Part shown: one piece after another, positions 1 to 64,000 of the stretch
Numbering within the stretch: the stretch's first letter is position 1
How the letters are laid out: every line of letters begins with the position of its first letter
NCBI RefSeq assembly: GCF_013705725.1
Contig: NZ_CP055481.1
Location: 3,658,001-3,722,000, forward strand
Origin: Klebsiella sp. RHBSTW-00484
Lineage (GTDB): Bacteria > Pseudomonadota > Gammaproteobacteria > Enterobacterales > Enterobacteriaceae
Length of the DNA stretch: 64,000 bases
Direction of reading: 5' to 3'
Program-made: the position numbers and the translations under genes
Notes under the pieces: model-generated
What the model saw: only the letters and a program-made list of their open reading frames with translations
What the model was told of the DNA's origin: nothing
Database searches by the model: none

Positions 1-1188
1 CTGACCGCGACGCCGATTCCGCGTACCCTGAATATGGCGATGAGCGGGATGCGCGATCTGTCGATCATTGCCACGCCGCCGGCCCGCCGTCTGGCGGTCA
101 AAACCTTTGTGCGCGAATATGATGCTCTGGTGGTGCGTGAGGCTATCCTGCGCGAAGTGCTGCGCGGCGGCCAGGTTTACTATCTCTTTAATGATGTCGA
201 AAACATCCAGAAAGCGGCAGACAAGCTGGCAGAGCTGGTACCGGAAGCACGTATCGCCATCGGCCACGGGCAGATGCGCGAGCGCGAGCTGGAGCGAGTG
301 ATGAATGATTTCCACCACCAGCGCTTTAACGTGCTGGTGTGCACCACCATCATCGAAACCGGGATCGACATTCCCACCGCCAACACCATTATTATCGAAC
401 GCGCCGACCACTTTGGTCTGGCGCAGTTGCACCAGCTGCGCGGTCGCGTTGGTCGTTCGCACCATCAGGCCTATGCCTGGCTGCTGACGCCGCATCCAAA
501 AGCGATGACCACCGATGCGCAAAAACGCCTTGAGGCTATCGCGTCGCTGGAAGATCTCGGCGCCGGGTTTGCGCTGGCGACCCATGACCTCGAAATTCGC
601 GGCGCGGGTGAACTGCTGGGCGAAGATCAGAGCGGTTCGATGGAAACCATCGGCTTCTCGCTGTATATGGAGCTGCTGGAAAACGCCGTCGATGCGCTGA
701 AAGCCGGGCGCGAACCCTCTCTGGAAGATCTCACCAGCCAGCAGACGGAAGTTGAGTTACGGATGCCGTCACTGCTGCCGGACGACTTTATCCCGGACGT
801 GAATACTCGCCTGTCGTTCTACAAGCGCATTGCCAGCGCGAAAAATGAAAACGAGCTGGAGGAGATCAAGGTTGAGCTTATCGATCGCTTCGGCCAACTG
901 CCGGATCTGGCAAGAAACCTGCTCGATATTGCCCGTTTACGCCAGCAGGCGCAGAAGCTAGGGATCCGCAAACTGGAGAGCAACGAGAAAGGCGGCACCG
1001 TTGAGTTTAACGAGAAGAATCACGTTAACCCCATGTGGCTAATTGGCTTATTGCAGAAACAGCCTCAGCACTATCGACTTGATGGCCCGACGCGTCTGAA
1101 GTTTATGCAGGACCTTGCCGAGCGTAAAACGCGGATGGACTGGGTGCGTCAGTTTATGCGTCAACTGGAAGAAAACGCCACCGCTTAG
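1..1188 (+). CDS. mfd: Transcription-repair coupling factor Mfd, C-terminal part
   Basis: Partial gene: the reading frame is open from base 1 and starts outside the window. Mfd is an ATP-dependent DNA translocase that removes RNA polymerase stalled at lesions and recruits UvrA. Seen here are the second RecA-like helicase lobe, entering at the TATPIPRTL motif (codons 2-10 of the window), with the later ETGIDIP, QLHQLRGRVGRS and GAGELLGEDQSG motifs typical of the Mfd/RecG translocation module. The C-terminal D7 domain (roughly the last 150 residues) follows. About 395 of the usual roughly 1150 residues are present. It ends 165 bases before ldtC on the same strand. Confidence 0.97.
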   Translation: MTATPIPRTLNMAMSGMRDLSIIATPPARRLAVKTFVREYDALVVREAILREVLRGGQVYYLFNDVENIQKAADKLAELVPEARIAIGHGQMRERELERVMNDFHHQRFNVLVCTTIIETGIDIPTANTIIIERADHFGLAQLHQLRGRVGRSHHQAYAWLLTPHPKAMTTDAQKRLEAIASLEDLGAGFALATHDLEIRGAGELLGEDQSGSMETIGFSLYMELLENAVDALKAGREPSLEDLTSQQTEVELRMPSLLPDDFIPDVNTRLSFYKRIASAKNENELEEIKVELIDRFGQLPDLARNLLDIARLRQQAQKLGIRKLESNEKGGTVEFNEKNHVNPMWLIGLLQKQPQHYRLDGPTRLKFMQDLAERKTRMDWVRQFMRQLEENATA

Positions 1189-1196
1189 CGGTATTC

Positions 1197-1222
1197 GGGA
1201 TACGGCCTGGACGCCGTATCCC
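1197..1222 (+). terminator. Hairpin after mfd, possible terminator
   Basis: A perfect 10-bp stem (GGGATACGGC / GCCGTATCCC, loop CTGGAC) begins 8 bases after the mfd stop codon. No T-run follows, so it may only stabilise the mRNA 3' end. Confidence 0.45.
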
Positions 1223-1353
1223 GGCCCTCCAACATGCTCTGCAAAATTTACAAACATTTTGCAATCCCTCTGCACTTCCCAACACTCGCTACGCCATAAT
1301 GCGCAAGACTTTACGTATAAAAATAACCACTTACATTATATGGAATTAGCGTG

Positions 1354-2313
1354 ATGAAAAGCTTTTCGCGTATTTCAATTTGGTTGGGGATGATTGCCAT
1401 CGCCGCCGCGCTGGCGCTACCCGCCCGCGCCAATACCTGGCCGCTGCCACCTCCGGGCAGCCGGCTGGTTGGGCAAAATCAGTTTCACGTCGTCGAAAAT
1501 AACGGCGGTTCCCTGGAAGCCATTGCCAAAAAGTACAATGTCGGTTTTCTGGCGCTGCTACAGGCGAATCCTGGCGTTGATCCTTACGTTCCGCGAGCGG
1601 GCAGCGTGCTGACGATTCCGCTACAAACCCTGTTACCTGAAGCGCCGCGCGAAGGGTTAGTCCTTAACCTTGCCGAGCTGCGCCTCTACTACTATCCGCC
1701 GGGTAAAAGCGAGGTCACCGTCTATCCTATCGGCATTGGTCAGTTGGGCGGCGATACCATTACGCCAACGATGGTCACTACCGTTTCCGACAAGCGCGCA
1801 AACCCGACCTGGACGCCGACGGCCAATATTCGCGCCCGCTATAAAGCAATGGGCATTGACCTGCCCGCCGTCATGCCTGCCGGGCCAGATAACCCGATGG
1901 GCCACCACGCCATTCGTCTGGCAGCCTACGGCGGCGTCTATCTGCTTCATGGTACTAACGCGGATTTCGGCATCGGTATGCGCGTCAGCTCCGGCTGCAT
2001 CCGCCTGCGCGATGACGATATCAAAACGTTGTATAGCAAGATAACGCCGGGCACTAAGGTCACCATTATCAATACGCCGATTAAAGCCTCTGTCGAGCCG
2101 AACGGTACACGTCTGGTTGAAATTCACCAGCCGCTGTCCAAACACATTGATGACGATCCGCAGACCCTGCCTATTACGCTTAACGACAGCATGCAGGCCT
2201 TTAAGCAGACCCAGTTAACCGATGAGGATGTTATGGAGCGCGCAATGACGCTGCGTTCAGGTATGCCGGTTGACGTGACGCGTCACCATGGTGGCAGCAC
2301 GCAGTCGCTATAG
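1354..2313 (+). CDS. ldtC: L,D-transpeptidase LdtC (YcfS)
   Basis: Periplasmic L,D-transpeptidase of the group that attaches Braun lipoprotein to peptidoglycan meso-DAP. The N-terminus has a Sec signal ending in the ALPARA region. A LysM-like segment follows (HVVENNGGSLEAIAKKYNVG), then a YkuD catalytic domain with the signature HGTNADFGIGMRVSSGCIRL, whose SxGC cysteine is the nucleophile. Length and sequence match E. coli YcfS, which also lies next to mfd. ATG at 1354 was chosen; an in-frame GTG at 1351 is equally close to the weak GGA ribosome site. Confidence 0.95.
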   Translation: MKSFSRISIWLGMIAIAAALALPARANTWPLPPPGSRLVGQNQFHVVENNGGSLEAIAKKYNVGFLALLQANPGVDPYVPRAGSVLTIPLQTLLPEAPREGLVLNLAELRLYYYPPGKSEVTVYPIGIGQLGGDTITPTMVTTVSDKRANPTWTPTANIRARYKAMGIDLPAVMPAGPDNPMGHHAIRLAAYGGVYLLHGTNADFGIGMRVSSGCIRLRDDDIKTLYSKITPGTKVTIINTPIKASVEPNGTRLVEIHQPLSKHIDDDPQTLPITLNDSMQAFKQTQLTDEDVMERAMTLRSGMPVDVTRHHGGSTQSL

Positions 2314-2331
2314 CCTCCTGAAAGCAGATAT

Positions 2332-2370
2332 AAAAAAACCGCCTGACACAAACGTGCTGGCGGTTTTTTT
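2332..2370 (+). terminator. Rho-independent terminator between ldtC and bhsA
   Basis: AAAAAAACCGCC and GGCGGTTTTTTT form a stem with A-runs and T-runs on both sides. It lies 18 bases after the ldtC stop and downstream of the convergent bhsA, so it can serve both strands. Confidence 0.85.
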
Positions 2371-2467
2371 GTAGCAATAATCAAACAGGGTACAACATAT
2401 TTCTTGCTAACGCGGGCTGCTGAAGGGGTCAGGTCCGCGTTTTGTCAGTGGCATGACAGGGTACAAA

Positions 2468-2725
2468 TTATTTGTAGATAACCGCAGTCCCGTGAAGGGT
2501 GTTAGGACCGGTTACCGAAGTAATACGATAAGAGCTTGCGCCCATTTCTTCAGCCTTTTGCGCCAGCTGATCTTCCAGAGAACCCAGGTTGGTCCCGGCG
2601 GAAGCGGAAACGGTGCCAATTTTATGCTGGCCTGCCGGAGTTGACTGAACCTCAACAGCGGCAAAGCTTGCGAAAGAGAGCGAACTAAGAACAGCGGCGA
2701 TGGCCAATGTTTTAACGTTTTTCAT
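2468..2725 (-). CDS. bhsA: Multiple stress resistance outer-membrane protein BhsA
   Basis: Small YhcN/BhsA-family periplasmic or outer-membrane protein (85 residues). In E. coli BhsA (YcfR) affects copper permeability, biofilm formation and resistance to acid, oxidative and chlorine stress. A signal peptide of about 22 residues ends at SFASFA, followed by the family domain that closes with TVTGPNTLHGTAVIYK-like residues (here SVTGPNTLHGTAVIYK). It is divergent from comR, as in E. coli, where ComR represses this gene and copper relieves the repression. Confidence 0.95.
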   Translation of the reverse strand: MKNVKTLAIAAVLSSLSFASFAAVEVQSTPAGQHKIGTVSASAGTNLGSLEDQLAQKAEEMGASSYRITSVTGPNTLHGTAVIYK

Positions 2726-2974
2726 GATTATTATACCTATGCAGATGAATGTTTTTGTAGGGTCGAACGAATTAACTTAACGATCGATAGGTAAATAATA
2801 ATGTGATCCACGTCACACGTCAAACCATTTTTATAACGACCATATAACTATTTATAAAAAACTTAAAATTCATACATATATGAATTATTTATTTTTAGAG
2901 CAACATCACTGGCAGCTCACGACGTTTATTTTTATAATGCCCTTTCAACAAACCAACACAGGTACAACGGCACC
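2726..2974. promoter_or_regulatory. bhsA-comR divergent promoter region
   Basis: 249 bases between divergent genes, AT-rich in the comR half, with no ORF. A dyad-like GTGATCCACGTCACAC at about 2801-2816 lies about 80 bases upstream of bhsA and could be part of a regulator site. The ComR operator cannot be assigned from sequence alone. Confidence 0.5.
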
Positions 2975-3610
2975 ATGACAACTGACGTTCAAGGTTGCGT
3001 AAAAAAAAGCCGTGGCCGACCTAAAGTGTTCGACAGGGACGCGGCGCTGGATAAGGCCATGACACTCTTCTGGCAGCACGGCTATGAAGCCACCTCTCTT
3101 GCAGATCTGGTGGAGGCGACGGGCGCAAAAGCGCCAACGCTCTACGCAGAATTCGTGAATAAAGAGGGGTTGTTTCGCGCAGTGCTGGATCGCTACATCT
3201 CTCGCTTTGCCGCCAAACACGAAGCATTGCTGTTTGATGAGGGTAAAACCGTCGATCAGGCATTGCGCGATTACTTCACCGCTGTCGCCACCTGCTTTAC
3301 CAGCAAAGAAACGCCCGCAGGCTGCTTTATGGTCAACGCCTCTGCAGCGCTGGCGGCCTCGTCTACCGATATCGCCAATACGCTTAAATCGCGGCATGCC
3401 ATGCAGGAACAGGCATTGACGCAATTTCTACAGCAGCGGCAGCTACGCGGGGAACTTCCGTCTGACGGCGACGTGAGCCAATTGGCGCAGTTCTTAAGCT
3501 GCGTATTGCAGGGCATGTCAATCAGCGCCCGCGAAGGTGCAGATTTCACTAAAATCATGCAAATTGCCGAGACCACGTTGCGTCTTTGGCCGCAGGTTCT
3601 TCAGCACTAA
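2975..3610 (+). CDS. comR: TetR-family copper-responsive repressor ComR
   Basis: TetR/AcrR-type regulator of 211 residues, close to E. coli ComR (YcfQ). The N-terminal DNA-binding domain begins at SRGRPKVFDRDAAL and contains the helix-turn-helix around YEATSLADLVEATGAKAPTLYAEF (about residues 37-60). The C-terminal half is the ligand-binding and dimerisation domain of the TetR_C family and contains two cysteines near residues 109 and 117. It likely represses the divergent bhsA. Confidence 0.93.
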   Translation: MTTDVQGCVKKSRGRPKVFDRDAALDKAMTLFWQHGYEATSLADLVEATGAKAPTLYAEFVNKEGLFRAVLDRYISRFAAKHEALLFDEGKTVDQALRDYFTAVATCFTSKETPAGCFMVNASAALAASSTDIANTLKSRHAMQEQALTQFLQQRQLRGELPSDGDVSQLAQFLSCVLQGMSISAREGADFTKIMQIAETTLRLWPQVLQH

Positions 3611-3708
3611 ACCTCTCTTTGACCGATGGCTCCTCCGTCGGTCACCTCCTGTTTTACCCACACATTAAGTAATACTTTCAATAGGTTATTTGCACATTTC
3701 ACGTGAAT

Positions 3709-3727
3709 GATATTGATAACAATAATC
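3709..3727 (+). promoter_or_regulatory. Fur box upstream of iutA
   Basis: GATATTGATAACAATAATC closely matches the 19-bp Fur consensus GATAATGATAATCATTATC. It lies 115 bases upstream of the iutA start, as expected for an iron-repressed receptor. Confidence 0.8.
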
Positions 3728-3841
3728 AATACGGGCAAACTCCAGCCTTAAACATTTCTGTTTATTTCACCTTGTAACAACCGGTGCGCCCGTACCGGAA
3801 AACTAAAACAACGATATCGTAAACTCATAAAAGGAATGAGC

Positions 3842-6019
3842 ATGAAAACGCGTCTCTGGGTGCTTAACCCACTGCTGCTGGCAACCGCCCTCCCCGCCTG
3901 GGCCGCTGATGACAACATGATCGTCAGCGCCAACCGTACACACCGTACCGTCGCTGAAATGGCCCAGACCACCTGGGTTATCGAAGGCCAGGAAATTGAA
4001 CAACAGGTTCAGGGCGGTAAAGAGTTCAAAGACGTACTGGCGCAGCTGATCCCCGGCATCGACGTCAGCAGCCAGGGACGTACTAACTACGGCATGAATA
4101 TGCGCGGTCGCGCGATCGTGGTGCTGATTGACGGCGTTCGCCTTAACTCTTCCCGTACCGACAGCCGTCAGCTCGACTCTATCGATCCTTTCAACATTGA
4201 GCACATCGAGGTGATCTCCGGGGCAACATCGCTGTACGGCGGCGGCAGTACCGGCGGTCTTATCAATATCGTCACCAAAAAGGGCCAACAGGAGCGCCAG
4301 GTCGATCTGGAGCTGGGCGGTAAAACCGGCTTTGCTAATAGCAACGATCATGATGAGCGCATCGCGGCGGCGGTGAGTGGTGGAACCGACCACGCATCTG
4401 GCCGCTTGTCCGTAGCCTATCAACACTTTGGCGGCTGGTATGACGGCAACAACGATGCGCTGATCCTCGATAATACCCAGACCGGGCTTCAGCACTCGGA
4501 TCGCCTGGACGTGATGGGAACGGGAACCATCGAAATTGACAATAACCGTCAGCTCCAGCTGGTCACGCAATACTATAAAAGTCAGGGGGACGACTACGGA
4601 CTGTATCTGGGGAAAAATATGTCGGCGGTGACCGGCGACGGTAAAGCCTTCACCACTGACGGGCTTAATTCCGACCGCGTCCCCGGCACCGAACGCCACT
4701 TGATTAGCTTGCAGTACTCAGATGCTGACTTCTTTGGTCAGAACCTGGTCAGCCAAATCTACTATCGTGATGAATCCCTGACCTTTTACCCCTTCCCTAC
4801 GCTGAGTAAAGGCCAGGTCAGCAGCTTCTCTTCCTCAAAGCAGGATACCGATCAATATGGCGCGAAGATAACCCTGAATAGCCAGCCGCTGGACGGCTGG
4901 GATCTGACCTGGGGGCTGGATGCCGATCACGAAACATTCAACGCCAACCAGATGTTCTTCGACCTGGGGCAATCGATGCCTTCCGGCGGCCTGAACAATC
5001 AGTCGATTTATACTACCGGTCGTTATCCGAGCTACAGCATTACCAACCTGGCACCTTTCCTGCAGTCCAGCTATGACCTGAACGATATCTTCACGATTAG
5101 CGGCGGTGTGCGCTACCAGTGGACGGAAAATAAGGTCGATGATTTTGTCGGCTACGCCCAGCAGCAGGATGTCGCCAACGGCAAAGTCAGCTCGGCGGAT
5201 GCGATTCCGGGTGGTAAAACCGATTACGACAACTTCTTATTTAACGCCGGGATTGTTGCCCACCTTACCGACCGTCAGCAAACCTGGTTTAACTTCACCC
5301 AGGGCGTTGAGCTGCCGGATCCGGGCAAATATTACGGCATTGGCAAATATGGCGCAGCGGTTAACGGTCATCTGCCTCTGCTTTCAAGCGTTAACGTTGG
5401 CGATTCGCCATTGCAGGGAATTAAAGTCAACTCTTACGAGCTCGGCTGGCGCTACACCGGTGATAATCTACGTACTCAGTTGGCGGCTTACTACTCCACT
5501 TCGGATAAGACCATCGTCGTTAACCGTACCGATATGACTATCGACGTCGAGTCTGACAAACGCCGTATTTATGGACTTGAGGGAGCGGTGGACTACTTCT
5601 TCCCTGATAGCGACTGGAGCGCCGGAGCTAACTTTAACGTACTGAAATCTCAGGTTAAGAGTGACGGCAGCTGGAAAAAATGGGATGTTACGCTCGCGTC
5701 ACCTTCAAAAGCCACCGCCTGGGTTGGCTGGGCGCCGGAGCCATGGTCGCTGCGGGTACAAAGCCAACAGGTATTTGATATCAGCGATGCCAGCGGCAAT
5801 AAACTCGATGGCTATAACACCATGGACTTTATCGGCAGCTACGCGCTTCCTCTCGGCAAGCTAACCTTCAGCATCGAAAACCTGCTCAATGAAGACTATG
5901 TCACCATCTGGGGCCAGCGCGCACCGCTGCTTTACAGCCCAACCTACGGCAGCAGCTCTTTATATGAGTACAAAGGTCGCGGTCGCACCTTTGGCCTGAA
6001 CTACGCTCTGAGCTTCTGA
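3842..6019 (+). CDS. iutA: TonB-dependent ferric aerobactin receptor, IutA type
   Basis: Outer-membrane receptor of 725 residues, strongly similar along its whole length to IutA of aerobactin plasmids (for example TNYGMNMRGR, DGVRLNSSRTDSRQLDSIDP and ATSLYGGGSTGGLINIVTKK-type plug motifs). The signal peptide ends at AWA (residue 21), a TonB box follows near NMIVSA, then the plug and a 22-strand barrel ending in aromatic F. ATG 3842 was chosen over 3836 because the AAGGA ribosome site at 3831-3835 has correct spacing only to 3842. No iucABCD genes are nearby, so it would import aerobactin-like xenosiderophores made elsewhere. The Fur box upstream implies iron control. Confidence 0.9.
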   Translation: MKTRLWVLNPLLLATALPAWAADDNMIVSANRTHRTVAEMAQTTWVIEGQEIEQQVQGGKEFKDVLAQLIPGIDVSSQGRTNYGMNMRGRAIVVLIDGVRLNSSRTDSRQLDSIDPFNIEHIEVISGATSLYGGGSTGGLINIVTKKGQQERQVDLELGGKTGFANSNDHDERIAAAVSGGTDHASGRLSVAYQHFGGWYDGNNDALILDNTQTGLQHSDRLDVMGTGTIEIDNNRQLQLVTQYYKSQGDDYGLYLGKNMSAVTGDGKAFTTDGLNSDRVPGTERHLISLQYSDADFFGQNLVSQIYYRDESLTFYPFPTLSKGQVSSFSSSKQDTDQYGAKITLNSQPLDGWDLTWGLDADHETFNANQMFFDLGQSMPSGGLNNQSIYTTGRYPSYSITNLAPFLQSSYDLNDIFTISGGVRYQWTENKVDDFVGYAQQQDVANGKVSSADAIPGGKTDYDNFLFNAGIVAHLTDRQQTWFNFTQGVELPDPGKYYGIGKYGAAVNGHLPLLSSVNVGDSPLQGIKVNSYELGWRYTGDNLRTQLAAYYSTSDKTIVVNRTDMTIDVESDKRRIYGLEGAVDYFFPDSDWSAGANFNVLKSQVKSDGSWKKWDVTLASPSKATAWVGWAPEPWSLRVQSQQVFDISDASGNKLDGYNTMDFIGSYALPLGKLTFSIENLLNEDYVTIWGQRAPLLYSPTYGSSSLYEYKGRGRTFGLNYALSF

Positions 6020-6025
6020 TAAAAA

Positions 6026-6046
6026 AGCCCCTCAGACTGAGGGGCT
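6026..6046. terminator. Hairpin between convergent iutA and ycfJ
   Basis: AGCCCCTC and GAGGGGCT form an 8-bp stem just after iutA. An A-run precedes it, which gives a T-run on the minus strand, so it best fits as the ycfJ terminator and possibly serves both genes. Confidence 0.6.
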
Positions 6047-6066
6047 AATAGAAATAAACATCTTTT

Positions 6067-6606
6067 TTACGCTTTATTAGTCAGAATCAGTTGGCCGTTA
6101 CCGTCCAGCGGAATTTGCGTCCCGGGGTCGCGATCCATGCGGATTTTACCCTGCTGGTCGCCGATTTTATAAGTGACGTCATAACCGAGCATTTTTTCCG
6201 ATTTGTCGTACACCGTTTTACAGCGCTGCTGGGTAGTGGTGTAGGTATCCCCTTCCTGCATCGATCCCTGTATCTGGTTACCGGCGTAGCCGCCGCCCAG
6301 CGCACCGACCACGGTAGCAACATCACGACCGCGTCCGCCGCCAAACTGATGGCCAATAACGCCACCGGCGACTGCACCTAATACGGAACCCGCGATACGG
6401 TTTTCATCCTGCACCGGGCGACGATGAGTCACGGTGACGTTTCGGCACTCCTGGCGTGGCGTTTTAACACTCTCTTTTATCGGCGTACTGGACACCACCT
6501 GCGCGTATTGCGGGCCACGATCTAACACGTTAAGACCGGCAACGGCTGCAACGCCCAGCGCGGCGGCCACGCCAATCCCTATACCCGCCAACATCGATTT
6601 ATTCAC
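6067..6606 (-). CDS. ycfJ: YcfJ, glycine-zipper envelope protein
   Basis: 179-residue protein nearly identical to E. coli YcfJ. It has one N-terminal hydrophobic segment (ML.GIGIGVAAALGVAAVAG) and a glycine-zipper region of the Rick_17kDa_Anti family (SVLGAVAGGVIGHQFGGG... ALGGGYAGNQIQGS), so it is probably envelope-associated. E. coli YcfJ has been linked to biofilm formation. The start is GTG at 6606, preceded by a strong GGAGGAG ribosome site and giving the family length. The ATG at 6666 would add 20 unrelated residues. Confidence 0.92.
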   Translation of the reverse strand: MNKSMLAGIGIGVAAALGVAAVAGLNVLDRGPQYAQVVSSTPIKESVKTPRQECRNVTVTHRRPVQDENRIAGSVLGAVAGGVIGHQFGGGRGRDVATVVGALGGGYAGNQIQGSMQEGDTYTTTQQRCKTVYDKSEKMLGYDVTYKIGDQQGKIRMDRDPGTQIPLDGNGQLILTNKA

Positions 6607-6772
6607 GGGAGCTCCTCCTTCGTTGCTATTGCCTGTAATTCTGCGATCTGGACACAGGGCTTGCAAATAAGAAGCGGATTAAAAACACAGGAAAATAGCA
6701 GGATTCAGAGGAATCCGAGAAGGTTTAGGGGATAAGGCAGAAGGATATTCTGGAATTGAGCTATAGATACAC

Positions 6773-6804
6773 CGGGCGGCAAAACCATCAGATTCTGCCG
6801 CCCG
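6773..6804 (-). terminator. Hairpin downstream of ndh
   Basis: CGGGCGGC and GCCGCCCG form an 8-bp GC stem 8 bases past the ndh stop on the minus strand. The T-run is absent, so this is a probable but weak terminator. Confidence 0.5.
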
Positions 6805-6811
6805 TCGGTCA

Positions 6812-8116
6812 TTAGTGCAGCTTCAGACGCGGACGAATAATACGGTTGATACGGCCAACCAGCATCATCAGGCCGGTTTTAAAATAGCCGTGCAGCGCAA
6901 TCTGGTGCATACGGTACAGAGAGATGTACACGAAACGCGCGATGCGTCCTTCGATCATCATAGAACCGCGCATCAGGTTGCCCATCAGGCTTCCGACGGT
7001 GGAGTAGTTAGAGAGCGATACCAGCGAACCGTGATCTTTATAGGTATAAGATTTCAGCGGTTTGCCTTTCATTTGCGCCAAAATGTTGTTCAGGGCGCAG
7101 CTCGCCATCTGGTGTGCAGCCTGGGCGCGCGGCGGCACAAAACCACCTTCCGGACGGGCGCAGGAAGCGCAGTCGCCGATTGCGTAGATGTCCTGATCGC
7201 GCGTGGTCTGCAGCGTCGGCTCAACCACCAGTTGGTTGATGCGGTTAGTTTCCAGACCACCAATCTCTTTCATAAAGTCCGGTGCTTTAATCCCTGCCGC
7301 CCAGACCATTAGATCAGCGTCAATAAATTCACCGTCTTTGGTGTGCAGACCGTTAGCATCGGCGCTGGTGACCATGGTTTTAGTCAACACGCGAACGCCA
7401 AGCTTGGTCAGCTCGCTGTGCGCAGCGCCAGAAATGCGCGGCGGCAGTGCAGGCAGAATGCGCTCCCCGGCTTCCACCAGCGTCACGTTCAGCGCTTCGT
7501 TAGTCAGTCCTTTATAACCGTAGCTGTGCAGCTGTTTTACCGCATTGTGCAGTTCAGCAGAAAGCTCCACGCCGGTCGCGCCGCCGCCGACGATGGCGAT
7601 ATTCACTTTGCCGTTCGCGCCAAGATTCGCAGAATACTTCAGGAACAGATCCAGCATTTCCTGGTGGAAACGGCGCGCCTGATGCGGGTTGTCGAGGAAA
7701 ATACAGTTCTCTTTTACGCCTGGTGTGTTGAAGTCGTTAGAAGTGCTTCCCAACGCCATGACCAGCGTGTCGTACGGCAGCTTGCGCTCGGCAACCAGCA
7801 GTTCGCCTTTTTCATTATGCACTTCAGCAAGGGTGATGGTTTTCGCTTCGCGGTTGAGATCCATCACCGATCCCAGTTGGAACTGGAAGCCGTGGTTGCG
7901 GGCATGAGCCAGGTAGCTCAGCGCATCTACACCTTCATCAAGTGAACCGGTTGCCACTTCATGCAGCAGCGGTTTCCACAGATGGCTATGATTGCGATCG
8001 ACCAGCGTTATTTTGGCTTTTTTATTACGACCTAGCTTTTTACCCAACTGAGTCGCCAGCTCCAGCCCGCCAGCCCCACCACCTACAATCACTATTTTTT
8101 TCATTGGTGTAGTCAC
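6812..8116 (-). CDS. ndh: NADH:quinone oxidoreductase II (non-proton-pumping)
   Basis: Type II NADH dehydrogenase of 434 residues, the E. coli Ndh length. It is a peripheral membrane flavoprotein that passes electrons from NADH to ubiquinone without pumping protons. It has two Rossmann motifs: an FAD-binding [14 protein letters not shown] near residue 12 and an NADH-binding [14 protein letters not shown] near residue 180. A YAIGDCA motif contacts FAD, and an amphipathic C-terminus carries [20 protein letters not shown] for membrane attachment. A consensus FNR site lies upstream, in keeping with known anaerobic repression. Confidence 0.97.
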
Positions 8117-8250
8117 ACAACCCCCTAAAATTATTAACCAATTGTTAATTAAAAGTTATAACAATAGCCTTTAATTAACAGCAGGTTACAGCAATGAAAC
8201 CATCTAACGAGATCGAGAATAACATGAACGGTGCATTGGTCATACCAAAA

Positions 8251-8264
8251 TTGATATGCATCAA
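8251..8264. promoter_or_regulatory. FNR binding site upstream of ndh
   Basis: TTGATATGCATCAA is an exact match to the FNR consensus TTGAT-N4-ATCAA. It lies 135-148 bases upstream of the ndh start. FNR represses ndh without oxygen in E. coli. Confidence 0.85.
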
Positions 8265-8307
8265 GTTTTACCGCATATTTTTTGAGCGCACAGTCGCATA
8301 ACTGGAT

Positions 8308-8340
8308 AAAAAAAGCCCGCGGTGTTTTCACACTGCGGGC
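8308..8340 (-). terminator. Terminator of the nagZ-ycfP operon
   Basis: On the minus strand GCCCGCAGTGT and ACACCGCGGGC form a stem followed by TTTTTTT, 11 bases after the ycfP stop. Confidence 0.88.
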
Positions 8341-8350
8341 TGGAGGAGGA

Positions 8351-8893
8351 TCAGCCGAGGGTTTTAAAGGCTTTTATTCGCTGAAGATGAGGAGAGATAT
8401 TTTTAAACTTGTGAGTCTGCTCTTCATCCCAGATGATCTCGTAGTAATGATGCAGCAAATCCGCCGAACGCTGGCTATTCAGCGCTTCGTCCTGACGCGA
8501 GAGCACTACCAGGCAACGATCGCGATTTTTTTCACGGAAGTTATTCACGCACTTAGTGGCGATATCCGCATACTCTTCCGGCCGGTCAATCTTGCCTTCC
8601 ATATTTTCATTGGGGAACAAATTTGGGTTCAGAATGGCCTGACGGATATCACAAAGAAAACCAATCCGTTCAGCCCAGAAACCGCCAAGGCCCACGCCGC
8701 AAATGAGCGGGCGATCGTCAGCACTCAGCTGTAGCATCTTGTCGACCTCTTTCAACAAATGCTGCATATCATGTTTGGGATGCCGCGTGCTGTAGCTAAT
8801 CAACCGGACGTCCGGGTCGATAAACTGTAGCTGAAGCACCTTCTCATGGTTACCGGGGCTGTTTGAGTCAAAACCATGTAAATAGATAATCAT
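8351..8893 (-). CDS. ycfP: YcfP, alpha/beta-hydrolase-like protein
   Basis: 180-residue UPF0227 protein nearly identical to E. coli YcfP, which has been implicated in cell-wall recycling by gene location next to nagZ. The fold is alpha/beta-hydrolase-like with an N-terminal [18 protein letters not shown]. The usual nucleophile elbow is replaced by [10 protein letters not shown], so the serine nucleophile seems to be missing and the catalytic activity is unknown. ATG 8893 gives the family length; an upstream ATG at 8914 adds 7 residues. nagZ ends 36 bases upstream. Confidence 0.93.
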
Positions 8894-8929
8894 CGCATCC
8901 TCACCAGACAACAACGCCTTTCAGGTTTA

Positions 8930-10770
<1,841 letters not shown>

Positions 10771-10790
<20 letters not shown>

Positions 10791-11406
10791 CTTTACCTGA
10801 CCAGATAATTTCGCCAGTTTGCACCAGCATCAGTTGCATTTTCAGCTCAGGCGAGTTGACGTTGCCGGTCGCGTTGGAATAGAGCACATACTGTGCGCCA
10901 ACGGTACGGGCAATGCCCATCGCCTTACTGCGGCTGCCGAGGCTATCCTGTGGCGACAGGCCAAGCTGCTGTTTGGCGACGCCGAGCTGCTGCTGCGATA
11001 CGAGGGTAAATTTACCGTTACCCGCCAGCGCGTTGTGTAATGCGGTTGTCGCCTCAGCGGCGTTCAACGTGCCGTTGGTGCGGTTGTTTACGCTATCAAT
11101 CAGCAGAATACTACCTGCTGTCACGCCGCCCGCTTGCAGCATTTGTCCAACCATCGGCTGCACTGCGCTGCTCCAGTCATAATGACGCACGCGCGGGGCC
11201 GGCTGCGCTGGCTCCTCGCCATGTTCAATTGGGCCTGGCTGCGTAGGTATCACAGGAATACTTGGCACAGTCGGCTGCGGCTGAACAGGTTGCTGCGGTT
11301 TTGGCTGTGCTTCCTCAACGGGAGCCGGCTGCTGACCTGGCCCTACGCACCCGGCAAGGAATATCGCCAGTGCGGTAACAAGTGCATAGCGACACATTTT
11401 AATCAT
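10771..11406 (-). CDS. lpoB: Penicillin-binding protein activator LpoB
   Basis: Outer-membrane lipoprotein of 211 residues that reaches through the periplasm to activate PBP1b. The lipobox LAGC has its cysteine at residue 20. A long proline/glutamine-rich linker (about residues 25-65) precedes the globular TolB-N-like domain, which contains [18 protein letters not shown] and ends at [13 protein letters not shown]. The start codon matches the E. coli one. ycfL lies 12 bases upstream. Confidence 0.96.
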
Positions 11407-11418
11407 TACGATGACCTC

Positions 11419-11793
11419 TTACAGATAAAGATAAAGTCGGGCCTTGTGCGCCCCCAGAATATTGGCGCTGCCGTAAAGCGTGACCGAGGAGTGCGCGGGA
11501 ACCGTTATGCTGCGCGCCGGTTCAAGTGGATGCATCTCCAACCCTCTGGCGTCATACCAGAAAAAGCGATAATGCACAGTCACCGGTACCTGGCGCTCGT
11601 TAAATAGTCGTGTGGTCGCCGTCGCTTGTATCTCTGAGGCGGTCACCGTCGGTACTTCAGCGCTAATCCCCGCCGCCAGTACGTTAGATTCCATCACCAG
11701 ACTTTGCTGATCGCTGACCGGTATTTCCGGATGCGAACTGCATCCAGCCAGGAGCGTCGCGGCCAGAAGTGCGCCGAAATGGGCTGCGCGCAT
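11419..11793 (-). CDS. ycfL: YcfL, putative lipoprotein
   Basis: 124-residue DUF1425 protein. The lipobox LLAGC (Cys18) marks it as a lipoprotein. The body is an Ig-like beta domain with the TTRLFNERQVPVTVHYRFFWYD segment typical of YcfL; function is unknown. ATG 11793 was chosen because it gives the family length and the lipoprotein signal directly. The ATG at 11892 would overlap hinT by almost 100 bases. Confidence 0.92.
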   Translation of the reverse strand: MRAAHFGALLAATLLAGCSSHPEIPVSDQQSLVMESNVLAAGISAEVPTVTASEIQATATTRLFNERQVPVTVHYRFFWYDARGLEMHPLEPARSITVPAHSSVTLYGSANILGAHKARLYLYL

Positions 11794-11798
11794 GGGTA

Positions 11799-12155
11799 TT
11801 AACCTTTGTGGGCCAGCATTGGACCTAATGGACGCCCACCCAGCAGATGCATGTGGATATGGTAGACCTCCTGACCCCCGTGGCGATTGCAATTGACGAT
11901 CAGGCGGTAGCCATCGTCGGCAAGCCCCTCGTCGCGGGCAATTTTCGCCGCAACGGTCATCATCCGGCCAAGAGCCAGTTCATGCTCCGTAGTCACATCG
12001 TTGACGGTTGGAATCAGGATATTAGGAATGATCAGAATATGGGTCGGCGCCTGCGGGGAGATATCGCGAAAAGCGGTGACCAGCTCGTCCTGATAAACAA
12101 TATCCGACGGGATCTCCCGGCGAATGATTTTGCTGAAAATCGTTTCTTCTGCCAT
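11799..12155 (-). CDS. hinT: Purine nucleoside phosphoramidase HinT
   Basis: HIT-family hydrolase of 118 residues that cleaves AMP-N bonds such as AMP-lysine. The histidine triad is clear as [13 protein letters not shown] near residues 99-111, preceded by the conserved [13 protein letters not shown] stretch. It is the first gene of the leftward hinT-ycfL-lpoB-thiK-nagZ-ycfP run, with 5 bases to ycfL, and is divergent from fhuE. Confidence 0.97.
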
Positions 12156-12505
12156 GACTGATTCCTTATTAATTTTTATACCGTGCTCTGGCCTGCCCCT
12201 GCAGATAAACGCGGATGCACAGGATTCGCTTAAGAGTATGAGCGAGTTACTCCCACTCTTTCAACCTGAAAGCGTTTTTTCTTACGCGACAAAGGACTTA
12301 GCTGCTGACTGATTAATCATTTCGCATGTTCGCCATTTTCACTAGCCCACCCAAAACCATTCACCACACATATTTTACCTCTGTTTACATATTAAATATT
12401 AATGCGTATATTTCTCATTTGTATTCACATTGAATGCAACGCGCTTTCGATCGACCGCGGTCACAGAGCCTCGGCGAATAATAATTATCATATGATCAAG
12501 GGTTT
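12156..12505. promoter_or_regulatory. hinT-fhuE intergenic region
   Basis: 350 bases between divergent genes. No convincing ORF or RNA gene was seen. It holds the fhuE Fur-like box at its right end and presumably the promoter of the hinT operon at its left end. An AT-rich tract occupies about 12355-12440. Confidence 0.5.
12477..12495 (+). promoter_or_regulatory. Fur-like box upstream of fhuE
   Basis: AATAATAATTATCATATGA matches the 19-bp Fur consensus at about 13 positions and lies just upstream of the ribosome site. Iron repression of fhuE is established in E. coli. Confidence 0.65.
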
Positions 12506-14692
12506 ATGATGTCTCTCTCCACCAACACCCGGGATGGGCATATTGCGCCATCTCTGCTTGCCATGGGCATAGCGCTGGCGCTCTTTCCTGACCTCGGCCA
12601 GGCCGCCAGTAAGTCCGAAGAAACTCTCATTGTAGAAGGTTCCACAGATACCGCTTCCAGTGCTCAAGAGCAGGATTACAGCGTCAAAACCACCTCTGCC
12701 GGGACCAAGATGGAAATGGCCCAGCGCGATATCCCACAATCGGTCAGCATTATCACCGAGCAACGGATGCAGGATCAGCAGTTGCAAACCCTTGGCGACG
12801 TGATGGATCACACGACCGGGATCAGCAGCAGCCAGGCAGACTCCGATCGCACCAGCTACTACTCTCGCGGCTTTCAAATTGACAACTACATGGTCGATGG
12901 TATTCCGACCTGGTTTGAATCCCGCTGGAATCTGGGTGACGCCCTTACCGATATGGCGCTGTTCGAACGAGTGGAAGTCGTGCGTGGCGCCAATGGCCTG
13001 CTGACAGGTACGGGCAACCCGGCCGCGTCAATCAACATGATTCGTAAACACGCCACCAGCCGCGAGTTTAAAGGCAATGTCTCTGCGGAGTACGGTAGCT
13101 GGAACAAGCAGCGCTATGTTGCTGATATGCAGAGCCCGCTGACCGAAGACGGCAACGTGCGTGCGCGTATTATCGCGGGCTATCAAAATAACGACTCGTG
13201 GCTCGATCGTTATAACAGCGAAAAAACCTTCTTCTCCGGCATTCTTGATGCTGACCTCGGAACCTCAACCAGTTTATCCGCTGGCTACGAATATCAGCGT
13301 ATCGACGTGAATAGCCCAACATGGGGTGGCCTGCCGCGCTGGAATACCGATGGCAGCAAAAACCACTACGACCGTTCTCATAGCACCGCCCCTGATTGGG
13401 CCTATAACGACAAAGAGATCAACAAAGTTTTCGTCACGCTGAAACAGCGCTTTGCCGATACCTGGCAGGCGACGATGAACGCGACCCACTCCGAGGTCAA
13501 GTTCGACAGCAAAATGATGTACGTCGATGCGTACGTCAATAAAGAGACCGGGATGCTGGTGGGGCCTTATGGCAATTACGGTCCGAGCTTTACCTACGTT
13601 GGCGGGACCGGCTGGAATAGCGGCAAGCGTAAAGTCGACGCCGTGGATTTGTTTGCAGATGGCGGCTACGACCTGTTTGGTCGCCAGCACAACCTGATGA
13701 TTGGCGGCAGCTACAGCAAGCAAAATAACCGCTACTTCAGCTCCTGGGCAAACGTATTTCCGGATGAGATCGGTAATTTCTATGACTTTAATAGTGCCAG
13801 CTTCCCGGAAACCAACTGGGGACCGCAGAGCCTGGCGCAGGACGATACCACGCGAATGAAATCGGTATATGCGGCGACTCGTATCTCCCTGCTTGATCCG
13901 CTGCACCTGATCCTTGGCGTCCGCTATAACAACTGGAGTATCGAGACGCTGACCTACAATATGGAGAAAAACCATACTACGCCATACGCCGGTCTGGTTT
14001 ACGACATCAACGATAACTGGTCGGCCTACACCAGCTACACCTCCGTTTTCCAGCCGCAGAATAAGCGTGATAGTTCCGGTAAATATCTGACCCCGGTTAC
14101 CGGTAATAACTATGAAGTCGGCCTGAAGTCCGACTGGATGGACAGCCGCCTGACCACCACCCTCTCCATATTCCGCATCGAACAGGATAACCTCGGCCAG
14201 GCAACCGGCGGGCAAATCCCTGGCAGCAACGGCGAAGCGGCCTATAAAACCGTCAATGGTACCGTAAGCAAAGGGGTGGAGTTCGAAATCAACGGCGCAC
14301 TTACCGATAACTGGCAGATGACCTTCGGCGCGACTCGCTTTGTTGCCGAGGATAATGAAGGCAACGCGGTGAACCCTAACCTGCCGCGTACCAGCGTCAA
14401 GCTGTTCACCAGCTATCGCCTGCCGGTGATGCCTGACCTGACCGTCGGCGGCGGCGTTAACTGGCAAAACCGTGTTTATAAAGATACCGCTACCCCTTAC
14501 GGAACTTTCCGTGCGGAACAAGGCAGCTACGCGCTGGTGGATTTGTTTACCCGTTACCAGGTCAGCAAAAACTTTGCCTTGCAGGGCAACGTCAATAACC
14601 TGTTCGACAAAACCTACGATACCAACATCGACGGTTCCATTGTGTACGGCGAGCCGCGCAACTTCAGCATTACGGCCAGCTATCAATTTTAA
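12506..14692 (+). CDS. fhuE: TonB-dependent ferric coprogen/rhodotorulate receptor FhuE
   Basis: Outer-membrane receptor of 728 residues (E. coli 729) for ferric coprogen, rhodotorulic acid and ferrioxamine-type fungal hydroxamates. The signal peptide ends near GQA, and the TonB box ETLIVEG lies near residues 39-45. The plug contains QRDIPQSVSII and GFQIDNYMVDGIPT. The barrel ends YGEPRNFSITASYQF with a terminal phenylalanine. Two adjacent ATG codons (12506 and 12509) are possible; AAGGG at 12498-12502 is better spaced to the second. A Fur-like box precedes it. Same genomic position as in E. coli, next to hinT and ptsG. Confidence 0.95.
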   Translation: MMSLSTNTRDGHIAPSLLAMGIALALFPDLGQAASKSEETLIVEGSTDTASSAQEQDYSVKTTSAGTKMEMAQRDIPQSVSIITEQRMQDQQLQTLGDVMDHTTGISSSQADSDRTSYYSRGFQIDNYMVDGIPTWFESRWNLGDALTDMALFERVEVVRGANGLLTGTGNPAASINMIRKHATSREFKGNVSAEYGSWNKQRYVADMQSPLTEDGNVRARIIAGYQNNDSWLDRYNSEKTFFSGILDADLGTSTSLSAGYEYQRIDVNSPTWGGLPRWNTDGSKNHYDRSHSTAPDWAYNDKEINKVFVTLKQRFADTWQATMNATHSEVKFDSKMMYVDAYVNKETGMLVGPYGNYGPSFTYVGGTGWNSGKRKVDAVDLFADGGYDLFGRQHNLMIGGSYSKQNNRYFSSWANVFPDEIGNFYDFNSASFPETNWGPQSLAQDDTTRMKSVYAATRISLLDPLHLILGVRYNNWSIETLTYNMEKNHTTPYAGLVYDINDNWSAYTSYTSVFQPQNKRDSSGKYLTPVTGNNYEVGLKSDWMDSRLTTTLSIFRIEQDNLGQATGGQIPGSNGEAAYKTVNGTVSKGVEFEINGALTDNWQMTFGATRFVAEDNEGNAVNPNLPRTSVKLFTSYRLPVMPDLTVGGGVNWQNRVYKDTATPYGTFRAEQGSYALVDLFTRYQVSKNFALQGNVNNLFDKTYDTNIDGSIVYGEPRNFSITASYQF

Positions 14693-14700
14693 CTAAACTT

Positions 14701-14724
14701 ACCGGGAGCCACATCGCTCCCGGT
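14701..14724 (+). terminator. Terminator-like hairpin after fhuE
   Basis: ACCGGGAGC and GCTCCCGGT form a 9-bp stem starting 8 bases after the fhuE stop; only a short TTAATT follows. The convergent gene at 14735 may share it. Confidence 0.65.
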
Positions 14725-14734
14725 TAATTGGATA

Positions 14735-15460
14735 CTAATACCCGTCATTCAACTCTTCCGGAATCAGATAGTTACCAGAGTCCTCACTGTACGAAATAAG
14801 GTACTTTTTATTTATTTTTGTTTTCTGCCGATAGCCGGATGAATGGATCGTTAGAGCATAAAAACCGGCAGTGCTTTGGCTCTCATCAACGGTTAATTGG
14901 TTCTTAATCTCTTCGGTTTCGCCATTCGCAAAGGCACCTTCATTGCTCATCCAGGAAGTCCAGTTAGCAACAGGTATAAATTTCCCCTCGCTAAAAACCT
15001 CAAGCAGATCGTGCGATTGCCCATAGCCTTGATTCATACTTGAAATTATTGAATGTACAGCCCACTTGTCTAGTCCAATATTGGCTACTCCATCAAAATG
15101 ACCGCCAAAATTTTGGCGATCAAATAGCAACTTCAAGCCCTGTGAAGTTTGTTGAAGTACATAGTAGTCCGTAGGCGCAGGTTGATTATCATAAGATATC
15201 TGCTCCATATCCGGGCACATTACGACAAGATATAACCCAGCATTCTGATTAACGACTTTGTCATAACACACATAATAGTCAGCAATCCCCTGCTCATCCG
15301 CCGTTTTTTTATGCCAGGGGGATGCGGCGTTATTTCCGGGCTGATAATAGTGCCTGATGACATCATCACCGTTGTTATAAAAATCATTGGCAACGCTGGT
15401 GCCAGGCAAAAAGAGTGAAACCAATAATGAAGCGCTAAGCACCAGCTTGAAAAAAGACAT
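14735..15460 (-). CDS. Unrecognised secreted protein
   Basis: 241-residue ORF of unknown function. An N-terminal Sec signal (charged start, hydrophobic LVLSASLLVSLFLPG, cleavage near SVA-ND at 24-25) predicts export. The mature part is acidic and rich in Tyr, Asn and Gly. It has two cysteines (about residues 65 and 82) that could form a disulfide. No lipobox or membrane segment follows the signal. It is not part of the conserved E. coli order between fhuE and ptsG, and its base composition is more AT-rich than its neighbours, so it may be acquired. It is convergent with fhuE and lies downstream of the ptsG terminator, so it needs its own promoter in 15461-15600. Confidence 0.75.
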   Translation of the reverse strand: MSFFKLVLSASLLVSLFLPGTSVANDFYNNGDDVIRHYYQPGNNAASPWHKKTADEQGIADYYVCYDKVVNQNAGLYLVVMCPDMEQISYDNQPAPTDYYVLQQTSQGLKLLFDRQNFGGHFDGVANIGLDKWAVHSIISSMNQGYGQSHDLLEVFSEGKFIPVANWTSWMSNEGAFANGETEEIKNQLTVDESQSTAGFYALTIHSSGYRQKTKINKKYLISYSEDSGNYLIPEELNDGY

Positions 15461-15602
15461 ATGCGTTCCGTTTGTAAAGAAATCCCTTCAGAAGCGGAAC
15501 ATTACTGCTTTTCTCCGATTTATTTAACCCACTATCGGGCATCCATTCTCTGTTTCAGATTTTAACCATGATAGCGACAAGCATTTCCTGCAAACAGACG
15601 TA

Positions 15603-15626
15603 AAAAAGGCAGCCATTTGGCTGCCT
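15603..15626 (-). terminator. ptsG terminator
   Basis: On the minus strand AAGGCAGCC and GGCTGCCTT flank an AAAT loop and are followed by TTTTTA, about 20 bases after the ptsG stop. Confidence 0.88.
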
Positions 15627-15646
15627 TAGTCTCCCCACATCACAAC

Positions 15647-17080
15647 TTAGTTGCTGCGGATGTACTCATCCATTTCAGTTTTCAGGTTATCGGATTTGGT
15701 ACCGAAGATTGCCTGAACACCTGAACCTGCAACAACCACGCCAGCAGCGCCCAGTTTTTTCAGGCCAGCCTGATCAACTTTCGCTACATCCGCCACGCTA
15801 ACGCGCAGACGGGTGATACATGCGTCGAGGTTAGTAATGTTTTCTTTACCGCCGAAGGCTGCAATCAGGGCCGGAGCCATTTCGCTGGTCGCGCCAACTT
15901 TGCTGTCTTCAGTTGAATCTTCACGACCCGGCGTTTTCAGGTCCAGCGCTTTGATCAACACGCGGAATACCACGTAGTAAACAATCGCGTAGCAAATACC
16001 GACTATCGGGAACAGCCACAGTTTGCTGCTGTTACCGGACAGAACGATAAAGTCGATCAGACCGTGAGAGAACGAGGTACCGTCACGCATACCCAGCAGG
16101 ATACAGATTGGGAATGCCAGGCCTGCCAGAATCGCGTGGATGATGTACAGGATCGGTGCAACGAACATGAAGGAGAACTCGATCGGCTCGGTGATACCGG
16201 TCAGGAACGAGGTCAACGCTGCGGAGATCATGATACCGCCCACTTTCGCGCGGTTTTCCGGTTTAGCAGAGTGCCAGATAGCGATGGCTGCAGCTGGCAG
16301 ACCGTACATTTTGAACAGGAAGCCGCCGGACAGTTTGCCCGCAGTAGGGTCGCCCGCCATGTAACGAGGGATGTCACCGTGGAACACCTGACCTGCCGCA
16401 TTGGTGTATTCACCAATTTGCATCTGGAAAGGAACGTTCCAGATGTGGTGCAGACCAAACGGCACCAGGCAGCGCTCGATGAAGCCGTAGATACCAAACG
16501 CGACAACCGGGTTCTGATAAGCAGCCCACTGAGAGAACGTCTGGATAGCAGTACCGATCGGCGGCCAAATGAAGGAGAGCACGATGCCCATAAAGATCGC
16601 GGTCAGACCAGAAATGATCGGCACGAAACGTTTACCGGCGAAGAAGCCCAGATACTCAGGCAGCTTAATACGGTAGAAGCGATTAAACATGTACGCCGCG
16701 ATTGCGCCCGCAATAATACCGCCCAATACGCCGGTATCTGCAAGGTGTTTAGCCGCAATCTCTTCAGCAGGTAAATGCAGAACCAGAGGCGCTACCACCG
16801 CCATGGTTTTCACCATGATGCCGTAAGCGACAACCGATGCCAGCGCAGATACGCCATCGTTATTGGTGAAGCCTAACGCAACACCGATAGCGAAAATCAG
16901 CGGCATATTGGCGAAGACCGAACCGCCCGCTTCTGCCATAACATGTGAAACGACTTCTGGCAGCCAGCTGAAGTTTGCGGAACCGACGCCCAGCAGGATA
17001 CCTGCGATAGGCAGTACGGATACCGGTAGCATCAGCGATTTACCGACCTTCTGCAGGTTAGCAAATGCATTCTTAAACAT
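15647..17080 (-). CDS. ptsG: Glucose-specific PTS enzyme IICB
   Basis: Main glucose transporter and phosphorylating enzyme, 477 residues as in E. coli. The IIC domain (about residues 1-390, around ten membrane segments, with the [12 protein letters not shown] motif) is joined by a linker to the IIB domain, whose phosphocysteine Cys421 lies in [11 protein letters not shown]. It receives phosphate from EIIA-Glc and imports glucose as glucose-6-phosphate. The leader shows both the Mlc operator and the conserved SgrS pairing segment. ycfH-side genes lie upstream on the same strand but are separate. Confidence 0.98.
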
Positions 17081-17100
17081 AATTGAGAGTGCTCCTGAGT
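17081..17100 (-). promoter_or_regulatory. SgrS pairing segment and RBS of ptsG
   Basis: The 20 bases before the ptsG ATG on the minus strand (ending CACTCTCAATT) contain the ribosome site AGGAG. They match the E. coli ptsG segment paired by the small RNA SgrS under glucose-phosphate stress. Conservation suggests the same control here; sgrS itself is not in the window. Confidence 0.75.
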
Positions 17101-17178
17101 ATTTGGTGCTTTTTTACGTTTTCACGCATTGGCCCGGGGGGGGAGAACCGCGCCGTGGACAGGACGTCTAAGCGCCCT

Positions 17179-17205
17179 TTATTTATTACACAGAGTAAAA
17201 TAATT
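17179..17205 (-). promoter_or_regulatory. Mlc operator of ptsG
   Basis: On the minus strand an imperfect palindrome, AATTATTTTA...TAATAAATAA, matches the Mlc (DgsA) operator known in front of E. coli ptsG. It lies about 100-125 bases upstream of the start codon. Mlc repression is relieved when EIICB-Glc is dephosphorylated during glucose transport. Confidence 0.7.
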
Positions 17206-17379
17206 AGCGGAATGATTGTTTGACGGCTATCACGTTTCAATCAGCCTTCAGGTAAAAACTTACACTGTTTTACATAACACGTGTCTGAATGTTGCCAAAA
17301 AAGCTTCACCGCCCCATTTGTGGCGGTGAACTTTACTCGCTTTGAGTATTAATTACGAGCCTTAAAATAATAAGGAAGA

Positions 17380-18174
17380 TCAGGCAGGTTGTAGCCGGGC
17401 GGGGTCAATATGAAAAAGCGTTGCAAAGTTTTCCGTGGTACGTTGCGCCAGCGTATCCAGCGAGACACCTTTCAGAACGGCCATGTACTCAGCAACGTCA
17501 CGAACCATCGCCGGTTGGTTCTCTTTACCACGGTGCGGTACCGGCGCCAGATACGGCGAATCAGTCTCCACCAGCAGGCGGTCGAGTGGCACATAACGCG
17601 CGGCATCGCGCAGCTGTTCTGCATTACGGAACGTTACAATACCGGAAAACGAGATATAGAACCCCATGTCCAGCAGCTTACCCGCAGTCTCCCTATCTTC
17701 AGTGAAACAGTGTAGTACGCCACCGCAATCCGTCACTTTTTCTTCGCGTAAAATTGCCAGCGTATCGGCGCGGGCATCACGAGTATGCACAATAACCGGC
17801 TTGTTAAGTTCCCGACCGATACGAATATGATCGCGGAACGACGTCTGTTGACGTATTTTGGTTTCTGGCGTGTAGAAATAATCCAGCCCGGTTTCACCCA
17901 TCGCCACTACCCCCTCTTCCGCCGCAAGTTTGCGCAACTCCTCGACGTCGTACTCTTCATCCTGATTTAACGGATGCACGCCACAGGAGAAAGCAACGCT
18001 GCCACTCTGTCCCACCAGCTCGCGCATACTGCGATACCCTGGTAGCGTCGTGGCAACCGCAAGGCAAAACTTCACATCGCGCGCGGCGGCTTTTGCCAGC
18101 ACATCGTCCACATTTTTATGCAGCGTTTGATAATCCAGGCCATCAAGGTGGCAATGGGAGTCGACTAAAAACAT
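17380..18174 (-). CDS. ycfH: TatD-family metal-dependent hydrolase YcfH
   Basis: 264-residue protein of the TatD DNase family, equivalent to E. coli YcfH. Metal-binding residues of the TIM-barrel are visible: DSHCHLD at the start, GETGLDYFY near residue 92, HTRDA near 130, LHCFTED near 155 and ETDSPYLAP near 205. The likely activity is a Mg-dependent 3'-5' exonuclease or related hydrolase. It is the last gene of the pabC-mltG-tmk-holB-ycfH run, 10 bases after holB. Confidence 0.95.
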   Translation of the reverse strand: MFLVDSHCHLDGLDYQTLHKNVDDVLAKAAARDVKFCLAVATTLPGYRSMRELVGQSGSVAFSCGVHPLNQDEEYDVEELRKLAAEEGVVAMGETGLDYFYTPETKIRQQTSFRDHIRIGRELNKPVIVHTRDARADTLAILREEKVTDCGGVLHCFTEDRETAGKLLDMGFYISFSGIVTFRNAEQLRDAARYVPLDRLLVETDSPYLAPVPHRGKENQPAMVRDVAEYMAVLKGVSLDTLAQRTTENFATLFHIDPARLQPA

Positions 18175-18184
18175 GATGTCTCTC

Positions 18185-19189
18185 TCAGAGATGGGATACG
18201 GGAAGTACCGCCCCGGGTTGCAGGTAATGTTCCCAGCGCAGAAGGCGCTCGGTTAGCAGTAGTTCGCGGTTAACACCAACAACGTTTAATAGCTGCTCGC
18301 GGCAGAAGCTCACGTCGCGCGCTATCGCTTGTAAACGTGCGGCAGGGAGCGTCTGGGCCAGTTGATTCACCAGCGTCCAGACGTCCGGGTTACTGACAAG
18401 CGTAATCCCCTGCTGTCTTTTTTGCGCATCAACCAGCAGCGATGCCAGCCAATGCAGGCGAACTGCGGCCTGTTCGTGATTTAAAATAGGTAGCAGCGTC
18501 AGCCAGTCACCCTGAGTTAAAACGTTTGCCAGCGTCTGACAAAGCTGTTGACGCGCAGTCCAGTGCACATCCTGGAGCAGCTCCAGAGCTGCCGCTGGCG
18601 CATTCGCGCTAAGACGCAGAGCAGCAAGTAATGCATCTTGTGACATTGTCACTTCACGCTCTAACCACGCCAGCGCGTACGATTCCGGAGGCGGTGTGAG
18701 GTGATGTAAACGGCATCGACTGCGCAACGTCGCCAGCAAACGCGCGGGTTCCTGGCAAGCGAGAAAGAACCAGGTATTCTCCGGCGGTTCCTCCAGCGTT
18801 TTCAGCAACGCGTTGGCCGCCGCGTCAGTTAGCATGGCGGCATCGCCGATCCATATCACCTTCGCGCCGCCCAGCCGGGCGTGTTCGTAGAGCTTTTCGT
18901 TGACGTCGCGCACGGCATCAATACCGAGCGAACTCTTCCCCTTTTCAGGAGACAACGCATAATAATCAGGATGAGTACCCGCCTGCATCAGCTGACAGCT
19001 GCGGCAATGGCCACAGCTTTTATGCCCTTCCGGTTGTCGGCACATCAGGAAGCGGCACAGCGCATAAATCAACGCATCGCTCCCCATGCCCGGCAATGCC
19101 TGGACCAGTAGCGCATGGTGACCCCGTCCTGCCTGGTAGCTGGAAACTAGCTGTTCGAAAGACGGGCGTAACCACGGATACCATTTCAT
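18185..19189 (-). CDS. holB: DNA polymerase III delta prime subunit
   Basis: Clamp-loader subunit of 334 residues. Seen are the degenerate P-loop region [19 protein letters not shown], a zinc module with four cysteines ([17 protein letters not shown]) and the SRC motif [10 protein letters not shown] near residue 158. It assembles with DnaX and delta to load the beta clamp. The start ATG 19189 overlaps the tmk stop codon as ATGA, implying translational coupling; an upstream ATG at 19210 would add 7 non-conserved residues. The C-terminal half is more diverged from E. coli than the N-terminal half. Confidence 0.95.
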
Positions 19190-19827
19190 GCACGCTGCTC
19201 CAATACCCACTGGCTCACTACCGCACGAATATCACGTTCCACAGCTTCCAGCGGCTGCGTGGCGTCCACGGTGCGAATGCTGGGGTCAAGTGCGGCCAGC
19301 TCAAGGTAGCGTGCGCGGGTGCGGTTGAAGAAATCCAGGGATTCCTGTTCGATACGATCAAGATCGCCGCGAGCGCGAGCGCGCTTGAGTCCCACCGCTG
19401 GCGTCACATCAAGATAAAGGGTCAAGTTGGGACGAAAATCGCCCAGCACCGCATCACGCAGGGTTGCCAACATGGTTTGATCGATACCACGACCACCGCC
19501 CTGATAGGCCTGGGTAGAGAGATCATGACGATCGCCAATTACCCACTGACCGCGGGCCAGCGCCGGTTTAATCACCGTCTCAACGAGCTGCACGCGGGCC
19601 GCATAAAACATCAGCACTTCAGCTTTGTCATTGATAACTTCATCGCCGGTTGACTGAATATCCAGAACCAGGCTGCGCAGCTTCTCGGCCAGAATGGTGC
19701 CGCCCGGCTCGCGGGTGAACACCATATCGCTAACGCCCAGCTGTTTTAGCGTCTCTACCACCAGATTACGTGCGGTGGTCTTCCCTGCGCCTTCCAGGCC
19801 CTCGATGACGATATAGTTACTGCGCAT
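19186..19827 (-). CDS. tmk: Thymidylate kinase
   Basis: dTMP kinase of 213 residues that forms dTDP. The P-loop is [12 protein letters not shown] near residue 9. The DRx motif is in REPGGT, and the lid region is [12 protein letters not shown], the enterobacterial type II pattern with basic residues in the lid. It overlaps mltG by 11 bases upstream and holB by 4 bases downstream, so the whole run is probably cotranscribed. Confidence 0.97.
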
Positions 19828-20839
19828 TTTTTTCCTTAAGTACTTTCAGATAATCCTGCACCGAACGGTTGTGGCTGGTCAGATTGGTATTGAACGTATG
19901 ACCCCCTTTTCCGTCGGCGACAAAATAGAGATACGGCGTTTTTGCCGGATGGGCAGCGGCATTCAGAGAAGCCTCTCCCGGTGCGGCGATAGGCCCTGGA
20001 GGCATGCCGTTAATGACATAAGTATTGTAAGCCGTTGGGGTTTCCAGGTCTTTACGCGTTAACTTGCCATTATAACTCTCACCCATCCCATAAATCACGG
20101 TCGGATCGGTTTGCAGACGCATGCCAATACGCAAGCGATTGATAAAGACCGATGCCACGCGATCGCGCTCTTCAGACACCGCCGTCTCTTTTTCAATAAT
20201 GGAGGCCATTGTCAGCAGTTGGTTCTGATCTTTATACGGCAGATTATCCATCCGCCCTTCCCAGGCTTTCTCAACCGCAGCAACCATTTTCTGATGCGCT
20301 CGCTTAAGGATCGCCACATCGCTGGTATTGGCGGTATACATCCAGGTATCCGGCCAGAACCAACCCTCTACCCAGTCCGCATGCTCCAGATCAAGGGCCT
20401 TCGCGACGGTTTCATAGCTGTCATCCGCCAGCGTATGTTTCACATAAGGCGCATCGCGAAGCTGTCGCAGATAGTCGTTTACCCGCATACCTTCGACAAA
20501 GCGCAACGGAAACTGGGCTTCTTTCCCACTGGCCAACAGTTGCAGCATCTCACGTACCGTCATGCCTGGCGTGAAACGATATGTCCCAGCTTTAAAGTGG
20601 GAGAGCTCAGGTTCAATACGCAGCAACCACTGGAACACCCGCGGCCGGTTAATGACTTTATCGCCGTAAAGCTGCTGGCCCAGCGCGATGCGCCCGGTGC
20701 CCGTTTCAAGAGTAAAGATGGTCTCTTCTTTAATGAGTAACTTGCTATCCGCCAGTTGGCGAACTTTCCACATGCCGACGCCCGCAGCAATGCCCAGCAC
20801 CACTACCAGCAACAGGATGAAACGTAACATTTTCTTCAT
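19817..20839 (-). CDS. mltG: Endolytic murein transglycosylase MltG (YceG)
   Basis: Inner-membrane lytic transglycosylase of 340 residues thought to cut nascent glycan strands and terminate their growth. One N-terminal membrane segment (residues about 5-24) is followed by a LysM-like part and the YceG domain. The catalytic glutamate lies in [11 protein letters not shown] (about residue 218), with the conserved [10 protein letters not shown] and [17 protein letters not shown] motifs. It lies between pabC (2 bases away) and tmk (11-base overlap). Confidence 0.96.
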
Positions 20840-20841
20840 GA

Positions 20842-21651
20842 CTAATCAGACAGCTCACACAATGGGGCTAAAAAATGGTAAAGCTCGCGCGCGGACAAAC
20901 ATGTGTCGTCCCAACGGCGAACCGGCACCAGCGGCATTAATGCGTTACAGATAAGCACTTCGTCGGCTTCGCGTAGCGCATCGGGACGCGTAGTCACTTC
21001 GACAACGCGAAACGGCGATGGTGCCAGCGTTGCGAGAATGTGCTGGCGCATAATACCGTTTACTCCCGCCTGATCGAGGCGCGGGGTAAAAACATCAAAT
21101 CCTTTACGCCAGAATACGTTCGCGGCACAGCATTCCGTAAGCCACCCTTCACTGTCAAGAACCAGTGCTTCATCAGCGTCCGTCTGCTCAAGATGAGAGC
21201 GGATCAGTACCTGCTCCAGGCGGTTAAGGTGTTTTAGTCCGGCAAGAGAAGGATTACGTCCCAGCCGAATGGGACTTAGCGACACAGAAACCCCTTCTTC
21301 TCGCCAGCGGGCATAATGGGCAGGATATGGCGACACGCTAAGAATTCGGGTAGAGTTTGTACAGCCCACAGTGCTGTATCCACGGCCGCCGGCGCCACGA
21401 GTGATCATCACCTTCAGAACCCCCTCCTGACACGGCTGCGCCAGACGTTGCATCTCCTCGGCTAATACTTTCCAGTCGCTAAAGGTAATAAAGAGTCTTT
21501 CACAGGTGGTTTGCAGGCGCGCCAGATGAGCAGGCAGAAATTGTACACAGCCCCCAATTATTCGAGCTGTCGTGAAACAACCATCACCAAACTGCACGCC
21601 GCGATCGTTCACCGCAAGCGTTTCACTTTCAGTGCCATTTATCAAAAACAT
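20842..21651 (-). CDS. pabC: Aminodeoxychorismate lyase
   Basis: PLP-dependent fold-type IV enzyme of 269 residues. It converts 4-amino-4-deoxychorismate to p-aminobenzoate and pyruvate for folate synthesis. The PLP lysine lies in [10 protein letters not shown] (about residue 159). The N-terminal MFLINGTE and the [10 protein letters not shown] motif are as in E. coli. Two bases separate it from mltG. It follows fabF after a terminator, so it may be partly readthrough-fed. Confidence 0.95.
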
Positions 21652-21722
21652 AAAGGACTCCTTATCGCTGGTCGGTCAGTGTCGCAGGAGGAAAGATACG
21701 GTTCAAGCGGAGAAAGCCGAAT

Positions 21723-21746
21723 AAAAAAGGCCCGACAAGCGGGCCA
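21723..21746 (-). terminator. Terminator after fabF
   Basis: On the minus strand GGCCCGCTTGTCGGGCC forms a short-loop hairpin followed by TTTTTTATT, about 50 bases after the fabF stop. Confidence 0.85.
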
Positions 21747-21794
21747 ATTTTTGATGGGCATTAACGGCATAACTAATGTTGCGCCAGGCGCGCA

Positions 21795-23362
<1,568 letters not shown>

Positions 23363-23572
23363 ACTCTTAAATTTCCTATCAAAACTCGCTTTCGCGATGG
23401 TTTTCGTAGTGTATAAAATGTTGAAAAATTTGCAACTAAATCCCGGCAGGTCTTACCACGATTTTACGCTATTTTGCGGCTTTTTGCCCTCATAACGCAA
23501 ATCATTTTGCACAAAACATTACTGTGAATCGCACGGACTGCGCGGTTCCTGAGCGTTTTGCACAAATCTCGG

Positions 23573-24307
23573 TCAGACCATATACATCCCGCCGTTGACG
23601 TGCAAAGTTTCACCGGTGATGTAACTCGCTTCGTCAGAAGCTAAAAATGCAACCGCACTGGCGATTTCATTTGGAGAGCCGAGGCGCCCCGCAGGAACTG
23701 CCGCCAGAGTACCCGCACGCTGCTCATCGGTCAGCGCACGTGTCATGTCCGTTTCAATAAAGCCCGGAGCAACAACGTTTACAGTAATACCGCGTGACGC
23801 AACTTCGCGAGCCAGTGATTTACTGAAGCCAATCAGACCCGCTTTCGCCGCAGCGTAGTTGGCCTGACCTGCATTTCCCATGGTACCAACCACAGAACCG
23901 ATAGTGATAATACGTCCATGACGCTTTTTCATCATAGCGCGCATTACCGCTTTTGACAGACGGAAAACAGATGACAGGTTGGTTTCGATAATATCGTTCC
24001 ACTCATCATCTTTCATGCGCATTAACAGGTTATCACGAGTAATCCCGGCATTGTTCACCAGGATATCAACTTCACCAAATTCTGCGCGAATATTTCCCAG
24101 AACAGATTCGATAGATGCCGGATCGGTCACATTCAACAGCAGACCTTTGCCATTGGCACCTAAATAATCGCTGATCGCCTGCGCACCGCTTTCGCTGGTT
24201 GCAGTACCGATAACTTTCGCGCCACGGGCAACGAGCGTTTCAGCAATTGCGCGGCCAATCCCGCGACTTGCACCGGTAACCAGCGCGATTTTTCCTTCAA
24301 AACTCAT
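23573..24307 (-). CDS. fabG: 3-oxoacyl-ACP reductase
   Basis: NADPH-dependent short-chain reductase of 244 residues. The cofactor motif TGASRGIGRAIA is near residue 12. Active-site residues are Ser in GSVVGTMG, and Tyr and Lys in YAAAKAGLIG (about 151 and 155). It reduces 3-ketoacyl-ACP in each elongation round. Twelve bases separate it from fabD upstream. Confidence 0.99.
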   Translation of the reverse strand: MSFEGKIALVTGASRGIGRAIAETLVARGAKVIGTATSESGAQAISDYLGANGKGLLLNVTDPASIESVLGNIRAEFGEVDILVNNAGITRDNLLMRMKDDEWNDIIETNLSSVFRLSKAVMRAMMKKRHGRIITIGSVVGTMGNAGQANYAAAKAGLIGFSKSLAREVASRGITVNVVAPGFIETDMTRALTDEQRAGTLAAVPAGRLGSPNEIASAVAFLASDEASYITGETLHVNGGMYMV

Positions 24308-24319
24308 GGTTTTCCTCTT

Positions 24320-25249
24320 TTATTGCTCAAGCGCCGCAGACATGGCCGCCGGCTCGTTAAGCGCGGAGGCAGTCAGGGTGTCAACAATACGTTTAGTCAG
24401 GCCGGTGAGGACTTTACCCGGCCCCACTTCATACAGATGCTCAACGCCCTGTGACGCCATAAACTCAACGGTTTTGGTCCACTGAACCGGGCTATACAGC
24501 TGGCGGATCAATGCATCACGGATAGCATCAGGTGTAGTTTCACACTTCACGTCAACGTTGTTCACAACCTGAACAGTCGGCGTGTTAAAGGTGATTTTTT
24601 GTAATTCAACGGCCAATTTTTCAGCAGCAGGCTTCATCAATGCACAGTGGGACGGCACGCTGACCGGCAGCGGCAACGCACGTTTAGCGCCCGCAGCTTT
24701 ACACGCTGCGCCAGCGCGCTCTACGGCTTCTTTGTTACCGGCAATAACAACCTGTCCCGGCGAATTAAAGTTTACCGGAGAAACCACCAGGCCTTCAGCA
24801 GACTCTTCACAGGCTTTCGCAATTGATGCATCGTCAAGACCAATGATAGCTGACATTGCGCCGGTACCTTCTGGTACGGCTTCCTGCATGAATTTGCCAC
24901 GCATCTCAACCAGACGCACCGCATCGGCAAAATCGATAACGCCCGCACAGACCAGTGCAGAATACTCACCCAGGCTATGACCCGCCAACAGCGCCGGTGC
25001 TTGACCACCCTGCTGCTGCCAGACACGATACAACGCGACGGATGCTGTCAGCAGCGCCGGTTGTGTCTGCCAGGTTTTGTTCAGTTCTTCCGCTGGGCCT
25101 TGCTGTACAAGCGCCCACAGATCGTAACCCAACGCCGCAGAGGCTTCACGGAATGTCTCTTCGACTACCGGGTAAGCGGCTGCCATATCGGACAGCATCC
25201 CGACGGTCTGAGAGCCCTGTCCCGGGAACACAAAAGCAAATTGCGTCAT
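24320..25249 (-). CDS. fabD: Malonyl-CoA:ACP transacylase
   Basis: 309-residue acyltransferase that loads malonyl groups onto ACP. The GxSxG nucleophile is in AGHSLGEYSAL (Ser near residue 92), and the histidine partner is in VPSHCALMKPA (about 201). The gene follows fabH after 15 bases in the leftward fab operon. Confidence 0.99.
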   Translation of the reverse strand: MTQFAFVFPGQGSQTVGMLSDMAAAYPVVEETFREASAALGYDLWALVQQGPAEELNKTWQTQPALLTASVALYRVWQQQGGQAPALLAGHSLGEYSALVCAGVIDFADAVRLVEMRGKFMQEAVPEGTGAMSAIIGLDDASIAKACEESAEGLVVSPVNFNSPGQVVIAGNKEAVERAGAACKAAGAKRALPLPVSVPSHCALMKPAAEKLAVELQKITFNTPTVQVVNNVDVKCETTPDAIRDALIRQLYSPVQWTKTVEFMASQGVEHLYEVGPGKVLTGLTKRIVDTLTASALNEPAAMSAALEQ

Positions 25250-25264
25250 GTTTAAATCCTTATA

Positions 25265-26218
25265 CTAAAAACGAACCAGCGCGGAACCCCAGGTGAAACC
25301 ACCACCAAAGGCTTCCAGCAGAATGAGCTGACCACGCTGGATACGGCCATCACGAACGGCCTCATCCAGCGCGCAAGGAACAGAGGCTGCTGAAGTATTA
25401 CCATGTCTGTCGAGAGTAACCACCACGTTATCCATCGACATCCCCAGCTTTTTCGCCGTGGCGCTGATAATACGCAGGTTGGCCTGATGCGGCACCAGCC
25501 AATCCAGCGCAGAACGCTCGAGGTTATTCGCCGCCAGGGTCTCATCAACGATATGCGCCAGTTCGGTCACGGCAACTTTAAAGACTTCGTTGCCCGCCAT
25601 CGTCAGATAAATTGAGTTGTCAGGATCAACGCGATCGGCGTTCGGCAGCGTCAGCAGTTCACCGTAGCTACCATCCGCATGCAGATGCGTAGAGATAATA
25701 CCCGGCTCTTCAGAAGCGCCCAGCACAACCGCACCAGCGCCATCGCCAAAGATGATGATGGTTCCACGATCGGTCGGATCGCAGGTTCGCGCCAGCACAT
25801 CAGCACCAATGACCAGCGCGTAATCAACCGCACCGTTTTTAACGTATTGATCGGCGACGCTCAGCGCGTAGGTGAAACCCGCACATGCAGCAGCAACGTC
25901 AAACGCCGGGCAACCCTTAATGCCCAGCATTGATTGAACCTGGCAAGCAGAACTTGGAAATGCATGGGTACCGGAGGTGGTCGCAACAATAATCAGACCA
26001 ATTTGTTCCGGCTTAACGCCCGCCATGTCCAGTGCATTCTTAGCGGCTGCAAAGCCCATCGTAGCAACTGTTTCATTCGGTGCGGCAATACGACGCTCAC
26101 GGATACCTGTGCGAGTGACAATCCACTCGTCAGACGTATCTACCATGTTTTCTAGTTCAGCGTTCGTACGCACGTGCTCAGGCAGATAACTGCCGGTACC
26201 AACAATCTTCGTATACAT
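25265..26218 (-). CDS. fabH: Beta-ketoacyl-ACP synthase III
   Basis: 317-residue enzyme that starts fatty-acid synthesis by condensing acetyl-CoA with malonyl-ACP. The triad is visible: Cys in [13 protein letters not shown] (about 112), His in [10 protein letters not shown] (about 244) and Asn in [10 protein letters not shown] (about 274). It lies 53 bases downstream of plsX on the same strand. Confidence 0.99.
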
Positions 26219-26271
26219 GTACGCTCAGTCACTCTTGGGTAATATACCTGGCTTACTCAAACTACCGGGCG

Positions 26272-27369
26272 TCAGTCGTTACCAGTTATCCCAGTCTGAG
26301 AACCGGAACTCCCGCTTCTGCCGCCCTCAGGCAGTTCGAAACCTGTAGGGTATAAAGATTCCAGGCGAGCGGCAATCCGCTGAGGGATCTGCCGCTGCAC
26401 CGCCTGCACTGCCTGCTCTATCGCTACGCTAAAGGCGCGCTGATTGGCAGCACCGTGACTTTTAATCACGGAACCGCGCAATCCTAACAGACAGGCGCCA
26501 TTATACTGGTCGGGGTTGAGGTGACTGAATCGCCTCGACAGGCTTTTTTGTAACCAACGCTTTAATAAAAGCAGCCACCACGACCTTTTTTTCCCCTCTC
26601 CCTGTGATTTCAACAGTGAAAGGAACATTCTGACCACACCTTCCATCGTTTTTAATGTGACGTTGCCCGTGAATCCATCACAAACCAAAACATCCGTCTT
26701 ACCCGTCAACAACTCGTTGGCTTCCAGATAGCCAATATAGTTGAGGGTTGGCAAGGTTTTTAAAACCGCCGCCGCATCGCGAATACTGCTGAGACCTTTC
26801 ATCTCTTCTTCGCCAATGTTCAGTAATGCAACCCGGGGATTTTGAATACCGATGACCTCTTCGGCTAAAACTGCCCCCATCACCGCAAACTGCACCAGCA
26901 TAGTACTATCGCAATCTACGTTAGCGCCTAAATCCAGCACCACCGTTTTGCCCTTTTGCTGATGCGGTAGCATCGTTACCAGCGCAGGACGCTCAATACC
27001 TTCGATGGGTTTGAGCAATAGTTTAGCCAACCCCATCAGCGCCCCGGTATTACCGGCACTAACGCAGGCCTGTGCCCGTCCTTCTTTCACTAATTCCAGC
27101 GCCACGCGCATTGAGCTACCGCGACTGGCGCGGATCGCTTGTGCGGGTCGCGCATCACTGGCAATAACTGACTGCGCAGGAATCACCTGCAGACGTGAAC
27201 GTTGTTCAAAATCAGCTTTGGCTAGTAATGGCGTGATAGTGTCGGGATCGCCGACTAAAAGAAGTGTGAGTTGATAATTAGAGTTCAGTGCCTGCAATGC
27301 TGCAGGCACTGTCACGGAGGGTCCGAAATCTCCCCCCATGACATCTAACGCCAGGGTTAGACGTGTCAA
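26272..27369 (-). CDS. plsX: Phosphate acyltransferase PlsX
   Basis: Peripheral membrane enzyme that makes acyl-phosphate from acyl-ACP, feeding PlsY in phospholipid synthesis. The family start [14 protein letters not shown] and the [30 protein letters not shown] region are present. The start is taken as TTG at 27369, as in E. coli, giving 365 residues against 356 there. The ATG at 27423 would add 18 residues running into the preceding repeat. The C-terminus is about 9 residues longer than in E. coli and glycine/serine-rich. A perfect 11-bp inverted repeat lies within codons about 20-28. Confidence 0.95.
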
Positions 27370-27439
27370 GATATCGTCGCTGCTCGGTTTAGTTATTCCC
27401 CAGTTACCCGGGGAAATCCTCACTAAGCTTCATCACGCT

Positions 27440-27563
27440 TTTACTCTTTGTCTTTCACGCTGCAAGTGCGTTGACTGCGCTCGTTCACACCAGTCACATA
27501 GTCATCTATGCTGCTGGCGCTTCTCTTGCTTGCGTCTTCTTGCAACGCGAAATCCATGGAGTA
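27440..27563 (-). repeat. Diverged ERIC-like repeat between rpmF and plsX
   Basis: About 124 bases align, in reverse orientation, with the ERIC element at 29871-29997. Shared blocks include TGCAAGTGCGTTGACTGCG (ERIC copy TGCACGTGCGTTGGCTGCG), CGTTCACACCAGTCAC and CTTGCAACGCGAA. The central palindrome has decayed. It fills almost the entire rpmF-plsX gap and must be transcribed with the operon. Confidence 0.7.
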
Positions 27564-27571
27564 ATGCGTGA

Positions 27572-27757
<186 letters not shown>

Positions 27758-27761
27758 TCAA

Positions 27762-28283
27762 TTACTTATGCTTTAAGCTGGCTAATACGGCAAATGGGTT
27801 TGGTTTTTGTGCCTCTTCAGGCAGTTCGCCAAAGACCATGTCCGCGTCGGACACTTCACAGTGTTCAGAATCATGCACCGGAACTACAGGCAAGAAGAGG
27901 ATAATTTCATCTTCAACCAGCGCCTGCAGATCGATTTCACCGAATTCGTTAACCTCAATCGGCTCATACGCTTCCGGCAGTGCTTCCGCCTGTTCGTCAT
28001 TTCTGACGGGGCTGAAACAATACGTTGTGTGGACATGATAAGGAAACGGTTTCCCGCAACGCTGGCATTCGAGGGTTACCGACACCGTTGCATCGCCGTT
28101 TATCACGGCAAGGCGCTGATTATCAATAGCGAACGATATGCTGCATTCCACATCGCTGTCCACGCTGACTACAGAATCGGCGACACGCACAACTTGATCA
28201 CGGGTATAGATACCTTGGTAATCTAAGCGTTTTTGAGCCGTGCGAACCGGATCGAGAGTCAGGGGTAATTTTACCTTTTGCAT
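27762..28283 (-). CDS. yceD: YceD, 23S rRNA accumulation protein
   Basis: 173-residue DUF177 protein. E. coli YceD is needed for normal 23S rRNA accumulation, and plant homologues act in chloroplast rRNA processing. The conserved CxxC in [15 protein letters not shown] (near residue 73) and the C-terminal [10 protein letters not shown] are present. First gene of the yceD-rpmF-plsX-fab run, divergent from yceF. Confidence 0.95.
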
Positions 28284-28324
28284 AGGGCGCGCATATTAAC
28301 TTTGTAATGTCATAGAGTCAAAGA

Positions 28325-28348
28325 AAAAGGCAGCCTCAGGTTGCCTTT
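28325..28348. other. Hairpin in the yceD-yceF divergent region
   Basis: AAGGCAGCC and GGTTGCCTT form a stem flanked by an A-run and TTTTG. In E. coli the small RNA SraB is encoded at this position, in the direction of yceD. A counterpart is possible, but conservation cannot be judged here. Confidence 0.3.
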
Positions 28349-28424
28349 TGCCAATTATTCGCACACATTGCGGCGCATAGTTTAAAATGATGCTCTGCGA
28401 AGCGCTACATGTGGATGAAAAAAT

Positions 28425-29009
28425 ATGTCTGAACTGATCCTGGCGTCAACCTCTCCATGGCGGCGAATGCTGCTGGAGAAGCTTTCAGTGCCTTTTGAAT
28501 GCGCAGCACCGGACGTTGATGAAACGCCGCTGCCAGGTGAATCGGCACGCCAGCTGGTGATGCGTCTGGCACAAGCAAAGGCCCAAGCCCTCGCCGAACG
28601 CTTTCCACACCACCTTATTATAGGTTCCGATCAGGTTTGCGTCCTGGATGGTGAAATCACTGGCAAACCACATAGCGAAGAAAACGCCCATCGTCAGCTA
28701 AAGAAAGCCAGCGGCACCATCGTGACCTTCTACACCGGTCTGGCACTGTACAATTCAACTAATGGTCATTTACAGACCGAATGCGAACCCTTTGACGTTC
28801 ATTTCCGCCGTTTAAGCGACCAGGAAATTGACAGCTATGTGCGCAAAGAAAACCCACTACAATGCGCTGGAAGTTTCAAAAGCGAAGGATTAGGCATCAC
28901 GCTTTTTGAACGTCTTGAAGGCCGCGACCCAAATGCACTGGTCGGCCTACCGTTAATCGCCTTATGCCAAATGCTCCGCCGGGAAGGATTTAACCCCTTA
29001 CTCACATAA
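28425..29009 (+). CDS. yceF: Nucleoside triphosphate pyrophosphatase YceF (Maf-like, m7GTP)
   Basis: Maf/HAM1-superfamily house-cleaning pyrophosphatase of 194 residues. The E. coli enzyme prefers 7-methyl-GTP. The signature [17 protein letters not shown] at the N-terminus (tryptophan marks the YceF subgroup), the catalytic GSDQVC region near residue 68 and [17 protein letters not shown] are seen. It is followed by a hairpin at 29022-29057. Confidence 0.96.
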
Positions 29010-29021
29010 GCAGGCGTTAAA

Positions 29022-29057
29022 ATGGGATCGGAGGTTTTAATATCCTCCCGATCCCAT
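29022..29057. terminator. Hairpin between convergent yceF and the exporter gene
   Basis: ATGGGATCGGAGG and CCTCCCGATCCCAT pair with one bulge. It lies in the 60-base gap between two convergent genes and could end both, although there is no long T-run. Confidence 0.6.
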
Positions 29058-29069
29058 AACGACCCCATT

Positions 29070-29855
29070 TTACGCAAGAGCCATCAGGCTGGTAAACAGC
29101 ATGTTGCCGCCGACAAATAACAGCACGCAATACACGATGCGCAGGAACGTCTCTTTATTAATGCGCTGCAGGAAGGCCATTCCCAGGAAGAAGCCAATCG
29201 CCGCCATAGGGAAACCGACTGTCAGTGCGCCCCCAAGATGCTCCGTCCACGCGCCATTACGATACTGGTTAAATGCGTTCCAGGTGTTAAATACCACCCA
29301 TACCATATTCATGGTATTACGGAATTTTTCTTTTTCCTTAACGGCTTCGATGGTGTAAACGGTAATCAGCGGACCACCAATAGTAAATGCACCGTGTACG
29401 ACACCACCTAAAATAAGGCAGCCATAGCGAAAACATTTTTTCACTGTCGTATCTGGCACATTTACGGCTTCTACTTTTTTAAAGATCAACGGATTGACGA
29501 TATGCTTGTAAATGTTCATTACTGCAATAATCGTGACCATTGCGCCAATACAGATTTTCGCTACATTGGGACTAATTGTATAAAATAAGTAGTTACCGAC
29601 TAATATTCCCGGAACGCACAGGGCGACTATTTTCCCTAAATCTTTCCAGGAAACATCGCGCCAGGTTCTGACCGCCAGAAAATATAAAAAAGGTAAGGTA
29701 ATCAACGTACCATAAGGTACCCCTACCGATGTTCCTAGTAAACCGTTGGTCACTGATGCCGCGATAACGGTACAGCCAAATCCGGTACATCCCTGAACAA
29801 AAAAACCGACAATTTGCATTAAACCGACAAGTATAAAATCAGTATTGAAACTCAT
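29070..29855 (-). CDS. TauE/SafE-family anion exporter (putative sulfonate exporter)
   Basis: 261-residue integral membrane protein of the TauE/SafE (DUF81) family with about eight hydrophobic segments. A glycine-rich repeat starts with QIVGFFVQGCTGFGCTVIAAS near residue 14, and a second half contains LILGGVVHGAFTIGGPLITVY. Members export sulfite, sulfoacetate or other small sulfur anions. It lies downstream of the glycyl radical enzyme on the same strand but is separated by 295 bases holding hairpins and an ERIC repeat. By context I infer export of 3-hydroxypropanesulfonate, or possibly sulfite. Confidence 0.85.
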   Translation of the reverse strand: MSFNTDFILVGLMQIVGFFVQGCTGFGCTVIAASVTNGLLGTSVGVPYGTLITLPFLYFLAVRTWRDVSWKDLGKIVALCVPGILVGNYLFYTISPNVAKICIGAMVTIIAVMNIYKHIVNPLIFKKVEAVNVPDTTVKKCFRYGCLILGGVVHGAFTIGGPLITVYTIEAVKEKEKFRNTMNMVWVVFNTWNAFNQYRNGAWTEHLGGALTVGFPMAAIGFFLGMAFLQRINKETFLRIVYCVLLFVGGNMLFTSLMALA

Positions 29856-29870
29856 GATATCCGCCCTGGA

Positions 29871-29997
29871 TATACCCTAAATAATTCGAGTTGCAGGAAG
29901 GCGGCAAGTGAGCGAATCCCCAGGAACTTACTCATGTAAGTGACTGGGGTGAACGAACGCAGCCAACGCACGTGCAACTTGAAGTATGACGGGTATA
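29871..29997. repeat. ERIC (IRU) element, 127 bp
   Basis: Ends TATACCC and GGGTATA enclose exactly 127 bases. The core GCGAATCCCCAGGAACTTAC and the segment GTAAGTGACTGGGGTGAACG match the classical ERIC1R and ERIC2 primer regions. It lies between the glycyl radical enzyme gene and the exporter gene. Confidence 0.95.
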
Positions 29998-30038
29998 TAA
30001 AGATACTCGCATTATCTCTGGCTTTTTCCCACCAAACC

Positions 30039-30105
30039 AGAGAGGTCAGGATGTGGGTCGGCCTCTCTTTTTTGTCCCGGAGATGTAAACCCCATATCTC
30101 CGGGA
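30039..30105. terminator. Two hairpins downstream of the glycyl radical enzyme gene
   Basis: AGAGAGG (30040-30046) pairs with CCTCTCT (30063-30069), which is followed by TTTTT on the plus strand. CCCGGAGAT (30077-30085) pairs with ATCTCCGGG (30097-30105). Reading leftward, the second hairpin comes 46 bases after the enzyme's stop and could limit readthrough into the exporter. Confidence 0.55.
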
Positions 30106-30150
30106 TAACAAAAAATTAATAGCCTTCCCACAACATGCTGCACGTTATTA

Positions 30151-32631
30151 TCAGAAATGAAGTTCAGTGCGCTGAATCAAATCTTTCTGTAACGGTTTGC
30201 CGAGTTCGACAAAATAAGCGCTATAACCCGCAACGCGAACCAGCATATCTTTATAATCCTCCGGCTTTTTCTGCGCGGCGCGCATGGTAGCCGAGCTCAT
30301 GATATTGAACTGAACATGCATCGCCTGCTTGGCAATATACTCATCAATAAAACTCAGCAGATTATCGCGCCCTTCGACCCCAGCCACCGCTTCTTGTGGG
30401 AATCGAAGATTCATCAGAGTACCGTTGGTTGCCAGGCTATGGTCAACTTTGGTTAATGAATTGACTAACGCTGTTGGCCCGCAGATGTCATGAGAGCCGC
30501 CGTCAGTGTGAACTGGCCCCATGTTATCGGAGATAGGCTCAAATTTTTTACGTCCATCAATAGAAGCATTTGTGTTCAGACCCATGCCGACGTTGGCATT
30601 CACGGAATAAACGCCTGGACTGAATTCTCCCCCACGCGGCGTCTTTCTACCGCTGATATGGCGGCAATAGCATTCAAACATGAATTTGAACAGATCATCC
30701 GCATAATCATCATCGTTGCCGTAGTGGCGCACCTTCGAGCTATTGACCAATGCGTACAGTTTTTCATGGCCGACCCAGTTGTCCTTAACTGCCTGCAGCA
30801 TCTCGGCACCGCTATAACGCTTCTCGTCGAACACCAACTGTTTGATGGTTGCCAGGCTGTCAGCACAGGTCGCCATACCCGCTGCCTGCGGAGCGATACC
30901 GTTGTACTTCGCGCCGCCTTCAGTCAAATCCTTACCTGAAATCATACAGTCTTCATAGAAAGCGGAGACGTAGGGAACAGGCTTTAGCTCGCGGTGTGCG
31001 TTGTCGATAATATTCAGACTACTGCACATTTGATCGGTCCAGTATTCAAACTGTTGATCGACGCTTGCCAGAACTTCATCGAAACTCTTATAGGTATCCA
31101 GGCTGCCGGTATCAGGCCCCAACTGCTCACCGGTACTCAGGCTACGGCCACCGTTGACCACCATCTCCATCATTTTTGGCGTATTCACATAAGCCGCATC
31201 ATGCCAGCCATATTCTTTACCCGCTAAATCCAGCTCGACGCAGCCAACAACGCAGTAATCTCTGGCCTCTTCGAGAGTCATTCCTTTACGCATCATGCCT
31301 TTAATAGAAGGCGCATCATTGAATAGCTTCGGATGTCCGTAACCCGCACGGATACACTCAACGGTCTTAATTTTTAGTTCATAAGGCGTATTTTCATGCA
31401 TGCGAACACAAACCCACGGGTTCATCATTCGCGTATGGGCTGAACCTTCCAGCATCAGCATCGTCAGATCGTTAGTCGCATCATTCCCCTCGCGATCGAC
31501 GCCGCCAAGAGTCAGGCTTTCACCGCCAAAACCACGACCGTTACGCACCGCAACGGTGCCTTTGTCTTTTAGCTTGGTGGGGTTATTCATCTTCACGTAC
31601 TGAACTTCGATTAACTCAAGTGCGAACTCTTTAGTCATCGTGTTGTTCTTCATATCCGCCGCGAACCACGGATAAAGCCACTGATCCATGCGGCCATAGG
31701 AAATGGAGTGCCCATTACTTTCAATTTGGATTAGCGTTGTGGCGAAATTGAACAACTGCAGCGCTTGCCAGAATGTCTGCGGTACCCCACCGGCGATCTG
31801 CTGACAGTTTAACGCCATGGTTTCGAGCTCTTGCTTTCTCTGCGGGTTTTCTTCTTTTTCAGCAGACTCTTTAGCCAATTTTGCATATCGCGCAATATAT
31901 TTTTTAGCCGCTTCAAGTTCGATAATCATCGCTGTATAGAAGTCACGCTTGTCGCCATATTCAGGATCACGCTTGCTTAACTTTTCCAATCCGGCTTGAG
32001 CATTGTCGATCAGACCGTTATAACCCACAGCCATTAAACGGGCGTAATCAATCGCCAGATGCCCTGCTCCGGCATAATGATAAAGATTGGTCTGGAATAT
32101 CTTCTCGCCAACTTCAGACCCTTTAGTCTGATCTTTTTCAAGCCGACTGTTGATCAAATCATCAACGGTTTTACCTTCCCAATATTGGCAAAGTTCAACG
32201 ATTTCCTTGCGTTCCTTATCATTGCGAATATAAAACTGATCGTTGGCACGTTCTTCAAAAGGAGAATGCAGGATCTCATTAATGATCCAGTTAACAGAGA
32301 ACTCAGGATATATCGGTGATGCTTTGGCCGGGGCAGCTATTTCACCAAGAATAAGATCTTCATCATAAATATATAACTTGGTATTCAGCAGGATGTTTTC
32401 AAACGCCCTGGCACACTTCAGCTTACGCGGTGCATCTTCATGCTTCTGATATGCTTCAGTTACCAGTCTTAAGCGTTCAACATCAATATCATAAGGCCTG
32501 TCGAGAAACGCCTGCCGCAGGCGATTGACACGGGGATATGGAGACCAGTCTTCATGATGAACTTGATAGCCCAGGCTATAGGTCTTATCAAAAGGCTGGG
32601 TCCCACATGCAGTAGTATGATTCACTTTCAT
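30151..32631 (-). CDS. hpfG: Glycyl radical enzyme, probable 2,3-dihydroxypropane-1-sulfonate dehydratase
   Basis: 826-residue PFL-like glycyl radical enzyme. The radical glycine is Gly802 in RVAGYSAYF, 25 residues from the C-terminus. The thiyl Cys464 and catalytic Glu466 lie in CVVGCVELD, the C-x-E pattern of eliminase/dehydratase members; true pyruvate formate-lyase has adjacent cysteines. Neighbours are its own activase, an iron-type alcohol dehydrogenase, an anion importer and a TauE-type exporter. This matches the K. oxytoca HpfG pathway, in which DHPS is dehydrated to 3-sulfopropionaldehyde. Alternatives are glycerol or propanediol dehydratase, or a sulfite-lyase such as HpsG. The anion transporters argue against a neutral diol, and the adjacent reductase favours dehydration. 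Substrate assignment is inferred. Confidence 0.75.
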   Translation of the reverse strand: MKVNHTTACGTQPFDKTYSLGYQVHHEDWSPYPRVNRLRQAFLDRPYDIDVERLRLVTEAYQKHEDAPRKLKCARAFENILLNTKLYIYDEDLILGEIAAPAKASPIYPEFSVNWIINEILHSPFEERANDQFYIRNDKERKEIVELCQYWEGKTVDDLINSRLEKDQTKGSEVGEKIFQTNLYHYAGAGHLAIDYARLMAVGYNGLIDNAQAGLEKLSKRDPEYGDKRDFYTAMIIELEAAKKYIARYAKLAKESAEKEENPQRKQELETMALNCQQIAGGVPQTFWQALQLFNFATTLIQIESNGHSISYGRMDQWLYPWFAADMKNNTMTKEFALELIEVQYVKMNNPTKLKDKGTVAVRNGRGFGGESLTLGGVDREGNDATNDLTMLMLEGSAHTRMMNPWVCVRMHENTPYELKIKTVECIRAGYGHPKLFNDAPSIKGMMRKGMTLEEARDYCVVGCVELDLAGKEYGWHDAAYVNTPKMMEMVVNGGRSLSTGEQLGPDTGSLDTYKSFDEVLASVDQQFEYWTDQMCSSLNIIDNAHRELKPVPYVSAFYEDCMISGKDLTEGGAKYNGIAPQAAGMATCADSLATIKQLVFDEKRYSGAEMLQAVKDNWVGHEKLYALVNSSKVRHYGNDDDYADDLFKFMFECYCRHISGRKTPRGGEFSPGVYSVNANVGMGLNTNASIDGRKKFEPISDNMGPVHTDGGSHDICGPTALVNSLTKVDHSLATNGTLMNLRFPQEAVAGVEGRDNLLSFIDEYIAKQAMHVQFNIMSSATMRAAQKKPEDYKDMLVRVAGYSAYFVELGKPLQKDLIQRTELHF

Positions 32632-32668
32632 AGAAGTTATCCCATTTAAGATTGAAATAAAATATTGA

Positions 32669-33625
32669 CTATTTTTCTTTTGTCCCCACCACGCAATGAA
32701 TGCCGCGCTGGTTAAAATATTCGGCTAGCATCTGGATATGCTTTTGAAATGACCTGCGATTAACCTTCACGTTTTTCATTTTATAAGGAAGGCCCAGCGC
32801 AGTATATTTCTCTTCACCAAGACGCATAAAGCTTAAGAGCTGTAATGTGCGGATTTTCCCACCGAGTTCATTAAGAATAAAATCGGCTGTGGCTTCTATA
32901 TTCGCCATATCATCATTCACATTTGGAATAACCGGAATACGCAAAATAATGTCACGTTTTTCTGCCGTCAACTTTATTAAATTCTTCAGAATTTTATCAT
33001 TAGATACTTTAGTATATTTTTTATGAATTCCAGGATCCATATGTTTAATATCTGAAATAATAAGGTCGGTGTACGGCAGAACATTCTGAACTTTTTTCCA
33101 TGGCACATATAACGATGACTCAAGACAAGTCTGAATTCCCTCATTCCTACATGCTTGAAACAGTTTAGCGACAAAATCACTTTGTAATAAGGGTTCGCCA
33201 CCAGAAACCGTCACCCCACCACCAGAGCGTTCATAATAGCCTTTATCTTTACGAATCTCTTCCATGCACTCTTCTACCGACATGGATTTTCCCCATAGCT
33301 TAATCGCATCAGAAGGACAGGCATTATGACAAGCCAGGCAATTTGTGCAGTCGCGGCGATCTATTGAAGTTAGTTTTCCACGAGTAAACTGTAGTACATT
33401 TTTCTGCGGGCAAATGTCTTCACAAGCAGCGCACTTTTTATAAGAAATGCATTTTGTTTTATAGACTCCCACCTGCGGGTAGGGCATAAAACTTTCAGGA
33501 TTGCTGCACCATTCACAACGTAACGGGCACCCTTTCAGGAATAACTCAGTGCGCAGACCTGGACCATCATGGATAGTGAAGCGCTGAATATTGAAAATAA
33601 TCCCTGGTGGTGGTGATTGATTCAT
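32669..33625 (-). CDS. hpfH: Glycyl radical enzyme activating enzyme (radical SAM)
   Basis: 318-residue activase that would install the glycyl radical on the adjacent enzyme. The radical SAM CxxxCxxC motif is in LKGCPLRCEWCSN near residue 30. Between it and the SAM domain proper lies an insert with two ferredoxin-type 4Fe-4S motifs (CAACEDICPQ and CTNCLACHNACP, residues about 63-105), typical of activases for GRE dehydratases and lyases. GGEPLLQ binds SAM. The start is preceded by GAGGAAG; the enzyme gene begins 37 bases downstream, so they form one operon. It is clearly more AT-rich than the surrounding core genes. Confidence 0.85.
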   Translation of the reverse strand: MNQSPPPGIIFNIQRFTIHDGPGLRTELFLKGCPLRCEWCSNPESFMPYPQVGVYKTKCISYKKCAACEDICPQKNVLQFTRGKLTSIDRRDCTNCLACHNACPSDAIKLWGKSMSVEECMEEIRKDKGYYERSGGGVTVSGGEPLLQSDFVAKLFQACRNEGIQTCLESSLYVPWKKVQNVLPYTDLIISDIKHMDPGIHKKYTKVSNDKILKNLIKLTAEKRDIILRIPVIPNVNDDMANIEATADFILNELGGKIRTLQLLSFMRLGEEKYTALGLPYKMKNVKVNRRSFQKHIQMLAEYFNQRGIHCVVGTKEK

Positions 33626-33637
33626 TCCGCACTTCCT

Positions 33638-33740
33638 CAGCGTTCATTTTAAATGAAAATGCACATAACATATCATTTACATGCATTAATATTTTTATTT
33701 TCAATACCCTATAAACTCAGGATATCTAAAATGAACGCTG
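33638..33740. repeat. 14-bp perfect inverted repeat upstream of hpfH
   Basis: CAGCGTTCATTTTA (33638-33651) is exactly repeated in inverse as TAAAATGAACGCTG (33727-33740), 75 bases apart, in the AT-rich gap before hpfH. It may be a paired regulator site or a long hairpin in the leader. Confidence 0.7.
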
Positions 33741-33769
33741 TAGAAAATCGCCCGGACTTACTATTTCAC

Positions 33770-33787
33770 ATAGGGAATCCTCCCTAT
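33770..33787 (-). promoter_or_regulatory. Candidate operator upstream of hpfHG
   Basis: ATAGGGA-ATCC-TCCCTAT is a perfect 7-bp dyad with a 4-base spacer, 145 bases upstream of hpfH. The same dyad, with similar flanks (CTATTT before, TTTTA after), recurs at 38112-38129 upstream of the importer gene. I infer binding by the LuxR-type regulator encoded next to it. Confidence 0.6.
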
Positions 33788-33805
33788 TTTAAATCTCCAG
33801 TTCGA

Positions 33806-34909
33806 CTATTTATCTTCAAACCATTTATATAATTGAAAACGACTATTAACACCGCATTTAATGTATATATTTTGTATATGTTTTTTTACAGTATGGTAAC
33901 TAATAACCAGTTCATCAGCAATTGCCTGATATGTTAACCCGTTATACATCAGCCCGGCAACTTTCTGCTCTGCCTGAGTTAGAGGTAATTTGACGCCAGA
34001 ATAATCGTTAACTTTACGGTCTTCTTTCAGAGAAATGGTGATCCAATGGTAGGTATCAATAATTCCGTTGGAATAGTTCTGATCATAAGTATAGATCTTA
34101 AAAATATAGTCTTTTATCACCCGCGTCTGGACACGATTTGTGGTTGCCCCCTCACCTTCGTTACCCAATAAAAATGGCAGCCAGTTACAAGGTTTAGTAC
34201 TGCTAATTTCTTCAGTAATTGATGGGCCAAGAATATCTTTCAAATACTCCTGTGCCATTTCATTCGAACTCATGATGTGCATAAAATCATCAGTGATTAA
34301 GTATGCTTTCTCACCGGAAGAGATGATCTCATTTTGAATGTTTGAGACAATTTTAGCCTGTTCGTGCTTCTTGAAGTTTTTGTATGAGTTGGCTACATAA
34401 ACATATATTTTATTTAACGTAGCTATTTCATTATCAGTGAAGTCGCCCTCTTGCTGATTTTTAAAAAAAGCCACCTGAATATAGGCATTGATACCAAATG
34501 CCATTGTCACGCCATAATGCTGCTGGAAATTTTCCTCGAGAAATCGCACGTAACCAGAGTGTTCATAATCGATCGTGTTAATAATATCGGTTGATTTATA
34601 TAGTCTAGGTGTGACATTAAAGTAAGTGAGTTGATCGGCCACCGCTTCCTGATGTATCACATGCCTGACAACATCATTCGCGATAAACTTACGGTATGGA
34701 TGCTCTTTACCATCAAGATGAATACCATCCCAGTTGACCCATGAAAGAAACTTCCCCTGGGTATCGAAATATGAAATTAAGATTTTTTTGAAACCAAAGT
34801 TTCGCTCGAGAGAATCCAATAAGACGCTACTAAAAAATTCCCGCGCAGATATTTGTCGTTCTGACATTTCCGAAAAAAAATTTAACTGACCAACACTTTC
34901 GTAGTTCAT
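33806..34909 (-). CDS. LuxR-type transcriptional regulator
   Basis: 367-residue regulator. The C-terminal about 60 residues form a LuxR/GerE helix-turn-helix (LTQAEQKVAGLMYNG then QAIADELVISYHTVKKHIQN). The large N-terminal part is not a recognised receiver domain; it has a GAF/PAS-like look, with the segment SSGEKAYLITDDFMHIMSSNEMAQEY around residues 193-218. It may sense the sulfonate or a metabolite. ATG 34909 was chosen because GGAGAG is correctly spaced to it; the GTG at 34915 abuts that site. It sits between the dehydrogenase gene and hpfHG on the same strand and is strongly AT-rich. Likely the local activator of both transcription units. Confidence 0.82.
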   Translation of the reverse strand: MNYESVGQLNFFSEMSERQISAREFFSSVLLDSLERNFGFKKILISYFDTQGKFLSWVNWDGIHLDGKEHPYRKFIANDVVRHVIHQEAVADQLTYFNVTPRLYKSTDIINTIDYEHSGYVRFLEENFQQHYGVTMAFGINAYIQVAFFKNQQEGDFTDNEIATLNKIYVYVANSYKNFKKHEQAKIVSNIQNEIISSGEKAYLITDDFMHIMSSNEMAQEYLKDILGPSITEEISSTKPCNWLPFLLGNEGEGATTNRVQTRVIKDYIFKIYTYDQNYSNGIIDTYHWITISLKEDRKVNDYSGVKLPLTQAEQKVAGLMYNGLTYQAIADELVISYHTVKKHIQNIYIKCGVNSRFQLYKWFEDK

Positions 34910-35011
34910 GGTCACTCTCCATTACTTTTATAAATCCGGGGGTCGATACTCTGACCTATTACATCCGTTTTTAACAAAATATGGTTTTTCTCGCAATTCA
35001 TTTCCATAAGA

Positions 35012-35053
35012 AAAAGCTGAACATTGAATTTAGATCACAATGGCTCAGCTTTT
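35012..35053 (-). terminator. Hairpin after the alcohol dehydrogenase gene
   Basis: On the minus strand AAAAGCTGA pairs with TCAGCTTTT, with an inner CATTG/CAATG pair, followed by TTCTTATGG. It lies about 55 bases after the dehydrogenase stop and would separate it from the regulator gene. Confidence 0.6.
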
Positions 35054-35105
35054 ATCACAACCTGGAGAATTTAATTTAAAAAATCATTAAAGTTTTAGAA
35101 CCCTG

Positions 35106-36257
35106 TCATAACGCCTTTTCGTAAAGTGCAATAATATCCTTTAATGTCGACTGCCGTGGATTCACCAGAATATTACCGCTTTTCATAGCATCTTTTGCCA
35201 TGTCAGGGATCATCTCAGCCTTAACACCAACAGCAGACAGTGAGTCAGGGATTCCACAATCGACATTAAGTTTTTTGATTTCCTCAACAAGCATCTGCGG
35301 CTTAAACCCATTTAATACGCCATTACCTTCACGGATATAATTATAAATCACCTCATAGCGTCCACAATCGGCAAGCGCATTATACTCAATCACTGTTGGC
35401 AGAAGGATTGCGTTCGCGACACCATGGGGCACATGGAAAAAAGCGCTTACCGGATGGCTCATCGCATGCACATTACCCAATCTGGCCCACGCGAAGGCGA
35501 TACCGGCAAAATTACTTCCCAGCATCATGTCACATGCTGCTGCCTCATCTTTTCTATTCGCAATAAACCGACGCAGGCTACCACCAATTAATTCCATCGC
35601 TTTTTCTGCCATGGCATCAGAAAACGGAGAGGCGCTGGTGGATAGATAGGCTTCTAAGGCATGAATCAGCGCATCAATACCGCATGCAGCAGCAATATGT
35701 GATGGTGCTGTCATTATCAATTCGGGGTCCAAAAGTGCATATTTGGGCAGAATCTCATAACTGATAACGGAGAGTTTATAGTTCCTGGCTTCATCCGTAA
35801 TGACTGACGAAGCCGTGACCTCACTCCCCGTTCCCGCCGTGGTCGGGATCGCGATCATCGGAACAATCGGTCCAGGTACTTTATTGCTCCCTTCGTAGTC
35901 AGTGATACTTCCACCGTAATTAACTAATACTCCCACTGCTTTCGCAACATCTATCGAACTGCCTCCGCCGAGCGCCACGATACTCGTTGCTCCACATTTC
36001 TTGTATACCGCAGTTGCTTCATTTACGACGTCTACAGTCGGATTCGGAATCACTCCCAACCAGGTGGTATGATGAATTCCCGCTGAAGCAATAATATCTT
36101 CTATCTTTTTTACTACCCCAAGACCTTCGAGACCGGGGTCGGAAATCAAGAGCACATTTTCAGAATGATTTTCCTTTAAGATTTGCGGCAGTTTATTTAG
36201 GCAGCCGATACCAAACTCAATGTTTTGCGGTATTTTAAAGTTAAAGCCTTTCATCAT
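35106..36257 (-). CDS. hpfD: Iron-type alcohol dehydrogenase, probable 3-sulfopropionaldehyde reductase
   Basis: 383-residue group III (Fe-ADH/DhaT-like) dehydrogenase. The NAD-binding GGGSSIDVAKAVG lies near residue 97. Metal ligands are in CGIDALIHALEAYLS (Asp and His near 195-200) and LGNVHAMSHPVSAFFHVPHG (His near 263 and 277). In the proposed pathway it reduces 3-sulfopropionaldehyde to 3-hydroxypropanesulfonate with NADH, regenerating NAD during fermentation. Family alternatives are 1,3-propanediol or lactaldehyde dehydrogenases. It follows the importer gene by 84 bases on the same strand, with GAAGGGAAG as ribosome site. Confidence 0.78.
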   Translation of the reverse strand: MMKGFNFKIPQNIEFGIGCLNKLPQILKENHSENVLLISDPGLEGLGVVKKIEDIIASAGIHHTTWLGVIPNPTVDVVNEATAVYKKCGATSIVALGGGSSIDVAKAVGVLVNYGGSITDYEGSNKVPGPIVPMIAIPTTAGTGSEVTASSVITDEARNYKLSVISYEILPKYALLDPELIMTAPSHIAAACGIDALIHALEAYLSTSASPFSDAMAEKAMELIGGSLRRFIANRKDEAAACDMMLGSNFAGIAFAWARLGNVHAMSHPVSAFFHVPHGVANAILLPTVIEYNALADCGRYEVIYNYIREGNGVLNGFKPQMLVEEIKKLNVDCGIPDSLSAVGVKAEMIPDMAKDAMKSGNILVNPRQSTLKDIIALYEKAL

Positions 36258-36341
36258 CTTCCCTTCTATTTTCAGTAATTAAAAGACATGAATACCTCTT
36301 CTTCCCCTGCCCTAAAAATTATAAATTTGGCCTGGGCGTAC

Positions 36342-37772
36342 TTATTTCATAAAATCTGAGAGTTGGCTGAACGTAGGCCAAAATTTCAAGCATGTATAAC
36401 CGACAATCACCACGAATATGATATGGATGAGAGCCATCAGGCTTCCTCCTTTGAACATAGCCCGGGCATCCAGACCATAGGCTACAGGGATTGCCCGAAC
36501 GCTGATGGGCAGCATAAATTCTGCGTTGAAGGCCATCACGGTAATAAACCAGTAGGGAATAGGATTCAAACCAAGCTTGGTGGTAAATCCAAGGACAATA
36601 GGCAGTACGACAGCGGCTGAGGCAGTTGAGTTTGTTGATTCAGAAATGATGCGGGCCAGAACCACAAATACAATAATGGTAAGCAGTCCACCATCGAGCG
36701 ATAGTTGTGAGATAAGACTGGCGATTCCAACGCTTGCACCAGAGTCATTCACCAATTTTCCTAACGCTAAACCACCGCCAAAGAGAATAAGCATTCCCCA
36801 CATAGTCTCTTGTTGCGCCATCTCCCAGGTCAGCATCGGTCCTTTTTTGACCGTAGTTATCACAAAGCACAGGCAACCAAGAATCAGATATAAATGAGCG
36901 GGAGACAGTGCCGGAAAAATAGGTGCATACAGGGGACGCGCAAAAGCGCCAATCAGGCCTAAAATGAACAGCGAAGCGCAGGCTTTCTCATCACGCGTCA
37001 TCGGACCCAGTTCGCGGTAATTCTTTTCAAAGTACTCGCGCGTTCCATTTAGCATTTTAATTTTCATCGGCATCAGCAGCATACAGGCAAGGCTGACAAT
37101 CGAAATAATGATGTAAAACGGTGCCATACGAATGAGCCAGTCAACGTACATAAACTCGTGACCAATACGCTCTTCAAGAATTGAGATAGCCGCAAGGTTC
37201 ATCGCCCCCCCCAGAGGACTCCCTACACCACCAATACCAACCCCCCAGCCAATCGCCAACAGGATTGGAACCGCTGGTTTACATGAAGGTATATCGTCAT
37301 AACCTGACGCTGCCAGCATGGCGATAGCAATAGGCGTAAACAATGCGCAAACCATCACATTCGGGAGAATGGTTGAAGCTACGATGCTGGCAAGCAACCA
37401 GACCGTAATCTGCGACTTCATTGATGGGCCGATAAGAGAAAGAACTTTTAAAGCAACCCGGCGATCTAAACCAATCGAAGCCCAGGGGATGCACAGCAGT
37501 CCCGAACCAAAAATAAGGATGATGCTATCGGACCAATACTGGGCTGTAATGCTCCCCATCGGCACAATATTAAAGAGCGCGTTGATAATAATTGGCAGGA
37601 GGCTGGTTACGGCAACGTGCACCGGGCGTGTAACCCACCAAAAGATCATCCACAGCAAGGTACCGACAGCCTGTGCGCCTGGGGTTGTCAGGCTATGTGA
37701 AAAAAGCAGGATAGCCACAATAAAAATGATAGGGCCGCTTAAGAGATATACCAAGCGTCGTGAGTTATTCAT
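36342..37772 (-). CDS. DASS-family sodium/anion symporter, probable sulfonate importer
   Basis: 476-residue transporter of the divalent anion:sodium symporter family with about eleven membrane segments. The SNT-type substrate/sodium motif is seen as SESTNSTASAAVVLPIV near residue 390. A first motif with VGGVGSPLGGAMN lies near 190. Family members carry dicarboxylates, sulfate or tartrate. As the first gene of the island it most likely brings in the anionic substrate (inferred DHPS). Its 5' region carries the second copy of the island's palindrome. Confidence 0.85.
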   Translation of the reverse strand: MNNSRRLVYLLSGPIIFIVAILLFSHSLTTPGAQAVGTLLWMIFWWVTRPVHVAVTSLLPIIINALFNIVPMGSITAQYWSDSIILIFGSGLLCIPWASIGLDRRVALKVLSLIGPSMKSQITVWLLASIVASTILPNVMVCALFTPIAIAMLAASGYDDIPSCKPAVPILLAIGWGVGIGGVGSPLGGAMNLAAISILEERIGHEFMYVDWLIRMAPFYIIISIVSLACMLLMPMKIKMLNGTREYFEKNYRELGPMTRDEKACASLFILGLIGAFARPLYAPIFPALSPAHLYLILGCLCFVITTVKKGPMLTWEMAQQETMWGMLILFGGGLALGKLVNDSGASVGIASLISQLSLDGGLLTIIVFVVLARIISESTNSTASAAVVLPIVLGFTTKLGLNPIPYWFITVMAFNAEFMLPISVRAIPVAYGLDARAMFKGGSLMALIHIIFVVIVGYTCLKFWPTFSQLSDFMK

Positions 37773-38353
37773 AGCATATCCCCAGCGTCAATTCTTTCAG
37801 TTGTAGGCCAATAGATGCACATGTGTTTAAAAAACGTAATTATATAGATACGAAAAATCGCAACCTCATATCAATAAAAGTAAATTTATTCTTTTCTACG
37901 AAGTGCATCACATTTAGCAAAAACGATTCAGTTATTTTTTTAAAAAAAAAGCCCAACCAATGTCACCACTGTATTTAAAATGTATCGACATTGTTGAGGA
38001 GTATATGACACACAGCTATATCGATTAACATAAAAAATTAATTAATCCTTATATATCAAAACCATACCAAACATTAATAATCAAAAAAAGCAGCTATCCT
38101 TACTATTTTCTATAGGGAGAACTCCCTATTTTATAAAGATCATGCGCTATGTCTCTTATTACTGAGTGAAATCCAAAATGAAGTAACGCCTTCTTTATCA
38201 GTAATACAAATAAATTGTGAGATATTTTGTTGTGTATTTTTTATATATAGAATAAATAATTGTTGCATGCATTGATTAAATGTCATGAGACAAGCTGCGA
38301 AAGGTCAGTTAATTCTCAGCAGTTAGCCCGATAAGCGTTTTACTGGTCAGTAG
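37773..38353. promoter_or_regulatory. Long AT-rich leader/promoter region of the importer operon
   Basis: Very AT-rich, non-coding. It contains the operator-like dyad at 38112-38129. A 7-codon ORF on the plus strand (38012-38035 area, after GAGGAG) is too short to support. The half-site AAATGTGA, read leftward near 37907-37918, resembles half a CRP site, but the partner half is poor. Confidence 0.5.
38112..38129 (-). promoter_or_regulatory. Candidate operator upstream of the DASS importer gene
   Basis: ATAGGGA-GAAC-TCCCTAT is the second copy of the dyad at 33770-33787, with the same spacing and similar flanking bases. It lies 340 bases upstream of the importer start. Confidence 0.6.
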
Positions 38354-38515
38354 CTATTTAATCCTGGACGCTCGCTGGCAGGTGAAGTGGCTTATGGAGA
38401 TTTGCGTACCGTCGATTTTCTCAGCAGCTTAAAAAGGGTCAACGACGCCTTCGCCAAAGTCCATAATGTATGGGCATCGCAAAATGCACTGGGCAAACTG
38501 GAAACGAAGACGTGA
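38354..38515 (+). pseudogene. Possible 3' remnant of an unknown gene
   Basis: A 53-codon open stretch without a usable start reads LFNPGRSLAGEVAYGDLR and continues to a TGA at 38513. Its codon use is like that of core genes and unlike the AT-rich DNA just before it. A terminator-like hairpin overlaps the stop, as after a real gene. An in-frame TAG precedes it. I cannot identify the family; it could be the tail of a gene lost when the island inserted. Confidence 0.3.
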
Positions 38516-38537
38516 CCAGAACTTGGCCACGTTTTTT
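38511..38537 (+). terminator. Terminator-like hairpin after the possible remnant
   Basis: CGTGACCA and TGGCCACG pair with one mismatch around GAACT and are followed by TTTTTT. Confidence 0.6.
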
Positions 38538-38578
38538 ATGAAGTGCAACAGGACGAAGTTTTCCCATAGCTTAATAAG

Positions 38579-38597
38579 TGGCTCAAACACTGAGCCA
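38579..38597 (-). terminator. Hairpin after rluC
   Basis: TGGCTCA and TGAGCCA form a 7-bp stem 9 bases beyond the rluC stop on the minus strand; the T-run is weak. Confidence 0.5.
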
Positions 38598-38605
38598 GAT
38601 ACGAA

Positions 38606-39559
38606 TTACTTTGCGTTACGCAAAACCTGTAGGCAGCGCTTAAGCTGATTATCTAAAGGCGCTTCGACACGCATAACTTCCCCGGTTCCCGGATGCGTAA
38701 ATTTCAGCGATGCGGCATGCAGGAACAGACGGTTAAGGCCGGTTCCTGCCAGTTGCTTGTCGAATTCACGGTCGCCGTAACGATCGTCAAAAGCTATCGG
38801 ATGACCGGCATATTGTGTATGCACACGAATCTGATGGGTACGACCGGTTACCGGACTACAGCGCACTAGCGTCGCATGGGTATAACGTTCTTCCACCTTA
38901 AAACGGGTCTCTGAAGGTTTGCCCTCCTGATTGACCCGAACAATACGCTCGCCACTTTGCAGGATATTTTTCAGCAGAGGAGCCTGCACCACTTTAGTAT
39001 GCGACTGCCACTGTCCGCGCACCAGGGCCAGATAATCTTTCTGCATTCCTTTATCGCGCAGTTGCTCATGCAGCGAACGCAGCGCTGAACGCTTTTTCGC
39101 AACCAGCAAAACGCCTGACGTATCTCGATCGAGACGATGAACCAGTTCCAGGAAGCGAGCCTCCGGGCGCAACGCACGCAGACCTTCGATCACGCCAAAG
39201 CTCAGACCGCTACCGCCATGCACCGCTGTACCTGAAGGCTTATTGAGCACCAGAATGTGATCGTCTTCATAGAGAATGACGTCCGCCAGCGCGGCCACTT
39301 TTTGCAGATGCGGAGATACTGCTTCTTCTTCCCTTTCCGCCACCCGCACCGGCGGGATACGTACTTCGTCACCGGCTTCCAGTTTGTATTCCGGCTTAAC
39401 ACGTTTTTTGTTCACCCGCACCTCGCCTTTACGCAAGATGCGATAAATCATGCTCTTCGGTACGCCTTTGAGTTGCGTACGCAAAAAGTTGTCGATACGT
39501 TGCCCTGCGTCATCATCCGCAATGGCAACCATTTTTACGCTTGGGGTCTCAGTTTTCAT
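38606..39559 (-). CDS. rluC: 23S rRNA pseudouridine(955/2504/2580) synthase
   Basis: 317-residue RluA-family synthase. An N-terminal S4 RNA-binding domain (IDNFLRTQLKGVPKSMIYRILRKGEVRVN) is followed by the catalytic domain, whose aspartate is in VHRLDRDTSGVLLVA (near residue 144). It modifies three uridines near the peptidyl transferase centre. ATG 39559 gives the E. coli start (MKTETPSVKMV); the ATG at 39643 would add 28 unrelated residues. Confidence 0.96.
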   Translation of the reverse strand: MKTETPSVKMVAIADDDAGQRIDNFLRTQLKGVPKSMIYRILRKGEVRVNKKRVKPEYKLEAGDEVRIPPVRVAEREEEAVSPHLQKVAALADVILYEDDHILVLNKPSGTAVHGGSGLSFGVIEGLRALRPEARFLELVHRLDRDTSGVLLVAKKRSALRSLHEQLRDKGMQKDYLALVRGQWQSHTKVVQAPLLKNILQSGERIVRVNQEGKPSETRFKVEERYTHATLVRCSPVTGRTHQIRVHTQYAGHPIAFDDRYGDREFDKQLAGTGLNRLFLHAASLKFTHPGTGEVMRVEAPLDNQLKRCLQVLRNAK

Positions 39560-40256
39560 GGTGCGCGATTCTAAATAGCCCGACGCATTAGCGCCACTCA
39601 TTTTTATATGCTTATATTTATCATTATCTGGATTGCATCGCATGCTTCATCGTCGTTTTGTTTGTTATTAGAACAATCTGTATACGCTGGTGAAGAAACT
39701 GTGAGTAACCGGATGATAAAAGGTAAAAGTCAACTTGCTATAACAAGCTTAGCAATGGAATAATGATGCAGTTTTCCGTGCTGAATCTTGTTAGAACAAG
39801 AAATTAGCGGAATGACCAATTTTGTCTGACCGATCATCCACGCAGCAATGGCGTAAGACGTATTGATCTTTCAGACAGTTAGCGGGCTGCGGGTTGCAGT
39901 CCTTACCGGTACAGGCTCTATGGATTTTACGTCGCAGGAAGGCGTCAACTCCGGGATTCCCGGGAGCTCATCTGAGTCAAATGATTGAGATGAGCAGGTT
40001 AAGCCAACACGCCTGCAACGTGAAAAACGATGGGTATAAATGGAATCTTCTCTGGTGATACATCCCAGGCAGTTCCCCTGATAATTGCACTGTGTTTCCG
40101 TTTGAAATACAGGCGACCGACACTCTGCGCCTCTTAAGCGCGCGACAACCGTGAGGTTGGCGACGTGAACCAGACTCGAGGCCATCGGTTTCCCCCGGTA
40201 AGGCGTTACTCTGCCCGTAGCTTAGTCGTCAATGTAAGAATAATGAGTAAGTTACG
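39560..40256 (+). promoter_or_regulatory. rne promoter and long autoregulatory leader
   Basis: 697 non-coding bases between rluC and rne. In E. coli rne has a 361-base leader whose hairpins sense RNase E and control its own mRNA decay. Segments resembling that leader are recognisable here: about 39880-39910 (GCGGGCTGCGGGTTGCAG) and about 40140-40256 (CGTGAGGTTGGCGACG, GAGGCCATCGGTTT, AGCTTAGTCGTCAATG). Between them lies an ERIC-like repeat at 39912-40038. Confidence 0.7.
39912..40038. repeat. Diverged ERIC-like element inside the rne leader
   Basis: It aligns over 127 bases with the clear ERIC copy at 29871-29997. GCAGGAAGGCG lies at the same offset, then GATTCCCGGGAGCTCA (ERIC AATCCCCAGGAGCTTA), and the right end is GCCAACACGCCTGCAACGTG...GATGGGTATA. 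Length and end spacing fit an ERIC element; the middle has diverged. Confidence 0.7.
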
Positions 40257-43200
40257 ATGAAAAGAATGTTAATCAACGCAACTCAGCAGGAAGAGTTGCG
40301 CGTCGCCCTTGTTGATGGGCAGCGCCTGTACGACCTGGATATTGAAAGCCCCGGGCACGAACAGAAAAAAGCGAACATCTACAAAGGCAAAATCACTCGC
40401 ATTGAACCTAGCCTCGAAGCCGCGTTTGTTGATTACGGTGCCGAGCGTCATGGTTTCCTCCCCCTCAAAGAAATCGCCCGCGAATACTTCCCTGCCAACT
40501 ACAACTCTCATGGCCGCCCTAACATTAAGGACGTGCTGCGTGAAGGCCAGGAAGTGATCGTTCAGATTGATAAAGAAGAGCGTGGCAACAAAGGTGCCGC
40601 CCTCACCACCTTTATCAGCCTGGCGGGTAGCTATCTGGTACTGATGCCGAACAACCCACGCGCTGGCGGTATTTCACGCCGTATCGAGGGTGACGATCGT
40701 ACCGAGTTAAAAGAAGCGCTGGCTAGCCTTGAGCTGCCAGAAGGCATGGGGCTTATCGTACGCACCGCAGGCGTCGGCAAATCCGCTGAAGCTCTGCAGT
40801 GGGACTTAAGTTTCCGCCTGAAGCACTGGGAAGCTATCAAGAAAGCCGCCGAAAGCCGCCCTGCGCCATTTCTGATCCACCAGGAAAGCAACGTTATCGT
40901 GCGCGCTTTCCGTGATTACCTGCGTCAGGATATTGGCGAAATCCTTATCGACAACCCGAAAGTGCTTGAGCTGGCTCGCCAGCATATCGCAGCGCTGGGT
41001 CGCCCGGATTTCAGCAGTAAAATCAAACTGTACACCGGTGAAATCCCGTTGTTCAGTCACTATCAGATTGAGTCGCAGATCGAATCCGCTTTCCAGCGTG
41101 AAGTTCGCCTGCCTTCCGGCGGTTCTATTGTTATCGATAGCACCGAAGCACTGACCGCAATTGATATCAACTCCGCACGCGCTACCCGCGGCGGCGACAT
41201 CGAAGAAACCGCGTTCAACACTAACCTGGAAGCAGCGGATGAAATCGCTCGCCAACTGCGTCTGCGTGACCTCGGCGGCCTGATCGTTATCGACTTTATC
41301 GACATGACGCCTGTACGCCACCAGCGCGCGGTTGAAAACCGCCTGCGCGAAGCGGTGCGTCAGGACAGAGCGCGTATTCAGATCAGCCATATTTCCCGCT
41401 TTGGTCTGCTGGAGATGTCCCGTCAGCGCCTGAGTCCATCGCTTGGAGAGTCCAGCCATCACGTCTGCCCACGTTGTAGCGGTACAGGTACCGTTCGCGA
41501 TAACGAATCTCTGTCGCTCTCCATTCTGCGTCTGATTGAAGAAGAAGCGCTGAAAGAGAACACCAAAGAAGTTCATGCCATCGTTCCAGTGCCGATCGCA
41601 TCTTACTTGCTTAACGAGAAGCGTGCCGCGGTGAGCGCCATTGAAACCCGGCAGAGCGACATTCGCGTTATCATCGTTCCAAACGATGAGATGCAAACCC
41701 CGCACTACTCCGTACTGCGCGTGCGTAAAGGTGAAGAAACCTCGACTCTGAGCTATCTGCTGCCGAAACTGCACGAAGAAGAGATGGCGATGCCTTCAGA
41801 TGAAGAGCCGCCAGAACGCAAACTTCCAGAACAACCTGCACTGGCTGCTTTTGTGATGCCAGATGCACCGCCTGCTCCTGCACAGGATGAACCAACCAGC
41901 TCACCGGCGGCCAGCACTCCGGCAACATCGGCTACGCCTAAAGCGGCTGCACCGGCTCAACCGGGTCTGGTATCACGCTTCTTTAGCGCGCTGAAAAATA
42001 TGTTCTCCGGTGGGGAAGAAACCAAGCCAGCTGAAGTTGCGGTAGAAACGAAAGCCGAAGAGAAAACCGAACGTCAGCAAGAGCGCCGTAAACCGCGTTC
42101 CAACAACCGACGTGACCGTAACGATCGTCGCGATAACCGTGACAATCGAGATAATCGAGATAATCGAGATAATCGCGACAATCGTGATAGCCGGGACAAT
42201 CGTGCTGATAACGGCGAAGGTCGGGAGTCTCGCGAAGAAAACCGTCGCAATCGCCGCGAGAAGCAGCAGAACGTCGAGGCGCGTGAGCCTCGCCAGACTA
42301 CCGGTGAAGATGCGGAGAAAGGCAAAGTCCGTGACGAGCAGCAGCCACGTCGCGAGCGTAACCGTCGTCGTAATGATGATAAACGTCAGGCTCCGCAAGA
42401 AGCGAAAGCACAGGCTCTTGAAGAACCCGTCGTGCAGGAAAGCGAGCAGGAAGAACGCGTTCAGACAATGCCACGTCGCAAACCGCGCCAGTTGGCACAG
42501 AAGGTTCGTGTTGAATCTGCTGCTGCCGAGCAGGTTGTTGAAACGCCAGAAGCTGTACTGCCGGAAATCATCGCACCGCGTACTGAACTGGCAAAAGTCG
42601 ATCTACCTGCGGTTGTTGTTGAAACTGTCGCTGAGCACGACGAAAGCATTGATACACGCGAAGCCGATGCTCGTGAGTCTAACGGTATGCCGCGCCGCTC
42701 ACGTCGCTCCCCTCGCCATCTGCGCGTAAGCGGTCAGCGTCGTCGTCGCTATCGTGACGAACGTTACCCGACTCAATCCCCGATGCCGCTCACTGTAGCC
42801 TGTGCATCGCCGGAAATGGCCTCTGGTAAAGTGTGGATCCGTTACCCGGTAGTTCGCCCGCAGGACCAGCAGCAAGAAGAAGCTCAGGTTCAGGAGTTCA
42901 CTACCGCAGTGGTAGAGCCGATTATTGTACCAGTTACTGTCGCAGAACCGGTTGTCGCTGAAGTGGTAGCACCCGCAGTGGTCGAAGAGAGTGTTGCGGA
43001 ACAGGCTATTGCCGCTGAGCCGCAAGTCGTCATCAGCGAACCTGAAGTTCCGGTTGTAGAAACAACTCATCCGGAAGTTATCGCCGCGCCGGTCGATGAA
43101 CAGCCGCAGCTGATCGCGTCAACAGATGAGGTCGTGGCTGAAGCTGTCGTCGCTGAAGCCGTAGAAGCGGCTACAGAACAAACTGTCGAACCAGAAGAGC

Positions 43201-43523
43201 TGGCGGTTGCGGAAGAACCTGCCGCAGTTGAAGACGTTGCTGTGGTAGAAGACATTCCTGTAACTGCGCAGCCAGCACCTGTAGCAGAGCCGGTTGTTGA
43301 AGCTGAGCCTGAAGCAGTTGTTGCCCCGGTTGTCGTTGTGGCTAATCGCAACGCCACTGCGCCGATGACGCGTGCACCTGCTCCAGCCTATCAGTCGGAT
43401 GCGCCGCGCCACAGTGACTGGATTCGTCCAGACTTCGCCTTTGATGGTAAAGGTGCAGCAGGCGGACACAGTGCAACCCATCAGGCGTCAGCTGGGCCTA
43501 CTCGTCCGCAACCTGTAGAGTAA
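40257..43523 (+). CDS. rne: Ribonuclease E
   Basis: 1088-residue endoribonuclease and degradosome scaffold (E. coli 1061). The N-terminal half is almost identical to E. coli: S1 domain around residues 39-119, catalytic aspartates near 303 and 346, and Zn-link Cys404 and Cys407 in CPRCSG. The C-terminal scaffold is low complexity. It has the membrane amphipathic segment [16 protein letters not shown] near 570-585, an arginine-rich RNA-binding region, a second basic region ([22 protein letters not shown]) and the PNPase-binding end. An eight-fold Asp-Asn-Arg repeat (residues 626-649) enlarges the arginine-rich region. Confidence 0.98.
42132..42203 (+). repeat. 9-bp tandem repeat in rne encoding (Asp-Asn-Arg)8
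   Basis: Eight consecutive GAY-AAY-CGN units, one with AAY changed to AGC (Ser). Three adjacent units are identical GATAATCGA, suggesting recent slippage. Confidence 0.9.
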
Positions 43524-43534
43524 GTTCCGCACCT

Positions 43535-43567
43535 AAAAAGACCGGCCTTTGTGCCGGTCTTTTTTTA
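43535..43567. terminator. Bidirectional terminator after rne
   Basis: AAAAAGACCGGC and GCCGGTCTTTTTTT form a stem with A- and T-runs, between rne and the convergent LysR gene. Confidence 0.9.
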
Positions 43568-44500
43568 TTCCCCTTCCGGCTGCTGCATCCCTGCTACCTG
43601 CGGCATCACCTCTCGCATCAAATCAAGAAACTTACGCAGCCGTGTCGGATAATAACGCGCCCACGGATAAACCAGATGCACCGGTAGCGAAGAAGCTCTC
43701 CACTGCGGAAACAGTTCAACCAGCCGCCCGGCGGCAATATCTTCCGCAACTGCCCAGCTTGAGACTATCGCTACTCCCAGCCCAGCCAGCGCGGTATTGC
43801 GTGCCACATGTACGCTATCGGTACTCAGACAGGGGGCAATAGCAAAGGTAATTTGCCGACCGTCGGTCTCAGATTGCAGCATCACTTCATGCTGATAAAA
43901 TGTACTGATTGCTACCCACGGCAGTGCCGACATCTCCTGTGGAGTCTTTAGGGTCGGAGAGTTCGCCAGTAATGACGGTGAGGCAACAACGCTACGTGGA
44001 ACCACAGCCAGTTGTACCGACACCGTCGCTGGATCGACTTCAGCGCCTACACGAATCGCGCAGTCGATACCGTCACTGAGAAAGTCTACTGTCTTATCAT
44101 TCAGCATCCACTCCACTGACAGCTGCGGGTAGCGCTGTAGAAATCCTACTAATGGTCCTAATAGTTGCTGCTGACCAAATGCGTGTGGTGCCCTTACCCG
44201 CAATACGCCGACCGGCCGATCGTCCGTAATGCGTAGATCGTCTTCCAGTGCCAGCCAGGCATCTACAACCTGTCGCGCATGCTGATAACAGCGCTCTCCG
44301 TCATCGGTTAACTTCATCGCATGGGTGGTACGTAGAATCAGCTTCGCGCCAAGCAGGCCTTCCAGAGACTGTAATCGTCGACTTACCGTTGCCTGAGTAG
44401 TATTCATCTGTACAGCTGCCGCTGAGAGAGAACCAGCCTCGACGATGCGAATAAACGTTCGCATCAGTTCTATGCGATCTATACGCTCCTGCTTCTTCAT
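43565..44500 (-). CDS. LysR-family transcriptional regulator
   Basis: 311-residue LysR regulator. The N-terminal HTH (RIELMRTFIRIVEAGSLSAAAVQMNTTQATVSRRLQSLEG) is followed by the effector-binding domain. It is divergent from an MFS transporter, 109 bases away, and probably controls it. ATG 44500 was chosen because it starts just before the HTH; an ATG at 44557 adds 19 basic residues and cannot be excluded. Neither gene belongs to the E. coli order here, where the flagellar genes lie. The specific target and ligand are not recognisable. Confidence 0.88.
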   Translation of the reverse strand: MKKQERIDRIELMRTFIRIVEAGSLSAAAVQMNTTQATVSRRLQSLEGLLGAKLILRTTHAMKLTDDGERCYQHARQVVDAWLALEDDLRITDDRPVGVLRVRAPHAFGQQQLLGPLVGFLQRYPQLSVEWMLNDKTVDFLSDGIDCAIRVGAEVDPATVSVQLAVVPRSVVASPSLLANSPTLKTPQEMSALPWVAISTFYQHEVMLQSETDGRQITFAIAPCLSTDSVHVARNTALAGLGVAIVSSWAVAEDIAAGRLVELFPQWRASSLPVHLVYPWARYYPTRLRKFLDLMREVMPQVAGMQQPEGE

Positions 44501-44609
44501 TTTTCTTTTGCCTATACGCTTTACGTATAACCGTTTTACCACTGGTCTATCTACCACGCCAACCCTATTCCGGGAAAAATAGCGCCATCGCTTCTACGAG
44601 GAATTCATC

Positions 44610-45824
44610 ATGACACCAACTCCACTCACTTCCCGCGCCGCCGGATGGGTTATTTTTATGCTCGCCCTGGGCGCAGGCTTCAGCGTCGCCTCAATCTATT
44701 ACGCTCAACCGCTACTGCCGCTGATGGGTGCTAACCTGCATCTGAGCATAGAAGGAATGGGGCTGGTTCCGACCCTAACGCAAGCGGGCTACGCGCTGGG
44801 TATTCTTTTTCTTCTCCCGCTTGGCGACCGCCACGATCGCCGGACGCTGATTCTGATGAAAAGCGTCGCACTGGCAGTACTTTTACTTTTATGTAGTCTG
44901 ACTGGCCAACTGACTTCACTGCTGATTGTCAGCCTGCTTATCGGCATGGCGGCAACAATGGCGCAGGATATCGTACCAGCGGCGGCCATCCTGGCTCCGG
45001 CAGGCAAACAAGGGAAAATGGTGGGCACAGTAATGACCGGCCTGCTATTAGGGATTCTGCTCTCAAGAACCGTCAGCGGATTAGTCGGTGCCCTGTTCGG
45101 CTGGAGGGTGATGTATCAAGCCGCAGCAGTCAGCATCGCGCTGATTGGCCTGGTGATGTGGCGTGTTCTGCCACGCTTTAAAATTCACTCAACCCTAAGC
45201 TACCCGCAGTTGATGAAATCTATGGCGCATCTGTGGCAACGCTATCCGGCACTGCGTCGCGCCGCATTCGCTCAGGGCTTCCTTTCTATCGCCTTCAGCG
45301 CATTCTGGTCAACGCTGGCGGTCATGTTACTGGCTCATTATCAGATGGGGAGCGCGGTAGCCGGTGGCTTTGGTATCGCAGGTGCCGCCGGGGCGCTCGC
45401 CGCACCTCTGGCCGGTGGCCTCGCCGATAAATTTGGGGCAGAAAAAGTCACGCAATGGGGTGCCGCGCTGGTTACCGTCTCTTTTGCTCTGATGTTCCTG
45501 CTACCGATACTGCCGCCACACGGCCAGCTGATCCTGATAGCCATCTCGGCTATCGGCTTTGACCTCGGGCTGCAATCCAGCCTCGTGGCCCACCAGAATC
45601 TGGTTTATGGTCTGGAGCCTCAGGCACGTGGTCGCCTGAACGCGCTGCTGTTCACAGGGGTATTTATTGGGATGTCACTCGGTTCCGTCCTTGGCAGCAA
45701 ACTGTATGTGATGGCGGGCTGGAGTGGCGTGGTGGTGCTGGCGGTCATTACCGGTGCGATTGCTCTTGGGATCCGCTTGCTGGAAAGCGCCCGGGTCGTC
45801 TCGGCACAGCGCATCGTTAGGTAA
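44610..45824 (+). CDS. MFS transporter
   Basis: 404-residue major facilitator with twelve predicted membrane segments. The loop 2-3 motif GDRHDRRTLILMKS (near residue 72) is the MFS signature, with a second-half counterpart ADKFGAEKVTQW. It resembles the YnfM/AraJ-like drug or metabolite efflux group; substrate unknown. A GAGG ribosome site precedes the ATG. Divergent LysR regulator upstream; shared terminator region with murJ downstream. Confidence 0.88.
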   Translation: MTPTPLTSRAAGWVIFMLALGAGFSVASIYYAQPLLPLMGANLHLSIEGMGLVPTLTQAGYALGILFLLPLGDRHDRRTLILMKSVALAVLLLLCSLTGQLTSLLIVSLLIGMAATMAQDIVPAAAILAPAGKQGKMVGTVMTGLLLGILLSRTVSGLVGALFGWRVMYQAAAVSIALIGLVMWRVLPRFKIHSTLSYPQLMKSMAHLWQRYPALRRAAFAQGFLSIAFSAFWSTLAVMLLAHYQMGSAVAGGFGIAGAAGALAAPLAGGLADKFGAEKVTQWGAALVTVSFALMFLLPILPPHGQLILIAISAIGFDLGLQSSLVAHQNLVYGLEPQARGRLNALLFTGVFIGMSLGSVLGSKLYVMAGWSGVVVLAVITGAIALGIRLLESARVVSAQRIVR

Positions 45825-45858
45825 AAAAAGCCGCTCTGCATAGATTGCAGAGCGGCTT
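45823..45858. terminator. Terminator between MFS gene and murJ
   Basis: AAGCCGCTCTGCA and TGCAGAGCGGCTT form a 13-bp stem. The A-run on the left gives a T-run for the leftward murJ; it can also close the MFS gene. Confidence 0.88.
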
Positions 45859-45877
45859 GGTATTCTGATCAAGCGAC

Positions 45878-47515
<1,638 letters not shown>

Positions 47516-47525
47516 TTACAACGGG

Positions 47526-48449
47526 TTATTCACTCATCGCCTCGCGCCAGAGTTTTTCCACGATGCGCTGGGCCAACAGCGCCTGCTCGCCGGATGTTTC
47601 GGGAACAGTCTGATTTTGCACACATTCAATGAAGTGACGAGCACAGCCGGTAAACCCACGCTGCTCAAGCGTCGTTTGCCAACCGGGAACCGGACGCTGT
47701 ATTACGCCAAGCCCGCGCTCCTCTTGCCACTCTCGCATATCCCGCACTTCATAAAGCCCACCGTCGGTCACTGCCTGTACCCACTCCCGCTGGCTACCGC
47801 CGCGACGGTGCATACTGGTTGTGACCTGAATTTGTGCGGAGCTGAAATGATGTTCCGCGTAAAGCATTTCACCTTGCGCCGTCGTTTGCAGCGTTCCGCT
47901 GCTCAAACGCACCTTATCACCTGCCAGCCACAATGCTGTATCGACAACATGTAAATAGTCATCCAACAGAGTAAAGCGCAGATCGTGGCCCACGCTGTCG
48001 CTGCGGTGCTTATCCATTCGCAGCGAGGCCGCATTGCCCAATTGCGCTTTTAGTTCACGATACAGTGGCGCAAAACGACGGTTAAAACCCACCATCAGTG
48101 TAAGATTACGCCGGGCTGCCAGTTCTACCAGTGACTCCGCATCGCTGAGCTTATCCGCCAGCGGTTTATCAACGCAGACATGAACTCCAGCATTGAGCAG
48201 TTGGCTCACAATTTCATAATGTGAAGCCGTTGAAGTGTGCACGAATACAGCGTCACACTGTGCTGCCAGTTGCTCTAGTGAATCGGCATAGGGAATACGC
48301 CAGGTTTCGCAAACGGGCAACGCTTTCTCTTTTCCACGGGACCACGCCGCCTGTAGCGTCCAGCCGTCCGCGGCCCCCAGCACTGGCAGCCAGGCCTTTT
48401 GTGCGATACCCCCTAAACCAACAACACCTACGCGTAGTTTTGCCGACAT
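47526..48449 (-). CDS. mviM: MviM (YceM), putative oxidoreductase
   Basis: 307-residue Gfo/Idh/MocA-family protein. The Rossmann motif VGLGGIAQKAWLPVL lies near residue 10, and the family EKP equivalent is CVDKPLADKLSDAE near 92. The substrate is unknown. It ends the rimJ-yceH-mviM run, 2 bases after yceH, upstream of murJ. Confidence 0.94.
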   Translation of the reverse strand: MSAKLRVGVVGLGGIAQKAWLPVLGAADGWTLQAAWSRGKEKALPVCETWRIPYADSLEQLAAQCDAVFVHTSTASHYEIVSQLLNAGVHVCVDKPLADKLSDAESLVELAARRNLTLMVGFNRRFAPLYRELKAQLGNAASLRMDKHRSDSVGHDLRFTLLDDYLHVVDTALWLAGDKVRLSSGTLQTTAQGEMLYAEHHFSSAQIQVTTSMHRRGGSQREWVQAVTDGGLYEVRDMREWQEERGLGVIQRPVPGWQTTLEQRGFTGCARHFIECVQNQTVPETSGEQALLAQRIVEKLWREAMSE

Positions 48450-48451
48450 GC

Positions 48452-49099
48452 TTAATCTCCCAGATGAGCCAGCAGTGAGTCCAGGCGCGCTTTTAGCTCT
48501 GCCACTTCCTCTTCCAGAACCTCAACACGGGCCTGAAGATCATCACCCGGCGGTGAAACGGCTTCCACTGCGGTGATAAGTGAATCCATATCATCGCAGA
48601 AGAGATGCATATAGCGACTTTCACGTTTTCCCGGCTCACGCGGCAAGCGCGCGACATACGGACCGTCTTCGCGTTTAGCCAGGTTTTCGAGAACGCTTTC
48701 AACTTCCGCCATATCGCTGAATTCATGCATCCGTTGTGCTCGTCCCCGGAGTTCACCAGGCGTCTGCGCGCCACGCAAAAGTAGCGTGGTGACGATAGCC
48801 ACCTCCGCAGAGGTTAATTTCAGATCGCCAAACTCAGAGTTACAGAAACGTTGTTCATATTTGGTCACCCGGTTACCGAACCCACTCACCGTGCGCAAGT
48901 AGTGTCGTTTCACTAGCGTATCAAGGAGGTCCTGAACATCGCTCTCACTTAACGACATCACCGGCTCACGGTTCGTTTTCTGATTACACGCGGTCACGAC
49001 CGCATTAACCGATAGAGGATATTGCTCCGGCGTGGTGACCTGCTTTTCCAACAGGCAGCCAATGACGCGCGCTTCATGCGCGGTTAACTGATATTTCAT
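48452..49099 (-). CDS. yceH: YceH (UPF0502) protein
   Basis: 215-residue conserved protein with two winged-helix domains (DUF480) and a C-terminal coiled coil ([22 protein letters not shown], last 30 residues). Molecular role unknown; a nucleic-acid or protein-binding role is likely from the fold. Nine bases downstream of rimJ. Confidence 0.94.
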
Positions 49100-49108
49100 G
49101 ATGTCTCC

Positions 49109-49693
49109 TTAGCGACCTGGGATCCAGTCCGGTGTCGTCAACGCCGTCAATACATGATCACGCCACTGCCCATCGATCAGCAGATAATCTTTGGCGTAAC
49201 CCTCTTTTTCAAAGCCTAAACGCGCCAGTAAATCGCCGCTGCGCTGATTATGCGGCATATAGTTTGCCATTATGCGGTGGATATGTTGCGTGCGTTGCAT
49301 ATAGCGAATGGCCGAAGTTAATGCTTCGAACATCAGTCCCTGTCCCTGCCATTTCTCACCGATGGAATAACCGAGATAACAGGCGTGAAACGACCCGCGC
49401 ACGACATTGGAAAAATTCGCCACGCCGACAATTTCTTTTTCTTCCGCATCAAGCAGAGCAAAATAAAATGCTGAACCTTGCTTATGAAACTCCGAGATCA
49501 TCGACAAACGCGCCTGCCAACCGGAAGGGTAACAGTGGCTGTCATCGCGCACTGGCTCCCAGGGTTTTAAGAACCCTTTATTCTCCGCGTAATAATCGGC
49601 CAGACGCCAGGCGTCACGATCGTGAACCAGGCGTACCATCAGCCGGTCCGTCGTCAAACGCACCTTCGGTACGTTACTGCGATAGCCAAACAT
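49109..49693 (-). CDS. rimJ: Ribosomal protein uS5 N-alanine acetyltransferase RimJ
   Basis: 194-residue GNAT acetyltransferase that acetylates the N-terminal alanine of ribosomal protein S5. The acetyl-CoA motif region [20 protein letters not shown] is near residue 107, followed by [20 protein letters not shown]. Divergent from mdtH, as in E. coli. Confidence 0.96.
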
Positions 49694-49922
49694 TCCCCTC
49701 TCCTGTTCCCCTGACGCAATACTTGCTCACTTTACTATACCTGTCCTGCGCGGCAGTGTGAAAACAGCAACATACCATTTTCTGCACCATCTCCGCTTTT
49801 CGATGAATAGCCTCTATCGTTCTTGCATTTTGATAAAAAAATATTGTCGCAAGTTAGCTGGGAAAATAACCTTCTACCCCGCAGAATGTCAGAGCTTATC
49901 CTTATTTTTCCCTGGAGGGGAA

Positions 49923-51131
49923 ATGTCCCGCGTATCGCAGGCACGGAGCCTGGGTAAATATTTCCTGTTAGTCGATAACATGCTGGTGGTGCTCGGCTTT
50001 TTTGTCGTATTTCCGCTGATCTCTATTCGCTTTGTCGACCAAATGGGCTGGGCAGCACTCATGGTCGGGATCGCACTAGGTCTGCGCCAGCTGGTGCAGC
50101 AAGGATTAGGTATCTTTGGCGGCGCGGTTGCCGACCGTTTCGGCGCCAAACCCATGATTGTCACCGGCATGCTGATGCGAGCCGGTGGTTTTGCTGCCAT
50201 GGCCATCGCCCATGAACCGTGGGTATTATGGCTATCCTGCATTCTCTCCGGTCTTGGCGGCACCCTATTCGACCCGCCGCGAGCAGCCCTGGTGGTCAAA
50301 CTTGTACGCCCGCATCAACGTGGCCGCTTTTTCTCTATTCTGATGATGCAGGATAGCGCGGGAGCGGTAATCGGCGCGCTGTTAGGCAGTTGGCTGTTGC
50401 AATATGATTTTCGTCTGGTTTGTAGCGCCGGGGCTGCGTTGTTCATCGTCTGTGCGGCATTTAACGCCTGGTATCTTCCCGCCTGGAAACTCTCTACGGT
50501 GAAAACACCCGTGCGTGAAGGGCTGGGTCGGGTACTCCGTGACAAACGCTTTGTCACCTATGTTCTGACGCTGACGGGCTACTATATGCTGGCGGTTCAG
50601 GTCATGTTAATGCTGCCAATCATGGTCAACGACATTGCCGGTTCTCCATCAGCGGTAAAATGGATGTATGCCATTGAAGCAGATATTTCACTGACCCTGC
50701 TTTATCCGATTGCCCGCTGGAGTGAAAAACGCTTTCGCCTTGAACATCGTTTGATGGCCGGCCTGTTGGTCATGACGCTGGCCATGATGCCGATTGGCTT
50801 AAGCAGCAACCTACAGCAACTGTTTACGCTGATCTGCATCTTCTATATAGGTTCCATTATTGCTGAACCCGCGCGTGAAACGCTGGGGGCTTCGCTGGCA
50901 GACTCCAGAGCACGAGGTAGCTACATGGGCTTTAGCCGCTTAGGATTAGCCTTTGGCGGTGCCTTCGGTTACGCAGGCGGAGGCTGGCTTTTTGACGCAG
51001 GTAAAGCCGCCGGACAACCTGAGCTACCGTGGTTGATGTTAGGCATCATCGGCTTTGCAACATTTATCGCGCTGTGGTGGCAGTTCAGCCCTAAACGTTC
51101 GACCTCCGGAATGCTGGAACCGCGCACCTAA
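49923..51131 (+). CDS. mdtH: Multidrug MFS transporter MdtH
   Basis: 402-residue MFS efflux protein with twelve membrane segments. E. coli MdtH confers modest quinolone resistance when overproduced. The motif [20 protein letters not shown] is seen near residue 74. ATG 49923 (SD GGAGGGG at 49913-49919) gives the E. coli start MSRVSQAR; the longer frame from 49758 would add 55 residues that are not MFS-like. Confidence 0.95.
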
Positions 51132-51196
51132 GTTGCCGGACCCTCGTTTCTCTTCCATAATGAATTCAGGACACTCAGTCACTATGGAGGAGAAAC

Positions 51197-51844
51197 GTGA
51201 AGTTATATATCTACGATCACTGCCCATTCTGCCTTAAAGCCCGCATGATTTTCGGCCTGAAGAATATCCCCGTCGAACTGATCACGATTCTGGAGGATGA
51301 TGAATCAACCCCAACCCGAATGATCGGTCAGAAGATGGTGCCTATTCTGCAAAAAGACGACAGTCGCTACATGCCGGAAAGCATGGATATCGTGCATTAC
51401 ATCGATAAACTGGATCGCCAACAGCTGCTCACCGGCCCACGTAATCCGGCGATTGAAACCTGGTTGCGTAAAGTCAACACCTATGCCAACCGCCTGCTGA
51501 TGCCGCGTTTCGCAAAGTCTTCCTTTGATGAATTCTCTACGCCTGAAGCGCGCACTTATTTTGTGAATAAGAAAGAAGCGTCAATTGGCAGTTTTGCCGA
51601 TCATCTCGCACATTCCCCCGGGCTGGTTAAGAACATCAGTGACGATCTGCGGGCGCTGGATAAACTGATAGTTCAGCCGAACGCCGTTAATGGGGAACTG
51701 TCTGAAGATGATATTCATCTCTTTCCGCTACTGCGCAGCCTGACGCTGGTCGCAGGTGTGAGCTGGCCAAGTCGCGTCGCCGCCTACCGCGATAATATGG
51801 CCAAACAGACGCAGATTAATTTACTGTCATCTATGGCCATTTAG
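51197..51844 (+). CDS. grxB: Glutaredoxin 2
   Basis: 215-residue glutaredoxin with a GST-like fold: an N-terminal thioredoxin-like domain with active site CPFC (residues 9-12; E. coli has CPYC) and an all-helical C-terminal domain. It reduces protein mixed disulfides using glutathione. The start is GTG at 51197 behind a strong GGAGGAG ribosome site. Confidence 0.96.
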   Translation: MKLYIYDHCPFCLKARMIFGLKNIPVELITILEDDESTPTRMIGQKMVPILQKDDSRYMPESMDIVHYIDKLDRQQLLTGPRNPAIETWLRKVNTYANRLLMPRFAKSSFDEFSTPEARTYFVNKKEASIGSFADHLAHSPGLVKNISDDLRALDKLIVQPNAVNGELSEDDIHLFPLLRSLTLVAGVSWPSRVAAYRDNMAKQTQINLLSSMAI

Positions 51845-51850
51845 ACCTAA

Positions 51851-51879
51851 GGCAGCGAAAGGTTTGGTCGTTCGCTGCC
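51851..51879 (+). terminator. Terminator-like hairpin after grxB
   Basis: GGCAGCGAA and TTCGCTGCC form a 9-bp stem 6 bases after the grxB stop; the CTTCTTTTTC that follows is a loose T-run. Confidence 0.6.
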
Positions 51880-51980
51880 GCCTCGCTTCTTTTTCAGTCT
51901 TTTCCGCTAGCACCTCCCGTGCTGGTAGGCCATGCTGCTTTGTGTCAGGATGAACCTATGGCATGACATTAAGGAACCCA

Positions 51981-52541
51981 ATGAAAAAGATGTTTATCGC
52001 GGCCGCGCTTATTGTTAGCGGCCTTCTGAGCGGCTGTAACCAGCTTACGCAATATTCGGTTAGCGAGCAGGAAATCAACCAGGCGCTGCAGAAACGTAAT
52101 CACTTCGCCAAGGATATTGGCCTGCCTGGCGTAGCGGATGCCCACATTGAGCTGAAAAACCTTACCAGCGCCATTGGTCGTGAAGAACCGAACAAAGTGA
52201 CGCTAAGCGGAGTGGCGAATTTAGATCTGAATTCATTATTCGGTAACCAGAAAGCAACCATTGATCTGAAGCTCAAAGCGCTACCGGTATTTAATAAAGA
52301 AAAAGGGGCCATTTTCTTGCAGGAGATGGAAGTTGTTGATGCGAAAGTCCACCCTGAGAAGCTGCAGTCTGTCGTCCAAACGCTAATCCCCTATCTCAAT
52401 CAATCACTACGTAGCTACTTCAATCAACAGCCCGCTTACGTGCTGCGCGAAGATGCCAGCACGGGTGAAGCATTGGCGAAAAAGTATGCTAAAGGTATCG
52501 AGGTGAAACCTGGGGAGATCATCATCCCCTTCACCAATTAA
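51981..52541 (+). CDS. yceB: YceB lipoprotein
   Basis: 186-residue DUF1439 lipoprotein. The lipobox LLSGC has its cysteine at residue 19. The mature domain resembles the SMP/BPI-like lipid-binding fold predicted for this family; function is unknown. ATG 51981, with AAGGA at 51971, gives the E. coli length; the ATG at 51963 adds 6 residues. Confidence 0.94.
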   Translation: MKKMFIAAALIVSGLLSGCNQLTQYSVSEQEINQALQKRNHFAKDIGLPGVADAHIELKNLTSAIGREEPNKVTLSGVANLDLNSLFGNQKATIDLKLKALPVFNKEKGAIFLQEMEVVDAKVHPEKLQSVVQTLIPYLNQSLRSYFNQQPAYVLREDASTGEALAKKYAKGIEVKPGEIIIPFTN

Positions 52542-52546
52542 TTCTT

Positions 52547-52571
52547 CGGGCGCTTCAGCGCCCGTTTTTTT
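52547..52571 (+). terminator. yceB terminator
   Basis: CGGGCGC-TTCA-GCGCCCG followed by seven T, 5 bases after the yceB stop. Confidence 0.92.
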
Positions 52572-52587
52572 ACGGAAATTGATGCAA

Positions 52588-52603
52588 AGGAAAACGTTTA
52601 CGC
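52588..52603 (+). promoter_or_regulatory. PurR-like operator upstream of pyrC
   Basis: AGGAAAACGTTTACGC matches the PurR operator core (ACGCAAACGTTTNCGT type) and its place in E. coli, where PurR represses pyrC. Confidence 0.7.
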
Positions 52604-52663
52604 TTATCCTTAGTGCCCGGCAAAAACAGCCCTGATGACTGAACTTATTAGCCGGAGCCTTCC

Positions 52664-53710
52664 ATGACAGCACAATCCCAGGTATTGAAAATCCGCCGCC
52701 CTGACGACTGGCATATTCATCTGCGCGATGACGATATGTTAAAAACCGTCGTGCCTTATACCAGTGAATTTTATGGCCGGGCAATCGTGATGCCGAATCT
52801 GGTCCCTCCTGTCACCACAGTAGAAGCCGCCATCGCCTACCGCCAGCGTATTCTTGATGCCGTCCCTGCGGATCATGATTTTACACCGCTAATGACCTGC
52901 TATCTGACCGATACACTCGACCCGGCAGAACTGGAACGCGGATTTAACGAGGGCGTGTTTACTGCCGCCAAACTCTATCCGGCCAATGCCACGACCAACT
53001 CCAGCCATGGCGTTACCAGCACCGATGCCATCATGCCAGTGCTTGAACGTATGGAAAAACTGGGCATGCCGCTGCTGGTTCACGGTGAAGTCACCCACCC
53101 TGATATTGATATTTTCGACAGAGAAGCACGCTTTATTGACACGGTCATGGAGCCTTTGCGCCAGCGTCTGCCCGGCCTGAAGGTTGTCTTCGAACATATC
53201 ACCACGAAAGACGCCGCTGAGTATGTACGCGATGGTAACGACCTGCTGGCGGCCACCATTACCCCTCAGCATCTGATGTTTAACCGCAACCATATGCTGG
53301 TTGGCGGCGTGCGCCCTCACCTTTACTGTCTACCGATTTTGAAACGCAATATCCACCAGCAGGCACTGCGTGAACTGGTCGCCAGCGGTTTCGAGCGAGC
53401 CTTCCTTGGCACCGACTCCGCCCCGCATGCCCGTCACCGCAAGGAGGCCAGTTGCGGCTGCGCAGGTTGTTTCAACGCGCCAACCGCGTTGGGAAGTTAC
53501 GCGACGGTGTTTGAAGAGATGAACGCCCTACAGCACTTTGAAGCTTTTTGTTCACTTAATGGCCCACGTTTCTATGGTCTGCCGGTCAATGAAACCTACG
53601 TTGAACTGGTGCGTGAAGAAAGCACAGTGGTAGAGAGTATCTCACTGCCAGGCGATTCACTGGTGCCGTTCCTCGCCGGAGAAACCGTGCGCTGGACGAT
53701 GAAAAAATAA
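52664..53710 (+). CDS. pyrC: Dihydroorotase
   Basis: Class II dihydroorotase of 348 residues, third step of pyrimidine synthesis. Zinc ligands are seen in [11 protein letters not shown] (two His near 17 and 19), a carboxylated-lysine candidate in [15 protein letters not shown] (near 103), and His in [15 protein letters not shown] and GTDSAPH. A PurR-like box precedes it. In E. coli its translation is also set by pyrimidine-dependent start-site choice; whether that leader is retained cannot be judged here. Confidence 0.97.
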
Positions 53711-53743
53711 ATCCCGCGCTCCCTGTTGTAAACGTGCAAATGA

Positions 53744-53763
53744 TACTGTATAAATAAACAGTA
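53744..53763 (+). promoter_or_regulatory. LexA (SOS) box of dinI
   Basis: TACTGTATAAATAAACAGTA is an excellent match to the 20-bp LexA consensus and ends 19 bases before the dinI start. Confidence 0.93.
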
Positions 53764-53782
53764 TATTACACAGGGGGCAATT

Positions 53783-54028
53783 ATGCGCATTGAAGTGTCT
53801 ATCGCCAAATCTACAGCCTTACCCAGCGGCGCCTTAGAAGCGCTGAACAGTGAACTCTCGCGGCGTATCGATCAACAGTTCCCTTCGATGTCAAGTCAGG
53901 TGACGGTCCGATATGCGGCCAATAACAATTTGTCGGTCATCGGCGGTTTGAAAGAAGATAAAGACCGGATTAGCGAAATCCTGCAAGAAACCTGGGAAAG
54001 CGCCGACGATTGGTTTGTCCGCGACTAG
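53783..54028 (+). CDS. dinI: DNA-damage-inducible protein I
   Basis: 81-residue acidic protein that binds RecA filaments and modulates LexA and UmuD cleavage. It begins MRIEVSIAKST and carries the acidic C-terminal helix (DRISEILQETWESADDWF). A consensus SOS box lies just upstream, so it is LexA-controlled. Confidence 0.96.
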   Translation: MRIEVSIAKSTALPSGALEALNSELSRRIDQQFPSMSSQVTVRYAANNNLSVIGGLKEDKDRISEILQETWESADDWFVRD

Positions 54029-54063
54029 TCAATTAAATTTGCTCCCTCATTGTGCAACTTTTT

Positions 54064-54086
54064 GCCGGGTCGCCCCGGCTTTTTTA
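54064..54086 (+). terminator. dinI terminator
   Basis: GCCGGG-TCGC-CCCGGC followed by TTTTTTATT, 36 bases after the dinI stop. Confidence 0.88.
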
Positions 54087-54313
54087 TTCTTTTCATACTC
54101 AGACATTCCCTATTGCCCCCGCTTACGCCCTTATAAAATAACGAAGAATGAAACCTCGCGAGCACAAAAAATCAGCAATCAGTGGCGTATGTATCTCTAT
54201 TTCGTTTAATTTCTCGAGTTTATTCTTGACTACTGATATAATTAATTTGCTTCAGAAAATATGCATTGAACCTCGAGAACTGTTGTCTTTTAACATATGA
54301 AGAAGGGGTTATG

Positions 54314-54568
54314 ATGGAAAAGAATAATGAAGTCATCCAGACCCATCCCCTCGTTGGATGGGACATCAGCACCGTGGATAGCTACGATGCACTGATGTTG
54401 CGCCTGCACTACCAAAACCCCACTCAAGAAAGCAGTAGAGACGCAGAAATTGGCCAGACGCTATGGCTAACAACGGACGTCGCACGTCAGTTTATTTCTA
54501 TTCTGGAAGCAGGTATTGCGAAGATTGAATCCGGCGAATACCAGGAAAATGAGTATCGCAGACATTAG
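54314..54568 (+). CDS. bssS: Biofilm regulator BssS
   Basis: 84-residue protein nearly identical at both ends to E. coli BssS (MEKNNEVIQTHPLVGWDIST... and ...AKIESG.. NEYRRH), which modulates biofilm formation and AI-2/indole-linked gene expression. ATG 54314 corresponds to the E. coli start; an adjacent ATG at 54311 is also possible behind AGAAGGGG. About 225 AT-rich non-coding bases precede it. Confidence 0.94.
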   Translation: MEKNNEVIQTHPLVGWDISTVDSYDALMLRLHYQNPTQESSRDAEIGQTLWLTTDVARQFISILEAGIAKIESGEYQENEYRRH

Positions 54569-54601
54569 CAATAACGCACTAATGTCTAAATATTCACTGA
54601 A

Positions 54602-54621
54602 CAGGCACCTATGGGTGCCTG
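54602..54621 (+). terminator. Hairpin after bssS
   Basis: CAGGCACC and GGTGCCTG form an 8-bp stem followed by AACTATTTT. Confidence 0.7.
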
Positions 54622-54693
54622 AACTATTTTCGGACTTGTATAACTGCGGGTTGTTAATTACCCTGCTAATAAAGCAATAACCCGGAACTCACC

Positions 54694-55812
54694 ATGCAAT
54701 ATGACCTCATCATTATCGGTAGCGGCTCCGTTGGCTCCGCCGCAGGCTATTATGCGCGACAGGCAGGGCTTAACGTTCTGATGATCGATTCACATCAGCC
54801 TCCACATCAGGAAGGCAGCCATCACGGTAACACGCGCCTCATTCGTCACGCCTATGGCGAAGGTGAAAGGTATGTCCCTCTGGTGCTACGAGCACAAAAA
54901 ATGTGGGATGAATTTGCCGCCGCCAGCGGTGAAGCCGTTTTTGAACGCACGGGGGTCATTAATCTTGGGCCCGCAAACTCCGAATTTCTGCGCAACGTTG
55001 CCAATAGCGCGCGCCAATTCCAGCTCAATATCGAAGAAATGGATGGCCAGGCCGTGATGGCTCGCTGGCCGGAAATCCGTGTACCACATGATTATCAGGC
55101 AATATTTGAACCGGCATCCGGTATATTGCGCAGCGAATTGGCTATTGAGACCTGGATCCGCCTCGCCCGCGAAGCAGGCGCGGCCCAGCTATTCAATTGC
55201 CCGGTCTCCGCCATTCATCATCAGCCGAACGGTATAACAGTAGAAACAGTAGATGGTGAATACAGCGGTAAAAAACTGCTGGTCAGCGCCGGAACCTGGG
55301 CCACTCGCCTGCTGCCAAATCTGCCTGTTCAACCGGTCCGTAAGATTTTTGCCTGGTTTCAGGCCGATGGCCGCTACAGTACCAAAAATAACTTCCCGGC
55401 GTTTACGGGCGAATTACCCAATGGCGATCAATATTACGGTTTCCCGGCCGAAGACAATGAGTTGAAAATAGGCAAACATAACGGGGGGCAGCTCATTTCA
55501 GCCCCCGAAGAGCGCGCACCATTCGGCGCAGTTGCTACTGATGGCTCCGAATCTTTCAACTTCCTGCGCAACGTATTGCCCGGTATCGGCGGCTGTCTCC
55601 ATGGCGCATCCTGTACCTACGATAATACGGCTGATGAAGACTTCATTATTGATACTCTTCCCGAACAGCCCAATACGCTCTTGATTACCGGGTTAAGCGG
55701 ACACGGCTTTAAATTCGCTCCAGTACTGGGAGAGCTTGCCGTACAGTTCGCACTTGGTGAACCTTCTGAGTTTGATCTGACACCCTTTTCGCTGGCTCGC
55801 TTTCAGCAATAA
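54694..55812 (+). CDS. solA: N-methyl-L-tryptophan oxidase
   Basis: 372-residue monomeric sarcosine-oxidase-like flavoenzyme that demethylates N-methyltryptophan and sarcosine. The FAD motif [15 protein letters not shown] is at residues 6-20. The covalent-FAD cysteine is expected in the [17 protein letters not shown] stretch (near residue 308). Confidence 0.95.
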
Positions 55813-55848
55813 TAGCCAACTCTGCGGTTCTGCAACCGTGCAAAAAAC

Positions 55849-55870
55849 AACGGCCTCGATTGAGGCCGTT
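55849..55870. terminator. Terminator between solA and trhO
   Basis: AACGGCCTC and GAGGCCGTT form a 9-bp stem. On the minus strand it is followed by GTTTTTTG, so it best serves trhO, and it can also end solA. Confidence 0.75.
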
Positions 55871-55887
55871 AATCACTGAGAGATTTT

Positions 55888-56001
55888 ATGCGTCGCCTGC
55901 TTGAATTACTGGTCAACAACGTCCGCGAGCATTTTATGATTTATCTGGCGCTGTGGCTTCTACTGGCGATTATCGATCTCATCTGGTTATGGTTTTTCTG
56001 A
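55888..56001 (+). CDS. yceO: YceO small membrane protein
   Basis: 37-codon ORF. It reads [15 protein letters not shown], followed by one membrane segment rich in Leu, Ile and Trp, and ends WLWFF. It matches the C-terminal part and position of E. coli YceO (46 residues), whose first residues are absent here because an in-frame stop lies upstream. It overlaps the 3' end of trhO by 15 bases, tail to tail. Function unknown beyond a link to biofilm or acid stress in E. coli. Confidence 0.7.
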
Positions 56002-57051
56002 AGACTCAGGATCCGGGATCCCTAACCTGGTGTTTAGACGACCGCGAGATTTATTGAAGATTTTATTGCCATTTTCGCGCCCGGCACGCAGTTTCCGCTG
56101 CTCCTCTTCCGGCAGCTTATGCTCTTCCATACAGGCTTCGCTACAGCACCCGGCAAATTTTTCCGCGCAGTCTGGGCACTGAATAAACAGCAGGTGACAG
56201 CCATCGTTCAGACAGTTGGTATGGCTATCGCAGGATGTACCGCACTGATGACAATGAGCGATCACATCGTCTGAGATCCGCTCTCCCATACGCTCATCAA
56301 AAACAAAATTCTTACCGACAAAGCGTACCGGTAGCCCCTGCTCGCGGGCACGGCGGGCGTACTCGATAATACCGCCTTCAATATGCCAGACTTTACTGAA
56401 GCCGTTATGCTTCATCCAGGCGCTGGCTTTTTCACAGCGAATCCCGCCGGTGCAGTACATAACGATCTTTTTATCTTTATGTTCCTGCATCATTTCGACG
56501 GCTTTCGGCAACTGATCGCGGAAAGTATCCGCTGGAATTTCCAGCGCATTATCAAAATGACCAACTTCGAATTCGTAATGGTTACGCATATCGATAAAGA
56601 CCGCGTCTGGATCATCAAGCATAGCATTCACTTCCGCGGCCTTCAGATAATCTCCCACGTCTGAAGCATCAAACGTTGGATCATCAATACCGTCAGCGAC
56701 AATGCGGTCACGAACTTTGAGTCGCAGAACCCAGAAGGATTTACCATCGTCGTCCAGGGCGATATTGAGGCGCAGACCTTTCAGTGCCGGATCAAAGCCA
56801 TACAAAAATTCACGTAATGCATCGACTCGGCTCTGCGGAACGCTGATCTGTGCGTTAATACCCTCATGGGCCAGGTAAATACGTCCAAAAACGTTCAATT
56901 TGGTCAGCGCTAGCCACAGCGCATCACGGGTCGCTTTCGGATCGATAATAGTGAAATACTTATAAAATGAGATCGTCGTGCGCGGCTCGGTTTCAGCCAA
57001 CATTTGCGCTTTTAACGTCTCATTTGAAATGCGGTTATGTAACACTGGCAT
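55987..57051 (-). CDS. trhO: tRNA uridine(34) hydroxylase TrhO (YceA)
   Basis: 354-residue rhodanese-domain protein that makes 5-hydroxyuridine at tRNA position 34 in an oxygen-dependent route. An N-terminal acylphosphatase-like domain precedes the rhodanese domain with catalytic loop [14 protein letters not shown] (Cys near residue 182). A C-terminal cysteine-rich region follows ([19 protein letters not shown]... [16 protein letters not shown]). ATG 57051 matches the E. coli start MPVLHNRIS; the ATG at 57075 adds 8 residues. Confidence 0.95.
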
Positions 57052-57259
57052 GGTGTACCTGCTCGGCATAATCAATGGGTCAATAAACGGCGGGCATCAT
57101 ATAGCAAACACCAACAATTTACATCCCCACATTTTTAGCTACATTTCTCTCATCCACATTGATGACTATTAACAATAAATGCCTTCAGAGACTGTCATTT
57201 TGGCTGATGTATAAAAAAATGCGATAATGGAACGCGTTGCTTAATAGAACAGGTATGAG

Positions 57260-58180
57260 ATGACCCATTTACCTAAATTTTCTGCAGCGTTGCTGCATCC
57301 ACGTTATTGGTTACTTTGGTTTGGCGTTGGCCTGCTTTGGTTGGTCGTACAACTTCCTTATCCGGTGATTTACCGCCTTGGTACCGGGCTGGGCCACCTG
57401 GCCAGACTCCTGATGCGTCGCCGGGCTAAAATAGCCTCTCGCAATCTGGAACTCTGTTTTCCCGAAATGAGCGAGCAAGAACGCCGCCGGATGGTGGTTG
57501 CCAACTTTGAATCTGTCGGTATGGGTTTAATGGAGACCGGCATGGCCTGGTTCTGGCCAGCTCAGCGTATCGCGCGCTGGACCGATTCCATTGGCGTTGA
57601 ACATATTCGGGCCGTACAGGCACAGAACCGCGGTATTCTGCTTATTGGCATCCACTTCCTGACGCTGGAGATGGGTGCACGCATGTTCGGTATGAATGAA
57701 CCTGGTATCGGCGTCTACCGCCCAAACGACAATCCGCTTATCGACTGGCTGCAGACGTGGGGGCGATTACGTTCCAACAAAGATATGATTGACCGCAAGG
57801 ATCTAAAAGGCATGATCCGCGCGCTGAAGAGAGGTGATGTGATCTGGTACGCACCAGATCACGATTACGGCCCGGTAGCCAGCGTGTTTGCTCCTTTTTT
57901 CGCGGTCGATCAGGCTGCCACAACCTCAGGAACCTGGATGCTGGCAAAAATGTCGAAAGCCTGCATCGTCCCGTTCGTGCCTCGTCGCAAACCTGACGGT
58001 AAAGGTTATGAGCTGATTATGCTGCCGCCGGAATGCGATCCGCCCCTGGATGATGCCGAGACAACCGCTATCTGGATGAACAAAATCATCGAGAAATGCA
58101 TTCTGATGGCCCCAGAGCAGTACATGTGGATGCACCGTCGCTTCAAGACTCGTCCACCTGGCGTCCCTTCTCGTTATTGA
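57260..58180 (+). CDS. lpxL: Lauroyl-Kdo2-lipid IVA acyltransferase LpxL
   Basis: 306-residue late acyltransferase (HtrB) of lipid A synthesis. One N-terminal membrane segment ([18 protein letters not shown]) precedes the LPLAT domain. The HX4E motif is HFLTLE near residue 132. It adds laurate to Kdo2-lipid IVA at the inner membrane. Confidence 0.96.
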
Positions 58181-58355
58181 TCCGGCAAATGCCCCGATCC
58201 CGCATCTGAGCGCAGATGTAGGGATTGGCGAGCAGACTCTGGACCTGTTTTAGCTTTAAAAGCTGTCGTCCATTGCGACGATCATTTCTCAGGCGCATAA
58301 TTAGCAAGCTCATATTTTCAATTATTTGACCTGCATCGCAGGCCAGTGGAATCCT

Positions 58356-59606
58356 ATGCCCTCTGCTGATACCCCGATTAACTGGAAACGCAATCTCACC
58401 GTGACCTGGCTCGGCTGCTTTTTAACCGGCGCCGCGTTTAGCCTGGTGATGCCTTTTCTTCCTCTCTACGTTGAACAGCTCGGCGTAACCGGTCATAGCG
58501 CCCTCAACATGTGGTCGGGGATAGTCTTCAGTATCACCTTTTTATTCTCTGCAATTGCCTCACCGTTCTGGGGCGGCCTTGCTGATCGTAAAGGGCGTAA
58601 AATTATGCTGCTGCGTTCTGCGCTCGGTATGGCTATTGTCATGTTGCTGATGGGACTGGCGCAGAATATCTGGCAATTTCTGATCTTGCGCGCGCTTTTG
58701 GGCCTGTTGGGTGGATTCATTCCCAATGCCAATGCCCTGATAGCGACCCAAATCCCCCGGCATAAAAGCGGCTGGGCGCTGGGCACTCTGTCGACGGGTG
58801 CGGTCAGCGGCGCGCTGCTTGGGCCACTGGCTGGTGGTTTCCTGGCCGATCACTGGGGATTGCGTACCGTCTTTTTTATGACTGCGGCTGTTCTGTTTAT
58901 CTGCTTCTTGTTTACCCTGTCTCTCATTCGCGAGAATTTCGTCGCAGTCAGCAAAAAAGAGATGCTCAGTGCGAAAGATGTTTTCTCTTCGCTGAAAAAT
59001 CCCAAACTGGTCCTAAGCCTGTTTGTGACCTCATTAATCATCCAGGTTGCCACTGGCTCAATTGCGCCAATTCTGACGCTATACGTGCGCGATCTGGCCG
59101 GTAACGTCAGCAATATTGCGTTCATCAGCGGCATGATTGCCTCGGTACCCGGTATTGCCGCACTGCTCAGCGCCCCCAGACTAGGAAAGCTGGGCGACCG
59201 AATTGGTCCGGAAAAAATCCTGATTGTCGCCCTGGTGATTTCGGTTCTACTGCTGATACCGATGTCGTTCGTCCAGACGCCGTTGCAGCTTGGGATTCTG
59301 CGTTTCCTGTTGGGTGCCGCTGACGGTGCGCTACTGCCCGCCGTACAGACGCTGCTGGTATATAACTCCACCAGCCAAATTGCCGGACGAATCTTCAGCT
59401 ATAACCAGTCGTTCCGCGATATTGGCAACGTGACGGGTCCATTGATTGGCGCATCGGTTTCCGCCAATTACGGTTTTCGCGCGGTCTTTTTAGTCACCGC
59501 CTGCGTGGTTCTGTTCAACGCGGTTTACTCTACCCTCACTCTGCGTCGTCCGCGCCGCGTTCCACCCACGGACGACGCGAGTTCCGGCAATCATTCAGTA
59601 AATTAA
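58356..59606 (+). CDS. mdtG: Multidrug MFS transporter MdtG
   Basis: 416-residue MFS pump with twelve membrane segments; E. coli MdtG (YceE) gives fosfomycin and deoxycholate resistance when expressed and belongs to the MarA/SoxS regulon. The [16 protein letters not shown] motif is near residue 76. ATG 58356 is preceded by a GTGGA-like site and corresponds to the E. coli start region; the ATG at 58326 would add 10 residues. The C-terminal tail is about 8 residues longer than in E. coli. Confidence 0.94.
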
Positions 59607-59698
59607 TAACGCAATGGGGGTTACCTCCCTTGACGCTTTGCCAACTGCCTTCTATAGATTGAATCGTGTTCATTTCTATTCTTCTTAGGGGGTTAGCC

Positions 59699-60085
59699 AT
59701 GCCAAAGGATTCGATGTTCTATGCCACGCTCGAAGAAGCTATCGATGCGGCCCGCGAAGAGTTTCTTGTTAATAATCCGGATAGCAACGAAGAGAGCGCC
59801 AACGTCGAGCAATTAAATATTCAAAAATACGTGCTGCAGGATGGGGATATCGCCTGGCAAGCAGAATTTTTTGCCGATGAAGATGAGCAAGGCGAATGTC
59901 TGCCAATACTTAGCGGCCAGGCAGCACAAAGCGTTTTTGATGGTGACTATGATGAGATTGAGCTTCGTCAGGAGTGGCTGGAAGAAAATACGCTGCACGA
60001 GTGGGACGAAGGTGAATTTCAGCTCGAACCCTCTCTTGACACCGAAGAGGGCCAGGCCGCTGCCGATGAATGGGATGAACGCTAA
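59699..60085 (+). CDS. msyB: Acidic protein MsyB
   Basis: 128-residue very acidic protein. E. coli MsyB (124) is a multicopy suppressor of secY and secA defects. Conserved blocks are MFYATLEEAIDAAREEF and EENTLHEWDEGEFQLEP. ATG 59699 follows AGGGGG at 59687-59692; the ATG at 59666 adds 11 unrelated residues. Confidence 0.93.
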   Translation: MPKDSMFYATLEEAIDAAREEFLVNNPDSNEESANVEQLNIQKYVLQDGDIAWQAEFFADEDEQGECLPILSGQAAQSVFDGDYDEIELRQEWLEENTLHEWDEGEFQLEPSLDTEEGQAAADEWDER

Positions 60086-60313
60086 TTAATTGTAGGGGCC
60101 ATGGCTGGCGTCCAGCGGCAGCAATAGCGTATCAAACACCAGCGAAAAGGGCAGATCGAGAATCGTGATATAGCGCCATGAGGAATCACGCACATCCCAC
60201 TGTACGCCGGGATAATACTGGTTTCCATGTCCCTGCCCCGGCACCGTGCGACTGATAATGCTACCGCAGCCGCTGAGAACCAGCGTCATGGCGATAACCA
60301 GTAAAACTCTCAT
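60086..60313 (-). CDS. yceK: YceK lipoprotein
   Basis: 75-residue DUF1375 lipoprotein with lipobox VLSGC (Cys16) and the conserved GQGHGNQYYPGVQWDVRDS segment. Function unknown. Its stop abuts the msyB stop (convergent, no gap). Confidence 0.94.
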   Translation of the reverse strand: MRVLLVIAMTLVLSGCGSIISRTVPGQGHGNQYYPGVQWDVRDSSWRYITILDLPFSLVFDTLLLPLDASHGPYN

Positions 60314-60334
60314 CTATAACCTCTATTTTCAGGT

Positions 60335-60367
60335 AAAAAAATACCGGCATTTTTGCCGGTATTTTCC
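60335..60367 (-). terminator. opgGH terminator
   Basis: On the minus strand AATACCGGCAAAAATGCCGGTATT is followed by TTTTTACC, 13 bases after the opgH stop. Confidence 0.9.
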
Positions 60368-60379
60368 TTTACGTACGGC

Positions 60380-64000
<3,621 letters not shown>

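Follow-up and report, generated by a model that had tools for sequence, protein, structure and literature searches.

What do six genes on one strand, set between rluC and yceF in a Klebsiella chromosome, do for the cell, and what controls them? The window considered here is a stretch of 64,000 nucleotides from Klebsiella sp. RHBSTW-00484 (NZ_CP055481.1, positions 3,658,001 to 3,722,000), in which six ORFs of an hpf island occupy 29070-37772, all on the minus strand, with rluC on one side and yceF on the other (Table 1). Both flanks were identified by product and by E. coli matches, and Pfam backs the family that an earlier note on this DNA had assigned to each of the six products. The locus as a whole is very probably an acquired operon for HpfGHD-type fermentation of DHPS with its own regulator and operator. 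Excerpts of published accounts describe HpfG and HpfH activity for K. oxytoca, and HpfD activity for Hungatella hathewayi and Enterococcus gilvus (PMC11489063, PMC12890257). What is new is that in more than one phylum the hpf operon is accompanied by a regulator, for which a conserved candidate operator can be named.

Table 1. Features of the hpf island and its edges, in window coordinates.
Feature	Position	Strand	Remarks
DASS-family transporter, putative DHPS carrier (probable direction)	36342..37772	-	476 aa; PF00939/PF03600
Fe-type alcohol dehydrogenase, putative 3-sulfopropionaldehyde reductase HpfD	35106..36257	-	383 aa; PF00465/PF25137
GAF-PAS-LuxR regulator ("HpfR", name proposed here)	33806..34915	-	369 aa, GTG start; PF00196
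HpfH, radical-SAM activase of HpfG	32669..33625	-	318 aa; NF048008; CPLRCEWC at residue 33
HpfG, glycyl radical DHPS dehydratase	30151..32631	-	826 aa; NF048009; Cys464, Gly802
TauE/SafE-family protein, putative 3-HPS exporter (probable direction)	29070..29855	-	261 aa; PF01925
Palindrome ATAGGGAGGATTCCCTAT, operator candidate	33770..33787	-	144 bp before hpfH
Palindrome ATAGGGAGTTCTCCCTAT, operator candidate	38112..38129	-	339 bp before DASS gene
Alpha/beta-hydrolase gene, decayed fragment	38357..38587	+	rluC-side edge of island
ERIC-like repeat	29870..29998	.	between hpfG and tauE
rluC (flank)	38606..39643		
yceF (flank)	28425..29009		

The regulator has a predicted GAF-PAS-LuxR fold (model pLDDT 86), and its fold matches include the LuxR-type proteins VqsR and VqmA at 15% and 18% identity. 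VqsR is a sensor with a ligand-binding domain and VqmA a PAS-HTH sensor; unlike either, the protein described here joins GAF, PAS, and HTH in one chain and is associated with an operon for a glycyl radical enzyme, and its orthologues adjoin hpfHG in Bacillota. Excerpts of the accounts of HpfGHD(E) systems contain no mention of a regulator or operator (PMC11489063, PMC12890257). Within the openly licensed PMC literature, no article was found that joins HpfG with LuxR; among the matches listed, those for "HpfR" are all unrelated by title, those for sulfoglycolysis or DHPS with "LuxR family" have the term only in tobacco leaf metagenomes, and those for sulfoquinovose, operator, regulator, and glycyl radical include no title on an HpfR-type regulator.

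The operator candidate is an 18-bp palindrome with the consensus ATAGGGA-N4-TCCCTAT. The sample comprised 80 hpfG loci, of which seven lack a usable hpfH ORF (two of these, L030 and L035, nevertheless have the palindrome) and 73 were scored; L073 was dropped from the counts since its hpfH touches a contig edge and the wrong stretch had been scored. When loci are sorted by the presence of a regulator ORF, the 300 bp before hpfH contain the palindrome, at three mismatches or fewer, in 35 of 40 loci with the regulator and 2 of 32 without; moving L013, whose regulator is at a contig end, gives 36 of 41 vs. 1 of 31, where regulator absence is unsure for three loci with little upstream DNA (L041, L062, L068) and Fisher values treat the loci as unrelated. 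The hpf operon thus has a candidate operator conserved at its target promoter. The five regulator loci with no site in the 300 bp are L033, L037, L039, L071, and L087; in L033 the palindrome is present farther upstream. With the Vibrio group left out, the palindrome occurs in 1 of 16 loci without the regulator. In that group hpfH follows hpfG in 11 of 15 scored loci, so the stretch upstream of hpfH does not represent the promoter in those loci; a whole-locus scan of the loci in this order found no palindrome at one mismatch or fewer.

The Klebsiella genome has two matches to the palindrome at one mismatch or fewer, both inside the island, and in eight of eight Bacillota genomes chosen the palindrome was found at the hpf site, being the sole exact copy in seven. 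A mirrored control pattern turns up at a similar genome-wide frequency (one match in the Klebsiella genome, four in G362, and three in G408); scarcity therefore proves nothing by itself, and it is the position of the palindrome that carries the argument.

Position also bears on the sense of control. In an alignment of 40 sites, a conserved TG and T--A-T at +60 to +68 resemble an extended -10 element, which places the palindrome center near -66, upstream of the promoter (numbering deduced from this resemblance). A dedicated regulator-operator pair, probably activating, is proposed: the LuxR-type protein would act as the operon's own regulator, probably binding the palindromes ahead of hpfH and of the transporter gene and activating from upstream of the extended -10 promoter, with a ligand or the redox state as its signal. 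Many sensor regulators repress, and the protein may instead be a repressor released by its ligand, but a site centered upstream of the promoter makes this the less likely choice.

Slightly less probable still is that the palindrome serves some other regulator or acts as the terminator of the regulator gene. The window copy lies 19 bp past the regulator stop codon, and its 7-bp stem and 4-base loop could form in RNA; however, no T run follows it, and the second copy precedes the transporter gene. In five loci (L012, L028, L054, L057, and L064) the palindrome is kept at hpfH while the regulator gene lies 4-6 kb away, which disfavors a terminator in particular. The one regulator-less locus with the palindrome, L042, comes from a MAG that also contains the regulator-bearing L079.

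The dedicated pair offers a testable control point and a sequence tag by which regulated hpf operons can be recognized, and the promoter may have retained its function across phyla. With somewhat better than even confidence, the regulator is considered to found an undescribed GAF-PAS-LuxR family, HpfR, which would rule this one operon through the palindrome, and regulator, operator, and promoter layout to have been transferred together, in working order, from Gram-positive fermenters to Enterobacteriaceae; DHPS fermentation would then have arrived already controlled across a phylum boundary. The six genes appear to move among distantly related bacteria in company with a control protein of their own and the probable DNA site of that protein.

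The chemistry of the operon is already known, and the earlier interpretation of the locus is mostly right, its assignment to an HpfG/HpfH-type DHPS dehydratase being supported. The glycyl radical enzyme scores 1733 bits on the NCBIfam equivalog for Klebsiella HpfG (NF048009; cut-off 1000) and the activase, with its radical-SAM Cys motif, 581 bits on the HpfH model (NF048008; cut-off 500), while HpfG does not pass the model for the C-S lyase HpsG (NF048011; 489 bits vs. a cut-off of 1000); DHPS is therefore most likely dehydrated and then reduced to 3-HPS. The GCVE motif seen in the earlier note is located at residues 463-466, and the C-terminal Gly802 lies within RVAGYSAYF. Cys464, Glu466, Asp478, His308, Ser309, His191, and Gly802 are each invariant in all 77 rows of the family, which consist of the window, L135, and 75 of the 80 loci (L025, L031, L039, L082, and L083 were left out of the tree for length or a missing ORF). 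The diol-site positions among them are those we take to correspond to the glycerol dehydratase site.

The retention of these diol-site residues, together with solved structures of which the closest are a glycerol dehydratase (615 bits), a glycyl radical protein (574 bits), and a diol dehydratase, could point to a glycerol or 1,2-propanediol dehydratase flanked by carriers of other compounds, but the HpfG cut-off is exceeded by 733 bits and the sulfonate-type carriers TauE and DASS are in the same operon, which makes this very doubtful. A sulfite-releasing C-S lyase, of either the HpsG or the IslA type, is the most improbable reading of all: HpsG (a DHPS sulfolyase) and IslA (an isethionate sulfolyase) are also glycyl radical enzymes acting on sulfonates, and models of both types match HpfG at lower score, but these enzymes cleave the C-S bond, the HpsG model is not passed, and the operon has no sulfite-using enzyme. 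On model scores, both a C-S lyase and a neutral diol dehydratase were rejected, in keeping with the earlier note.

The preferred DHPS dehydratase would work as follows. DHPS is probably taken up by the DASS carrier; HpfH would install the glycyl radical on Gly802 of HpfG, which would dehydrate DHPS to 3-sulfopropionaldehyde with retention of the C-S bond, and the Fe-type alcohol dehydrogenase (HpfD) would use NADH to reduce this to 3-hydroxypropanesulfonate (3-HPS), the product expected by analogy with published relatives. TauE probably exports 3-HPS, and the pathway would serve as an anaerobic NADH sink, a kit through which Klebsiella probably disposes of electrons onto a plant-derived sulfonate. 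Of the HpfG/HpfH/HpfD route claimed earlier, HpfG and HpfH are supported by equivalog scores, whereas HpfD, like the exporter, is a putative assignment from kinship and position: the Fe-type dehydrogenase passes no NCBIfam equivalog cut-off and is 81% identical to the dehydrogenase beside hpfG in H. hathewayi (L016), a species for which an HpfD has been described. The DASS protein scores 127 bits on TIGR00785, below the cut-off of 198.6, and has relatives of 55-66% in some Bacillota hpf loci; a TauE/SafE gene comes after hpfG in many relatives.

HpfG, HpfH, an Fe-type alcohol dehydrogenase, and an exporter-type gene are common to this island and, in excerpts of later accounts, to the HpfGHD(E) fermentation of DHPS to 3-HPS in K. 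oxytoca and H. hathewayi (Liu et al., 2020, via PMC11489063 and PMC12890257), whose described hosts include Klebsiella itself. In the excerpted description of the bifurcated HpfX/HpfYZ pathway of E. gilvus (PMC11489063), HpfG, HpfH, HpfD, and TauE are shared; unlike that pathway, the six island proteins include no aldehyde dehydrogenase or CoA ligase, and NCBIfam and Pfam likewise bear out the claim that sulfite reductase and microcompartment proteins are missing among them. An aldehyde dehydrogenase lies in the G183 cluster.

These findings confirm an hpf operon in Klebsiella, at a variable chromosomal site. Composition, empty sites, and protein kinship all speak for the suspected acquisition from a foreign source. 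G+C content is 43.4% for 29010-38605 vs. 51.5% for the window, falling to 36.9% in the regulator gene and 32-36% in three of four intergenic parts. Of 20 Klebsiella genomes, 17 lack hpfG, and in these rluC adjoins yceF with 43-1410 bp between them; among the E. coli matches listed, the two genes lie within 1.9 kb vs. 11.3 kb in the window, and in none of 5426 E. coli genomes does any one place cover 80% of window 28300-39700. The operon would have been acquired by an ancestor of this Klebsiella and have come to lie between rluC and yceF, and the island is found at the same chromosomal site in three Enterobacteriaceae genera.

The hpfG tree suggests two separate entries into Pseudomonadota, one in Enterobacteriaceae and one in the Vibrio group; two entries are not claimed here because a tree that joins the groups survives the AU test (p-AU 0.096; L073, L079, and four outgroups further left out). 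Fourfold-site divergence from L010/L011 spans 0.91-2.35 across the six hpf genes vs. 0.24-1.45 across rluC, yceF, yceD, and plsX, and so gives no sign of recent transfer among Enterobacteriaceae genera, a comparison weakened by codon bias. Rfam at gathering scores has no match in 28900-38700. The ERIC-like repeat was not found at the hpfG-tauE position in the compared carriers, and it accounts for the matches to 17 plasmid records, each covering at most 1% of the query.

The earlier description of the island as self-contained has to be qualified, since a sulfo-EMP cluster for making DHPS within the cell is present in the same genome. DHPS is thus probably also derived from sulfoquinovose, and besides scavenging DHPS the island can serve as an extension of sulfoglycolysis. 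The cluster has its ORFs in yih order, with YihU at 585 bits (cut-off 348), YihQ at 1218 bits (cut-off 553), and a YihT 90% identical to that of E. coli; YihV, YihS, and CsqR are recognized by broader families only. YihT is present in all six hpf carrier genomes, although for the matches in G362 and G183 identity to the E. coli protein is only 67%.

The six-gene operon between yceF and rluC is real, was read correctly in the earlier note (six same-strand genes, seen among the window's ORFs), and is of a kind already characterised; what is added here is a predicted pairing of regulator and operator, along with an account of the insertion site's history. Identification used NCBIfam and Pfam. The note's assignment of the glycyl radical dehydratase HpfG and its activase HpfH holds: the 826-residue protein scores 1733 bits with the NCBIfam HpfG model (cut-off 1000) and the 318-residue protein 581 bits with the HpfH model (cut-off 500), while the model for the C-S-cleaving sulfolyase HpsG reaches 489 bits on the former, below its threshold of 1000. 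The GCVE cysteine of HpfG is residue 464 and the radical glycine residue 802; both, together with the diol-site residues (positions we take to be those of glycerol dehydratase), are identical in all 77 family rows of the alignment. Among solved structures, glycerol dehydratase comes closest, at 615 bits. HpfG-type chemistry counts as known because the introduction of PMC11489063 describes the system.

Coordinates of the operon, related clusters and flanking elements
Feature	Sequence	Position	Strand	Content or setting
hpf operon	window	29070-37772	-	six genes
Broken piece of alpha/beta-hydrolase gene	window	38357-38587		beside rluC
Imperfect inverted repeat	window	29022-29057		between convergent yceF and tauE
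ERIC-like repeat	window	29870-29998		between hpfG and tauE
Second kind of enterobacterial hpf cluster	L139 (G183)	2669-12650		IclR, DASS, aldehyde dehydrogenase, ADH, HpfH, HpfG, TauE

The 369-residue regulator has a helix-turn-helix as its sole Pfam match above cut-off; fold matches of a structure model built from 38 orthologues (pLDDT 86) suggest a GAF-like domain, a PAS-like region and a LuxR helix-turn-helix. Its candidate operator is the palindrome ATAGGGA-N4-TCCCTAT, present in the window as two near-identical sites, one before hpfH and one before the transporter gene. In a test of this core on 80 hpf loci (at most three mismatches, within 300 bp upstream of hpfH), the corrected counts give a match at 36 of the 41 loci that carry the regulator, versus 1 of 31 that lack it (1 of 16 when the Vibrio group is omitted). 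That single regulator-less locus, L042, shares a MAG with L079, where the regulator is present. Five loci have the regulator but no palindrome in this range (L033, L037, L039, L071 and L087); in L033 a two-mismatch copy lies further upstream. An alignment of forty sites shows a common ATAG some 23 bp downstream and, at +60 to +68, positions resembling an extended -10, a layout that would fit an activator placed upstream.

At one mismatch or fewer, the own genome contains two palindromes, both in the island, and one match to a mirrored control pattern; in the other carriers, palindromes and controls number 2 and 2 in G394, 2 and 1 in G405, 3 and 0 in G330, 2 and 4 in G362, and none of either in G183. 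Eight Bacillota genomes were picked from loci with the palindrome for a genome-wide scan: in seven, the sole perfect copy is the one at hpf, and in the eighth hpf has a single copy with one mismatch. Three of the eight have an additional one-mismatch palindrome away from hpf (controls, 0-3).

G183, from the genus of S. electus, carries its hpf cluster at a different place, with an IclR regulator and an acylating-type aldehyde dehydrogenase; neither the 369-residue regulator nor the palindrome was found in this cluster, and its hpfG has one in-frame stop.

Acquisition of the island, suggested in the earlier note, is supported by a G+C content that drops to 43%, by hpfG-free Klebsiella in which rluC and yceF adjoin, and by Bacillota kinship. 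HpfG identity is 68-85% against Bacillota rows and 72-75% against those of the Vibrio group. In the HpfG tree the Enterobacteriaceae group together as a single supported clade, set among mostly Bacillota rows, and the regulator tree shows the same; no regulator was seen in Vibrio-group loci. These relationships suggest Bacillota as the likely source, and in the topology test a single entry of hpfG into Pseudomonadota was not rejected.

What lies between yceF and rluC varies across Klebsiella: nothing, an alpha/beta-hydrolase gene, a gene resembling a transporter, or the hpf island. In 17 genomes without hpfG, rluC adjoins yceF across 43 to 1410 bp; four (L144, L146, L148, L150) have an intact 381-residue gene there, an alpha/beta-hydrolase by Pfam in L146, and L156 and L160 a transporter-like gene (MFS in L160). 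The island's rluC-side edge falls within remains of the hydrolase gene, a piece of which K. spallanzanii also retains. Site and gene order are the same in K. spallanzanii, Escherichia sp. MOD1-EC7003 and Superficieibacter electus. Fourfold-site divergence does not point to recent exchange between these carriers.

Among named genomes the closest hpfG is that of K. spallanzanii (96%), and a K. huaxiensis protein matches the regulator at 98% identity. HpfG occurs at 96% identity or more in 3 of 20 genomes of the genus (next match, 38%) and exceeds its cut-off in 4 of 392 sampled family genomes. YihT marks the sulfo-EMP route, which makes DHPS. All six carrier genomes have it, four with 89-90% identity and two with 67%. 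Within the genus it is present in 3/3 carriers versus 1/17 others (that one at 69%), and 65 of the 392 genomes sampled from the family have it, all four carriers included (Fisher 0.0035 and 0.0007, values that ignore relatedness among genomes). In the own genome the ORFs around yihT follow E. coli order, and YihU and YihQ exceed the cut-offs of their models, the other yih proteins scanned (YihR was outside the scan) reaching broader families only. Given this co-occurrence and the yih cluster, the island can lengthen sulfoglycolysis inside the cell, besides using external DHPS. The own genome encodes six glycyl radical enzyme genes, one in a 1194-residue frame that, by length, is presumably of the CutC type.

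Within the operon lies a 129-bp repeat, which we take to be ERIC-like; it looks like a late insertion, since none of the eight carrier stretches used for comparison (L009, L010, L011, L135-L139) has it. The inverted repeat beyond tauE, with arms of about 13 bp, is possibly a two-way terminator.
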